The position numbers and the translations under genes are program-made. From Amaurobius ferox (taxonomy: Eukaryota > Arthropoda > Arachnida > Araneae > Amaurobiidae): 64,000 bases of DNA. The stretch is from the NCBI GenBank assembly GCA_951213105.1, contig OX578149.1, positions 1,674,001 to 1,738,000 of the forward strand, in the 5' to 3' direction. Within the stretch, counting starts at the first letter, position 1, and each line of letters begins with the position of its first letter. Of this stretch, positions 1 through 64,000 are shown one piece after another. The notes under the pieces are model-generated. The model did no database searches and had not been told where the DNA came from. It saw nothing but the letters and a program-made list of their open reading frames with translations.

Positions 1-69
1 AAAATAGCTTATAAATATATTACCATGAGTTTTATTTTCTTTACCAGACTAAAATAATGAAATAAGTAA

Positions 70-400
70 TGGATCCACATACACCACTTAAAAGCCTTGC
101 GTAGGGTTCTAAGACTGCATTTCTATATCTCGGACCAGATGCAGATCTTTTGTCAGACACATGCTTCCCAAACCATCCGATCTGAACCACTGTAATAGTC
201 CTATTACCTGATATTAGTGGGACGACTTCCTGGCTCCCTCCTATTTAAATGCACTTAGAATCGGAGGTTAAACTGTACCTCGACTTTAGTGGAAAGAGCA
301 CTGACCCATTGTTCTTGACTCCAACTCTGATGTTCTCTACACCAATTCAGGCAGTCCCTCTTAAGTTGTGAAGTCAATGAAGCACATACCATTGTCTTTC
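70..400 (-). mobile_element. Tc1-like transposase relic
   Basis: Read on the minus strand, this stretch gives a decayed Tc1/mariner transposase core. From about position 375 downwards one frame reads NWCREHQSWSQEQW, the family's block before the first catalytic Asp. It continues through a stop codon into REPGSRPTNIR, and in a shifted frame RYRNAVLEPY, which matches the block after the GGG-MVW region. The place of the first catalytic Asp (normally a DES motif) reads STKVEV, so the active site is lost. Stops and at least one frameshift make it non-functional. Terminal inverted repeats were not found. Confidence 0.6.
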
Positions 401-3400
401 TGACATAAAGCTCTTTCTCATTAAGCCTTCTGTATACTGTTTATCATGATACTGAAGTTTAAATTGTAAACTCTGCTGCCTAGCAGTCAACTTGCTGTCT
501 TGACGATCAGTTACAGATAGATACCAATTTTGAGAAGCAGATATTATAATTATCCAGCCTTATCCAGGCTTTCTATCAACAGTTCTAAAGTCTTGAAATT
601 GTTTCTAGAGGGCAGAAACTCTGTCATGAAACATTCAGCCTTTTTGCCCATCCATGTCTGCACAGCCCCTAAATGGCCGACAGCTCGCTACCTCAAAAAT
701 TCTTCCAAATGACACTTCGAAGCCTTTAAATTCTGTTTTGAGTGGATAAACACCGAAATCAAATCCTGAATGGCAGAAGGTCACTTTCACCATGGAAATG
801 AACCTGAATTGCAGAAGTTCGCAGGGAAACATATTGTGCGCACCACCTTTGGATGACGTAACGTCTATTTGCATAATTAGGTTTGCCTTTTGCTCATTTC
901 CTGGAAAAATAAATCATGCAGTTTGGGCATTTCCATGAAATATCATTATTTTTATGTATGTAAAGATTAATTTTGCCACCAGTGTAGTTCAAATTTATTA
1001 AGTAGCAATATGGATGGAAATAAATGCTTAATATTGTGTGAATTTATAACATATTTTGTTAGAAAATAGCTCAATAATGGATTTGCTTTCTGCAATTTTT
1101 TATTATAAAATTTTACAGACATTGTTAAGTATTCTGTCTCCCCAAGAAATTGTTTCCCTTTTATAATACACCCCATATCGTAAAAATGTTGTTTTCTCAT
1201 TCTAAAGCTGGCTCTTATTTTTATCTCTGTGTGTTACTATACATATTATAATGATGTCCTGTTTCAAACTTGCATCTTCTGTTAAGGATTAAAAGATGTA
1301 TTCAGGCAAATGCAATGCAAAGGTGTGTGATGTCATCGAATAAGGCACTGTTCTAATCAATGGTGCAGGCACAAAGCACCCTATAATTGAATAAACAGAA
1401 ATCATTTGGGGACAAAATTCAATTTTCAATTTATTGCTGTGTTGAAAGTGAAAGTAGCAATACTACATATTTAGTGTATATTATAAATTTTGATGAAGTC
1501 ATTCTATTTGTGAAAGAAGCCATTATTGTACAACACAAGCCAGAATTCGATAATACTACACAATTTAGATTTTGGTATACTGCTGACTGAATGACTCAGG
1601 ATGGATAGGAAAGTTTAATTGACATCCCAAGAAGGATTGATTTTGATGTGTTTAAATTACAGATTCTATGTAACATGAGTCTGAATACTCTTCACTAAAA
1701 TATTGGTTTTCCTTTAAACATTAAAGCACCCTGCTGGGACTTGCAGGGTGCATCAGAGGTAGGGCAGGTTGTGTCCTCTCTAGTAACAATGCTATTTCTC
1801 CCTTACCTATGGACCTTGGTTTTTTGACTGTGTTATAAATGCTGCCAATAGGACCCTTTTCTTGTAAACGATTTGGGAAAATTTATTATCGATAGATGAA
1901 CCATTTCCTCCCATTTGGATGTATTTTGTCACATAAGACTTAGTAAACCATTGCTACAATATCCATCTGTCTCTCTACTTTGATCTATTCGAATGTTCTA
2001 ACGGTTTGCTGATTTCGTCATTCACTTTTTTACAATCCCGTAAGATGATGGATCCAAGAAGATTTGACACATTGAGAAATCAGAATGAACCCATTATGTT
2101 TTTTCAGCAAAGCATCCAATGACACCACTTTATTAATCGAGTAATAATGATCTTGTTTTTTAAGTTGCGATTTTAAATATGGAGATGAGCAAATTTCTCA
2201 GTATTGAATGTCTAGATATAGTACTAAAAACTTTATAAAAATTTATATGCAGACTCATTTGGGGGTGTATGAAGTCGAAACGGGTGTTGCCCTTACAAAT
2301 TTTTGAGTTTGCGCTCTATTTAATATGAAGTTAGCCTCTTATGCAAATTTTACGCATATACATTTTTAGACGATGTTATTTTTTGAGTGGTATCTTTGAA
2401 TTTGATTTACTATGAACAATGTATGATAAATGATTTTTTCCCCACAGTTCCTATTACGGGCCCAAAATACAAAGAAATGAAATATACCATGAAAGACCTA
2501 ATGTGTGCTTTCTAGCTGTTCCAAGTATTGATTTATTTCTAAAATGCATGTACCTTCCCATCGTTGGGCCCAAGATGAACTGGACCAATAACATTCAAAA
2601 TGCAAAAAAATTAAAATATACCATGATGGAATCATTATGGGTCCATTAGTATATGTCTTAAGTTGAGCTTTCGAAATGTTCCAGTTCTCAAATTATTTCC
2701 CAAAAACATATGCATTCCTAGGATGAGCCTGGGATGGGTTGGATCGCGTGAGCTTCAAAATCCAAATCATTGAAAGTATACTGTAAAAGACAATGACATG
2801 CTCGATTCCAATACACTATGAATTGTGTAACTTGATTAGTGAGAACCTCAAAGATTTAAAACACAAGAAATTTATGTAATGAAAAAGCAGTACGAAAGCA
2901 CCTGCAGCTTAGATGGATGTACCTATTAGATAGCTGTGAAAAGAGACATGCCTCATCAATGTATGATACTGAAAGAAAACCGACACCATTCCGAGCAAAA
3001 ATCATTTCATTTATTTGCATGGAAAGCATTTTGTGCCTTTATTTTAAATGATAAAGGTTGTACGTTATTTGGGTAGACACTCTCCCTTTACCACAGGTTG
3101 GTATGTTAAATGGGTTGTCATATTATGCATCATTTTGTCCAATAAAGGCAACTGAGACCATTTTGAAGCTTCTAGAACCAGCCATTCTTGGGGAAATTCC
3201 AGTTTTTAGAAATGTTTAATGAATTATATGGATGGGGCATTCTTTAAAACAACAGCAAGCGTGTCCATTATTTCATTGAAATTTTGCATGAGAAATCAAG
3301 AAAACAGACTTTAAGTGGTAGTCCAAAGATGCATACTTTTGGTAAAATACCTTCTGTGATAGTTTCATTCAAAACTGCTCTGAATATCACAGTCATAAAA

Positions 3401-3918
3401 GATCCTTGATCCATTCTGATAAAAATGACACTGGTCACAAAAAGTGAGACAACCCACTGTTTTTGGCCTCGTTCAGGTTTGATCCTGGACTACGCTGTAA
3501 GGGTAGACCAAACCAAACATGTCCAAACTTATAATTCGGGTAATGATACCTTCACTAGAAACATCCTTCACAGAAATGAAGTGCCCCAGAAAGATCATCT
3601 GGCTCCCCTATTGATACAGGTTTTTTGTGTGATCCGAGAATCGTTCTTTATTTTTTTAATAGTGTGTTTTAGAAGAGAAAGTGCATTACATAAAGTATGA
3701 AAACCTAGCATGTCATTTTTGTCTCATCTATTTATTAACTCCCCACGATTCATTACTACATTCACTTTTGTATTTATTACAGGTGTTTTTCACCCAAACC
3801 TAATGTCATTTTTAGAAATGGGCCTTCTTCAATTATTTTTTGCATGCATCTTTATTGACATGTCATGATTGTTGCTTTCCATTTCTGGGCCGTTTAGAAT
3901 AGTTTTGTTCTCTTTCAG
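401..3918. other. Non-coding stretch, no gene recognised
   Basis: AT-rich sequence with no ORF that looks coding. ORFs at 530-712, 967-1200, 1387-1590 and 3425-3700 are short, unrelated to anything I recognise and lack plausible splice context. It is most likely upstream intron or intergenic DNA of the gene whose last exon begins at 3919. A degenerate internal repeat lies at 2440-2870. Confidence 0.5.
2440..2870. repeat. Degenerate dispersed/tandem repeat
   Basis: Three diverged copies of a unit are visible: a GGGCCCAA-type start, then AAATATACCATGA or a variant about 20-60 bases on, followed by a short spacer. The last part (CTTGATTAGTGAGAACCTCAAAG) recurs in diverged form near 6090-6120 (TGGTTAGTGAGGGCCTCAAAG). 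This suggests an old dispersed repeat family; I cannot name it. Confidence 0.4.
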
Positions 3919-3984
3919 GATGAGGAAGCAATCAAACCAAAGCCGAGGAAGAAAAAGAGATTAACAGGTTTTGATAGTGATTAA
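3919..3984 (+). CDS. Probable C-terminal exon of an unidentified gene
   Basis: A strong acceptor (TTGTTCTCTTTCAG) ends at 3918. The following 66 bases are open and read DEEAIKPKPRKKKRLTGFDSD, then TAA at 3982. The peptide is a basic, nuclear-localisation-like cluster (PKPRKKKR) followed by a short acidic end, as in C-termini of many nuclear or nucleolar proteins. A canonical AATAAA lies 216 bases after the stop. I do not recognise the protein. Its earlier exons were not found and may lie left of the window. An isolated acceptor plus a short open frame can occur by chance; the poly(A) signal and composition argue against that. Confidence 0.45.
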   Translation, partial: DEEAIKPKPRKKKRLTGFDSD

Positions 3985-4199
3985 CAAATTCTGTTTCCAT
4001 TTGAACTTTACAAAGTTTGCGGCTGCAATGAAGCCATGCCAAAAATGCATGACTTTAAGCGAGATCAGTGTACAGAGAGTGAGGGTCATTGTGTACCTTC
4101 ACCATCATCCATCTCATAACTCATCAGAGACCTTATATTGTTACTGTACATATTTGTATATCGATTGCATGAAGCCAAAAATGTGCTCTATTGTTTTTA

Positions 4200-4205
4200 A
4201 ATAAA
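4200..4205 (+). terminator. Poly(A) signal for the 3919 exon
   Basis: Canonical AATAAA at a suitable distance after the TAA at 3982-3984, giving a 3' UTR of about 240 bases. The assignment depends on the exon being real. Confidence 0.4.
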
Positions 4206-4239
4206 CTTTTACAGATTATTTATTAATACAAAATGAAGA

Positions 4240-7009
4240 TGCTGTCTTTCCTTTTTAGATCTAATTATGCAGACCAAACATCTGGATAATGGCCTAATAA
4301 AAGCAATTGGGCACGTCTTAAATTTTACTTCATGCAATGCTGTTGTACAAGCAAATAATTAGAGTACAGGCTGTCCAAAAAGTCAGGGAAATTTCAATAT
4401 GCTCTCAAGAAGTAGTGTTTTTTAGCATTATGTTCTTAGAATTACTATCATCCTATTACAGATGGCTTTAATTTGCATTATTGCATTTTATGGTCTTGCA
4501 ATTTGCAATAACATAAATTTCAGTGTATCACGGTGGAATGCTGGCTAGAATTTGTGATTGAAAATGAGTCAAATTTTATCCGACAAACCTGGAATAGTCA
4601 AGAAAATGTGAAGCTGGATTTGGCCAGATAACTAACATTATTGAGGGTCATCATGCATGAGGGGAAATCATGCAATTTTTTTCCAAAATTAGCTGCTAAC
4701 CCATTTTTAAAAATTCTGAAACTTTTTAATGTGATTCTGTCCATTAAGCTGTTAGAATTCGTATTTTGTTCTTCAAGATCTGGGGCCATTTTGCTTAAAA
4801 ATTTAAAAATTCAAAATGGCCACCACAGCAGAGCTTAAATACAACTTACATTTTTGTCCATAGATGTACCTCGATGGGACAAACTTTTCATTGCACACTA
4901 TCTGTTGATACGTAGCAAACAAAATTCCTTAAATTTTTATAAAGTAGCGTTCAAGTTTCAGAATTGACATAAAGCCATTTTTGATTTCCTTTAACTCTCT
5001 AATTAATAACAATCAACCAATAAAATTTAGGCGCTATATTGTTATTTTCTTTGGGAAAAAGTCAGTTCAAATTTGGCAAGAAATAAAAGAAAGAAGAGAA
5101 GGAAAAGCAGAATTGTGAAAATGAATTAATTGATGAAGGGAAAGTCTTTAATATTAAAGAAATGTGGAGGAATAATTGAGTAAAGGAAATTTAAAAAAAT
5201 AACATAGGAAAAACAATGTCTTCATCCGAATTTGATATTGATAAAAAGCCCTTTTTGAAGATATGAGTGAGGTATATTAGCACACAGTAAACTAACACTG
5301 ACAATTGAATGAAATTCAATGGAAAAGTCTACTTAAACAGTGCAAACCCATGAAACAAATATTACATATAACTGCTTTGACTCATGGTTATATAGTGTAC
5401 AAGGCTAGAGGAAGGCTTGTAGATGGTGTTAGTGCGGATGAACAAGTGCTCAACTCGCTATAGGTGCATTAAACATGATCCTATTAACACTTTTAATTTT
5501 CAGTCAATAAATAGTTCATTGGGTTTAAACAAATAGGGTATAAATGGGGGATTTTCTCAAAATGGTTCATTCAAAATGCTGTGGTTAGGACTCTCCCTAA
5601 AACTACATTTCAAATTAAATCCCACCATCTATATTTAAATATCATTAAAAAATGTTTATCATGTTGTGTTATTTTATGATTTACTTTGAAATTTAGTATA
5701 AAAGACTAATTAGGTGTATCCAGGTAACAAGTTTCAGTAATATACATTTTATTACATAGAAACATTCCATGACCCCAAGGTAACCGGGGGCCATTCCGAC
5801 CAACTTTAACACAATATTGGGAAATTAAAAAATCACTATTTTTGACCACTATAAACCTAGCTTAATACTGTGTTAATATAATTCATCATTAAAAAGAACA
5901 TTGTAGCTGGTTCTAAGCAGGTTGCAATTAATTCTTTACCACGAAAGCCAAAGATATACCCCATTTCAATTTTCTAGCTGCTTTGTTTCTCCAGTGATTC
6001 TCCAAAAATATGTACATTTCAATTACTCAAAGGCTCAAAATCCAAAAAAATTCAAGCAACATGCCAAATTTTAGGCTTCTGAACTGAGTGGAACCTGGTT
6101 AGTGAGGGCCTCAAAGGATGTTAAAGTATATATTCCTTTTGAAGTTAAATAAAAGTGTTTAAAAATAAAGAATCGTACACATTATCGATAAGGATAAAAT
6201 GAATTCTCCACATAGATCCGTATCCGAGCCTTTACTATGAAAGACATCTAGAGAATATCCCCAATTTCTCTCTCTCTCTTTCTTTTTCCTATGCTTTTGA
6301 CTGAAATTTCCCTTTTCTGTAGGGAATTTTCAACGATTTGCTGGTCATTTTTCTTGCAACATCAAGTCTTGGGTAAGTTCAGCAGTTCTTAGTAATATTG
6401 TTTTATCTTATGATGTTTCTTAAATAGGTTTTATGGGATGCTATTTTACCATTTAAATACTACTTGTTTTTCAATCATTGGGTCTATTCAATGAACTGTT
6501 TGAGCAGGTGGAGCTATAAACTTTCAATCGACACTTTATAAGTTTTGCGTCAAGAGTACTTTGAATCACTTAAGGTGAATTTATTTAAAATTTTTAGATG
6601 AATAGGCACTGTCATGAGCTTATGGACATTGAGTAGTAAAGCTTTGTATGGGAGGCTTGTTACGTATCTTGATCCAGAAAGATATTAAGATTATTATTCA
6701 ATGTTAAATGAAAAGAGAATTAATATTTATAATAGTGCTGTAACTTTCATTGTTAGAACTTTTCTATCTTGATGTTGGCATTACTTATTAGTTTATATAT
6801 TCTGCCAAAAAAGGGTTTTTATAATTCTTGCTTGTATTAACAGTTTACCCACTTGAGTCAAGATATGTTTTGTGTACCAGTAAAGATTATTTAACCCTTG
6901 TGTGAAGTGGCCCTATTATGGGTAAGTTAGCAGCAGTACTCAGCAGGTTATGGGGTACATGTTTCCGACTAAGCCAAATTTTTGTTAAAACAGTTTATTT
7001 GTATCTATA
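4240..7009. other. Non-coding stretch, repeat fragments only
   Basis: AT-rich DNA without a convincing gene. At 4370 the sequence ACAGGCTGTCCAAAAAGTCA resembles a mariner-type terminal inverted repeat, but no partner end or transposase was found. 5990-6140 is a diverged copy of the repeat at 2440-2870. A CT-rich run lies near 6270-6300. ORFs 4598-4789 and 4641-4838 overlap on opposite strands and look like chance. Confidence 0.4.
6323..6372 (+). CDS. Possible isolated 50-bp exon
   Basis: The sequence is bounded by a good acceptor (TTCCCTTTTCTGTAG, AG at 6321-6322) and a perfect donor (GTAAGT at 6373). All three frames are open, so the reading frame cannot be chosen; one reads FQRFAGHFSCNIKSW. 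No neighbouring exon could be joined to it. It may equally be a pseudo-exon. Confidence 0.18.
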
Positions 7010-9770
7010 GAAATGGAAGTTGCGAAACTGCATATGAAGCCGTTAAGCGACAAAAGAGATTGCATGTTTTGGAAATATCTTATCAGGTTTGCTTTGGATT
7101 TTCATACGAATGCATTCAATGTTATTGAAGAAAATGTTGTGAAGTTTTCACTAGTAGAAGGGGCAACTGATACACTTCAGATAAAAAAAAGGTAAAGTTC
7201 TTGAAGTTTATCAAAAAGCTAGCAACACTGCAATGATGATTCTGACTCATTCCATGATAGAAGAAACTTTGGAAAAAAAAAAATTATGTGCTTTAACACA
7301 CCATGAGAAGTGTCCGGCTGTCCAAATGGTTGCTCGAGTCCTTAGGATGAGTCAGACGGCCTGGGTCTTCAACAACATGAAAAGTGTGGCTTGAACTGTG
7401 TGGTTTATTTGAAGCAACTTCTGAAAACCCGGTGAACAATATTTGTTTACAATTCTTTAAAATTAATTGGATGTTAGAGGATAACATATTAGCTTATCTT
7501 TCTAAACTAAAGAATTTGAAATGAGCAGAATGCCTTGAAAAGAAAAAAAGAATCAAAACTCTCAGAGATGCTGTTTATTTGTAAAATCCTCGACACATTG
7601 TGTAGAATAACCTCAACCACGATAATAACTATCGAGACTGTAACCAAGCTGCGAGACAAGGACACGCTCGAAACGATGTACAACGAGTAGCGTGGTGTTT
7701 GTGTGGGTCCCAATAAAATGTGTTTGTCCATATAAAATACCTCCTCATTTTTACACCGAATACAATACATTGCCACAAGAATATCATTCAAGTCAAGTTG
7801 GTTGCATTTAAATGAAAACATGCAAACTGCGGATAAGCTAACTACTCAGCTGCGTACATATGAGAGAGAGTTACATGAAGAGAGAAGGAACGTCTTGATC
7901 AAAAAGCCCTGTTTCCACAAAAGTAGTACCTATAAAGTAGCAGAACAGGTTCAAAAGTAAAAGAAACATTAAAACCTGCAACTATTGTCATCTAAAAGGA
8001 CAGATTAAGACCAACCCTTGTGGTGACCTTTAATGGTTTACGCCACTGCGAGGAGGGTGGTAAAGAGGAATAGTCACTATCCAGTAAGACGAACAACCAG
8101 GAGAGCAAGAGTCGGCAGAAACATTCACCAAGCAGGGTGAAGGCAACCCATCAAGTCAAGACCCCAGTCACCGACGGGTTTAGGAACAGGTCGTAAAGGG
8201 TCTGCTCCTCTTCGCCACCTAGAAATGTCTGCTTCAAGGACCAAACCATGTTAGCAGCCGGCCTATCCACAGATTTATTTACCCCACAGGTAAAAGGAGG
8301 ATCAGTGCTATGGGGAAGTCAAGTTCTGTATACCACCATCTTAAGACGAGCCCCCCTGTGAGGAGATAATCTAAAAGGACATTGGGTTACAACCTTCTCA
8401 AAATGGATTACAGATGATAGGCTACCTAAATCAAAGAAACCTCTGGAAACATATTGCCAGAGATGGCGACTGCTTTATTGATTTTGAATATTTTTATTCA
8501 TGTCATGGGGTAACTTGAGTCAACAGAACTGTTTTGCCAGCTATAGGGAAAGGTGCATTAAAGATTGTAACTCTTGTGTCAAGGGTTGCTGACAAATTAA
8601 GGATCTTAAAAATGTCTAAGTTCCAGGAATAAGCAAAAATCTATTTTCAGTCCTTGCAACTCAAGACAATTGGAACCGACTCCACAAAAATGCTCTTTAA
8701 AAATTGATAAGGAAGTAGTTCTGTATGGAGCACCAGCACATAATATTGATGAAGGTCTCTACAAAGCTGGAATGAAAGTATTGTCTCCTGAACAACCAGT
8801 AGTGGTGAATATGGCAAGAACAAAGGACGCTTTTCTAGAACTATGCCATGAATGTTGGGGTTATCACGGCAAGCATCATGTAAAGTCTCCTCTTGTTAGG
8901 TATTAAAACTACCTTAGAAGTGTCGAAAATCCAGACCACTCGACTTACCTTGAGGCATAAGCAGCAGTTTAAGTGGTCGGCGAACTACTTTAGAAGTGTG
9001 TAAAGCTTGCATTTATGGCAAAGCTTATCACCCCAAGTTTAGTACTAGAAAAAAAAGCTACCAGGCCATGGGAGCTTATTTCAACAGATGTGATGAACGG
9101 ATGATTTCAACAGATGTCATGAGTCTCGCAGGAAATTTCATTACTTTTTGATTTTCAAGGACTGCTTTACAAAGTTTTGCTATGTTTGCTTTCTTTGAAA
9201 AAAATCAGAAGTTAGTCAAGCAGTTGTAGAATTCTTAGAAATAGGGGACACTGTGTCAAAGAACTTCTTAGTGATAATGGAGGCGAGTTTGACAATCAGG
9301 AAATCAAAGTGATTCTAAAAAAGAACGAAATAACACAAACACTTACAGAAGTAATAAATTAAAGTTAGACCAGCATTGTACTAAAACGTACGATGCTGGT
9401 GATGAAATAGAAAACTTGAATGATAACAGTATTAAAAGGACAACACAGTTGTTCTAGGAAAATATTTGAAAGATTTAGTAGGAGCAACTGCAAACCAGTA
9501 TATACTCCATCACAAAAGAAGATTTTAAAGAGAAGAAAAAGGCCAATACTCAGGATTGTAAGGGATAATTTCCATATCATACAACCGTAGGAGCACTAAA
9601 GTATAAGATGGTTGGCACAAGACATGATCTTGCTTATAGTATTGGCATGTTATCACAAAAATTAAAAAATCTTACAGAAAAAGATTGGATCCAAGTTAAA
9701 TGTGTGTTTCAACACATAGTATGTACAGTGGACAATGGAAACATGTCAATTTAGTAAATACTTTATAATA
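7010..9770 (+). mobile_element. Old Ty1/copia relic (gag-PR-IN-RT pieces)
   Basis: Heavily mutated copia polyprotein. The order of recognisable pieces is right: gag-like MEVAKLHMKPLSDKRDCMFW near 7013; a zinc-knuckle remnant CNYCHLKGQIKTNPC near 7985 with the His changed to Gln; end of protease (KNLFSVLATQD in pieces, 8640-8670); GAG-pre-integrase TKDAFLELCHECWGYHGKHH (8815-8880); integrase core with KDCFTKFCYVCFL and LLSDNGGEFDNQEI (9160-9310); and late RT, TTVGALKYKMVGTRHDLAYS (9580-9640). Stops and frameshifts occur between blocks. It is a different family from the intact element at 10497. LTRs were not found. A SINE interrupts its 3' part. Confidence 0.75.
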
Positions 9771-9797
9771 TGTAGCAAAGACTTCCAAGTGTTTGGT

Positions 9798-10078
9798 TGT
9801 TGAAACCCAGACCGTCCGACCTACCAGAAAGGTGTAAGGTAACTGTTTGGACGGTCGGGAAGTGCCACTCAATTTAGACCGGAACCCAGTGGGGGAGGCA
9901 TCCACAGGGACCGTACCCTCCTTCCCCTACCACCAACCTCTCGGAAGGACTTTCGGACCCACATGTTTAACGTGATCATACTCCGCATGAACACGGCGGC
10001 AGTTTTGGCAGTGGCTGGAATCGAACCCGGGCCTACCGAGTGCAACTCCAGCGCGCTAACCAATGGGCTACCGCGCCC
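9798..10078 (-). mobile_element. tRNA-derived SINE with 14-bp target duplication
   Basis: Read on the minus strand it starts GGGCGCGGTAGCCCATTGG, a tRNA-like head with A box (TAGCCCATTGG) and B box (GGTTCGATTCC), followed by a ~200-bp unrelated body and a short CAA-rich 3' end (CAACAA). It is flanked by a perfect 14-bp direct repeat TCCAAGTGTTTGGT at 9784-9797 and 10079-10092, the mark of LINE-mediated insertion. It sits inside the old copia relic. A 5'-truncated relative is at 30987-31114 and an older relative at 30950-31275. Confidence 0.8.
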
Positions 10079-10092
10079 TCCAAGTGTTTGGT

Positions 10093-10409
10093 AAAAAAGT
10101 TCTTTAATATTAACACTTTCAGTAATGTACATTTAAATTACAAAAAATCTAGAGTGCTTTTGGATACTACAACGTCCTTCATCAGTGGCAATGTAAATTG
10201 TTTAAGATGCGACGAGCATGTGCTCTTATACACAACCCCCAACCATGAAACAAAATTTGCATATGGATAGTCAAAAATCCGATACCAATAAAAATATAGT
10301 TAAATTACACAATATACATATAATTGTAGATCACAAAAATTCAAGGCAATCAATAAACATGTCGTTAAAAGCAAAGGAAACATGTACTAGATATCCAGAA
10401 AATTATACA
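10093..10409. other. Decayed tail of old copia relic or unassigned DNA
   Basis: Lies between the SINE and the flanking repeat of the young copia element. It could hold the eroded RNase H end of the old copia element, but no RNase H motif is legible. ORFs 10040-10270 and 10218-10412 begin in or near the SINE and are not supported. Confidence 0.3.
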
Positions 10410-10496
10410 TGAGTTCAACACACAGAGAGTCAAGAATGAGACGTCAGGTGAAACTGAGGGTTTGAACAAGATCAAAATTACAAGTAGAGTCGTGAT
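10410..10496. repeat. 87-bp flanking direct repeat, left copy
   Basis: Identical by reading to 17486-17572, starting TGAGTTCAACACACAG and ending GAGTCGTGAT. The left LTR begins directly after it. The three bases before it (ACA, 10407-10409) equal the last three bases of the LTR that precedes the right copy, so the shared stretch is 90 bp including this microhomology. Copia elements normally make about 5-bp duplications. Confidence 0.9.
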
Positions 10497-11284
10497 TGTT
10501 GGAAATAATCAATACATCGCGATTCACGTTCCTGTGAACGGGCGTTTATGCAAATTTAATATGAACGACTCTTCCCGTTCACCGGCGTGAACCGTGACGT
10601 TTTTCAACATGAGGTTTCATGCAAATCAGTTCTCAATGCGTACGCATCTGATTTGCATATCCGGGGGCGTTTCCGGAACTGTCCATTCTCGGATATATAG
10701 GGCAGAGGTTTCTTGAAGCAAATGAGAAGGTCGGAGTCGATCGAGATCAGACGTCTGAAGAAGTCAGACGAGATAGACACTGATGGTCTGATGCAGGCAG
10801 ACAGAAATGTTTTTTTTGACAGAAGCACTGCGGAATATCGTTTGACGACGGTGAATAGTCGAAACGGATGCAGATGTGGTCAGTTTGGACCAGCATGTAT
10901 TGAACGTTAAATTTACTTACAAACGTTCGGAAGCCGCTTTAAATATTTTCCTGATGTTTTATCCTTTGGTTTCCCTTTGCCAAGTGATGGTGGCTGAAAT
11001 ACACGCAAGTGATAGAGGTAGTATAGTAACTTACTACCAAATGCTTCAAGGAATCCCTGTCTAGTCATTTACAACTAAAAATCTTTTGTACATAGTATAT
11101 TTTTGATGTTTTACGGCATGGAAAATTACCAGGTACGTGTAATATGCCGAGTTGTGTTTTTCACCAAATAAAGTGAACGAAGTTTTTCTTTAAAGCTGGA
11201 CTTGTGTACTTTCATAACCCAGCCAACACTTATTGACTCTGACAGTGCGTGCTTTGCTATCTTCAAATTTTAAATTTTCCAACA
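10497..11284 (+). repeat. 5' LTR of copia element
   Basis: 788 bp, TGTTGG...CCAACA. A TATATA box at 10694-10699 marks the likely promoter, with transcription probably starting a little downstream. AATAAA at 11167-11172 is the likely poly(A) signal; in the 3' LTR it is at 17368-17373. ORFs 10604-10828, 10713-10910 and 10876-11064 inside it recur unchanged in the 3' LTR and are not genes. Confidence 0.95.
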
Positions 11285-11289
11285 GAAAC

Positions 11290-11302
11290 GGTTACGGGCC
11301 AG
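11290..11302 (+). promoter_or_regulatory. Primer-binding site, half-tRNA-iMet type
   Basis: Five bases after the LTR the sequence reads GGTTACGGGCCAG. It matches the complement of the anticodon-arm region of initiator tRNA-Met (GGTTATGGGCCCAG) with one substitution and one missing C. Drosophila copia is known to prime from a cleaved half of this tRNA, using this internal region rather than the tRNA 3' end. Confidence 0.5.
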
Positions 11303-11478
11303 TTCAACGCCCAATAGAGTCATAAGTGCAAGTATCTTTAAAGAAATCGTTCCAGTGTTCAGATGGGGGCCGCACATGGCACCATTTTGAAGTTCGTGTG
11401 AACAACGAAACGCAACAGTGTAAACGTAAACAGTGTACAAGAACTTTTGCTTCTGCTTCTTCAAAACTACGAGTGGCC

Positions 11479-14400
11479 ATGGAGGCAAGTAGAACGGAGT
11501 TGCTGACGCGGGACAACTACGTCACCTGGCGTACCGACATCTCATTCGTCCTCAAGGGAGAAGGATGTTTCGGACACGTAGATGGAAGTGCTAAGCCTAT
11601 CGAGGAAGATGCAAGTCGCCGCGACTATGATGATTTTTATCGCCGGAAAGACCGAGCATTAGCCATCATTTATCAAAGTTTATCCTCGGAATACAAGGAG
11701 TTGATAAACGTCACCGACGAACCTAGTCAAGTATGGAATACCTTGAAAGAACATTTTCAAGCGCCTTCCAGAGCCAACCTGGTTAGATTACTAGATGAGT
11801 TCTTCGACGTTCGGCCGGAGCCAGACGAGCCTGTTGATATTTTTTGCTCAAGACTGCGGAAGGCCGTGACGAGGCTTAAAGACGCGAAACACCCCATTGA
11901 AGACCTGTATGTAGCATTCCAGTCGATTCGGTACCTTCCGGAAGAATTCCGAGGTATCGTTCAAATTATATATCGATGGAATGACTCGGACTTCAAGCTC
12001 AGCAAAATACAAGCAGAGCTAGCAGCGGAGGAGAGCCGGCTGAGGCAGCAAGCAAGTGACTTTTCCAAAACTGTGAGTTCAAATTCTGCATATTTTACTT
12101 CTAAGAAATTTGTAAATAGAGTAAATGTGTCTAAACTTAAATTTCCAAATGTATCTCATAATGTGTCTAATGTAAATACTTCTAGTCATAATGTAAATAT
12201 TTCTAAAAGTAAAATTAAGTGTTTTAAGTGTAACAAACTAGGTCATACTAAATCTAATTGCAGTAGAAATAATGGATCTAGTATTGTGGAATTTCTTGGG
12301 TCTCCACAGATTGAGGCTAATACTGTAATCGATCCTAGCGATAGACTCAGCTGGGTAGTAGACACTGCTGCTACGCGACATTTCTGTAATAACATTAAGT
12401 TATTTTCAAAATTTAATGAGTGCAAAGGTACTTCAATGTCGCTAGCAGTAGGGGATGTCGAAAGTCCAGTTGAGGCTATCGGGACGGTGGAAATGTATGT
12501 CCAATTTAAGGATAAGCAAAGTATTATCAAATTGGAAAATGTTATGTATTCTCCTAAACTTAGGAGAAATTTATTAGCTGCATCTGTTCTTGAGGAACAA
12601 AATTTTAGTTTTAATGGAGCTAATGGGGTTCTATGGTTTTTTACACCTAAAGGGGAGAAATTCTTTTATGCAAAAAGAAAGGATGGGTTGTATTTTTTAA
12701 AACCTAAGTATAGTACCCAGGAACAACATAACGTAGAAAACCGTCAATCTAAAGATAGGGATCAACATGGAGACAAGAAACACAAAAAGGATAAGAAATC
12801 CAAGGATAGGGATCCTAGTGATTCCAGAAAAATAGACAACGTAAAAATAGCACCTAATCTTAAAGAAACTAAATTTAAATCTGACAAAACAAAAACTAAG
12901 CAGAATAGAAATGTGGATAGTTCAATATCTAAGCCTAGCAGTTCAGTAACTGAACTTAATAGTACAAACTGTCTTTGGCATAAACGATATTGCCACATAA
13001 ACGCTGAATATCTCCTCCAAACCAGCAAAGTTTCTGCCGTAAACGGACTTCCTAGGCTTAAATACAAAAAGTTAAATTGTAAATCGTGTAAATTGGCTAA
13101 GTCTAGGAGAGTATCATATAAACCCACCGGTAGGATAAGGTCCACTAAACCATTGCAATTGTTACACATGGATGTGTGTGGTCCCTTACCCACAGCCTCA
13201 TATGGTGGGAACAAGTATGTCTTAACTATAACAGATGATTATAGTAGAAAAGTTTTTGTTTGCCTCATGAAACAGAAGTCAGAAGTATTTTCACATTTTA
13301 AAGAGTTTCAGGCCAGAGAAGAAAGGCAGTTAGGTACTAAAATTCTATGTATCCGGACGGATAATGGGATGGAATTCTGCCATGATAAGTTCAAAAATTA
13401 CCTGAAGGATATCGGTATTAAGGCTGAGAGGACTAACACATATACCCCACAGCAAAATGGAGTATCAGAGCGATTCAACTTAACCGCATTTGACTGTGTT
13501 AGAGCCATGTTGAACGACAGTAAATTACATGACAGATTCTGGGCGGAAGCAATATTGTGTTTTGCATACACTAAAAATCGAATATGTCACAAATTTAAGA
13601 CAAAAACTCCACATGAACTCTACAGTGGTAGAAAACCTTCAGTCAAACATCTTAGAACCTTTGGTTGTAGAGCATATGTAGGCAAACCCAGTCAGCTCAG
13701 AAAGAAGTTAGACATGAAAGCTACAGAAGGGGTGATGGTAGGCTATGCTACTAAAACTAAGGGCTATAGGATATTTTTGTCAGGGGAGAAACGAACAATT
13801 GAGACCTGCAATGTGAGGTTTGATGAGGGTGATGTAGTGGAAGGCATCCTGGACCCAATTTGTCCCAGAAATATCTCCTCAGGGATATCAAGAGATAACC
13901 TTTCAGAATACTCCGACGGGGAATATCCGAGAGAGCAGTCTGATGGGGGGGCAGGAGAGAGTGAAGACACTGGTGACGATCCGTCTGAATCCAGTGAGGA
14001 AACGGACTCTCCTGCTGACTCCAGTATGACTCCTTGCTCGGATATTGCTTGGCAGCGAAAGACGGTTCCAAGACCCGATGGGAGTAGAACCGATGTGTAT
14101 TATTACGCTCAAGGAGATAATAAAAGGCTGAGGTCGCACAATGATGTTAAGAAATATTGTGATAAAAGGAATATACAATTTGATCAGCAACTGTTTAATT
14201 TTCGGGAAAATAAAGGTCTTAAAAGGGTCAGAGGCAGACCAGAAGCAAGCAATATTGAAATAAATATACCAAAAGGGTACAACGCTGCTATTAAATCTTC
14301 CCAGTCCGAAAAATGGTGTAATGCTATGGATGAAGAAATGGCCGTAATGCAAGAGAGGGGTGTCTGGGAACTAGTTCCTGCATCCACCTCACAAAAGCAT

Positions 14401-15822
14401 ATAGGCAGTAGATGGGTCTACACCATTAAGAAAGACGAGAATGGGAAAATCAAGAGGTTTAAAGCTCGTTTGGTAGCCCAGGGGTATGGTCAGAAAAAGG
14501 GAGAATCATACGATGAAGTTTTTAGCCCTGTTGTTAACTTCAACTTAATTAGAGCATTCTTCTCAATTTTCGTATGCATGCTTGGCTGGATGCATTTCCA
14601 ATTAGATATCAAATCTGCCTATCTCTATGCTAAATTGAGTCAAAAGGTATATATGAAACAGCCTCAAGGTTATGTCAATCAGGAACAGCCTGATTATGTT
14701 TGTTTGTTGAAGAAAGCCATTTACGGTCTTCATCAAAGTGGAAGAGAATGGTTTAATGAACTTGACACCAAATTAAAAGAATTAAATTTTTTAAAACTTC
14801 AATGGTGTAATTGTGCATATATTTACAATAGCAAAGTTCTTATGCTAGTCTATGTGGATGACATAATTCTCTTCTCAAAGTATCAAAGGGACATAGACCA
14901 CATTGTTTCATTACTTAGCATAGAATTTGATATCAAGGTATTAGGAAAAATTAGAAAACTTTTAGGCGTGGAATTTAAAGAGTGTGACAATAAATTTTTT
15001 ATACATCAAAGTCAGTATATAGATAAAGTATGTCAAATGTTTCAACAGTATAAATATCCAGTTACTTCACTTCCCATTTCTAAAGGGAATATTCTAAGTA
15101 AAATAGATTGTCCAAAGACAAGTGAAGAAATAAAGCAAATGCAAAGTTTTCCTTACAGGAGCTTAATTGGGTGTTTGGCTTTTATATCTAGTCGGACTAG
15201 ACCTGATATTTGTTACGCCATCAATATATTATCTCAATTTCAAGAAAACCGTGGAATTAAGCATTGGGATGCATTGTTAAGACTTTTAGGATATGTTGAA
15301 AAGACTAAAAACTATATGTTGAATTTATCTAACATTCAGGAGTTAAAATTAAATTGTTACTCAGATTCTGACTTTGCTGCAAACAGAGATGACCGTGTTT
15401 CACTTGGAGGCATGATACTCTTTATTGACAATGTACCTATTTCTTGGCGTACCTTTAAACATAAGTGTGTCAGCTTATCAACCATGGAAGCTGAATACGT
15501 ATCACTAACTGAAGCCGCTAAGGAAATGGTATGGGTACAAAACATAATAGAAGAATGTCATTTACTTGGGTTAAACTTTAATAAAAGTAACAGTGTTATT
15601 TTTAGCGACAACCAAGCAGCCATTAATTTTTCTAACTCTCCAATTGAAAACAACAGAACTAAGCATATAGATGTTAGATATCATTTCCTAAGAAATTTAA
15701 TAGTCAATGAATCTTTTAATGTTAAATTTGTAAATAGTAAAGATAACTTAGCAGATCACTTTACTAAACCAATGACTAAGGAAATAATACTTAAATTTTG
15801 TAATAAAATTTTTAAAAACTAA
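11479..15822 (+). CDS. Copia gag-pol polyprotein with MBD-like domain
   Basis: The frame is open from 11326 (1498 codons); numbering here counts from that Met. I choose codon 52 (ATG at 11479) as start because its context is GCCATGG and it begins MEASRTELLTRDNYVTW, the usual copia gag start. Blocks: gag to ~270; zinc knuckle C299-C302-H307-C312; protease D346-T-A; an unusual Lys-rich linker ~473-530; integrase HHCC (H552, H557, C585, C588) and D616, D679, E715 with DD35E spacing; GRKP at 768-771; acidic Ser-rich linker ~853-900; MBD-like domain ~907-960; RT with D1094 and YVDD 1176-1179; RNase H with D1347 or D1349, E1388, D1428 and D1449. The product would be cleaved into capsid, protease, integrase and reverse transcriptase. 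No stop or frameshift is seen. Confidence 0.93.
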   Translation: MEASRTELLTRDNYVTWRTDISFVLKGEGCFGHVDGSAKPIEEDASRRDYDDFYRRKDRALAIIYQSLSSEYKELINVTDEPSQVWNTLKEHFQAPSRANLVRLLDEFFDVRPEPDEPVDIFCSRLRKAVTRLKDAKHPIEDLYVAFQSIRYLPEEFRGIVQIIYRWNDSDFKLSKIQAELAAEESRLRQQASDFSKTVSSNSAYFTSKKFVNRVNVSKLKFPNVSHNVSNVNTSSHNVNISKSKIKCFKCNKLGHTKSNCSRNNGSSIVEFLGSPQIEANTVIDPSDRLSWVVDTAATRHFCNNIKLFSKFNECKGTSMSLAVGDVESPVEAIGTVEMYVQFKDKQSIIKLENVMYSPKLRRNLLAASVLEEQNFSFNGANGVLWFFTPKGEKFFYAKRKDGLYFLKPKYSTQEQHNVENRQSKDRDQHGDKKHKKDKKSKDRDPSDSRKIDNVKIAPNLKETKFKSDKTKTKQNRNVDSSISKPSSSVTELNSTNCLWHKRYCHINAEYLLQTSKVSAVNGLPRLKYKKLNCKSCKLAKSRRVSYKPTGRIRSTKPLQLLHMDVCGPLPTASYGGNKYVLTITDDYSRKVFVCLMKQKSEVFSHFKEFQAREERQLGTKILCIRTDNGMEFCHDKFKNYLKDIGIKAERTNTYTPQQNGVSERFNLTAFDCVRAMLNDSKLHDRFWAEAILCFAYTKNRICHKFKTKTPHELYSGRKPSVKHLRTFGCRAYVGKPSQLRKKLDMKATEGVMVGYATKTKGYRIFLSGEKRTIETCNVRFDEGDVVEGILDPICPRNISSGISRDNLSEYSDGEYPREQSDGGAGESEDTGDDPSESSEETDSPADSSMTPCSDIAWQRKTVPRPDGSRTDVYYYAQGDNKRLRSHNDVKKYCDKRNIQFDQQLFNFRENKGLKRVRGRPEASNIEINIPKGYNAAIKSSQSEKWCNAMDEEMAVMQERGVWELVPASTSQKHIGSRWVYTIKKDENGKIKRFKARLVAQGYGQKKGESYDEVFSPVVNFNLIRAFFSIFVCMLGWMHFQLDIKSAYLYAKLSQKVYMKQPQGYVNQEQPDYVCLLKKAIYGLHQSGREWFNELDTKLKELNFLKLQWCNCAYIYNSKVLMLVYVDDIILFSKYQRDIDHIVSLLSIEFDIKVLGKIRKLLGVEFKECDNKFFIHQSQYIDKVCQMFQQYKYPVTSLPISKGNILSKIDCPKTSEEIKQMQSFPYRSLIGCLAFISSRTRPDICYAINILSQFQENRGIKHWDALLRLLGYVEKTKNYMLNLSNIQELKLNCYSDSDFAANRDDRVSLGGMILFIDNVPISWRTFKHKCVSLSTMEAEYVSLTEAAKEMVWVQNIIEECHLLGLNFNKSNSVIFSDNQAAINFSNSPIENNRTKHIDVRYHFLRNLIVNESFNVKFVNSKDNLADHFTKPMTKEIILKFCNKIFKN
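14044..14205 (+). other. MBD-like domain between integrase and RT
   Basis: Residues 907-960 of the polyprotein contain W-Q-R-K, then GSRTDVYYYA, KRLRSHNDVKKY and QQLFNF. This is the order and spacing of a methyl-CpG-binding domain. The positions that contact methyl-cytosine in MeCP2/MBD1-type domains are kept: an Arg before the GS loop, the Asp and Tyr of DVYY, and the Arg-Ser of RLRS. It sits where the integrase C-terminal targeting region of other elements lies. Known for the family: MBDs bind methylated CpG. Inferred: a role in choosing integration sites. Only a profile search can settle the assignment. Confidence 0.7.
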
Positions 15823-16685
15823 ATCAAAACTTTTTGAGATTAAATGTTTAGTCTAAAGAAAATTTTAAATACTAAATTGAATTTACAACTTGGGAATTTT
15901 TTTTTAAAAGATGTCATATATATACATTATTGTTTATCTTAAACCTCATTGATATAAGATAGTATTTCTTGAGTATAAATTTTTGTGATATTGAATCTTT
16001 TTCACTTTACACCTTTGTATATACATCCATTTTCCATGACCCGCATGATGCTAAATAATAGCTTATGTGTATAAAATTTTGTATTTTTCAACTTGGTAAA
16101 AAGTATGTGTTGAAAGTTTTGATAAAGGAATTTTATTATCTAATTACTTGCATCATGTATTTTTAAATATTTGGTATATCAATGCAGTCTAATAGTATTA
16201 ATTATGTATACTTATATTGTGTTAATAGACTAAATTTTTTTTTTAAGCTTTTTGAATTATAGTGTTTATACTCAAATTTAAAGTAAACTTAAATTCTATG
16301 CTTATACAAAATCTTAATCTTTTAAAGTTAACTTGTTTAATATGATAATGTGCTTATACTTAAATTTTGGATACTTATAATTAAATTTAAACTAAAATTT
16401 CAATTTTTGAATGCTGATACTTAAGCATTGAAGTTGTGTTGTATATAAATTTCTACTTGATGTGAAATGTTGTTGTTACAATATTGCCGACAATACTTGA
16501 CTATTTTTCAGATGCTATAAGTACTTATGCATTTTATTTTAAATTTAATAATGATATAATACTTTAAATTTTTTCCTTCATTATATGTTTGATAGGATAC
16601 TGGGGGCCTTGGTGTTTATTGATATACCTTGGTTTCTCAGAGTAAGTTTTCTTTTGCATATGCATTGAGACTTAAGGATTTGCAT
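15823..16685 (+). other. Copia 3' untranslated region
   Basis: About 860 bp of very AT-rich sequence between the polyprotein stop and the purine tract. No ORF or second gene (no env) is present. Confidence 0.7.
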
Positions 16686-16692
16686 GAGGGGG
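16686..16692 (+). promoter_or_regulatory. Polypurine tract of copia element
   Basis: GAGGGGG just before the 3' LTR, separated from it by CCGAT. This is the expected primer site for plus-strand DNA synthesis, although a five-base gap to the LTR is slightly unusual. Confidence 0.55.
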
Positions 16693-16697
16693 CCGAT

Positions 16698-17485
16698 TGT
16701 TGGAAATAATCAATACATCGCGATTCACGTTCCTGTGAACGGGCGTTTATGCAAATTTAATATGAACGACTCTTCCCGTTCACCGGCGTGAACCGTGACG
16801 TTTTTCAACATGAGGTTTCATGCAAATCAGTTCTCAATGCGTACGCATCTGATTTGCATATCCGGGGGCGTTTCCGGAACTGTCCATTCTCGGATATATA
16901 GGGCAGAGGTTTCTTGAAGCAAATGAGAAGGTCGGAGTCGATCGAGATCAGACGTCTGAAGAAGTCAGACGAGATAGACACTGATGGTCTGATGCAGGCA
17001 GACAGAAATGTTTTTTTTGACAGAAGCACTGCGGAATATCGTTTGACGACGGTGAATAGTCGAAACGGATGCAGATGTGGTCAGTTTGGACCAGCATGTA
17101 TTGAACGTTAAATTTACTTACAAACGTTCGGAAGCCGCTTTAAATATTTTCCTGATGTTTTATCCTTTGGTTTCCCTTTGCCAAGTGATGGTGGCTGAAA
17201 TACACGCAAGTGATAGAGGTAGTATAGTAACTTACTACCAAATGCTTCAAGGAATCCCTGTCTAGTCATTTACAACTAAAAATCTTTTGTACATAGTATA
17301 TTTTTGATGTTTTACGGCATGGAAAATTACCAGGTACGTGTAATATGCCGAGTTGTGTTTTTCACCAAATAAAGTGAACGAAGTTTTTCTTTAAAGCTGG
17401 ACTTGTGTACTTTCATAACCCAGCCAACACTTATTGACTCTGACAGTGCGTGCTTTGCTATCTTCAAATTTTAAATTTTCCAACA
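16698..17485 (+). repeat. 3' LTR of copia element
   Basis: 788 bp, same ends and apparently the same sequence as 10497-11284. TATATA at 16895-16900; AATAAA at 17368-17373. Confidence 0.95.
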
Positions 17486-17572
17486 TGAGTTCAACACACA
17501 GAGAGTCAAGAATGAGACGTCAGGTGAAACTGAGGGTTTGAACAAGATCAAAATTACAAGTAGAGTCGTGAT
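17486..17572. repeat. 87-bp flanking direct repeat, right copy
   Basis: Second copy of 10410-10496, directly after the 3' LTR. Beyond it the sequence (AAATATAAATG) differs from that following the left copy, which is the LTR, so this is the original right flank. Confidence 0.9.
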
Positions 17573-17652
17573 AAATATAAATGATAAGAGATTGAGTCTG
17601 TTGATAAAAGTAGTATTCAACTATAAAATTTAAATACTAGTCATTTCCACAG

Positions 17653-17746
17653 GTCGTGAATCGCAATGAGATTATTGAGGCAATCTTGCAATCTATGCCA
17701 CGTAGTGGTGAATTTAGGCAATGCCGGCCTGGTTCCAAGCCTATTG
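17653..17746 (+). CDS. Possible internal exon, unidentified
   Basis: A branch-like TACTAGT and acceptor TCATTTCCACAG end at 17652. Only one frame is open; it reads VVNRNEIIEAILQSMPRSG and onward to a weak donor (TTG/GTAGCC) at 17747. The frame stays open to 17949, so a 3' end is not certain. The codon mix is more coding-like than its surroundings, but I do not recognise the peptide and found no partner exon. Confidence 0.2.
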
Positions 17747-17749
17747 GTA

Positions 17750-20700
17750 GCCCTCAGGGGAGTAATATAGGGTACCAGCTGCAATATTTTGTATTAAAAT
17801 ACCTAGTACAACCAGTCACATATTATTCTAATACTTTCTTAAATTTTGAGTCACACACCTTAGGGGTCCTCATCAGGATAGAGCTTAACTTCAATTGTTA
17901 CTTCAGTGCAGGTCTAACGTCACCCTTAGACCTGCCTGCGCTGGAGTAACTTGCATGCATTGCCCTATTTTGAGGGTCTTCTAATTGAAATATTTCAGCA
18001 TTTTGAATACGGCTAAAGAGCTCCTAATTTAAACTTCACCCCCCCCCCCCCCCCAATAACTAGCATCGGGTTTACTCCAGTGTGTGTTGCTTCATTTGGG
18101 GCTCACCTTTATTCTTTTGTCAACTAGGCCTTTGTTCTTTAAACCATCACTGCTGCTGCTATGTATGTTCAACATTCACTAGTTAATAGAACAGTTTATT
18201 TTCATCCCTTTAAAAAATTAAAAGTCTGTTCTTTAAAAAGAAATATTTGTTCAAATAGGTTGTTGATAAGGCTAACAACTTTAATGAAATCTAAATCATG
18301 ATGAAATAAACAAAAATAATGGTTTGTTTTATATTTTGAATTATGTTCGATGGTTTGGTCTCAGGTGATGGAATATATTTATTTAAGGCGATGGAATGTT
18401 TTCACAATTTTAAAGTCATCTGATATTTTTGATTGTTTCAACGGGATGGGATTTCTTGAAGCCCTTCAGCCAATCAAATAAAATTAGGTACAATAGATGC
18501 TGGGAACAGAGGTTTTTTTGTTTTTTTAAATTCAGAAAACGTTTTAAAAGCATTATTATGTTAAATATGTTGCGTAATAGATATTTTATGAGCTTTATCA
18601 TTTAAATGCATTTATAGGATGCTAATATGTAGTAGGCTCAGTATTATTGAGTAATTACATTTTTAAACCTGAAATGGAGTTATCGCAAACCTCTCTCGAA
18701 ATATTGAGCAACTGAATGATATTTATTACAATCTGTAAACGTCGGAGACGTATTAATTTTCAAAGAGGATTGGTTCTCAATTTTTGAAAAATCGAAAAGA
18801 ATTTATAAAATTTATTGTGTTTAAAATAATAAATTAATAAGTCTTCTTTTTATTTGGAAGCAAATGGCATCTTTTGCAGAACAATAAAATGCAAAATATG
18901 TATATTACCAAATTAACTAGCAGGTACCCGTCAAAAACTTTTATATGTTGTATCCCAAGGAATATAAGAGTCGCCATTATGAGTAAAATCTTACGGAATA
19001 TTTATTAACATTGAAGTCACTGGCAAAATATTTGTTTCTCTCATGGAAAAAGGATTGGGGACTCATCCTACTGACTACAAAGAAGATGAAATGCCACCCA
19101 AAAATGATGAGTCCTCATCGCAAGGAAATTACTTCCACTGGTGTCTGGAGTTATCAAGCTCAAAATTATATTATTGAGTGGTGAATGATGATATATTTGT
19201 ATATACTTTTAGTCAGAAATAAATAGACGTCATTATTTGGTAGTTATCGGGAGCCTAACTGGAGATACACAAATATTGCTTTTCTGTTCTATCTCGCGAA
19301 ATAATAAATGGAATGCGTCCTTTTTACCTTAACAACCAAAAGCCTTTTGATAAGTCAAAATATAAGACACTTGTTTTCGGAAAATATTGAAATGTGTTGG
19401 GAAATTTATACTCTGGACATATCAAATTATTCAGTATAATTAGGATTCTAAATAGCCTTTCATTTAATATTTTGTTCGTGCAATACCCAATTATTCTAAC
19501 AGGGCAAATATTTTTATTTTTTTGTTTTTAAATTGAAATAGAGAACGATTAACAAATACTTAATAATATTGTGGGAAGAAGTCAAAATGTTCTATCATCT
19601 CAAGTTTTCTATTTGTTTCGTTTTTTATATCCCTCCATCTAAATCTGATTTTGAGTTCAAGTATACTTTGATAGTTTTAGAATATTTATTTTAAAAAATG
19701 GCTCTATCCCATCTAGGATGACAGTTGAAATTTTTAATCCTGTCCATTGCCAATATTTCAGGTATCATCTTCTTCATGGTTGAGGGGGGGGGGGAATAAA
19801 TATTGTATCATTTTTCTTTTTTTTATAAGATCAAATTGTTTACCTTGCTTCAAAGTTTTGGAATCACTTTATAAAAATTGATTGATTCATTTTTTCAACT
19901 CATTCCATATAAGCTTTGTGGTCTGAATTTATGGAGTATTGCTTAAGCAATACTTTCTCTTTCACTCTTCATCAGTGGTATGATGGATAAGGCTTGGACC
20001 TTGTTTCTATGATTTTTATTTTCGGTCTCAATTTCCTTTTGTGGGACCCACCGTTAACCGACCATCCTACTCCATATCAAACATTAGTTGGGTATGAAGT
20101 AGAATTGGTTGATTCGGAACTCAAGAAACAAGAATTGTATCGAAATGTTTTCAAACCCCTTCAAGTATAAAAATGCTTATTTAATTTTATTAAAGTATTT
20201 GTTATTCATATTTTGCAGGGACTATGAATTATGGAAAAATGCAAATGAATGCTTTGTATGAAACAATCTTTGCGAGGTCCTGTCCATCCTCCACTGGGTG
20301 TTGCCATTAAGAGTTTTAAAATAGATTTGTAAAATATTCGCATGTATGTTTGAGTGATACACCACACATTATTTTAAAAAGTTTATTTCAAAATAGAAAC
20401 GGTCGAGATACACACATGCTGTGTATTTACAAAGAAGATAAAAAATATTCCACACAGTATGCTAGAAATGGAACGCCTTCATCATGGCAGCTCAAGATGT
20501 AGGGTTGTCGTACCTTTTATTTATCTCAAAGGTATGTATACATTTGTTTTATCTAAATATGAAGTAGATTGATTTTGGAATATAAAAATTGGTCAACCTC
20601 AGATGTAAATGAATGAGCCAAGTTGAGAAAAAGCAGTGCCACATACAACCTGTTTCAGTAAAATAGTATCCATCTGTTGGCATTTATAAAATCAAATAGC

Positions 20701-22360
20701 TTAATTGAACAACATTTTTCATGGATAGGTATGTACATTCAGATATTATAAAATTTTGAAACATCTGAATTGAAGTCTAAATTGCCAAATGAGTGTATCC
20801 ACTTTTGAGTCATTCTATACTTATTTAAGTCAAACTGTTTATCTAGGTAGAGTTTGAGGTTAAAAATAGCGAACATATGAACTTCGACTATTACAATCGA
20901 TTGACCCAAAACTCTCAAAATTCTGTATTGAAAAAGAAAGTGTTTGTGGAAAAATAAAGATACACTATTTCTGTCAAAGCAATAATGATGGAAAGGATAT
21001 CTCTACAGCTGACTAAAAGAATGCCAATGCAACATGTTTGAGTGCTACTTTGATTGCTGGATATCATTTGTACATTAAAATGGCAGTCGGACATGCCTAT
21101 ACAAAAGATGCTTGTCTGATAAAAATGGGCAAGAGTGGTGAGTATATTTGTAAATAGCTGCTGTTTACAAGTTCCTGCTTTCTGTGGAGTCCTATTTACA
21201 CTTTTTATTTGGATCTTTCGGTCTCGCCTCTCACTTCACTCTCAAGGTCGGGAGACATCTGGGAGACAAGACAGACGTGTATCGGATACGATCCTAAGAG
21301 CTTAGATTGTAGTAAAAGTAATTTACTGCAAGTAGCTGGATAGGTCGAACCCCTTTCCTTGCGGAAGAAAAGTATTGTCATTTTTCAGCCACGTTGAAGA
21401 TCTATGCAATTTGAACGATCCTGCTGTGGAAAATTAAGAGTGAATTATGTACACTTGTTTTGAAACTGCATTGTACATAAACAGAAGATGATCCCGAATA
21501 ACTTGGATATTTTTTAATCATGCACATTTTGAAAATATCTGATATCCAATGAGCAGCAGCATTTGCAAAAATAATTAAATGCCGGACATTCGAAACTAGG
21601 TTCAGTTCAACATAACCCAATCTTACGCATGCATCATTTTTAAAACTAGTAAGCATCCTTTCATTTGGACAAAATTGATTTGCTTGCCGCTCCCCTCATA
21701 GCCCTTATACTATCATGCCGCTTTATTGTTAAGGAGCCTCCACTTTTTTTAAATGGAGATGGTTTTATTATTTATTTTTATTTTATACAAGAAAATAATG
21801 GTTTAATATAAAAGGTTAAATACATAACAAGTTTTTAATTTTTTTAAACAGTCTGCTTCAAACACAGACCCTCAATAATGGGAGAACACTTGTCTTTACC
21901 TCCTCAGAAATTTCAGTACCAAAAACTGATGAAAAAATAGCAAGTCAATGACTGCGCTAATATATTGAATGAAAAATGGAAGACGCAAGGAGTGAGTTAG
22001 CTTATTACATCTGACTGAAACACAAAGTTGTTAAAAGTTGTTTTGTGATCTCCCCATTTGGAACCATTCTGCTTTTGAGCTGCTTATGCAACAGACTGGT
22101 GGGGGACAGCAGACAGAATGTCAGAAATGAAGCGTTTGTTGAAAAACATAGATCTATGCATCACTGGTGAATCTTTGTCTAGAAAGCAGTTTATGTAGTA
22201 AATAATGTGACCACTACTGTGTTATTCTATGACTAGGGCAGAAAAATATGTGGTGGGAAAAAATAACGAAATTCGCTGAGCATTCGTTGAAAGTTCCAAA
22301 CATTTGCACATATTCCGTGAAAAGTTGTATTCAATTCCAACAGTGAATGCACTTCAAAGT
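17750..22360. other. Non-coding stretch, no gene recognised
   Basis: AT-rich DNA. Seen: a 10-bp stem hairpin (GCAGGTCTAA / TTAGACCTGC) near 17910-17940, a run of 16 C at 18039-18054 and a run of 11 G at 19784-19794. Local GC-richer patches at 20380-20560 and 21000-21170 may be decayed coding DNA, but stops break every frame. ORFs 18416-18601 and 21402-21656 are not supported. Confidence 0.45.
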
Positions 22361-22615
22361 CTAAACTTTTTCAATGCAATAATTAAATTGGGAAAAGTTT
22401 AAATTATTAAAGACAAAACCTCCCGAGCTCCAAGTACTCTCATTTTTAGAAAACATTAAGCAAGGCCAGCAGAATAGTTTGTTTAGGTTTTTGCATACTG
22501 TTAACCATGAGTACAGATTATATTGAACAACCTGAAATTCCAAGTATAAGTGTTTTTTTTTATCCTTATATACACTTCTGAGGTTTAACAAAAATGGAGT
22601 GGGTCTCCCGTCTTT
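22361..22615 (-). mobile_element. hAT (ZMYM1-like) transposase relic, TTF zinc finger
   Basis: On the minus strand one frame runs from GRPTPFLLNLRSVYKDKKKH through LYSWLTVCKNLNKLFCWPC to LMFSKNESTWSSGGF. This is the N-terminal TTF-type zinc-finger block of hAT-derived transposases of the ZMYM1-like group, which contains the hallmark KLFCWPCLLF segment. The following conserved blocks (FRGHDE and the dimerisation region) are not legible on either side, so only this fragment survives. It is probably a relic, not a host gene. Confidence 0.65.
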
Positions 22616-23732
22616 TATTCTGTTTGTCTTTTCTGTTGAATTTCTCCTTAAAAAAATGTATTTCTAATTATTCTTGAATATTACATTTATTGATCTGTTA
22701 CAAACTTAAAGTTTTAAAAGCAGGAAAATCATTAAGGATGGCAATTTGGTCTCATCACTTGGCATGCTGCTAATTATGAATCCCTCCATTATAGAGCCAC
22801 AGAAGCATCCATTGGGTCTGAGGTTCAGTGAAAACCTATCCTATCGCATTCCTCCATTCAGTTGAAAGTGCTGATAAACTGTTTCTATAGTCCTCATATG
22901 CATTCAATGAGTCCACAGATAATTCTAATTTTCCAAGCAAAGTGTTACAAATTTTTGTTAAATGCAGAACATTTTATTTTAATTATTCCTCCAATTCTAA
23001 TAGTCTGGTGACACCATACCACAACCTTTGCTGCTGCTACGTATCCCACTTTTAATGATAGTTTGAGAAATACGCAATATAACGTATCCTGGCCTCGATG
23101 TAATGAAATGAAATTAAATTGTACCTCCAAACCCTTTTAACATTACTGGAACGTTGTGGATTTGTACTAGAAATGGTCTATACCTGGGTTTCCTAGTAAT
23201 TTTTGTGGGTGTTTGGAAACAAGGCATTTTAATACGACGTTAGATGTTGTAGAAAATAATTTTTTAGGTTATATTTACTTATTACAAACATAAGAATTCG
23301 AAAACTCAGACCTTTGATGATAAGCTAACTCTTGCATGATAGAGCCTCTTTGTTATCAAATAATTGTGCCTTGTTTATATTTTTAAGTAAAGCTTTTGCA
23401 TTCCAAATAATGTATTAGAAAATATCAACCATATAACATTTTGTGATAAAAACTTGAAAACTATATTCAACTTCTTAGAATGGGTTTTACTTCTTTCCAA
23501 ATGAAAGAAGAGCAATTCTCCGCACAGCAAGTTATTATCAAAAATACTAAAATGAGAAAATATTTTAGCAGGCCGGCTGGATACAACTACCCCTTGAAAT
23601 AAAAGGTTTTTTGAGCTTAGATTATGGAAACTTGATAAACTATTTACAAATCCTGTTTTATTCAAAAGTAGGTAGGAATGAAAATGTACACTGACATTTA
23701 TGTTTTAAACTGAGACATTATATACACTTTTG
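22616..23732. other. Non-coding stretch, nothing recognised
   Basis: No coding signature. ORFs 22945-23130 and 23375-23665 on the minus strand lack splice context and motifs. May include the rest of the decayed hAT element. Confidence 0.4.
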
Positions 23733-26694
23733 TGAGCCAGCAATGATTTTACTTTCCCCACTGAGTGTAAAAGGTTTGAGCACTGCATGTGACAGAACTT
23801 TGTGGTGTCCCCTCAGGTGGCCTTCGTCCTGGACGAATTTTGGAAATAGGCTAAAATGGACATCTACTTACCCCATCAAGTGCGTGGATAAAATGATAGG
23901 TTTTTACGTCCCATTAACTCAGTTTGGCAGGTTGCATGCCAGATGCCTCAAAAGTTGAAATTTTAAAACTTTAAACATCTATATTTCGAAAAATTCAACA
24001 AAATTATATATTTAGAGGTTTAAAAATATGTACATCAAGACTGTAAAAAAATTAGTATGTTACGATTCTCTGTTTTTTTTTCAACCAAATTTATTTTTTT
24101 CAATTGAAGATATCAAAATGTAAAACTTTTAATTAAGGAATTTTATTTATTTTATCCTACTACATATTTAAAAACAAAAGCAATTTCTATTCATTCATAT
24201 TTTAGTGAGATATAGCTGAAAATCTCTTGATGCACATTAACATTGAAAAGTTCAAACTTTTGTCGCCAACTGTGAAAAGTTTCCAGCGCAAAAAATTAAA
24301 CTTTTTTCTGGATGTTATTTAACATAACAAATCGATTAGTGTACAAAAATATAGTTTTCACTCAAATTATTTTGTAATTTTTGTCCCTACTTTACCCCAT
24401 TGACCCATCAAGTACGTGGATGAAACTTATGTCATTCATTAGCTTTTTACAGGAGAAATGCAAATTTACAAATCTTGCATACATACTAGGTGGCATATTT
24501 GATGCCAGATGACAAAAAGACTGATTTTTCCAATGTGTGCTTCCTCATCGCAGTGTGGAAATTTTCTTTGGGAAATGGAAAACATCAAATTGGCTGACAG
24601 AACTGTGGTTATAGAAAAAATAATAAATATGAAAGTTATATTAAATGTTTTCCATTATGTTATCCAAGAGTTAAATAATCATACTCATGCTTGAAATACA
24701 CAATATACATATATATGAATGATTTTGAATATGAATTTGTATCATAAGAAGGCTAAATGCACTTTATTAGTTTTAGATTTTTTTAATCAATATATGCTAT
24801 GTTTCATAAATTTGTAATTGAAAGTTTGGAAGTTATGGGATGATTTTTTTTCATTTTTAATAACATATTTTGTTATCTGAAAATTAAAATACTATGTTAA
24901 TATTATTAACTTCATAAGAGCATGAGACAGTTGATTAAATGTATCCACTAGTGTGTGAAGAAAAAGAAATTCTATGTATACACTTTTTTACGTACAGTTA
25001 AAAGGCAATATGTTCTTACTTTCAAACCACAGGAGCTGAAATTAGTTTCCTGAAAGAATTTTTGCTATGTCTTACTTGGTGTTACTATGGTTTACTTGGT
25101 GTAATACTGGGATTTTCAATTCTGCATGCATGATTTGTATATAGAAACTTTTTTCATTGGACTCTTGAACGTGCTTTTGAGGTGCTAGAATCAATGTTTT
25201 TTAATTTTGATTTTAGCAGCTTGTTTTTCAGGAATTGCTTGGTGTTTGTTTTGAGTTTTTATTTCAAATTGAATGTGAGATTTATTAACATCATAAGAGC
25301 CCTAATTATTTCACATAATTGACCATGGATGATTTCACATAATTGAGAAAGAAAGAGTGGTTTGAAATTAAATAAAAGGTTGTAAAAATATGTATAAACC
25401 TAAAGCCAATACTATGCGATTAATCAGGATATAAAGGTACAATATCCCGCTGTTATGTGTGCATTGAAAAAATTAATTTTTCTGTCGTCTGGCCTGAAAT
25501 ATGCAACCTCAGGTGGCTGCAAGACTTGTACATTTGCATTTCTCTTGTAAAAAGATGAAAAAGGACATAAGTTTCATCCATGTACTCGATGGAATAAGTT
25601 GGGACTAAAACTATAAAGTGTATTTAGCCTTATAAAGTGTATTTGTTCATATTCAAAATCATTCATTTATGTATATTGTGTTTTTCAAGCATGTGCATGA
25701 TTATTTAATGCTTGGAAAGCATTCAGCATAACTTTGATATTTTTTATTATTTTTATAACCACTGTTCTGTTAATGTTTTCTATTTCCGAAGCAAACCATT
25801 TCATTTCCCACAGGAATGCCTGCTGTAGCACATGTTGGAAAAATGTGTTTTTCTCTAGCCTGGCATCCAATAGGCCACCTCCTATGTATGCAGGACTTGT
25901 AAATTCACATTCCTCGTGCTAACGAATGACACATGTTTCATCCACGTACTTATTCAAAGGGTCAATGGGGTAAGTTGAGACAAAAAATACAAAATAAGTT
26001 GAGTGAAAATTATATTTTTGTATGTACACCAATAGATTTGTTAACATTATATAACACTCAGAAAAAAATGTCTTCTTTATTTTTTGCGATGGTAACTATT
26101 CTGACAATTGGCAACACAGTTTTGGACTTTTCAGTGTTAATTTGTCCCAAGAGATTTTTAGCTATATCCTACTAAAATAGGTACTGCTTATGATATTGCT
26201 TTTACTTTTAAATATATAGTAAGATACCCAAAAGAAATGCCTTAATTAAAAATTTTGGCTTTGTATAAAAAGTAAATTATAACATACTGTTTTTTTGTTG
26301 TTGTTGTTTTTTTTTTTTTTTTTTTTTTGCATAATCTTAATGTACCTATTTTTAAACCTCAAAATATGGAATTTTGTTGAATTCTACGTATAAGTTGTTG
26401 AAGCATAGATGTTTAAAGTTTCAATGGCATCTGGCATGCAACCTGCCACTTGAAACGACTGCCAGACTCATAAGTCCCTTAATAGGATGTAAAACCTATC
26501 ATTTGACACCCATTTCATCTGTGTACTCGACGGGGTAAGTAGCCTATTACAAACATATGCCCAGGGCAAAGGCCACCTGAGGGGACAGCCTGACTTACGG
26601 ATCTCCATTAACATCGCAAAGTTCCACCCCATGCAAAACTCAAACTTTTCGTACTCGATGGGGTGAGTAAAATGTGTTGCTGACTCTTAGGGCT
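23733..26694. mobile_element. 2.96-kb palindromic (foldback-like) element
   Basis: Two long arms are inverted copies of each other: 23733-24780 and 25602-26694, with a ~0.8-kb spacer. The outer ends match as AGCCAGCAATGATTTTACTTTCCCC against AGTCAGCAACACATTTTACTCACCCC. The arms carry repeated subterminal motifs of the type CCCATCAAGTACGTGGATGAAA (near 23752, 23872, 24398, and inverted near 25575, 25940, 26515, 26650). An extra inverted unit lies at 25440-25600. No transposase is present, so it would be non-autonomous. The small ORFs 24509-24694 (plus) and 25685-25870 (minus) are the same arm segment read in each orientation. Confidence 0.7.
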
Positions 26695-27295
26695 CAACAG
26701 ATAGTCATGGCTGAGACATGATAGGAAAGCAATACCTAACGCTATCTTTTGTGCCCTGGAAAAATAAGATAATGGTTTCATTTTAAAAAATAGATGCTAG
26801 TGGCCTTTTGATCCTGCATCCCTTTTATCTCTCTCCCCTACATATAATGAAATGCAAATTATGAAACTTTTGTTGGAAAAAACAAAAATTCTGCAAATGG
26901 AAATGTTCGGTGTCAGGCGTGTTTTCTTTGTGTCTACAGGTCTTAATTGAAAAAAAGTTAAAGTAAATATTAAAATTTTGAACTATACACAGTGTGTGTT
27001 GTAGAAATATGTTTAAAGTTTTGGGAACAGCTATAGTTATGTCAGTACAATTGCTATATCTCAACAATTTCTATGTATTTCTGTATAGCATTTGAAGAGA
27101 ATATTTTTTAAACACCATACTTTTAAAATATGTTAAAAAAAATGTTTTTTGACTTAGGCACATGTGACTCCAAAAATAAAATCAACATGAATAAAGGCAA
27201 TTTCAAATCACATTGTTTCTTAACCTTTGAGATATCTACTGTGACACTATGTAGCACAATAAAGACAAGAGAGTAATCTTAGTTGCTCCATTATA
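26695..27295. other. Non-coding stretch, nothing recognised
   Basis: AT-rich spacer between the palindromic element and the Tc1 element; no features seen. Confidence 0.4.
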
Positions 27296-28736
27296 CACTA
27301 ACTTCCAAAAGTTAAGCACACAATGCAAATTTTTATTTTTCAAAAGCGTATTTGAATTTGAGTAGCTGAAAATCGCTGCGGATGTAGATGGCAGTATGTA
27401 AATATCGTACGTTACAGCCAATCATGATTGACTGTCCGGATATATGCTAATTAGGCAGTCGTTGAAGATGCCAGCATTCTAAAGGGTTTTAGAAGGTTCA
27501 TTTAAATGCTGATTTAAGTGTTTATAACTGTTGTAGGATTATTTTTGATGATATTCATGTTTCTATGGCTAAAAGAAGATGAATGACAGATAGTGAGCGA
27601 TGGCTTGCTGTCAGATGCATTGAAACAGGACAGTCAATCAAAGATGTCGCTATTTTCTTTGGTGTTGATCATTCAGTAATTTCTCGATTATGGAAGCAAT
27701 TCTAAGCAAGTCAAACAGTTGTCCGGAGACTTGTGCCCAGTCGTCCAATGGTTACCACCCCCTCTGATGATCAGTATATTGCTATAGTAGCCAAGCGGAA
27801 TCGACGAGCGACCTTCACAACTGTTACATTCATGGTTGCAGCGGGGAACTGTACACCTGAGTACCACGTTTTTGTGTTCCACTAACCGTCCAAGCCTGAG
27901 GAGCAAGATTAAAGTGATGTCTTCAACATGTCAATTGGACTGTCTCAGATTAGTGCAACGTCCTGTTCACGGACGAGTCCAGATTTGCCCTGGAATCTGA
28001 TGGTAAGCATGTAAGGGTCTGGAGAGAATGAGGCACACGCAATCAGGCCAAGAACATAACACATTCAGAGGTGGCAGCGTCATGGTGTGGAGTAGAATTT
28101 CAATGGGATATCGCACAGAGCTGCACATCTTTAAAGACAATTCTGTGATGACTGCACGGTATCGGAATGAAGTCCTAGACCCCATTGTGAGACTCTACGC
28201 TGCAGCAGTTGGTCCTGATTTCCTGTCCCATCGACCTAACATCATTGACGAATACCTGGAAAGTGAGGGCATTTCTTATATGGAGTTACCGGTGTATTCC
28301 CCCGGCCATAATTCCATTCAAAACCTTTGGGATGCTCCGAGCAGGCTGTCTCTGCACATTTACCTCCTCCAGTCAGTCTTAGAGAGTTGGAAACTGCCCT
28401 GTTGGAAGAATGGCCATTGCTTACATCTGTGATGGTTGGTCACCTCATTGAAAGCATGGAAAATCATTGTAAAGTTTGTGTGAAGGTCCGGGGTGGTCAC
28501 ATGCCATATTAATGTAGTTTTGTTTGTTTGCCTTTAAACATCATTTTGTTAATGACCCAAATGTGACGTCATCATATGACTTATGAAAAGTAAATATTTT
28601 TTTCATGTTTGTACGTAATTCTTGTTTTCTTTAATGCATAAACACATTTGCTACATTCATGTACGATTTTGAGTTAATCAAAACTATTTCATTTTTGTTG
28701 ATTTTACCGTCCGTGCTTAACTTTTGGAAGCCAGGG
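27296..28736 (+). mobile_element. Tc1-like element, complete ends, broken transposase
   Basis: Terminal inverted repeats are legible: left CACTAACTTCCAAAAGTTAAGCAC from 27296, right GTGCTTAACTTTTGGAAG to 28736, about 20 of 24 positions pairing. Both sides are flanked by TA (27294-27295 and 28737-28738), the Tc1 target duplication. Inside, a plus-strand transposase reads TDSERWLAVRCIETGQSIKD and HSVISRLWKQF (helix-turn-helix), FTDESRF (first Asp), GGSVMVW, IIDEYLESEGI, YSPGHNSIQNLWD and a C-terminal VRGGHMPY. Stops (TGA near 27580, TAA near 27701) and several frameshifts disable it. The third catalytic residue, Glu in the family motif NPIENLWD, reads Gln. Confidence 0.85.
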
Positions 28737-29192
28737 TATTTTTTGTGTTTAGGATACTGATTCGAAACAGGACCATTTTATCAGTAAGCATTTTCGTACT
28801 GCTTTTAATTCATCTTCTCTCTAAACAAGCATCTTGTTCAGTTCGATGACAGTGCCCGTACAGCCCTGAAGACCCAAACTGTTAATGATAAGCAAGTGCT
28901 TCTGTTTCAGTTGGAATATTGACGCCCTGCAACTATAGTGCATACATTGAAGATCCTGCAACTATAGTACATACATTGAGATTCATTGAACTGAACCAAA
29001 CAAGTTTACTTCAAAGTTGGAGGTCACTTCAAAATTTCTCAAACTGCTCATTAGTGTGCAATTGAAAAAAAAAAGGGATAAAAAATTATACACTTTGGCT
29101 ACCTGTCATAACTTGAAATTTATATAAAAAAAATATTTATTTTAAAATGCATATTTTCTTATTAGTTGCAAATTCTCGAGTTTTACAATATT
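28737..29192. other. Intergenic spacer
   Basis: Between the Tc1 element and the 3' end of the SAXO-like gene. No feature seen apart from an imperfect repeat CCTGCAACTATAGT(A/G)CATACATTGA at 28928-28979. Confidence 0.4.
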
Positions 29193-29198
29193 TTTATT
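29193..29198 (-). terminator. Poly(A) signal of the SAXO-like gene
   Basis: AATAAA on the minus strand about 150 bases after the stop codon at 29350-29352. It is the first canonical signal downstream. Confidence 0.45.
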
Positions 29199-29349
29199 TT
29201 AAAGATGTGCCAAATGGGATGTACCTATGAAAAGCACTAATGCATCGTCAAACTTAAGTTGGGGCGCACTTTCATGGGCTTGAATGAGCATGAAGTTGCA
29301 ATGTAAAAACGATATTTTTCATCATAAAATCTGTTTTGAATACCATGGG

Positions 29350-29923
29350 TTATCCTTGGACTCTCGGCGCGTAGAATAGGTGTCCATTTTTCTCCTCGTT
29401 AAAGGCAAAGCACGACTTTCCCGATTCCAAGTCTATCACTGGACAGTGGCTGTTCGCGGTCTCAAAGCTACTTTTATACGTCGATTCTCCCGTCACTCCA
29501 TTGTCACAGTTCAAAATATTGTGGTTTTCGACTTTCGTGCTTCGAGTCTGGACTGCGGCATCTTCTGGTGTTGTGAAAGAACTCCTCGTGGTGCTCTGAC
29601 CTTCGAAAGTGCCCTCGCCCACTTTCTGACTCGTTGAGGGCCGATTGGCTCGCGTCCTTCTACTGGTGGAGTGGCCGACGTAAGACGCTCTTGATGTGGA
29701 AGTCAAATCATGAAGATCATGGCTGCTGATTTCTGGATTGGACCTGCTGCTCGCAGCCACCTCTTGTGTAAGGATGTCGGGCGCGTCAAAACGCAGAGAA
29801 GACCTCGGTCTCAGATTTTGGGTCCTTGATACAGTTGCTGGCCCTGAGTAAGAAGTCTTGGATGTTGTGGCAAATTCCATGCTTCCGGACTGCGTCAGCG
29901 TTCCTCTGAGGTCTGTTTTAGCC
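29350..29923 (-). CDS. SAXO-like protein, last exon
   Basis: The acceptor GACCTTTGTTTTCACAG ends at 29924. One base (G) completes the codon split from the exon ending at 35799 (AA+G, Lys), and the frame continues TDLRGTLTQSGSMEFATTS. That is the same module as in the big exon, so the join is supported by phase and by repeat continuity. The exon gives about 190 residues with three more Mn-like modules (SMEFATTSKTSYSG, TFEGQSTTRSSF, TGESTYKSSF), then ends with LFYAPRVQG and TAA at 29350. The C-terminal tail after the last module is unlike the repeats. A 5.9-kb intron separates it from the previous exon. Confidence 0.8.
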
Positions 29924-30949
29924 CTGTGAAAACAAAGGTCAATGTATACGATACAATATAAAAATATCTACAGTAATGGTTCCCAGTTTTTTCAGGCTAG
30001 TAAACCTCGTTCAAAATAATATTTTTTTAACAATCCCCCATGAAACTTCATAGTCTGCATTTCTTGGAGAAACGGCTTTGAATTTTGTTGATGAGTGAGT
30101 GATCCGCAATTATCTATGTTACCTGATTGTTGAAAGGAAATGTGTACCTGTTTCCACAGTTAAAAAAATATATTCAGAGAAACATACGCCATTACAGATT
30201 GTTTCTTCATTTAGCAGCTCTATGAACCTGGTAAGTGCTGCCAAATAGGAATGTGGTTCAACCTGAAACAAACGGAAATAGTGCAGTCAGCAACCCAAAA
30301 ATGGCTGACTTTGCAGATCCTTAAGAAGCTTTTCAGAGTTGGAGACTATTTTGAATTTCGAATAGGTCGAGTCAAGAAGGATTCATTGGAAAAATTCTAA
30401 GCAGTACTATTTTATCATTTCTGCAAACTGCAATGGCTTCCTGAAGACATTGACACCCCCCTTCTTGGCGACGCCACTGACTCCCAAGGTCATTCGATTG
30501 GACACCACCCATCTTTTACTTGTGATGCTATACATATTAACGTTCATGAGATCATGCTCTACCCATTACCATTAAAAATGAAAGCTGTTAATGTTGCTGT
30601 CAATGAAGTTAAGTTTTCGTAGTGTTATGCGTAAATATGTGGTTTGATATACTTCAGTTGACACTGACAACATTTCTGTCTACTAAACTAATTCAGTCAA
30701 CTAAAACGTACTGATTTATTTCAAGAGAATTAATTTAAAAGTTGTGATTTTATTGCGCCGAATTAACCCACTTTAAAGAACCCTGAAATGCAGAGATGGT
30801 CCTTACTCAAGACTCATGACCTCCAGAATACTTTTTGTGTGTTGAATCATTCGCTCCAAATGTTCAAGGAATGGGTGGCGCTTGCGTACTGCGTACATGT
30901 CCAATTGGGTGGCACTTACATACATGTCAAGCCATTCTCAAATCTAACA

Positions 30950-31275
30950 GGGCAGTCCAATCCAATGGTTGAGGCACAGGGGTTGTTGTTGTTGTTGAGA
31001 CTCAGACCGTCCAACCTACCAGAAAGGTGTTGAAGACCCAGACCGTCCGACTCGTCCAAAGGACTAGGAGCAACTATTTGGACGGCCGGTACCAGAAAGG
31101 TGTAAGATAACTGAAGGCACAGGGGTTGTACTCGGAGGAAGCGAGTTCATTCCCGGCTCTGGTCAAACTGTTCACTTTAAATAGGTGGGTCTGAAAATGT
31201 TGGTGGCAGGGTAGGGATTCCTGTCCAAATACGGCTCGGATCCTTCGCGTAGGTCGAAAAGTAAAAGAAAAGAGC
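30950..31275 (+). mobile_element. Older tRNA-derived SINE, interrupted
   Basis: Head GGCAGTCCAATCCAATGG resembles an A box, and GAGTTCATTCCCGGC after the insertion resembles a decayed B box. The body contains GTGGGTCTGAAAATGTTGGTGGCAGGG, which aligns with the body of the SINE at 9798-10078. A younger SINE fragment has inserted into its tRNA-like head, splitting it into 30950-30986 and 31115-31275. Confidence 0.55.
30987..31114 (-). mobile_element. 5'-truncated SINE inside an older SINE
   Basis: The 128-bp insert is flanked by a perfect 15-bp duplication AGGCACAGGGGTTGT (30972-30986 and 31115-31129). On the minus strand it ends in (CAA)n and carries the TACCAGAAAGGTGTAAG and CAGACCGTCC segments found at the 3' end of the SINE at 9798-10078. 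It lacks the tRNA head, as expected of a 5'-truncated LINE-mobilised copy. Confidence 0.75.
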
Positions 31276-31639
31276 TTACAACATGGGTCCTTTCGTCATG
31301 TCGCCAAATAATGATAAGTCAAAACGGATTCAGAAACCGGTTGATGCTCTATTCAAACCAACGTGTATGCTGTCATAACTAATACCGAAAAGTGTGAGGG
31401 TTTCATTTTAATCAGTGTCTTCATTGACTTGAATGTGTCAGTGATTGTAAACAAAATAAAGACATGAGCATACCTTCCAGATGCAGATACAAATATCGAG
31501 AAAGTTCATGGACAATTATTTGGGCTAGAAAATTCTGTCTTTACGACTAGCACGTGAAACGGTTGAAGGCTGGAATAATGAATGCGTAGACTCTGACCTA
31601 AAGTCGAGACCCTTGTTCAGAGTTTCAAAAAAATAAGTA

Positions 31640-32060
31640 CGGTGATCTTGAATGGAAGAAATGAACCCCACCCCATCGTTCGTCATAGAGCCCATTTAAA
31701 GTGACCGTCTTCACAAGTCAATGCGTACCCAATTTTCAACGGCGACACCCGATTTGGGCGTCCGAAACAAATTCGAGACCCTTAAAGGAGTCCCCATATA
31801 AAGTTTCGAGCCATTCCGATCTTTATAACCGGAGATATTCAATATTCCAAAATGTTCAGGGGTCTGCCCTCTATTGAAAACTGCAATTTGAAGGATGTGC
31901 TATCTCATCCTGTTTTTGAGAACTTGAAACCCTTTTCGATAAGCATCCTGGGGGGATTTTAAAAGGGTCGGATGAGTGACGTGAATAGTGGAATCAACGC
32001 ATTGTAATCCCATTCGGAGGTCGTGAGATGAATTCATTGAATAGATATTTTAACGGTTCT
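31640..32060. repeat. Dispersed repeat-like segment
   Basis: Sequence of the type CGAGACCCTTAAAGGAGTC, AAAGTTTCGAGCCATTCCGA and CTTTATAACCGGAGATATTC has the look of non-coding dispersed repeats common in arthropod genomes. No second copy was found in this window, so the call is weak. Confidence 0.25.
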
Positions 32061-32539
32061 TTGGTGGTTGTAAAAATGTTGCAACTATCATACTGAACAG
32101 CAAATATGCTAAGGAGTCTTTTGGTAACATCATTTTATTATTTGTAATATTTTTATTATATATATTTTATTGACATATCGTAAATTATCAAATAATTCTG
32201 CGACCGGTTTCAACTCTGGGACTATTCGTTAATAATAATAGAAATGGGTACATGATTAAATGGCTTATTTATAACCCATCAAGTTTCGACCTATACCCTT
32301 CGATGCAGTCGCTCCTTGACTGCAAACTTTTTTTAAAACGAGGCAAGAAGAAATGTTCATTATATTAAATAAAGATTAAATGAATATAACTTTATAAAAT
32401 GAGTCTTCAACTTCTAAAAATCACCCTGATGAGCAGCATGTAAACATAGCGAAGGAACTACAGGAAGGAAACAGCTGGAAATGTCCATCCTCGTCTTTGT
32501 GAATCGATCTCCTTCCAATCATGTACAGGTTCATATTCA

Positions 32540-34250
32540 TATTTTTACTTTCCTTATATACATAGTATAATGTATAAGGATTGTAACGGAGGCGCACATT
32601 TGAATTCGAGTTTTCGACGGGAGAGCACGTTTCAAGCATCCCTGAACCCGAATCGGACGGTTTTCAGGGGATGTCTGTGGAAACGATATCTCACCAACGA
32701 ATGGAGCGATTCGAATGAAATTTTGTACAAAAATTATAATCCGTGAATACTGGAAGCTTATTATTTTTAAACACAATCGAATGTTCAGAACCCCCCTAAA
32801 TTTTCGAATGAGATTTTGAAAAAAATCATCCAAAAATGAAAAAAAAATTTCATAAAGTTACGCAAATAGACATTTCTTATGTCGTTTTTCCTTAGAAAAC
32901 GATTGACATAAACTTTAGAACGCTATCATGAACCCTTCTCGAGATATTGCCCATTTTTCAAATAAATGTGTCAAAAAAATCCCATAAATTAAAAAATATA
33001 TATATATTAACTGTTGAGAAACATGTTCACTTTTCATATGTAATATGCTATCCATCAGACGACGACATTCTCATGGATCTAGCTCGTTCCATTCATGAGA
33101 AAAGATACTTTGAGTCATACTTTTGTATTTGAACGCCCATAGTCATTTATCTGCTATGAGAATAACTTATTTCTCTGTCCATAACACTTGGCGAGATTTT
33201 GGCGGCGCATGTGGCGGAATGTTGACAACTTTGTTATTTTTTTTTTAAATGTCAAATGAACGAAAATCTCGCCCAATGAATAAAAATGACGCTCAATCCA
33301 TGAAAATGAAAATTCATTATCTTGGAAAGAATATAAGTATCTACTATAAGAATATCCTATTTTATTTATTTTTACTTTCCTTATATACATAATGTATAAG
33401 GAAAGTATTGTGACGGGGTCGAAAATTCGAATTCGAGTTTTCGACGGGAGAGCACGTTTTATGCATCCCTGATCATGAATCAAGCATTTTTGAAGCGATG
33501 GCTATGTGTGTGTCAGTGAGTCTGTGGAGACGATAACTGACGAACGAATGGACCGATCCGAACGAAATTTTGTACAAAACTCACAATCCGTAAACACTGG
33601 AAGCCTATTGTTTTTATACGCAATCGAATGTTCAGAACCCCCCTAAATTTTCGAGTAAAATTTTGAAAAAATCAAAACCGCTCATAAAGTTACGCAAATA
33701 GGCATTTCTAATGTAAATTTTCATTAGAAAACGATTGACATAAATTTTAGAACGCTAACATGAACCGTTCTCGAGATATTGCACATTTTAAAAAAAATTA
33801 TCAAAGTCATATAAAATAAAAAAATATATATTTCCTATTGAGAAACATGTTTACTTTTCATATGTAATACCATGCGATACATTGGGTGACTTCATTCTCG
33901 TGGATCTAGCTCGTTTCATTCATGAAAAAAGAAACTTTGAGTCATACTTTTGTATTTGAAAGCCAATAGTCATTTATCTGCTGTAAGAATAACTTATTCC
34001 TTCGTCCATAACGCTTGGTGAGATTTTGGCGACGAATTGGGTGGAATGTCGCCCACTTGGCAACTTTTTTTAAATGTTGCTAAATTAACGAAAAACTCGC
34101 CAAATGGATAAAAATGACGCTCAATCAATGACGACTCATTGACGAAAATTCAATATCTTGGAAAGAATAAAAATAACTACTATAAAAATAATCTATCTCT
34201 TTTTACTGTAAAAGTAGTCAATTCATTGCATTCTATAAGGAAAGTCCTGT
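32540..34250. repeat. Tandem pair of ~0.83-kb repeats
   Basis: Two direct copies, roughly 32540-33370 and 33370-34215, each starting TTTACTTTCCTTATATACATA. Shared blocks include TTTTCGACGGGAGAGCACG, GAATGTTCAGAACCCCCC, AAAACGATTGACATAAA and TGGATCTAGCTCGTT. A start-like fragment (TTCTATAAGGAAAGTCCTG) follows at 34230. A partial inverted copy occurs at 62210-62770. The segment with TGTGTCAGTGAGTCTGTGGA followed by GACGAACGAATGGACCGAT has the form of a common arthropod dispersed repeat. No protein is encoded. Confidence 0.7.
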
Positions 34251-35101
34251 CCTGCCCGCATCCGAGTTTTTTCTTCAAATTCATAGTTACCTAATATTAT
34301 ATTATTCATTCAAAGTAAAGTGATTTAATTGTAACATAACACAAAGGAATTGTAAACATAACACATTTGGAAAGTGATTTAATTGTAACATAACACAAAA
34401 GACGAACTTGAGAAGATGATTCCAGATGATATTTCTGAAATGTGAAATCTAACATTAGGAGCTCCAAACTTTCCATAACTCTAAAACGCTTCCATTCATG
34501 CCTACATGTTGCCTTTTGTGTTAACAGCATTTGGATCGCTTCATATCGGGCTAATGGATAATGCCTCTCCGGTCCAAAAGTCCTGAAAGAAAGTGTTGGA
34601 ATTGGGTGTAGGAAGCTAAATATAAGAAATATTCGATGAGACTCTTACGAAGTCATAGACCTCCGAGTCGATTGTTAAGATTTTTGTCACCAGTAGAATG
34701 GAATACATGCGACTAGGATAATTGGAAGAAACAGGATACGGTGCTCTTATTATCAGGGTGATCTAGAGATTGATACATGCAGCGTTTCTTTGAGGCCTTG
34801 TAGAAATGTATCTAAATGCTGCCACATGTACAGAAACTAGATTAACATGAAATGTGCGAATGAAATGCTCCCCTTGCCTCTCGCTTATCCGGTGATGTGG
34901 AAGTTGTATCCATAATAAAGTAGTAGAATAAAGTATTCGCACGATCTCAAGTTCCGACTCTGTTTCCATTCTACTACATCATCGGTTCGACTGGATGCAT
35001 TGAATCAGGAGCCAAATCCACTCCCACAACTTCGGGTCGCCGTACATCGCGTTACATCACCTTATATCTTGCATTCAATGTTGCTCTACATTCAAAATAG
35101 G

Positions 35102-35341
35102 TTGCCAAAGTTTATGTGCCTTTTTACATGAAGACGGACCTTTTTGCAAATTCTATGCACAAGAATTTGTAGATGACTCTATTCCTAATCGAATGGTATC
35201 TCGAAATGACTTTTTACCTACCTCTACAACTCTGCAACATTACGAAAGTGCATTTTTAGCTTATATTGCTAAATTAGATTACATTTTGAAAAAGCGAATT
35301 GAAATAAGAAGAAAAGAAATGGAAATAAGTAAAAATAAATA
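35102..35341 (+). CDS. Unassigned plus-strand open frame inside the intron
   Basis: After a possible acceptor (CTACATTCAAAATAG) the frame reads CQSLCAFLHEDGPFCKFYAQ and on to KKRIEIRRKEMEISKNK with TAA at 35339. The stop overlaps an AATAAATAAATAG run that could serve as poly(A) signal. Amino-acid balance (acidic, aromatic, then a Lys/Glu helix-like tail) is more protein-like than nearby ORFs. I recognise no family. The start and any upstream exon are unknown; it may be a relic. Confidence 0.25.
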
Positions 35342-35681
35342 AATAGAAATCAGTGCAGTGTGAATTCGAAGAAAGTAGGAAGTTTGGCCACGTATACTAT
35401 CATATATATAATGAAAGTTATTGATTAAATGTTTGGGAGAAATATCTTCCAATACTGCACCTGTTACATTTAGGAACCCCTTGACATGTACGCAAGTGTC
35501 ATCTAATTTGACATGGACTCCAATGCTACTTACTGCACCCGTTCCGGAGTATCCTCCTGATTGTTAGTTCTAAATTATTTTTAATTCCAAATGAATACAA
35601 TTTTAGGATTTAGATTGACAAACTAAGTGCTAGTCATTATCTAGTGCAGCATGAGCGGAGCGGATTCGCTCTTGTAAAGTT

Positions 35682-35724
35682 AATCTATTTGGCACTATTC
35701 TTTTTGAATAGTGCCAAATAGATT
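35682..35724. other. Perfect 19-bp hairpin with 5-nt loop
   Basis: AATCTATTTGGCACTATTC, then TTTTT, then the exact reverse complement. It lies 70-120 bases inside the SAXO-like intron, next to the donor. It is too short for a typical microRNA precursor; it may be the remains of a small foldback element. Confidence 0.7.
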
Positions 35725-35798
35725 CTGTTTGCATTGGAGTTTGGTTCCACGTTCGGGTGACTTTTTAGACTAGATTATTATATTGATATTAGACTTAC

Positions 35799-38700
35799 TT
35801 TGCTCTGTTGGCTTGTCGGTTCGTCTTATAATCTCGAGTTGCAGAGTAATCGTTAGACGTTGTTTCAAATTCCATTTTCCCTTCTTGCTTCAAGTTCTCA
35901 CGACGCCTCTTTGAAGAAGAACGCCTGCCTTCCAACTTCTTGTATTCGGATCGGGATGTGGATGTGCCATCGAATGGGACGTGCTCTATTTTTATGTTGT
36001 CATGAGGTTTATAGCGCCTTTTGCCTTTGTTTAATTCTTGGATAATGGGGTTCTTCGTGCCTTCATCCTGCGTTCCATCCCCTTTTCTGGAAGCGTCTTT
36101 CCCGCCGTCTGATTCAACTTGTGGAACGACATCATTCTCAGATAACTTCCAAGATTCATACTCTCCTGCCATCGTTTCGTGAGATGACTCGGAAGTCGGT
36201 TTCCTCTCTAGGGGTATTTCTGCTCGGGGGTTGTACTTATTGCCATTTCTTTCTCCCACCTTTAAATTTTCGTTTGGCAAAGAAGTATCTTCAGCTGATT
36301 TTGGGGGGCTTTCATTTCGACCCATCGCGTCCGGTTCGCATAACGTTTCGTTTCGCTTATTCTGAGCAGAAATATTGCTTTTCATTTCTTGTACCTTCGA
36401 GCTTGCTTTTCCGCTCTCTCTCACTGTCTTTGCCTTTTCATGTATCCTGATGTCTGCCTGAGCCACTTTGGATCTTGCGAGCTCGTCGTGAGCGCTAGTT
36501 TCCTCGAAGCGCATACCCTTGTCATTGACTTTCCACGATCCGGGTTCGTTTTCTTTTGAATTGGCGTTTTTTGCACCCGCGGCAGTCTTTCTTCGGTCTG
36601 TCTTATCGCGTTGCGTTCGAATTCCTGCCGCTTGCAATTTTTTCTTCGGAACTGCAATCTGCTTTTCCGCTTTAATCCACTCTCTATATTCACGATGTGT
36701 CGTCGTTTCATTTGCAAATTTTCCCGATTCTAAGTATATGTTATTTTGGTGACGAATCGGTTTCACCCTATCCAATTGATCTGGCTGATGGAACATCTCT
36801 TGGTTTGTAGTTGTCGCAGTGAAATCGCCTTCGATTCGGGTCGTGGTTTTGGGGCGTATTTGCTGTACTCGTTCTAAACTCTTTTCTCTGAATTCGGAAT
36901 GGTTTGTCGTTTCGAAGTTCATTTCTCCTTCCTGTTTCAACGAAGATGCCAACTGAAAAGCTTTGGGCCTTTCTGTTTTCCACTGCTGGTAGGCATCGGC
37001 TGTGTTCGTTTCTTGGGCACCTTCTTCCATTCGGATGTGAGTCGATGGACGAATTGTGTGCACAGTTTCCACGGTTGGTGCTTGAAACATGGATTGATTA
37101 GTTGTTGTTCCGGAAAATTTTCCTTCTGACGTTTTGGTCAATGTTTTAGGCCTTATCTTCGAAACTTTTTCAGCAGTTTTTCCTTCAAACTCAAGTTGAT
37201 TTGAAGTTACAAAATCGTAGTTACCTTCTTGGGTAATATTAGGTTTTGGCTTTATAAGTTCTTGTTTACTTCCAGTCTTATATCCATATTCTTTTGATGT
37301 TGTTGATTCGCCATTAAATTCACCACTTTGCATTCTTATATTATCTCTTGGTCTGATGTCATGAACTTTTTCCATTGTCTCTCCCTGGTACATTACCTGG
37401 TTAGTTGTTGTTCCATCAAAATCACCTGTTATTGGTGAGGATGTATGAGGTCTAATTTGTTCAGTTCTTGCAATGGTTTTCTCGCCAAACTCTGTCTGAT
37501 GAGAGGTCGTAAAATCCATTTCTCCTTCTTGCGTTAACGTCGAAAATGGCTTAATAGCTTCAGGTCTAGCAAGTTCCCAATGCTGAAATTCTGTTGCAGC
37601 TGTAGTTTGGTCTTCGAATCTACCACTCTCTAGGTGAATATTTGTGGACGGTCTTTTCCCTCTCACTCGTTCGACGGGGTTGTTCAGGAACATTGTCTGA
37701 TTCACAGTCGTCCCATCAAAATCTCCAGTTAATTTAATAGCTGTCGTGGGTCTTATTTGAATTGGTTTTTCAGTTGCTCTTCCTTCATACTGTAAGCTGT
37801 TGGTTGTCGTAAAGTCCATGCTTCCTTCTTGTCGGATACTACTGTGGGGTTTGGTTGGAGTTGATTTCTCATATCCCCAAGTTTGAAATTCCCTGTTGTT
37901 TGTCGTTTCATGATTAAAATTTCCTCTTTCTAGTGTGATGTCTGTGTGCGGTCTTGCAGCTTTCTGTGTCTCTCCTGTAATACCCTGATGCATAGTTCGA
38001 TTAGTTGTAGTTCCATCAAATTCCCCTGAAATTTTTGGATTTGTTTTGGGCCTTATTTGGGAAGTTCTCTCAATGGCTTTTGTGGCATATTGAACCTGAT
38101 TCGTTGTTGTGAAATCGATATCCCCTTCTTGCTGTAAATTGTTTCGTGGGGTCACTGCCTGTGGTTTAGTCTGCTGCCATTGTTGGAACTCTGAGTGATT
38201 TGTTGTATCATTTGCAAATGCTCCTTTTTCCAACTCTAAATTACCTTTCGGTCTTATTATTTGTGTTCCATTGAATTGACCCGGATTTTTTGATGATGAG
38301 TGAGGAGGAAATTGAAACGCTTGTTTTTCTTCAAATTGCAATTGGTTCATAGTTGTAAAATCCATCGAGCCTTCTTGTCTTAAATTAGATATGGGTCTGA
38401 TAGGCTTGGGTCTGTCTACATGATATTCTTTAAACTGTGATCTATTTGTTGTTTCGGAGTTGAAAACGCCCGAGCTCGTTCTAAGATTCGGTTCTGGGAC
38501 AATTTTCTTAACTCTTTCAATCGGAAAAGAACTGTGCATAACTTGGTTTGTTGTGGTCATGTCATGATCACCCGATATCCTGTTTGTGGTGGTGGGTCGA
38601 ATGGGAAATACTTTCTCAGGGTGTTTCTCTTCGAATTCCGTCCTATTTGTCGTGATAAAATCCATTGAACCCTCTTGTGTGAGATTTGACCTGTGAACTA

Positions 38701-40305
38701 TTGGCGACGGTCTCTGTATTTGCCATTGTTGATATTCGCGTGCTGATGTCGTTTCATCTACAAACGGACCGTCTTCCAAGTGAAGATTGCTCTTTGGTCG
38801 AATGGGATTAACTTTTTCAACCTGGTCGTGAGAAAACATAACTTGGTTCATCGTAGTTGCATCGAAATTTCCATCAGATACTTTTGTTGTCGTTTTCGGC
38901 CGAATACCCTTCACTCTCATTGATGATTTTTGATTGAATTCACTCCGATTAGTGGTATCAAATTCCATTTCCCCCTCCTGCCTTAGATTGCTATGAGGTC
39001 TTATTGGTTTTGGACGCACCTGATCCCAGGTTAAGTATTCCATTTCCTCATTTCTGGTATCTGTACCCCATTCTTCTTTTCGATCTTCATTTTGTTCCGC
39101 TTCAGTGGCTTGCAGTAGGTGACTTTCTACCAACGTATCACTTTGTAATTTGGCCATTTGCGCTTCAGCATTTGTTTGTGCTACATTGTCTGCTTGATCT
39201 GTGTCCATTGAGACCTCCGGATTTTGTGTCGAAACTGTTTTTTCTAATGTTTCTTGTTCTTTTCGTTCTGTCACTGTCTCTAAATTGGACTGCAAATAGC
39301 GGGACCTCTCTCTCTTGTTTGGATAATCAACATCATTAGCCGTTTCAAAGTTGAAACTGCCTTCGGGCGTCAGATTGTTTTGAGGTTTTATTACGATTGG
39401 CCTCGAGACTTGCCAGCGGGCTTCATGAAGCACGGCATCCGTATTTCGTACTTCTGTAGAATCTGTAGAATACACTTTCTTCGCCAGGTCGGAGTGAACT
39501 GCATCAACCTCCGCTGTTCCGTCGCCAAGCTGCCAAGTGTCTGAGGGTTTGTGCCTCTCGGGTTTCTCTACATTCCATCGCTTGTAATCCATCACGGCCG
39601 TTGTCTCGTCTCGAAGAGGCTCCTCCGACATCCTTATCTCACTCTGAGGTCTCGCCTGTTTCGGCTTCAGGGGAACATCGCTTTGCGATTCCCATCTGGC
39701 TTGTTCGGCTATTGCTGCTTTATAGTCTAATGAAGTTGTGTCGAAGCTCATCTCTCCTTCCGGTTTCAAGTGGCTGACTGTTGTGCCCTTTTTAACTTTG
39801 GTGGCATGCTTCGGGGTGAAAGCACGTTGATAAGAACTATCGGACTGAAATTCTCCACCGAGTTTCAAAGATGTTCTTGGCCTGTGGCTTGTTTCGTTTT
39901 GTTCCTCTTTGTTCTCAAATACCGTTTTATTGAAAACGCTTTTGCTCGTGGTTTCCATATTAATGGAGCCTGAGAGAGTCAATGAATCCGGTTTCTTTAT
40001 AGGTAAAGTTTTCGGAATTTGTTTTCGGTTCCAAGATTCTCGTTTAACCTCGGCTTCTTTAAATTCTTGAGTGGACTGCGCAGCAGATGATTTTTTTGTG
40101 TAATCGAATTGTTGAATGGTTGTAAAATCTCCGTCACCGCCCGTCTTTAAATTATCTGAAGGTCGAATTAACAATCTCTTTGGTACTTGCTTCGCTGACC
40201 AGCTAGTTCCATTATTGCTTCCCTTATCATTAACTGTGACCGCTGTGGCCTCTGCATTTGCATGATCCACGCTGTTGGTCAGATCCCATTGCTTTCTTCT
40301 TTTTT
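35799..40305 (-). CDS. SAXO-like protein, giant exon of Mn-module repeats
   Basis: Single 4507-bp exon, about 1502 residues. SAXO (FAM154)/MAP6-related proteins bind and stabilise microtubules, often of cilia and sperm, through Mn modules; the same role is inferred here. The repeats read RPxxNLxQEG then MDFTTTNxxEF, or RPKTTTKxSG then DFDGTTTNQVMF, or LExGxF then ETTxxxEYQQW. From ORF residue ~419 to ~1198 (counting from 40270) these alternate strictly as eight A-B-C triads of about 98 residues. Irregular modules precede and follow. Residues ~320-410 and ~1200-1390 are charged linkers. The acceptor TTTTTGTCTAAATAG ends at 40306; the donor is GTAAGT from 35798. The apparent start at 40270 is GTG and not a real start; the frame opens at the acceptor. 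Confidence 0.85.
36677..39016 (-). repeat. Eight ~295-bp tandem units inside the giant exon
   Basis: The triad A-B-C structure of the protein is a coding tandem repeat of about 290-303 bp, eight copies, each of three diverged ~34-residue modules. Module B of triad three (near 38250) is shortened, with FNGTQ in place of FDGTTTNQ. DNA copies are well diverged, so the array is old and not a recent slippage product. Confidence 0.75.
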
Positions 40306-42482
40306 CTATTTAGACAAAAATAATAAAAAATACATCAATCTGTTATATTAAAAATGTAATACATTTTGCATATTTACTTTGCTACCATTTTCTAAATGTC
40401 ATTTATTTTATGAGCCTCATATGCTTCAGTGGAGTGTTTATGAAATTTCTAAAAAGTTCAGAAATACAAATAGTATCTTAAAAGACACACACATTTTGCA
40501 TTCGAAAACGGGTTGGCTTAAAAAATTTATTTGGATACTTCAGCCTAAGTTACGGAAGGAAAGCATTTCATGCAAAACACTATTAAAACCATTTCGGGAA
40601 TAAAATAAAATATTTCAATTAGTAATGGGTCTTTATTCAGGAAGGTATGAATTTAAAGAAAGTTGTTTGACATGAGCGATTAATCGACTGATTTGCATAT
40701 GTCAATTTTACATTTGTACTACTATTACTGCAGATAGCATCCGTAGACTGATACCCGAAATGACGACAAGAATACTTGGTTTGTGTTATTAAAATGGCGG
40801 CCCTTTCAGGTATCGGTCATTCCGCGCTGTAATAGTTAGGCGACTTCTATGGCTATGCTTTGAACTTTTGAACGACTTTGCTTTGAAAGCTTTTCCAGCA
40901 TTGGAGAAGGGGTCTTGCACCGCAGTCTTACATAATAATAGAAGAAATCAACTGCTACTAAATTTGGTACAGTGAGCTTTTTATTAATATTCTAATTAGC
41001 TAAAAGTTATGAATATTTAAAGGAATGCCCATATTTCGCCCTTTTCAAATCAAATTTATAGACCAGCTTCCAGCCATGAACTTCAATCGTATACAATGGC
41101 GTGACATGAACTGGATACGAAAGTAAAAAATTCTAACTTCCTCAATTTTAGAGATATCGTTTTAATTCTTTTAAACGTGCTATAATTCTATCATTATAAG
41201 TATGGCAGTCGAAAATCTTTTCGATCGGATGAGTATTTAATTCTTTAATTGTATCTTTAATCTCGTCATTAATTCTTTAATCTCGTTAAATGTACTTTTT
41301 GAATTCTTTCTAACATAGTTGTAAAGTGTTTATGACTGATTCTGTCCGTTCGCGCGACAACTGCTGTAAAAAGGATCAAAGTGCAATTTTAATATCTTGT
41401 TGAGACGGCCTGTGGGAATGAAAATAAATAATATCGCCCAATTAGTTTCTTATTGAACCCGGGGTAGAAAAATGAAATACATTGAACCCTATGGGACATA
41501 ATTTTTCAAGCATTTTTTAAGCGGAGTTATAATTCACCCATTGCTTTGAAAATTTTAGGAAATTTTCAAATTATCACGCAAAATATGTCAATAAATTTCA
41601 GCAAAATGGGTTAGGTAGGTTTTAAAATAAAAATTGAAATAATATGGACATTCATATTATGTGAAGAGATCACGTGACTCATTTCAAAATAAAATAGGGC
41701 GTCCATTTTTTTCCCTGTGTAAAAATCGTGATGTTTAAAGACCGTTTCAATTTATATTGAATGTTGCATCCGTTATAAAACCGCTTTATTTTTTTATATT
41801 ATCTGTGTATCCAAATTCTGTGCCAACGCAATTGCAATATATTTGATTTTAAATGATCGCTGAACTTTGATTATTCCTACAACGAAGCCTAATTTCTATA
41901 GCATGAAGACTAAACAAATCAAGCGAGTGTAAGATGAGTTGAATTTTTATCACCTAAAATTATTTAGCCCTGGAGTCTGGAATATGAATGAAGTATTCAT
42001 TCATGTTACATGGAGAAACAGATTATTTATAGCATTGTTTTTTTGATGCAGTTTTAAGTTTCCAAATATAATAAATTATTGTAGTACTGTGATAATAATA
42101 AAATATGAGTGCTGAATGGATCGCATTTTCGAGATATTTAAATAAAATTGCATTTCATTTGGAAAGTGCTTCATAAACTTTTATGCATGATTGATCTTTC
42201 TTGTTTTAGGGTACAAATGTCTTTATTTATTATTCAGAACGTAATGTCGATTTTATTCAAATTTAACGTTCGCCGTTTGCATGCTCATCTTTAGGGCTAA
42301 AGGTATAATTAGGCCATAACACGTGATCGCATGTACCCTGAGCACCCTCGTAGCGAGCGAAAGCTTCAAGTACGCTCGCGTAGCGGGTGAAGTTTGAATA
42401 TTTTTTAGTAACTCGCTATTACGGAATGATTTCATTTTGAGGCATTCCGGAACCACCAAGATAAATTCTGTTTCGCACTCAC
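40306..42482 (-). other. 2.2-kb intron of the SAXO-like gene
   Basis: Donor GTGAGT at 42482-42477, acceptor ending at 40306. Contains one copy of a dispersed repeat (41310-42155). No other feature seen. Confidence 0.7.
41310..42155. repeat. Dispersed ~0.85-kb repeat, copy A
   Basis: Direct-orientation relative of 50781-51990. Shared blocks: GTAAAGTGTTTATG near the start, TTCTGTCCGTT, AATGAAATACATTGAACCCTATGGGAC, AATTATCAC, GATCACGTGACT, CTTTGATTATT and TCCAAATATAATAAATTAT. No coding capacity. Confidence 0.65.
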
Positions 42483-42565
42483 CTTTTGCTTCGGTCAGAA
42501 GTTCTCTGTTGCTTTCCCCGTGCACGAGCTGGGACTCCTTGGTCCGGTGCAGACACATGTGGCGT
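42483..42565 (-). CDS. SAXO-like protein, upstream exon with Cys/His motif
   Basis: 83-bp exon between acceptor AATGTGTGTCTTTCCAG (AG at 42567-42566) and donor AAAAG/GTGAGT. It reads RHMCLHRTKESQLVHGESN, then RELLTEAK, and ends with one base that joins the next exon's AA to make Glu; the phase fits exactly. It starts one base into a codon; if the previous exon supplied GG the peptide would be GRHMCLH. SAXO proteins have a conserved N-terminal Cys-rich stretch of the form CxxCxCGRHxCxH, so this is probably the second half of that domain. The exon with the first cysteines and the start codon was not found; it may lie far upstream. Confidence 0.65.
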
Positions 42566-42889
42566 CTGGAAAGACACACATTGGACTGAATTCTAGAGAA
42601 ATTATATTTGGAAAACAAAACATGCGGTTACACCTTTTTTAGCATAGCCAGGATTTCAGAAAAGGGAGCGAGTCAATATCAAAACTTCGAAGTAATTGGT
42701 CGGAGGTGCGTTTGACTGCTAAAAAAAGCTTTGTACATGTTGTGCCGATTTTAATTATTATCCCTAAATAAAAAGGCAGCTAAAAGATATAACTATTTTT
42801 TTGTAGTTTAACTTTACTTGTTATTATTCTGAAATTAATAGTTTTACTCGGTGGCTGCAAATTACACAGCCTTTCGGGATCCATAACTA
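42566..42889. other. Upstream intron part, nothing recognised
   Basis: Sequence between the SAXO-like exon and the foldback element; probably intronic for the minus-strand gene. No exon with the expected Cys-rich motif was seen. Confidence 0.35.
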
Positions 42890-45712
42890 TAATAGTAGAG
42901 TAATAAGGAGAGTTCTGCGCCACTTAGGAGGCGGTGAACCCTATACTTTAACATGGGAGCCCTCCGGGGCCAGAAAATGAATGCATCAACGGAGCGGTGG
43001 TAAAGCCCTATGCTTTAACATGAGGAATCTCAGAAGTCGGTGTGTCGCGGCACAGTTAGGGTTCCATAAGATAGGTGTGGATAGAAGGATGGTGGCACAG
43101 AAGAGGGTAGAGTTCAAAATTATGTTACGTATAAAGTATTGCTGCTATTTTGTTTTTGTTTTTTTCACAAATGCCAGTTTTTTTACTCATAAATTTTAAC
43201 AAATGGTGTTTTAAACTTTCAGAATTTAACAAATTCACGTTTCGCGCTTTTCAAAAACCACACATGTATTAATTTGTCTATGGAAATTAACATGTGTTTT
43301 CGCACGTCTACAAATTTTTAGTAAAAATCCACAAAACTATGTTTTGAAGTGTTTAAATTTCACAAAAATGTGTTTTTTAGTAACAAAATTTTACAAATGT
43401 AAGTTTTTTACTTATAAATTTTAACAAATCTAAGTTCTCAACCTTTCAAAAATTACACATGTGTTAATTTCTCTATGAGAATTAATATGTGTTTTCGCAC
43501 TTGTGCAAATTTTTAACGTTTTTTAACAAAAATGTGTTTTTTAGTAACAAAATTTAACAAAAATGTATTTTTTAGTACCAAAAAACTAACAAACATTTGT
43601 TTCGAACAAGCTAAATCTCGGGAATAGGTGTATCGCGTGAGGGTGGTATTCCCTCTTAAAATTCGGAAAAATCCCAGAGAATATACTTTTTAAAAATGAG
43701 GTGAATGCACCCATTTCCTCAATAGTAGTCTATTGAATATATGCTGATATTTTAGTAAAAGATAATATTTTTTAAAAGGTTGTCCCTGCCACCACCCGAT
43801 GCGCATGCGCACTGCGACAACCTGGAAGATATGAATAATAATTTCTGTATTATAATATTAGTTACAAAAAAATAATTTTCTTTAAAGATTGTCCCCACCA
43901 CCACCCGATGCATAAATGCACCGCTACAATCTCTATTTTAAAGTGTCCTTAGGCATAACTTGTAATACCGTTCTCATGTAAATGTCTTTTGTCATCAATG
44001 GGCGACAAAGCCACCTTGTTTATACACCTCAAACATATACCCCTCTTGAGTATTATCCTTTAGACTCATTATCCAAGATTCGTTCACATTTTCAGTAGAT
44101 ATCCATTCAAACCCTCCATCGGGCAGTGTTTGAGACGTACATACAGGTTATTGGCATCGAGACAGATGATGTGTTTACCAGGCTTAGTAGAGTCATAATT
44201 TTCCAAATAACGATTATTAGCCTCAGATCTACGCTGGCTAATCATACATATGTGGTGACGTCACGACTGCGGAACTTCACAGACTCTCTGCGGACTTCAC
44301 CGACCCTGCTATCCTGAGAAGGCGTACAGCGCATGTCTACGAATTGGTATTTAAGACTGTGCGACGTGCATATCTTCAGTCTCTTGAAGCCTGGAGTCTC
44401 GAAGTCTTGAGCCTCGGCGCAACGTTAGTTACGTGTCAGGCATTTTCTAGCGCAACCATACGCATGCATGGACTGGGTAACTTGACGCTGTAATGTTTGA
44501 AGTACAGCATGTACCTGTATCGTTGGGTTAAGTTTTAGTTATTAAATGTTAAATTTCTGCCGTGTCGAGTGTTCTTATACGATAGCTGTAGTCCGCAACC
44601 TTATAACAACTGGTTAAGTTTAAACTTATATACCAGAGTGGTGACCTTAAACCCTATTCCGGGATACTTTACTAAAGTGGTGTATCAATAATACCCAAAG
44701 TGGTTGACCCGGACGTGAGTGGACAGCTCGTTCTGCTGTAACTTATTCACATCTTCGAGGTTGTCGCGGTGCGCATGCGCATCGGGTGGTGGCGGGGACA
44801 ACCTTTTAAAGGAATATTACCTTTCATTAAAATATCTACATATATTCAATAGATTACTATTGAGGAAATGGGTGCATTCACCTCATTTTTAAAATACCTA
44901 TTTTTAAAAAGTATATTCTCTAGTATTTTTCCGAATTTTAAGAGGGAATACGACCCTCACGCGATACACCTATTCCTGAAATTCCCGAGATTCAGCAAGT
45001 TCAAAACATGTTTTTGTTAGTTTTTTTTTACTAAAAAATACCTTTTTGTTGAATTTCGTTACTAAAAAAACACACTTTTAATAAAAAACGTTAAAAATTT
45101 GCACAAGTGCGAAAACATATGTTAATTCCCATAGACAAATTAAGACGTGTGATTTTTGAAAAGTTGAAAACTTAGATTTGCTAAAATTTATAAGTAAAAA
45201 ACTTGCATTTGTAAAATTTTGTTACTAAAGAACAAACACATTTTTATGAAATTTAAACACTTCAAAACATATTTTTGTGGATTTTTGCTAAAAATTTGCA
45301 CACGTTCGAAAACAAATGTTAATTTCCATAGACAAATTAACACGTGTGGTTTTTAAAAAGCACGAAACGTGAATTTGTTAAATTCTGAGAGTTTAAAAAA
45401 CTATTTGTTAAAATTTATGAGTAAAAAAACTTACATTTATGAAAAAAAAAAAATAACAACAGCAATACTTTATACGTAACATAATTTTGAACTCTACCCT
45501 CCTCTGTGCCGCCATCCTTCTATCCACACCTATCGTATGGAACCCTAACTGCACCGACTTCTGAGATTCCCCATGTTAAAGCACAGGGCTTTACCTCCGC
45601 CTCCGTTGATGCATTCAGTTTCTGGCCCCGGAGGGTTCCCATGTTAAAGTACAGGGTTCACAGCCTCCTAAGCGGCGCAGAACTTTCCTTATTCCCCTAC
45701 TTATAATGATTA
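42890..45712. mobile_element. 2.8-kb foldback element with ~0.95-kb inverted arms
   Basis: Left arm 42890-43838 and right arm 44743-45712 are inverted copies, from TTCTGCGCC near the outer ends to GGTTGTCGC near the inner ends. Arms hold outer GC-richer DNA (ATGCATCAACGGAG, GATAGAAGGATGG) and inner AT-rich repeats of AACAAAAATGTGTTTTTTAG type, a ~190-bp unit occurring twice per arm. Each inner end carries an inverted motif GGTTGTCCC...GACAACC surrounding TGCGCATGCGCA (43800-43811 and 44770-44781). A decayed third copy is at 43885-43935. No transposase; it would be non-autonomous. Confidence 0.75.
44251..44608 (+). repeat. Possible Ty3/Gypsy LTR in the foldback loop
   Basis: Starts TGTGGTGACGTCACGACTG and ends TTATAACA, with a TATTTAAG box near 44347. 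Downstream, AGTGGTTGACCCGGACGTGA near 44698 resembles the leader found after the 5' LTR in arthropod Gypsy elements. No short target duplication and no second LTR was found. Reading only; moderate to low confidence. Confidence 0.35.
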
Positions 45713-46439
45713 TAATCTTGAGGAGCGATTACTAAAAGTTAATAAAAAAAGTAAAAATGATTGTAGTATACGGTACCAGTTTACATCATTATATTTAGAA
45801 GAATTCTCTTACGATAGACATATTAAGTTATACGGAGAGAAATCATCCCAGAATCGTATTAATGGGTTGGACGATTTAACAGTCTTTTTTGAAATTTCGG
45901 AAAATGAATACTATCCTTCATATAGTAAATAACCCGATGTGGTTTTGCACCCCTGAAGAGTCACGCACATCACGAGTCTCCAGATTTCATTTTGGAGCCC
46001 TCCTTCGAGCTAGGAACCTTCACTGATCAAATACTCCAACTCAACAAATTGCTTGCACTCAAAACTGCCGTCACTTAAGCATTACTTCTTCCAGAAACGT
46101 AGATTTTTAACTCCCTCCTGGTGTGGAGACCCACTCAGACCCTCGTAGTCCGATTGCTTTAAAGCTCTTGGGAATCCACTGTATGTTCAAACTGTTATGT
46201 ATTCAAACTTAAACAATAAGACTACAACCTATAAAGCGAAACCTATTTTGGATTCGCTTCAGGACAGAAAAAGAACGTTTTCCTCCTCTTTTGGATGCAC
46301 CCACGTCAAACTTAGAAAGGAGCAGCCACAAAATGGGTATACATGTCAGGCGCACATACGCGGAAGCTAAGCCGCAGAAACATTTTTAACGTATTATATA
46401 AAAGCGGCCAGAGTCTGTATCTCCGCGTTAAGGATTCTT
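45713..46439. other. Non-coding stretch, nothing recognised
   Basis: No coding signature. It may include an eroded left end of the Tc1 element that follows. Confidence 0.35.
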
Positions 46440-47581
46440 GAAGGAAAATCAAAAGAGCCTCATTTTGAAAAATGAGTAGATGGATGGATTGAAAAATGAG
46501 TCGATCCTATTACCTCCCATCGATGGGAGGTAATAGGACCAACGACAGTCGGAAGTAGCCCGAGCCCTAAACGTCAATCGTTCCGCCATTTGCCGCCTGT
46601 GGAACCGATTAAAACAACAGTGTCACGAACACCAGTAATTGGACGTCTACGAGTCATAATCGCTCAGGAAAATCGTTTTCTGCGTCTGCAAGCACGACGC
46701 CACAGGTCAATCATTGCTCATCGGCTTGCTTCCGACCTCGCAGCGACGACAGAAAGAGCGGTATATCGGCAAACTGTTTACAGACGGCTACATGCATGTC
46801 GTCTGTATGCAAGACGGTTTGCGTTCCACTGATGCCCTCGCACAATGAGGCCCGCTTAAACTGTGCTCGAGCGAGATCGCCTCGACAATGGGGTACTATG
46901 CTCTTCACAGATGAGTCACGGTTTGGTGTACAGAATAATCACTGACGGTTATTGATCTATAGATCGCCTGGCATCCGCGAAAGGCATGCTAACAGAATCG
47001 GTGGTTGGATGGTTTGGGCAGGGATTGCTGTCTGCGCCCGCATCTTCCGTCGCAGTACTGCGGTATAGAAATGACATCCTTGCTCAATAGGTTCGCCCAC
47101 TTCTTGCATCCTGGTGTCATTTTAATGAACGGCTCACAGGGCTTGCGTTGTCGGCCAGTACTTCTGCTTCGTATGGAATGGCCATCGAAATCACCCGACT
47201 TCAATCGTTACCTCCGATGAAACGCTTCGCCTTGGTGGCAACGCTTGAATCCCATCGATGACATGCTAGAGAGACGTCTAAGTTCTCTTCATGACCCCGG
47301 ATGCTAAGAACGTGGCTGCTTCGTGAATGGCCAGAGATATCCCGAACAGCCCTAGATGATCTTATTCTTGGCATGCATCCACGTTATCAGGCACGTGTTT
47401 CCAGCATTCCATATTGACACATCCCCATCAATGAACTGATCATTTTATTTATTGATAATTTCCTTTCAATTTCTCCCACGCTAGTATCTTTTTTTCTATC
47501 CCGTGATCTGCGAAAATTTCAATGAATTCGAATAAATACTTCTCTTCTTTCACTTTGTTGCTTAACTTTTGGACATGAGTG
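46440..47581 (+). mobile_element. Tc1-like element relic
   Basis: Plus-strand transposase pieces in three frames: SAICRLWNRLKQQ (helix-turn-helix), RFLRLQARRHRSIIAHRLAS and ERAVYRQTVYRRLHACRLYA, a region corresponding to the first Asp block (LFTDESRF-like, near 46905), GGWMVWAGI, and RTWLLREWPEISRTALDDLI near 47310-47370. The right terminal repeat TTGCTTAACTTTTGGACATG ends near 47581, followed by TA, and resembles the TIR of the Tc1 at 27296. The left terminal repeat is not clear. Multiple frameshifts and stops. Confidence 0.75.
46505..46538. other. Perfect 34-bp palindrome
   Basis: TCCTATTACCTCCCATC followed directly by its reverse complement, with no loop, at the 5' edge of the Tc1 transposase relic. 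Next to it GAAAAATGAGT occurs twice (near 46466 and 46490). Confidence 0.85.
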
Positions 47582-47589
47582 TACCTGCA

Positions 47590-48150
47590 AGTAGGTACAA
47601 TCATATGACAATTTTGGGAACCCATCATCAAAGCAGTCACCAATAACAATCGAATGTGCCGCATCCATGTGACATGTGTTCGGCTGAAAAACATTTCACC
47701 CAATCCGATCTCTATCTTCTGCGATCTGTTTCTAGACGTACAGAAGACAGTTTGAGCAGCCTTCACTGTTGAAGGGGTACTTTTCTTGTTCGAAAATATA
47801 ATTCCAAGCAGTCTTTCAAGTGCTGTATATTGTATGTAACGATCAGAGAATCAGAAATGTCTCAGCGCGATAGCTGCCCTGCCAGTCAAATGAATTTCCT
47901 TTTCTGCTTTCTCTTCTTCATGAAAACGTTTCCCGTGACATGGCTGATTCTTGACACTCCAACTCGTGGTTTTGCTTCCTTTTCGAATCGCGTTCAGCAA
48001 TTTGCGCTGATTCTTTTGGTAAATATCCATTGGTAGCGTCGAACCTATCATGGATTGTGTCGAGATCGCAAATTCATTTTCCACCATTTTATGCAACACA
48101 GCCAAAGACGTTGGAAAATCAAAGTGAGCGGGTGAAAAATGGCCATTAAA
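47590..48150 (-). other. Unrecognised coding-like region, minus strand
   Basis: Two minus-strand frames (47590-47766 and 47851-48105) have balanced composition: LHKMVENEFAISTQSMIGST, KNQRKLLNAIRKGSKTTSW and FCTSRNRSQKIEIGLGEMFF. A stop and a ~60-base gap separate them. The lower frame runs into the Tc1 terminal repeat, so its end is not native. It may be a decayed mobile-element protein or gene fragment. I recognise no family. Confidence 0.25.
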
Positions 48151-50492
48151 AAAGGAGGATTCTCCACACCTAATACTATCAAAAATATTGATATAGGAAT
48201 GGATATTTTAGGGGTGTCGTCCATCAAAATGTTCTATGCATGAAGGGGGGTGATTCTTTTAAGTGATTGAAATATAGTTAGATAAAACTCACTAAAAGAG
48301 TCCACCTTATTTGTTTCCTTAATGTAAGACCACTGATTTTGAAGTGGCACTCAGCTGGTATATGCTAATTCCTAAGATACCGTCTGTCCCACTTTAAAAG
48401 TTTGGCTCCTTTTCCCCCGAACTAACAAAATGTCACCTTTCTGTAATGGAAAAAATATGGACCGACTAACGTAACAGAACGAGCATGGAAGCTGAATTGC
48501 TTTTATAATTGTGAAAACAAATTGTACGATGACATGCGAGGAGTTCTGCAATGGGGTAGAAACGTTATTCATTCCTGTCAGAAATCAGGATAAATAAACT
48601 CTTTCATTGACTGTATCTGCTCTAAAACTAAACAAACATTGAACTGCAAATTTCAAATATCAATGTTGAAAATGAACCCTAAAAATGTGATAAAAATATT
48701 TAATAACGATCTCTAAATGCATCCCGAATTCCTGGCATTCAAACTATAACCTTAAATACAAACACACATCGGCATCCATCCTGCTGTGTGCCCGTCACTC
48801 TCTTTCAGACACTCGTCGCCATAGAGATACAAACTTTAAACTTGCAATCGTTCGATAAAACACCCTGAAAAATAAAATCGTCACTTTTCAAAAATAGCCG
48901 TTTTACCAAAATGCGAAATGGTAGAAAAACGCAACCAATTGGATCAGAGTGTGAAATGCAGCTCAAATAAGGATAAAAAGGCATACGTATGGATTTCCTT
49001 CTTCAGTGCAACAAGCAACGACTAGAATGCCCCAATGCGATCCGGTCCATGCTGAGAACGTTATTTAGGCCTTCGGGTTCGTGCTTGCTGCACTGAAGAA
49101 CGCAATTCATTGATTTCCTAAACCGTATGTATGCTTTATTGGGTCTGAAATTTAACTACGCCCAATCACATTCTTTATGGATGGAGAAACGGGCTTCGAG
49201 ATGAAGCAGATGCAAAGGTTCGAGTCTCAATAATTTTGATTTTCCTATACTGGTTGATGCCGCACACTCAATGCTCGATTTGCGGAATCCATGAGAAAAG
49301 CCCATCTTAAGTGAAACAGACTCGGCGGGAAAATGACACTGCGATGTTCAGCTAACTCGTTCCAAAGTGTCGAATGGATAGAAGACTTTCCATGAGGTGT
49401 GATCGATCGATAACACTTCCAGATAATACATGTTCATTGCAGCGGTGATCGACACCAAAATGTCCGAAGTTGTAAAGTACTTCGAGATGAGATAGAGACC
49501 TACACAGTCGATAGGGAAAAAAGTAAAGAATGTCACTTTTCCAATAGCTATTCAATCTGAAGCCACACTCTCTTTCAAGTGAGAAGCTGGCTTCTCACCT
49601 CAATGGCTCGATGAAACCTCGGGTTTCTCAAGAATGTTTGCTCCGCACCATCAAGGGGTTTCATGTTATGCGCACACCATCAAGACGTATGATGGAAAAG
49701 CGTATGGTCTGATGAGATGGAGACTGAAATGGGCTGCTAAGGTAAATCGTGAGATAGACAACATTTATTATTTTAAGGGTTCGATTGACGAAATAAATAA
49801 AAGTACCCTCACTGAAACAGAGACCTGACTCCTAACTTGAGACTTGACAAGAGCCATTTGATATCATTCAGGGTTCTCTGATTTTTTGCGGATATTCGGT
49901 TAGTATACACCCAAATATCTGTTACACTTACAGAATATACAATTATAGATAGTTACACTTATAGATAGACACTTACACTGAATAGATAGAAACTCACAAT
50001 TGGGTGCATCGTATGATAAAATCCAAAATGTTTATTTGAGAGGATGTTCCACACTCAAACGTTCGAAATGTGAAATTTACGATGAGATAAAGAATTAATA
50101 AAGTGCAAGGGTAGATTGTTTGATAGGAAGAGGGTAGAACATTTCATTTTTTCAATACCAAAATATTCTATTTTCCGAATAAATAAGTATTAAAATCAGT
50201 TTCAAAGGCGACACAATCCCAAAATAGACTTTTCTATAGTGCTCCCAATGGGAATCCCAACGGTTGGTATCGAGCCGCATCTGGATGGAAAATAAGGCGT
50301 ATATCACTTAGAAATTCGAAGGGCGAAGAGGAGTACCGTAGCACTGAAAGTTTAAGGGAACACACGAATGGATATTTTTTCACAAATATGCAGTATCATG
50401 AGCACTGAAGAAGTGCTTTCCTGTGAAGCATGTATCGAAATCATTCTTCAGGAGCGTAAATAAAGAACATTTTTAATTAAGATGAAAAATTC
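48151..50492. other. Non-coding stretch, small inverted repeats only
   Basis: Contains a 19-bp inverted repeat (48999-49017 with 49082-49100, 18 of 19 matching) and a 20-base hairpin GTGAGAAGCTGGCTTCTCAC at 49579-49598. TAGATAG-rich sequence lies near 49930-49990. ORFs 48372-48572, 49348-49555 and 49634-49828 are not supported. Confidence 0.4.
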
Positions 50493-50765
50493 CTAATTGC
50501 ATGTTACTTCTTTATAATTAAAATATTTGGATAGACGCTGTCTCCCCTGACGTAGACCTCTCAAAAGTCGTCTTTTAATACGGATTCGTCTATTAGTGCG
50601 TATTCCATTTAAAATGTGTTGGAAGGATAAATTTTCATGCAATTTTTCGATGGGAACTCTGTCATAATATTTTGGATCGCCAAGAACCGATTTGTGCAAA
50701 CATCGCGGTCCATTTTTGCACACATTACACTTCGATTTTTCCGTAGCAGCCTGCCCAGACATCTT
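50493..50765 (-). CDS. Unassigned small Cys-containing ORF
   Basis: About 91 residues from ATG at 50765: MKMSGQAATEKSKCNVCKNG, then PRCLHKSVLGDPKYYD, ending in a basic segment RRIRIKRRLLRGLRQGRQRL. Pattern C-x2-C-x5-C-x-H. It is on the same strand as, and 8 kb upstream of, the SAXO-like gene, whose family begins with a Cys-rich motif; however, no donor of the right phase keeps the cysteines, so I do not join it. It begins right beside a dispersed repeat. Could be chance. Confidence 0.2.
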   Translation of the reverse strand, partial: KMSGQAATEKSKCNVCKNGPRCLHKSVLGDPKYYDRVPIEKLHENLSFQHILNGIRTNRRIRIKRRLLRGLRQGRQRLSKYFNYKEVTCN

Positions 50766-50780
50766 CATCTTTAACACTTT

Positions 50781-51990
50781 ACAACAAAGTTGAAAAGTGT
50801 TTATGGCTTGGTTCATTCTGTCTGTCCGTTAGCACGATCACTGCCGTAAAAATGACTTCATCAAAATGAAATTTTAGCAAGGTGTTCAGACGGTCTGTGG
50901 GACCTACGGGAATATAAATGAATAATAGCACCCAATTCGTTTTGGATGGAACCCGGGTTGAAAAAATGAAATACATTGAACCCTATGGGACCTCATTTTC
51001 CAAACATTTTTTAAGCGAATTTAAAATTCACAAATGGCTTCGAAAGTTTTAGGAAATATTCAAATTATCACATAAAATATATAAAAAAAAATTATTTCAG
51101 AAAGATATATTCAATAGTTTTTTAAATAAAAATTAAAATAATAATGACACCTATTATGTGAAAGGATCACGTGACTATTATATGAAGAAATCACGTGACC
51201 CACTTCAAAATAAAATAGGGCATTCATCTTGTGTCAAAATCGTGATTTGTTTTTTTTTAATTCATATTGAGTGTTGTATCCGTCCTAAAACCGCTTTATT
51301 TTTGCTTAAATTCTGTGCATCTACATGCTGAAACAACGCAATGACACTATATTTGAGTTGAAATGATCATCCAACTTTGATTATTTCTACAACGAAGCCT
51401 AATTTTCACTTAAGGAGAATGTAAATAGCAAAAGCTGTAGAATGAGTTGTATAAGAATGGCTGCATTTCTTCAACCCAAAATTATTTAGCTCATGGAGTC
51501 TGAAATATAGCTAATATGAAAGAAATATTCATTGATTTTATACAGAGTAGGACGATTTTTTCGATCAAGTTTTAAGCATAGAGTTTAATGACTTGTACCT
51601 CCATGGTCTTAAATTTTTAAATAAAATAAATTATTATAGTATTGTGCTGAATGAAACGAATGGAAAATAGTTATGAATGAAATGCTGTTTTTATAGAGAG
51701 AGCCAGGCGTGTGATATTTCGATGACGTCATGTGAATACATTTCATTTGTTTTCGATGAAGTTTTCAAATATAATAAATTATCGTAGTATTGCGATCATT
51801 TTAAAAATATTACCGAGAAACGTATCGCATTTTAGAGATGCCTAAACCAGGCCAATTTTATTTCAATGCCGTCATTTGACTGAAGTTTTAGATTTTCAAA
51901 TATAATAAATGAACGCAATATCGCGATCACTTTAAAAATATTCCCGAGGAATGTGTTCGCATTTGAGTTTCATGACCGATGCTTGATGCA
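50781..51990. repeat. Dispersed repeat, copy B
   Basis: Relative of 41310-42155. Its 3' part holds three diverged copies of a unit TTCAAATATAATAAATTATCG followed by TATTGCGATCA (near 51620, 51766, 51895), so copy B is longer. GATCACGTGACT occurs twice near 51167 and 51190. Confidence 0.65.
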
Positions 51991-52099
51991 TGATTGTTTA
52001 TTATAAACTGGAAAATGTGCCCAGGAGTTGAGACACGAAACAAACAAATTTGATTTGCATAAGTAACAGTGACGATATTTAAGATGGACTCTGTTCAGT

Positions 52100-53150
52100 T
52101 TTTAAAATGGGGCAATACAAACTATGACAGCTTTCAGTAAGGACTATTTTTTGGTTTGAAGTTAATAAGGCAGTGGAAAACATGGATTTATTTCGAGCCA
52201 GGATTTAGGATGTCTTTCCACAGCAACAGGGTGTCGAATGAATGCATTCGACTTTGGGTGCTGAAGCAACGATTTACAACTGGTTTAAAGAATTTCGTCT
52301 TGGACGCAGGAGTCTCAATGATATATTTTGCGAAGGCCGATCAAGAACTGTTGTGACGCCAGAAAGCATGGATGTCATGCAACAAACGATCGTCCTATCA
52401 CATTAGATGAATTTTAATCATCTTTGAACATTTCACGGACCCGAGTGCATTCAATTTTACAGGATCACGCAAAAGTCAAAAAGGTATATGCCGTTGCTTT
52501 CCACACTATTTCAGTCAAGCTCAAAAGGATACTTATATCAAATAGTGCAAGGAAAATCTGAAAAGATTCTACTCGGGTGCCTCAAAAGATGTCTTTGACG
52601 TTGTAACAGATGACGAGGCGGGGATTTATTCCTATGAACCCCAAACAAAACAACAGTCTACTGGTTGGGTGCTTTAAAATAAACCCAATCCTTCAAAAGT
52701 GGTTCATGCACGAAGTGTTTAAAAAAAACGATTGCTTCGTGTTTTGGCAAATTTGGCCATGTTGCAACCGTTGCTTTGGAGGATCGTAGAACAGTAAATG
52801 CTAATCGGTATACGACAATCTGTTTGCCGGAAATAGTTGCTCCAATCAGATAAAATAATGTGGAACGTCACATCATTCTTTATCATGACAATGCAAGCAC
52901 ACACGCTGCATTTCAAACTATCCATAATTTGAAACATGAAAAAATGGATTGGATGAGTCATTGTCCTTATTCGCCAGATTTAGCATCCAGTGATTTATTC
53001 TTGTTCCCAACAATCCAACTTAAAAGGATTTAACAGCCCAGAAAAAACAGTTGGAGCTTATAAATCAGATGTTTCTGCTATACCCACTTCTGAATGGCAT
53101 AACTGCATAAAATTGATTCATCTACTCAATTTTGTGAAAGTGCGTTCATT
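52100..53150 (+). mobile_element. Mariner transposase relic
   Basis: Plus-strand mariner pieces in several frames: WCKENL-like CKENLKRFYSGASKDVFDVV followed by TDDEAGIYSYEPQTKQQST (first Asp region, 52540-52660), HIILYHDNASTHAAFQTI (second Asp, 52870-52920), YSPDLASSDLFLFP (third Asp of the DD34D type, 52970-53010) and SEWHNCIK near the C-terminus. The N-terminal DNA-binding part is only partly legible. Frameshifts and stops; inactive. Terminal repeats not identified. Confidence 0.8.
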
Positions 53151-53190
53151 ACTTTTTCAGCTGGAGTGGATACGTAGGATTAAGAAAAAA

Positions 53191-53395
53191 AAAGGCGGGT
53201 TCCTTTATAATTTCATACAAAGAAAGGCAGGTTCCTTTATAATTTCATACAAAGAAAGGCGGGTTCCTTTATAATTTCATATAAAGAAAGGCAGGTTCCT
53301 TTATAATTTCATACAAAGAAAGGCGGGTTCCTTTATAATTTCATACAAAAGCAGGTTCCTTTATAATTTCATACAAAGAAAGTCAGGTTCCTTTT
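53191..53395. repeat. 32-bp minisatellite, about 6.5 copies
   Basis: Unit of 32 bp starting AAAGGCGGGTTCCTTTATAA, starts at 53191, 53223, 53255, 53287, 53319, 53347 and 53379; the sixth unit is 4 bp shorter. GGCGGG and GGCAGG alternate from unit to unit, so the array grew as 64-bp dimers. The ORF at 52990-53274 running into it is not a gene. Confidence 0.9.
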
Positions 53396-53399
53396 TTCC

Positions 53400-54930
53400 T
53401 AAATCGAATCAGGGTCACCCACAAGTGACTTACCCACCCAATTCGATGAAATTGGGCTCATTAATTTTGAGTTAACTTAGATATACACACATATATTCCA
53501 CTAAGAATAGTGTTTTCGTGTTCTAGGGTCATGCCTGCCAACTGTAGAGAATAAAAGTCAAGTAAATCAGCGTAGAACCTGTTCAATATTACTTACGGAA
53601 AATTTGGATTTTTTTTTTTCACATCACACTAAAAATGTATGATTTTTTGTTTTCCTAGAAATAATTCACTACAACATTGAAAATACATGTCAAAAATCGG
53701 GAAACCGAGAGAAATCGTCAAAAAACTGAAATTTTCTCGGAAAAAACAGTAGAGTTGGCAGCTATGTAAGTAGGGTGCTCGAATCGTCAAAAAGTTGAGT
53801 TGCGATTTTCGACACGATTCCAGTACTTCCCTCTACATTATCATGTATGGTATGGAAAGTAATAACGGATTCCAATACTTTCCCTCTACATCATCATGTA
53901 TGGTAGGGAAAATAATAATGGATTTTTAAAATGTCCTCTGAAAGACTTCAGTATATGTGAAAAATTCCAAGAGTTCTATTTGCAAATAACTTGTATAAAG
54001 CCATGTTGAAATTTCAGAGCTTCGAATTTCTTAAATACTTGACTGTGTGAGTTTATTAATTGTGCATAATACTATTGAGATAATGAACTACTGAATGATC
54101 GATCATTCTCTGCTGGTTTGCTTTGAGGTACTGCAACTGGAAGCTATAGATTTTTCTTGAATGCGTGATTTTTATTTTATCTACGATGCATTGCAATGTA
54201 TAGGGAAAGTTCTAGAACCGTGTTTTCGATGAAGCAGCCTAGAACACGAAAAGCTATGTTTAGACTGGCGTCTGTGTATGTATCTGTCTGTGCAACTCAA
54301 ACAAGAGTGGACCCGATTTCATGATATTGGGTTGGTAAGTCATGTGCGGGTGACTCTGATGCTGATTGGATTTGGGTACGATTCGGGGAAGGATAAACCT
54401 GCCTGTTTTGCGAAAATCGTACGGATCCACTTGAGCGGAAAAAGTAATTAGGAAATTTGATTAGCTTGGTGTTGATTCGATTTGGATGCGATTCGGCAAA
54501 AATAATTGACTTGTTTCACGAAATAGCCCACAAACAATCATCCAAATTTAAAATAGAAGGTTACATATGCGTCCACTGAACCTAATTGTGGACGACCAAA
54601 AGAATACGCTTCTTGATATATTGAATGTTGAGGAGAACGCTCTTTGCCCTAGTTAGAAACTATTTAATGAAATGTCTGAAAAGGGTCGAGTCCCTGCTGA
54701 CCTCGATTCGATTTGGAAAAATATAACCCACCTTGTTTTGCCGCAAAGATTGTGAAAATTTAAAACAACTGGCTAAATTAACTCATTAAATAGACTGGTT
54801 CTTGGTGTCATTTTCGCCAACACGTGAATCGAACGACTCTAGGATGGAGATATTTTAATTTTTTGGAATTTTAAGGAGCCGAAGACGCTTCCAGGGACCA
54901 AATGAAACATAGAAGCATTAAAAATGCAAA
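53400..54930. repeat. Dispersed repeat family in inverted pair
   Basis: 53401-53470 (GGGTCACCCACAAGTGACTT) is the inverse of 54310-54370 (AAGTCATGTGCGGGTGACTC); a third copy is at 61400-61480. Between them TTCCCTCTACAT(T/C)ATCATGTATGGTA(T/G)GG occurs twice in direct repeat (53820-53930). Sequence after 54190 (CTGTGTATGTATCTGTCTGTGC, then a GGACCCGATTTCATGATA-type block) resembles that of the 33-kb repeats, suggesting one broad family. No coding. Confidence 0.5.
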
Positions 54931-57849
54931 TGGGTTATGATATGTTATTCAGCTCCATTGAAATAAAAAGCACTGAATGCATCTTGAAATAAAAAGTAAG
55001 AAAATGAATTGGGCTGCCCAAATGAGATTTTCAAATCTGTTTGACATCCATCATTATTTGCTCTTTCTATTTTGTGGGACCCTTTGAATGCATGTGTCTG
55101 GAATTCCCCAAAGTAAATTAAATCTTTAAATGGAGATGTTTGATTTTCAGTCTCACATTAAAAACATAATGGGCCGTCCAATATTGTCTATAACTCTACG
55201 CCTGTGTAAGCACACTTTTTAGTCATTCCAAAAAAAATTATTTTCTACTTTTTAGGGCATTTTGACAGGAAAGCGTGTTTTAAAAAGTTGTTTTTACATA
55301 TTTGATTATCATCTAAACTGCTTGGAAATATAGGGTCTTTAAAATGAAACATTGCCATTTTTTTCGAAGAGATGCCAGTGAACTTCGCAACTGGAGGTTT
55401 GACTCATTAGTTTGGGGGAATGCCACGAGGGCGTAGAAAAAGCCGTAACTTACTCATCTCGGACGTCTCCGTCGGCACCGTCCAGGAAACACATCTCACA
55501 GACGAAATCCGAGCATCGTCTTCATCAAGCATCCAAAATACAATAACAAATCCCGAACTTGGCCCCGAAATATCCCCAAGTAACCCTAGAAACAAGTGTT
55601 TGGTAACAGGTCGTTGACTGCTGTCTTTATTGATTGGGCGAGCCAAACGATTTAGAAGAGTTAGTTCCGCGCCATTCCTATTCCGAATTCACGTGTTGCC
55701 CGAGGAATTAATTGGATGGCCCTTTTTTTAATTCCCCTTTCTGGGAAAAGGAGCGACGTCGAATGACCGTTCATTGCCTTTTCCCGAAACAGCGGTCGTG
55801 TTTATGCAAATATTTTTCGAGAAGGCTTTAACTGAGATGCGGGTTTGCACTGAATCGTAAGGAAAGGAAGAATTTGGAATGCGGAAAATGCTAACACATC
55901 CATAATGATCAGCGAAAAGTCTCGTGAGCGAAGATTTTCCTATATATAATAAAAATGGAGTTTGGGCCGATTAGAACGATGCATACAAAGAGAATGCGTA
56001 GTAGTAGAATCAAGATTTGCGTAGTAGTAGAACCGGGATTTTGACTGCTTCACGATGGATCGAGGACGTTCCTGCCAAGAAGAAACAATCGAAAAGAGAA
56101 ACTATACTTAGAGAAGAAATAGACCAGCTTATTTATTAACGTGTTACAATCAGAAACGCATGCATTTTTAATATTTTATTTTACTGTGGTATAGAGAAAG
56201 TATGTATTATTTTTTCGATTTCGAGATTGAACCCGTTTTAATTTATTTTTACATAGGTGGTCAGTATGACTTAAACTGATAGTTTCTTCATGAGTTGCTT
56301 ATGCTTTTCATATTTTTCGATCAATGTGACTGGTTACTCATATATCTGCACTGTTCTTTTAGTATGATCTCTACGGTTTTATATCTGTTTGTTTCTGGCT
56401 TTTTTCTCCTTTCCTTTCGCTTTCTAAATTCCTTTTATCTAATTGGATTCATTTTTCGTTTAGCCTTTGTTAAATACTTTTGTACTAAAAAATGGAATGA
56501 ACACTATTGGCGTCTGGGTCATTTTATGGCTATGTCCATCGTCTGTGCCTTTTCTGTCTTTGTGTACTCGTATTGCCTTTGTACACTCTTTCAAAAATAG
56601 AATCAAACCCCCTACAAAAATCGCTTAATGGGTGATTTTTGTTTCTTTTATAAATGAATTATGTTATGAATCATGATCGACCTGAAAATATTGGATAAAA
56701 ACAGCGTCTCAAAATATTATTTTTTTTCAAAATTGTCCGTTTTCGCAGAGGAATATACCAAGTTTTACTTAGTAATAAAATTGGGTTAGATTACTTTTTG
56801 GGGTCAGTGTATGCCGTACATGTATTTCTCCTGGGCGTCCCTAAGCTGTAATAAACCCAAAACGATGGAATGCAATGATAAACAGCAAAAAGCAAGCATT
56901 GCATTTCTGAATGTTGAGGGTGATTTCATTTTTAAAGAGTTATGAATAAAATTATTGAAGTTATCATTTCATGAAAAGATTAGGTGTTGCCGAATGTTAT
57001 TGAAATTCCTAATTTTCTGGATGGGAATTGCGAAACGTGAACATCTTCGTCTTCCATTTCAAGTCAATTGCTCTTCGAGGCAATTCGAGGGAAGATGAAG
57101 GATTTTTACAGAAAACAGGGACATTTCTTACTTTACAGAAAATTGGGCGCAGACATTTCCAGAAATCTGGTGTGAATTTTATTTTATTGTTTTGGGGGAG
57201 AGGGTGGAGGGGGCATAAATAATGACCCGATACTGTGCATGTAGACAGGCAGTAGCGTATGCAGAATTTTGGAAAGGTGGTGGAATGTGCTAGAGTGCTG
57301 GTTTTCGTTTTCTAATATGTGTCCTATGGAGAACGGATGTCATTGTGGGATCTATACTGTAGAGAACATATGCTGTGACGACTATTTTAAATGCGTGACT
57401 CTTGGATTCCCACGGGGAGAAAACACTTTAAAAGACAACCCTTGTAAGTAGGGTCGACGAAAACATTTTCGTGGATTGGGTACAAATTTAACGCCCCTTT
57501 TTGCGAGTTTTCGAATTCCCTGAAAATATCCACTCGTTTCGAAGATACCTCCTTCTTTCTAGGAATTTCTTTAGGAGAGTCTTTAAAGAAGTCATCGTTG
57601 AATTGGACACACAATTGACGTAATACTAGTCGAATTAAATTGGGAGATCCGTCAGTGTTTTGGAAAGAGTTCCGGAATGAGTTGAGCATTAAATGGCTGG
57701 TTTTTTTTTGTACCGGACGCCTGTACTGGAATCTTGTAAGATGGTGGTCAAGCTACTGGAAATTTGGACTCATTTTTGTATCCTGAGCAGTAGCCTACCC
57801 ACGGTTTGAGAGAATAAATCATAACAAACTAGTGTCAGGCGTGAGGTTT
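54931..57849. other. No gene recognised
   Basis: Non-coding as far as I can see. At 55420-55617 (plus) and 55407-55646 (minus) both strands are open in a GC-richer patch; neither peptide is recognised. 56295-56600 gives a 101-residue hydrophobic ORF typical of T-rich DNA. 57387-57689 (minus) gives 100 residues including FFKDSPKEIPRKKEVSSKRV, again unrecognised. GCGTAGTAGTAGAA is duplicated near 55997-56032. Confidence 0.35.
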
Positions 57850-57857
57850 CTAGAAAC

Positions 57858-58190
57858 TTGGTAAGCGGTTATGTCCCCCTCCCAAAACAGACAACAGAGG
57901 ACCCGTTAAGTGAGATGATAGCTGTAATGAAATCCAAACAAGACGAGATGAAAAAAGCAATAAAAGCCGGTCAAGTAGTGATGAAAGATGATATGAAAGA
58001 TGGGCAAGAAGCAATGGAAGAAAATATAAAAGTCGCCCAAGAAGCAATGAAGGAAGAGATTAAAACTAAAAGACATTAAAAAAGAAATGAAAGCAAGACA
58101 AGTCGAGATGAAAGAAGAAATTAAATTCAAGATGAAAGGAGAAATTAAATCCGTTCAACCGAAATGAAAGAAGACATGAGAGCTGCAGAA
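57858..58190 (+). mobile_element. Gypsy-type gag coiled-coil relic
   Basis: Reads PLSEMIAVMKSKQDEMKKAI, then repeated (A/G)GQ..M(K/E)..(M/I)K units such as QEAMEENIK and QEAMKEEIK, and after a frameshift RDERRN-like and MKEDMRAAE. The regular Met/Lys/Glu heptad pattern predicts a coiled coil. Such stretches occur at the start of gag in arachnid Gypsy elements. A frameshift near 58075 and stops make it a relic; the capsid-domain piece 1.5 kb downstream is likely from the same element. Confidence 0.5.
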
Positions 58191-59721
58191 TAGGCTCCGG
58201 GTCTGGCTTGTCTTGAAAATAACTGCGCAACCTTTGGAGCTTCTCACGGATGGAAATATACTAAAGTTCATAGAACGTGTTATTCAAGGCGGTATATGCA
58301 TGAACAGTCAGCGCTAATAACCGTTATTTGGAAAATTGTGACTCTACGGTCAGTAAGACAGCTTATCCCGATCTACGGTCTTAGCCTGGAGTGGTTCTCA
58401 AATGGATGCCTACAGGAAATTGAAGTGATTCCTGGATAATGGACCTGGAGGAGAATGCTCAAGAGGGATGCGTATTCGATCTGGAATAACATCCCGAATC
58501 CCTGCATCATTATCATAATGGCTACCGGAAGAATGAAGATGGAGCGAGAAGAACGTGTTCGTCGAGTGGTCATTTCGTGAGTGATACGAAATGAGTACAT
58601 CATAAGAGTCATTATATTACTCACAACCGCAACCTGCAGTTAAAATTCAAGCAACATCCCTGCTTACAGAATTTCAATACTGAAAAGAGAAGCGTAGCAG
58701 AATACAGTTTCGAGAAATAGATTTTTTAGACTTCTTACTTCATTGTTAAACTTCTTAACAATGCTGTGTTTGGTGAACTGTAGAATCTTCGAAATAGAGT
58801 GGATATACAGTTGTTCAAAGCAGGCCCTGAAGAGGGTGGCATCTCCAGCTTCTAAAGTAGCAAAATGTCTAGTGAGGATTGGGTGGATATCGAGCGTGTA
58901 AAGGGCTGTATTTTGACGTCTATATATGTAGGTTTCGATGTCCTGGGGTTATCAAAACTACTCATGTGTATAACTTTCATTACAACTCTATCAAGAGTCA
59001 ATAGGGTGAAAAAAACCTCTTTTCACTGATACAGATTCATTGGCTTATGAAATCCGAACTCGTGATATCTATGGTATCCTAATCATCTGTGGGAATATTT
59101 TAATTACCATAAGGATCATCCTTTCTTCAGCGAGGAAAATAAAAAACGCATTCGATACTTTAAGGATGAATTGAACTCCACTTCCATTCCTAGGACTTAG
59201 GCTTAAAATGCATTCGATTCCATAATCTGCTGCAGAGACGGGCTTTTCTGCTCGTGTGTTGGCACGGAAAATGATCCACAACGCCTCTACAGTGCCTGCT
59301 TAGTGTAAAGTCTGCCATGGAAGAACAGATTAGAATTGCTAGTAGTGATCGCCAACTCTTTGTCAAAGCGAAGTGGCTCAAAAGTGCCTCCAGAGTCTCG
59401 ACAGACTCTGTCTCAAAAGTACCGCGGTACATACATGCATCCGGTGGTGATGGGGGAACCTTTAAAGAAAAATTATCTTTTTCTAGAGACGTATATGCAT
59501 TCAATGAAGCGTTTCTTAACTCCACTCGTGATATCTTTTAGCTTCGTCCCCTTCTGTGACATCCTCATTCAAACCTCTTAGGACATACCGCATCTTGGCC
59601 TATCAAGAATTCAGCGACGTAACTGAAAGGTTGAAAATAGATTAATGATTGTAAAACGAAAATCGACAGTCTCCGTTCCGGATTTTTGCATTTAATCAGT
59701 ATGCAAAGTTAAATCTTCTGC
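58191..59721. other. Unassigned DNA inside a broken Gypsy element
   Basis: No motif recognised between the coiled-coil and capsid parts of gag. It may be inserted sequence or decayed gag. ORFs 59190-59525 and 59317-59581 on opposite strands are unsupported. Confidence 0.3.
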
Positions 59722-60075
59722 GTTTGACGGACAAAGCATTTGGACGCATTTCCGGGCGAAGTTCTACGTTATCGCAGAAGCAAACAACTGGGACAAGGAG
59801 ACAAAAGCATGTTGCTTTCCTTTAAGGTCATGCGGCTGATATTTTACAGATGATCCCCTAGCAGAGAAACGTCTGTACTTTGTAGCCCTGGTGAATGCCT
59901 TAGAACTCCACTACGGGGAAATTCATTTGAAAGTGACGAGTAGAGTTCGTTTAAAATCTCGTCTGATGTTGAAAGAATTAGCCCTTGCAGAACCTTGCAG
60001 ACTAGATGTTAGGGAAAGTCTTGCAGCTTAGTATTTCAAAGATGCTGTTCCTGAACCAGAATTTTTCATGGCCAA
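59722..60075 (+). mobile_element. Gypsy gag capsid-domain relic
   Basis: One frame throughout, with stops at TGA (59836) and TAG (60028): FDGQSIWTHFRAKFYVIAEA, NNWDKETKACCFPLRSCG, EKRLYFVALVNALELHYGE, RLDVRESLAA, YFKDAVPEPEF. It matches the order of the Ty3/Gypsy Gag core: a D-G-x-x-x-W start, the W-x-x-E-x-K-A block, the ALxxRF-like block and the VRE-LA-FxDAL end. Two in-frame stops disable it. Confidence 0.75.
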
Positions 60076-60489
60076 ATTTAATTTGATTTCTCATGGTCAA
60101 ATTTAGTTTGATTTCTCGTGACCAAATTTGAAGCATCTTGGACAGCTATCACCGATCGTACGCGGCACGGCTGTAACTGATCAGTTTAGAATGTGAAATG
60201 CTACGCAGCATCTCCGATTCGAAACGGACTGAAAGGTATGCTTCAGAGACGTAGTAAAGACACAAGCGAGCTCCCTCTTCAAAGGACTCGTGTGCTGGCT
60301 CTGCGAAGAAAGAAGTGGACATTGTCTGAGCAAGAAGGTGACAGGGCATTGCCTTCAGAAAATGCTCCATTCAATACCTCCCAGATTCCAACGTTACACT
60401 GAAGAGAGAATAGACTTTACGCCATGGGTCGTATAAACAACATGGTGCAAATGCTTTAGAAGTGAAGTAGCTCGTCGAATGAACTTGCT

Positions 60490-60663
60490 TCTATGGCATC
60501 GTGGCGGACATTTATGACCCATGCGTCCTTGGACTGAACTTTTTAAAACACTCGGCTTCTAAAAGAACAAATAGCAGAAAGAGACATCCTGCAAAAGATG
60601 TTCGTAGCGAGTGTTTGGTTGGAAGGCCTAAGAACATCTGGAATGGCTGCAACAGATTTTTCA
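60490..60663 (+). mobile_element. Gypsy protease-end relic
   Basis: Reads VADIYDPCVLGLNFLKHSAS, matching the conserved end of the Gypsy protease domain (ADI-DPCILGLDFL). It is 430 bp downstream of the capsid piece and on the same strand, as expected for one element. The catalytic DTG region was not legible. The rest of pol is not seen in this window. Confidence 0.6.
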
Positions 60664-62012
60664 TCTTTTGAGTGAGTAATGGAATTGAACTTGAGTCAAA
60701 AAGAAATTTTTGTGGCTGCGGCTCACCTGACTGTTTTAAAAGACTTTATATACCTGTCCGAGTCGCAAGCGTTAGCGGCTGCTCTAAAATAATCCAGTTG
60801 TCCTCCTACTCTGCGATGACCAACGTAATGCGTGGTTGTAAGGGAGGAAAATATCTTAAGTAATATCGTGTCGAACAGGAGGACATTTGTCAGAGCCCCA
60901 TTTCTGAATTCTGTGTAATCATCTCGACTGCGTCCAAAGACACCGGCAACCCACTCCCGATTGAACGCTGAGGAAGAAGAACCGTCGTCCAGCCCTTGGG
61001 CCTCGCCAACCGTCTTGGGGAAGAAGAAAGGTTCTGCTTCCACTATACAAGACTCAACTCCATGGCAGCTTCAACAGAAAGTAACTAAAAACTAATTAGA
61101 TATAAAAAAGAAAGTGGACAGCACCCTACACACTCGAATACATTTTCATATCTTATTTCATGATGCATTAAATTGAGTTAAATTACAAAAAATGACATGG
61201 ATACTTTTCTGATATTCCATTTTTAATGAATCCTCCAAATTCTAGAAAATTAAAACAACTCATCCTAGAGTCATAAGAATAGTTTTATTCTCTTTTTTTG
61301 TCAAACATAATACGAAGAACAAGTATGTCATTAATCTATTTCAGCAATTCAGATTTTGTCAATTTTTTCCGATTCTCAGAAAAGGGTCACTTCTATTTTC
61401 CAGAATCATGCCAAAATTGAATCAGCATCAGGATTACCCACAAGGGACCTAGTTACTCCATTTTCATCCAATAGTTTGGAACTCAGCGTTCAATAGTTTT
61501 GCAAAACGTCTTTAGCTCCCCCAAATTTTAAATATCTCGAGAATGGCCCTTTATGAATTGGACAAACAAGAATTTTTCTTCATTTGAGTGCAAAGCACGC
61601 ACGAAACCCCTCCGAAAGATTTCGAATAGTCATTTAAAATTGGAAGAGTTCTGTGTACTCATGGTGGGGAAAGATAATTTAAGTGGAAATTTCACAGGTA
61701 GACCCAATCTTTGACGATTCAATAAAATTAATAAACCAAATGAATCACACACAATTTCAAAAATCAAAATTCCATTTTCGGAGATTTAAATTTTTAAACA
61801 GAACTTGCCTACCTTCATTTCGATCCAAAAAATTTGAACTAATAAAGAAAGCAGTAGTGGAGCAGAAACATGCGAAGAAACACTTCTTGTGTTAACGTTT
61901 ATCGTAGAGATCCCGAAATATTAAATTCTCCACCGGACTCATTTTAAGCGACTTTCCTTCTCTATAAGGGGCTCCACTCGAATTAAACGTTTTTGAGAAG
62001 GATATGACCGTC
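60664..62012. other. Non-coding stretch with a repeat copy
   Basis: No gene recognised. 61380-61650 carries a further copy of the family at 53400-54930 (ATTACCCACAAGGGACCTAG). ORF 60723-61043 (minus) has a plausible composition but no recognised motif. Confidence 0.35.
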
Positions 62013-62097
62013 TCATTTATTAATGTTAACTCGTTTATTAATGTTAACTCATTTATTAATGTTAACTCGTTTATTAATGTTAACTCATTTATTAATG
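62013..62097. repeat. 18-bp tandem repeat, about 4.7 copies
   Basis: Unit TCATTTATTAATGTTAAC alternating with TCGTTTATTAATGTTAAC, giving a 36-bp higher-order period. Confidence 0.9.
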
Positions 62098-62209
62098 GAT
62101 AACGGATGGACTTTTTCCTTTTTTGGATTTATGTTAAACAGTTATGTTTAGGATTATGCAAAACATTCATATTGATATGTTTGCAGACTACTTTGCCCAG
62201 AAAAAAAAT

Positions 62210-62770
62210 CGGACTTTCCTTATAGAATGCAATCAATTGACGCCTTTCACAGTAGAAAAAAAAAATGTACATTCGGATGACAACATGCAAAGCTGTTTCC
62301 AAATACCCAATTAACTTGTACATTTTACGCATCTCTAAATTAACATTATCAATATTCTTTTCATCCTCAATAAGCGATAGAGTCCACATATTCAAATATT
62401 TTAATAATGAATCCATCAATGAGGCGTCATTTTCATTCATTGAGCTTCATTTTTGCAATTTTGATAATATCGCCAAGCATCGCTAAGAAAAAGTAGTTTT
62501 GAAGAATCGCAAAGTTCACGATACTTCATTAAATGGTTCGCCAAATGCATCACCCAGTGTTGCAGACAAACGGAGAGAAGAGCATTTCTTAGAGACTAGA
62601 AGGTATGCCCGTTATATGAGGAAGATCAGAATTTGCGAAACATGACTTACCATAGGATGCCAATTTTATCTATTTGGTAACATTTTCGTTAAATCGGCAA
62701 CATTTAAAAAGTCGCCAAGTTGGCGCTATTCCGCCGAAATCTCGCCAAGCGTTATGGACGGTGAAATTGC
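62210..62770. repeat. Inverted partial copy of the 33-kb repeat
   Basis: Starts ACTTTCCTTATAGAATGCAAT, the inverse of the end at 34220-34245. Near the other end AAATCTCGCCAAGCGTTATG is the inverse of CATAACGCTTGGTGAGATTT at 34008. So the unit is dispersed and not only a local tandem. Confidence 0.65.
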
Positions 62771-63039
62771 AGACTAGCAGCACACCCATTCTTCGTACGG
62801 AGTGTATAATATAAAGAAACTTAAAATTCACAATCATGTGCAAATTCCTATAGTATACTAAATGACATTTTTAATCAAAATATTCTGTTAAAATATTTAA
62901 TATAATGCTTCTAAAAAGAAGTTTAAGAATATCTGTTCTCGCTATACAAAGTTATCTTTACGGGCAGATCTGAAGAACAAAACATCCTGGCCCCTTTTGT
63001 AAACAAATTTACAAGAAATATGGAATTGAATCAATATAT

Positions 63040-63590
63040 ACAAAATAAAAGCGTTAAAATTGTATGGGACCCGTACTACTTATATACGCGAATATTAGAA
63101 GATATAACCTGTATTAGTAGATTACATGTATAAATTGAAAATATCATCTTTAAATCTGAAGTCAGTAATGGATTCCAATATATGTCAAAATTACATGGGA
63201 AGATATACCCGTACTATTTATAATGTCGTAGATTAGAACATACTCGTACATATGTCCGAGTGTTAGTAGAAGATGACCCGTATTACAATATGAGTCTCAA
63301 ACATCTTTGCCAAAATAAAAGAGATGACGTAATAAATTGAAAATATCAATAATTCCCGTCATCTTCATACCAGAACTTGACTTCAATATATGTCAAAATA
63401 TAAGCCAATATACCTGTACTACTTATAGTCTCGTAGATTAGAAGATATATCTACATATGCATTTGTAGAATGTACAATATATGAGTTTCAACATTTTTTG
63501 ACATAATAAAACAATGGCATAATAACGTGAAAATATCAATTATATTAATGTTTAAACCTGAAGACCGTAATTGATATTCAAAAACGCAAT
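63040..63590. repeat. Diverged ~195-bp tandem repeat
   Basis: About 2.7 copies. Recurrent blocks: CCCGTACTACTTATA (63069, 63207, 63412 variants), GTAGATTAGAA, TTGAAAATATCA and CAATATATGTCAAAAT. AT-rich, non-coding. Confidence 0.55.
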
Positions 63591-63649
63591 GAGATTTGTT
63601 TTATATACATTATTCCGAAAAGATTTAATAAAAAAAGTCTGCTGCATAA

Positions 63650-64000
63650 ACACATTGGATTTAAATCGGGACAAAATAGCGTCTATGTGAGGTTTGCCGA
63701 CATTTTAAAAAATCGTAAAATTGATCGCCAAGTGGGTTTGTAGAAGTGATACACATTGACGAAACATCACCACAATGTTATTCCCTAACAAAATACATTT
63801 AATTTCATTTATTTAGCGCAATTTTATCAAGATATTTTTATGGATTTACAAACATTTTTATCAATTGGGTGACATTTTAAACATTCGCTAAATGTGTTAC
63901 TAAGTAGGACGGTTGGATTGGCAAACGAAACATCATTTCAGTACTCTCTTCTAACAAAACAAAATTAAATTCATTGATTTGCGTCGTTTTTATCAATTTG
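63650..64000. repeat. Diverged ~170-bp tandem repeat at the window edge
   Basis: Blocks ACGAAACATCA, CTAACAAAA and AAATTCATTGATTT occur twice (63757-63835 and 63925-64000). The array runs out of the window, so its extent is unknown. Confidence 0.4.

What the first reader, a model, noticed from the sequence alone, without database searches (positions are those of the whole stretch)
14044..14205. Copia polyprotein carries a methyl-CpG-binding-like domain between integrase and RT
Residues ~907-960 read W-Q-R-K, GSRTDVYYYA, KRLRSHNDVKKY, QQLFNF: the block order of an MBD, with the residues that contact methyl-CpG in known MBDs retained. An acidic Ser-rich linker precedes it. The position, at the integrase C-terminus, is where chromoviral Gypsy elements carry a chromodomain for target choice. 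A methylation-reading integrase would be a self-contained way to send new copies to methylated DNA. I do not know of this arrangement as a well-described feature of copia elements.
Basis: partly seen in the sequence, partly recalled or inferred. Interest (0 to 1): 0.88.

Follow-up and report, generated by a model that had tools for sequence, protein, structure and literature searches.

The report
Spider-type Copia retrotransposon with methyl-DNA-reading domain
An intact, recently inserted spider-like jumping gene carries a real methyl-DNA-reading domain next to its DNA-inserting enzyme; this family is already in print, so the find is genuine but not new in kind, apart from an odd 87-base duplication at its insertion site.

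Summary
The intact Copia ORF (11326-15822, +) holds a methyl-CpG-binding domain (PF01429, 24.8 bits, cut-off 21) at 14050-14208, between the integrase SH3-like domain and RT. Its predicted fold is an MBD, and the Trp, both contact Arg, Asp and Tyr are kept. Of 58 relatives with integrase C-terminus and RT in order, 49 carry it there. Carriers with an organism name are spiders. The arrangement is in print: de Mendoza, Pflueger and Lister 2019, Genome Research (title seen in reference lists; paper not held, findings recalled). The element is complete, with identical 788-bp LTRs, and sits inside 22 consecutive CpG-depleted kilobases, as expected for methylated DNA. That is one site, so methyl-guided targeting is inferred, not shown. 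Two things stay unexplained: an exact 87-bp flanking duplication instead of the usual ~5 bp, and a spider sub-lineage that keeps the fold but has changed two methyl-CpG contact residues.

The parts
10410..10496 (.). 5' copy of an 87-bp direct duplication abutting the 5' LTR
   Evidence: Identical to 17486-17572, 0 of 87 mismatches
10497..11284 (+). 5' LTR, 788 bp, TGTTGG...CCAACA
   Evidence: 0 of 788 mismatches to the 3' LTR
11326..15822 (+). single Gag-Pol polyprotein ORF, 1498 aa as listed from GTG; first in-frame ATG at 11479
11545..12051 (+). Gag (PF14223)
   Evidence: E 1.8e-27, residues 74-242 of the piece
12220..12261 (+). CCHC zinc knuckle
   Evidence: Pfam 20.7 bits, just under its cut-off of 20.8; motif
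12358..12372 (+). protease active-site motif VDTAA
   Evidence: motif search only, (motif recalled)
12979..13470 (+). integrase: HHCC, first Asp, DNG, catalytic Glu motifs
   Evidence: (rve E 1.4e-14)
13624..13830 (+). integrase C-terminal SH3-like domain (PF25597)
   Evidence: E 8.8e-27; block pLDDT 74-94
13873..14046 (+). acidic Ser-rich linker, predicted disordered
   Evidence: composition; block pLDDT 42-52 for most of it; no BLAST alignment at E 1 in any of 24 relatives
14050..14208 (+). methyl-CpG-binding domain
   Evidence: PF01429 24.8 bits against cut-off 21; core pLDDT 95-97; structural matches to MBD4, MeCP2, MBD2, SETDB2
14302..15498 (+). reverse transcriptase and RNase H (YVDD 14851-14862; STMEAEY 15478-15498)
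   Evidence: RVT_2 E 5e-54; motifs (recalled)
16698..17485 (+). 3' LTR
17486..17572 (.). 3' copy of the 87-bp flanking duplication

Best explanation
This is an intact, recently inserted Copia LTR retrotransposon of the spider CopiaMBD kind. Its integrase C-terminal module is followed by a flexible acidic linker and a folded MBD. Most likely the MBD acts as a reader on the pre-integration complex: its two arginines recognise symmetric methyl-CpG in the target DNA and hold the integrase there, so that new copies land in methylated DNA (gene bodies or methylated repeats, depending on host). Shown here: domain identity, place, predicted fold, retained contact residues, conservation, intact coding capacity, and one insertion inside a CpG-depleted block. 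Inferred: methyl-CpG binding, tethering and target bias.
Against: Binding and targeting were not tested. The CpG block is one site, the split was chosen after seeing the profile, bins are not independent, and two bins further right are also low (0.56, 0.58). Sequence matches to solved MBD/TAM chains are weak (E 0.06-0.2); with the three-sequence profile, mitochondrial SSB chains score as well. Foldseek E-values are poor: MBD rows 0.28 and above, 0.73 and above. Pfam finds PF01429 in only 16 of 36 members and precomputed in 8 of the 120 listed, so many members are recognised only by my own HMM. The polyprotein cleavage site is unknown, so the MBD might end up on RT, not IN. A sister sub-lineage has changed contact residues and is still multi-copy.
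Confidence: 0.75

Rival explanations
1. The MBD is not a targeting module but a shield or decoy: it binds the element's own methylated DNA or competes with host MBD repressors, so that the element escapes silencing.
For: Contact residues are kept, and an MBD reads methylated DNA wherever it lies. LTR CpG o/e is high (1.18, 38 CpGs in 788 bp), so the element's own promoter offers dense targets.
Against: The position after the integrase SH3-like domain in 49 of 58 relatives favours a role in integration; a decoy would not need that place.
Confidence: 0.12
2. The polyprotein is cut in the acidic linker, so the MBD is an N-terminal extension of RT and serves as a general nucleic-acid-binding module during cDNA synthesis.
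For: The long disordered linker lies before the MBD. The araneoid sub-lineage keeps the fold residues with two contact residues changed, so mCpG reading may be dispensable.
Against: Contact residues are conserved in most of the other elements; general binding would not need them.
Confidence: 0.1
3. Chance resemblance in a low-constraint region.
For: Single-sequence hits to solved MBDs are weak.
Against: Pfam cut-off passed, the same place in 49 of 58 relatives, enzyme-like conservation, confident MBD fold.
Confidence: 0.01

Closest known systems
CopiaMBD, arthropod Copia family of de Mendoza, Pflueger and Lister 2019, Genome Res 29:1277-1286 (title seen in reference lists, and others; paper not held; content recalled)
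   Same: Copia element with a captured MBD; relatives in spiders, including a Stegodyphus mimosarum protein (P0020). Recalled: binding of methylated CpG shown, and insertions biased to methylated regions (centipede repeats, spider gene bodies).
   Different: No direct comparison with the published sequences was possible. The 87-bp flanking duplication and the contact-residue change in araneoid elements are not known to me from that paper, which I could not read.
Chromoviral Gypsy elements with a C-terminal integrase chromodomain (Gao et al. 2008, Genome Res, title seen as a reference; content recalled)
   Same: Works alike: a chromatin reader attached to the integrase C-terminus.
   Different: Different superfamily, gene order and reader; this element is Copia (PF07727 RVT_2, integrase before RT).
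Retrotransposons with captured cytosine methyltransferases (de Mendoza et al. 2018, PMC5890265; three passages seen)
   Same: A retrotransposon that has taken up a DNA-methylation gene. A passage of PMC12344493 says these include Copia and DIRS elements of streptophytes and dinoflagellates.
   Different: A writer, not a reader; LINE and DIRS elements of Symbiodinium in the passages seen.

Membership tests
Copia (Ty1-copia) LTR retrotransposon | Gag, protease, integrase, RT-RNase H in that order in one ORF | tested here: met
   (protease and RNase H by short motif only)
Copia (Ty1-copia) LTR retrotransposon | Two LTRs with TG...CA ends | tested here: met
   788 bp each, 0 mismatches
Copia (Ty1-copia) LTR retrotransposon | Short target-site duplication of about 5 bp (usual trait, recalled; belongs to an insertion, not to the element) | tested here: inconclusive
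   This one insertion has an 87-bp duplication and no 5-bp one; no other copy could be examined
MBD (PF01429) | Profile match above the curated cut-off | tested here: met
   24.8 bits against 21
MBD (PF01429) | MBD fold | tested here: met
   predicted model
MBD (PF01429) | Two arginines, Asp and Tyr that contact methyl-CpG (recalled from MeCP2 and MBD2) | tested here: met
   R916, D923, Y925, R936
MBD (PF01429) | Binding preference for methylated CpG | not testable with these tools
   needs a binding assay
CopiaMBD (de Mendoza 2019) | Copia element encoding an MBD | tested here: met
CopiaMBD (de Mendoza 2019) | Arthropod host lineage | tested here: inconclusive
CopiaMBD (de Mendoza 2019) | Sequence kinship to the published elements | not tested
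   paper and its data not held
CopiaMBD (de Mendoza 2019) | Insertion bias to methylated DNA | tested here: inconclusive
   one insertion, in a CpG-depleted block
Chromoviral Gypsy element | Gypsy order (RT before integrase) with a terminal chromodomain | tested here: not met
   integrase precedes RT and RT is RVT_2; no chromodomain among the Pfam hits at E 0.1

The most novel reading that the evidence does not exclude
The integrase with its MBD tether does not always make the usual ~5-bp staggered insertion. On nucleosome-wrapped methylated DNA it can join the two cDNA ends about one superhelical turn apart (87 bp here), giving very long target-site duplications as a signature of this family.
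Probability: 0.05. Interest if true: 0.7.

Novelty: new member of a known kind. Interest (0 to 1): 0.32.

Why it matters
It gives an apparently complete, recent copy of a retrotransposon whose integrase carries a DNA-methylation reader, with a wide set of relatives, intact and altered at the contact residues, on which methyl-guided integration can be tested. The principle is already in print, so the gain is an extra well-preserved member, the altered araneoid sub-lineage as a natural contrast, and an odd 87-bp insertion footprint.

Tried and rejected
Searches of viral contigs with the single segment and with a three-sequence alignment found no relative. The genome search on the window's own genome, always the same request, did not complete 14 times, so other copies, their insertion sites and their flanking duplications could not be surveyed. 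A protein search with the MBD of P0002 returned only itself.

I looked for host exons in the left, CpG-depleted part with 20 of its open frames of 50 codons or more against Pfam: no match above a curated cut-off, so whether the block is a gene body is unknown. The listings of the first four showed no MBD Copia; I then recalled the 2019 paper and found its title in the reference list of a paper listed.

Rejected: chance resemblance; a chromodomain (no such hit); my first impression that the MBD evolves more slowly than the enzymes. With two partial relatives the MBD looked most conserved, but over 24 relatives it is slightly less conserved than the enzyme domains. Of the 9 relatives scored as lacking the MBD, P0034 has a divergent one by precomputed Pfam, P0045 a truncated one and P0114 carries one elsewhere in the protein. 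P0022, P0043, P0047, P0052 (plant), P0086 (Cordylochernes) and P0123 show none by this test; P0123 has a stretch that looks like a decayed one by eye. In the tree P0022 and P0047 sit beside near-identical carriers. My HMM was built from three elements, so divergent MBDs can be missed.

Full report
What is there. The window holds a complete Copia LTR retrotransposon on the + strand. Its two 788-bp LTRs (10497-11284, 16698-17485) are identical, and one ORF (11326-15822) runs from Gag to RNase H. Pfam finds Gag, zinc knuckle (20.7 bits, just under its cut-off), Pol_BBD, GAG-pre-integrase, integrase core, SH3-like domain, MBD and RVT_2 in order. Catalytic motifs of protease, integrase and RT and an RNase H motif are present (motifs recalled; two of my first patterns were too narrow and were redone). 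Identical LTRs and an open frame point to a recent insertion.

Contact residues. By alignment to MBD3 and recalled MeCP2 numbering, W909, R916 (R111), D923 (D121), Y925 (Y123), R936 (R133) and S937 (S134) are all kept. The Tyr is the one that MBD3 has as Phe (the alignment shows DVF there); that Phe is recalled to weaken methyl preference. Of 57 domain hits to my three-element HMM, 28 (in 26 proteins, each from Trichonephila clavipes or Araneus ventricosus by its name) are an RLKS type in which D121 is N (24) or G (3), with one gap, and R133 is K (28 of 28), while W, Y123 and the F..F core stay where covered. The R111 column there is uncertain because the loop is shorter (R-K). Among the other 29: R111 is R in 25, D121 D in 26, Y123 Y in 28, R133 R in 25; one of these 29, P0108, is a truncated member of the RLKS type. 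Many rows are near-copies from one genome, so these are not independent events.

Relatives. A search with an integrase-to-RNase H piece gave 3742 hits, of which the best 120 were listed. With two found earlier that makes 122 proteins, of which 54 hit the MBD HMM at E under 1e-3: 27 of the RLKS type and 27 others. Of 58 with the SH3-like domain and RT in order, 49 carry the MBD between them and 9 do not by this test. Pfam itself finds PF01429 in 16 of 36 members, window piece included, and precomputed in 8 of the 120 listed. Carriers with an organism name are spiders: T. clavipes, A. ventricosus, Stegodyphus mimosarum; a plant and a pseudoscorpion protein in the list lack the domain by my test. 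Over 24 of the 27 carriers outside the RLKS type, mean identity to the window is 51% for the MBD, 58% integrase core, 59% SH3-like, 54% RT and 55% RNase H (22 of 24 for the last two); the linker gave no BLAST alignment at E 1 in any. An RT tree puts the window in a clade (SH-aLRT 96) of 25 rows, 24 of which bear an MBD label, the window included; the exception, P0022, sits among RLKS near-copies. The window's nearest row is P0007 at 64% RT identity (quick method, no bootstrap, 32 relatives used; P0034 labelled a carrier by hand).

Surroundings. With the element and one 87-bp copy taken out, the 22 1-kb bins from the left end to beyond the site (window 1-10496 and 17573 to about 29 kb) all have CpG o/e of 0.66 or less, with TpG/CpA 1.09-1.41. 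The first 21 average 0.46, the 35 bins after them 0.96; two bins further right are also low (0.56, 0.58), and TpG/CpA overlaps between the sides. This is how germline-methylated DNA looks in animals with patchy methylation (established knowledge). The element therefore sits inside a likely methylated block. It is one site, the split was chosen, and no host exon was found in the block.

Odd footprint. The LTR ends abut an exact 87-bp direct duplication (10410-10496, 17486-17572) and no 5-bp one. Copia insertions usually show about 5 bp (recalled). One literature search on long duplications gave nothing to the point among the 8 papers listed. A long-staggered break repaired around the cDNA, an assembly error, or strand transfer across neighbouring turns of a nucleosome are possible; nothing here decides.

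Known or new. [quoted passage not shown] passages seen). I could not read it, and no passage that I saw describes its results on this element. From memory, it shows that the captured MBD binds methylated CpG and that insertions favour methylated regions in a centipede and a spider. The finding is therefore a new member of that kind.

Noticed in passing
10410-10496 and 17486-17572: Exact 87-bp direct duplication flanking the whole element instead of a short target-site duplication.
   Followed up: partly
P0006, P0021, P0023, P0036, P0037 and similar: Araneoid sub-lineage whose MBD has D121 changed to N or G and R133 to K but keeps the fold residues: possibly a reader that no longer needs methylation.
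   Followed up: partly
window 1 to about 29000 against about 29000-64000: Sharp change of CpG o/e from about 0.46 to about 0.96, a likely methylation-domain boundary seen in plain sequence.
   Followed up: partly
35795-40270, - strand: 1491-aa uninterrupted ORF with a SAXO1-2 (axonemal microtubule) match in its middle third (E 1e-13) and strong AT skew over 36-40 kb (-0.345).
   Followed up: no
8197-9751: By eye, fragments that look like an older decayed Copia just upstream; three such fragments tested had no Pfam match.
   Followed up: partly
28028-28432: Possible Tc1/mariner-like transposase remnant (DDE_3, E 0.008, below cut-off).
   Followed up: no
11285-11310: The stretch after the 5' LTR resembles the primer site of Drosophila copia, which uses an initiator-tRNA-Met half (recalled, not tested).
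   Followed up: no
P0114 (T. clavipes, 1177 aa): Gene model joining a Copia-type MBD (residues 128-186), Copia parts and a bromodomain (PF00439): a host-transposon fusion or an annotation artefact.
   Followed up: no
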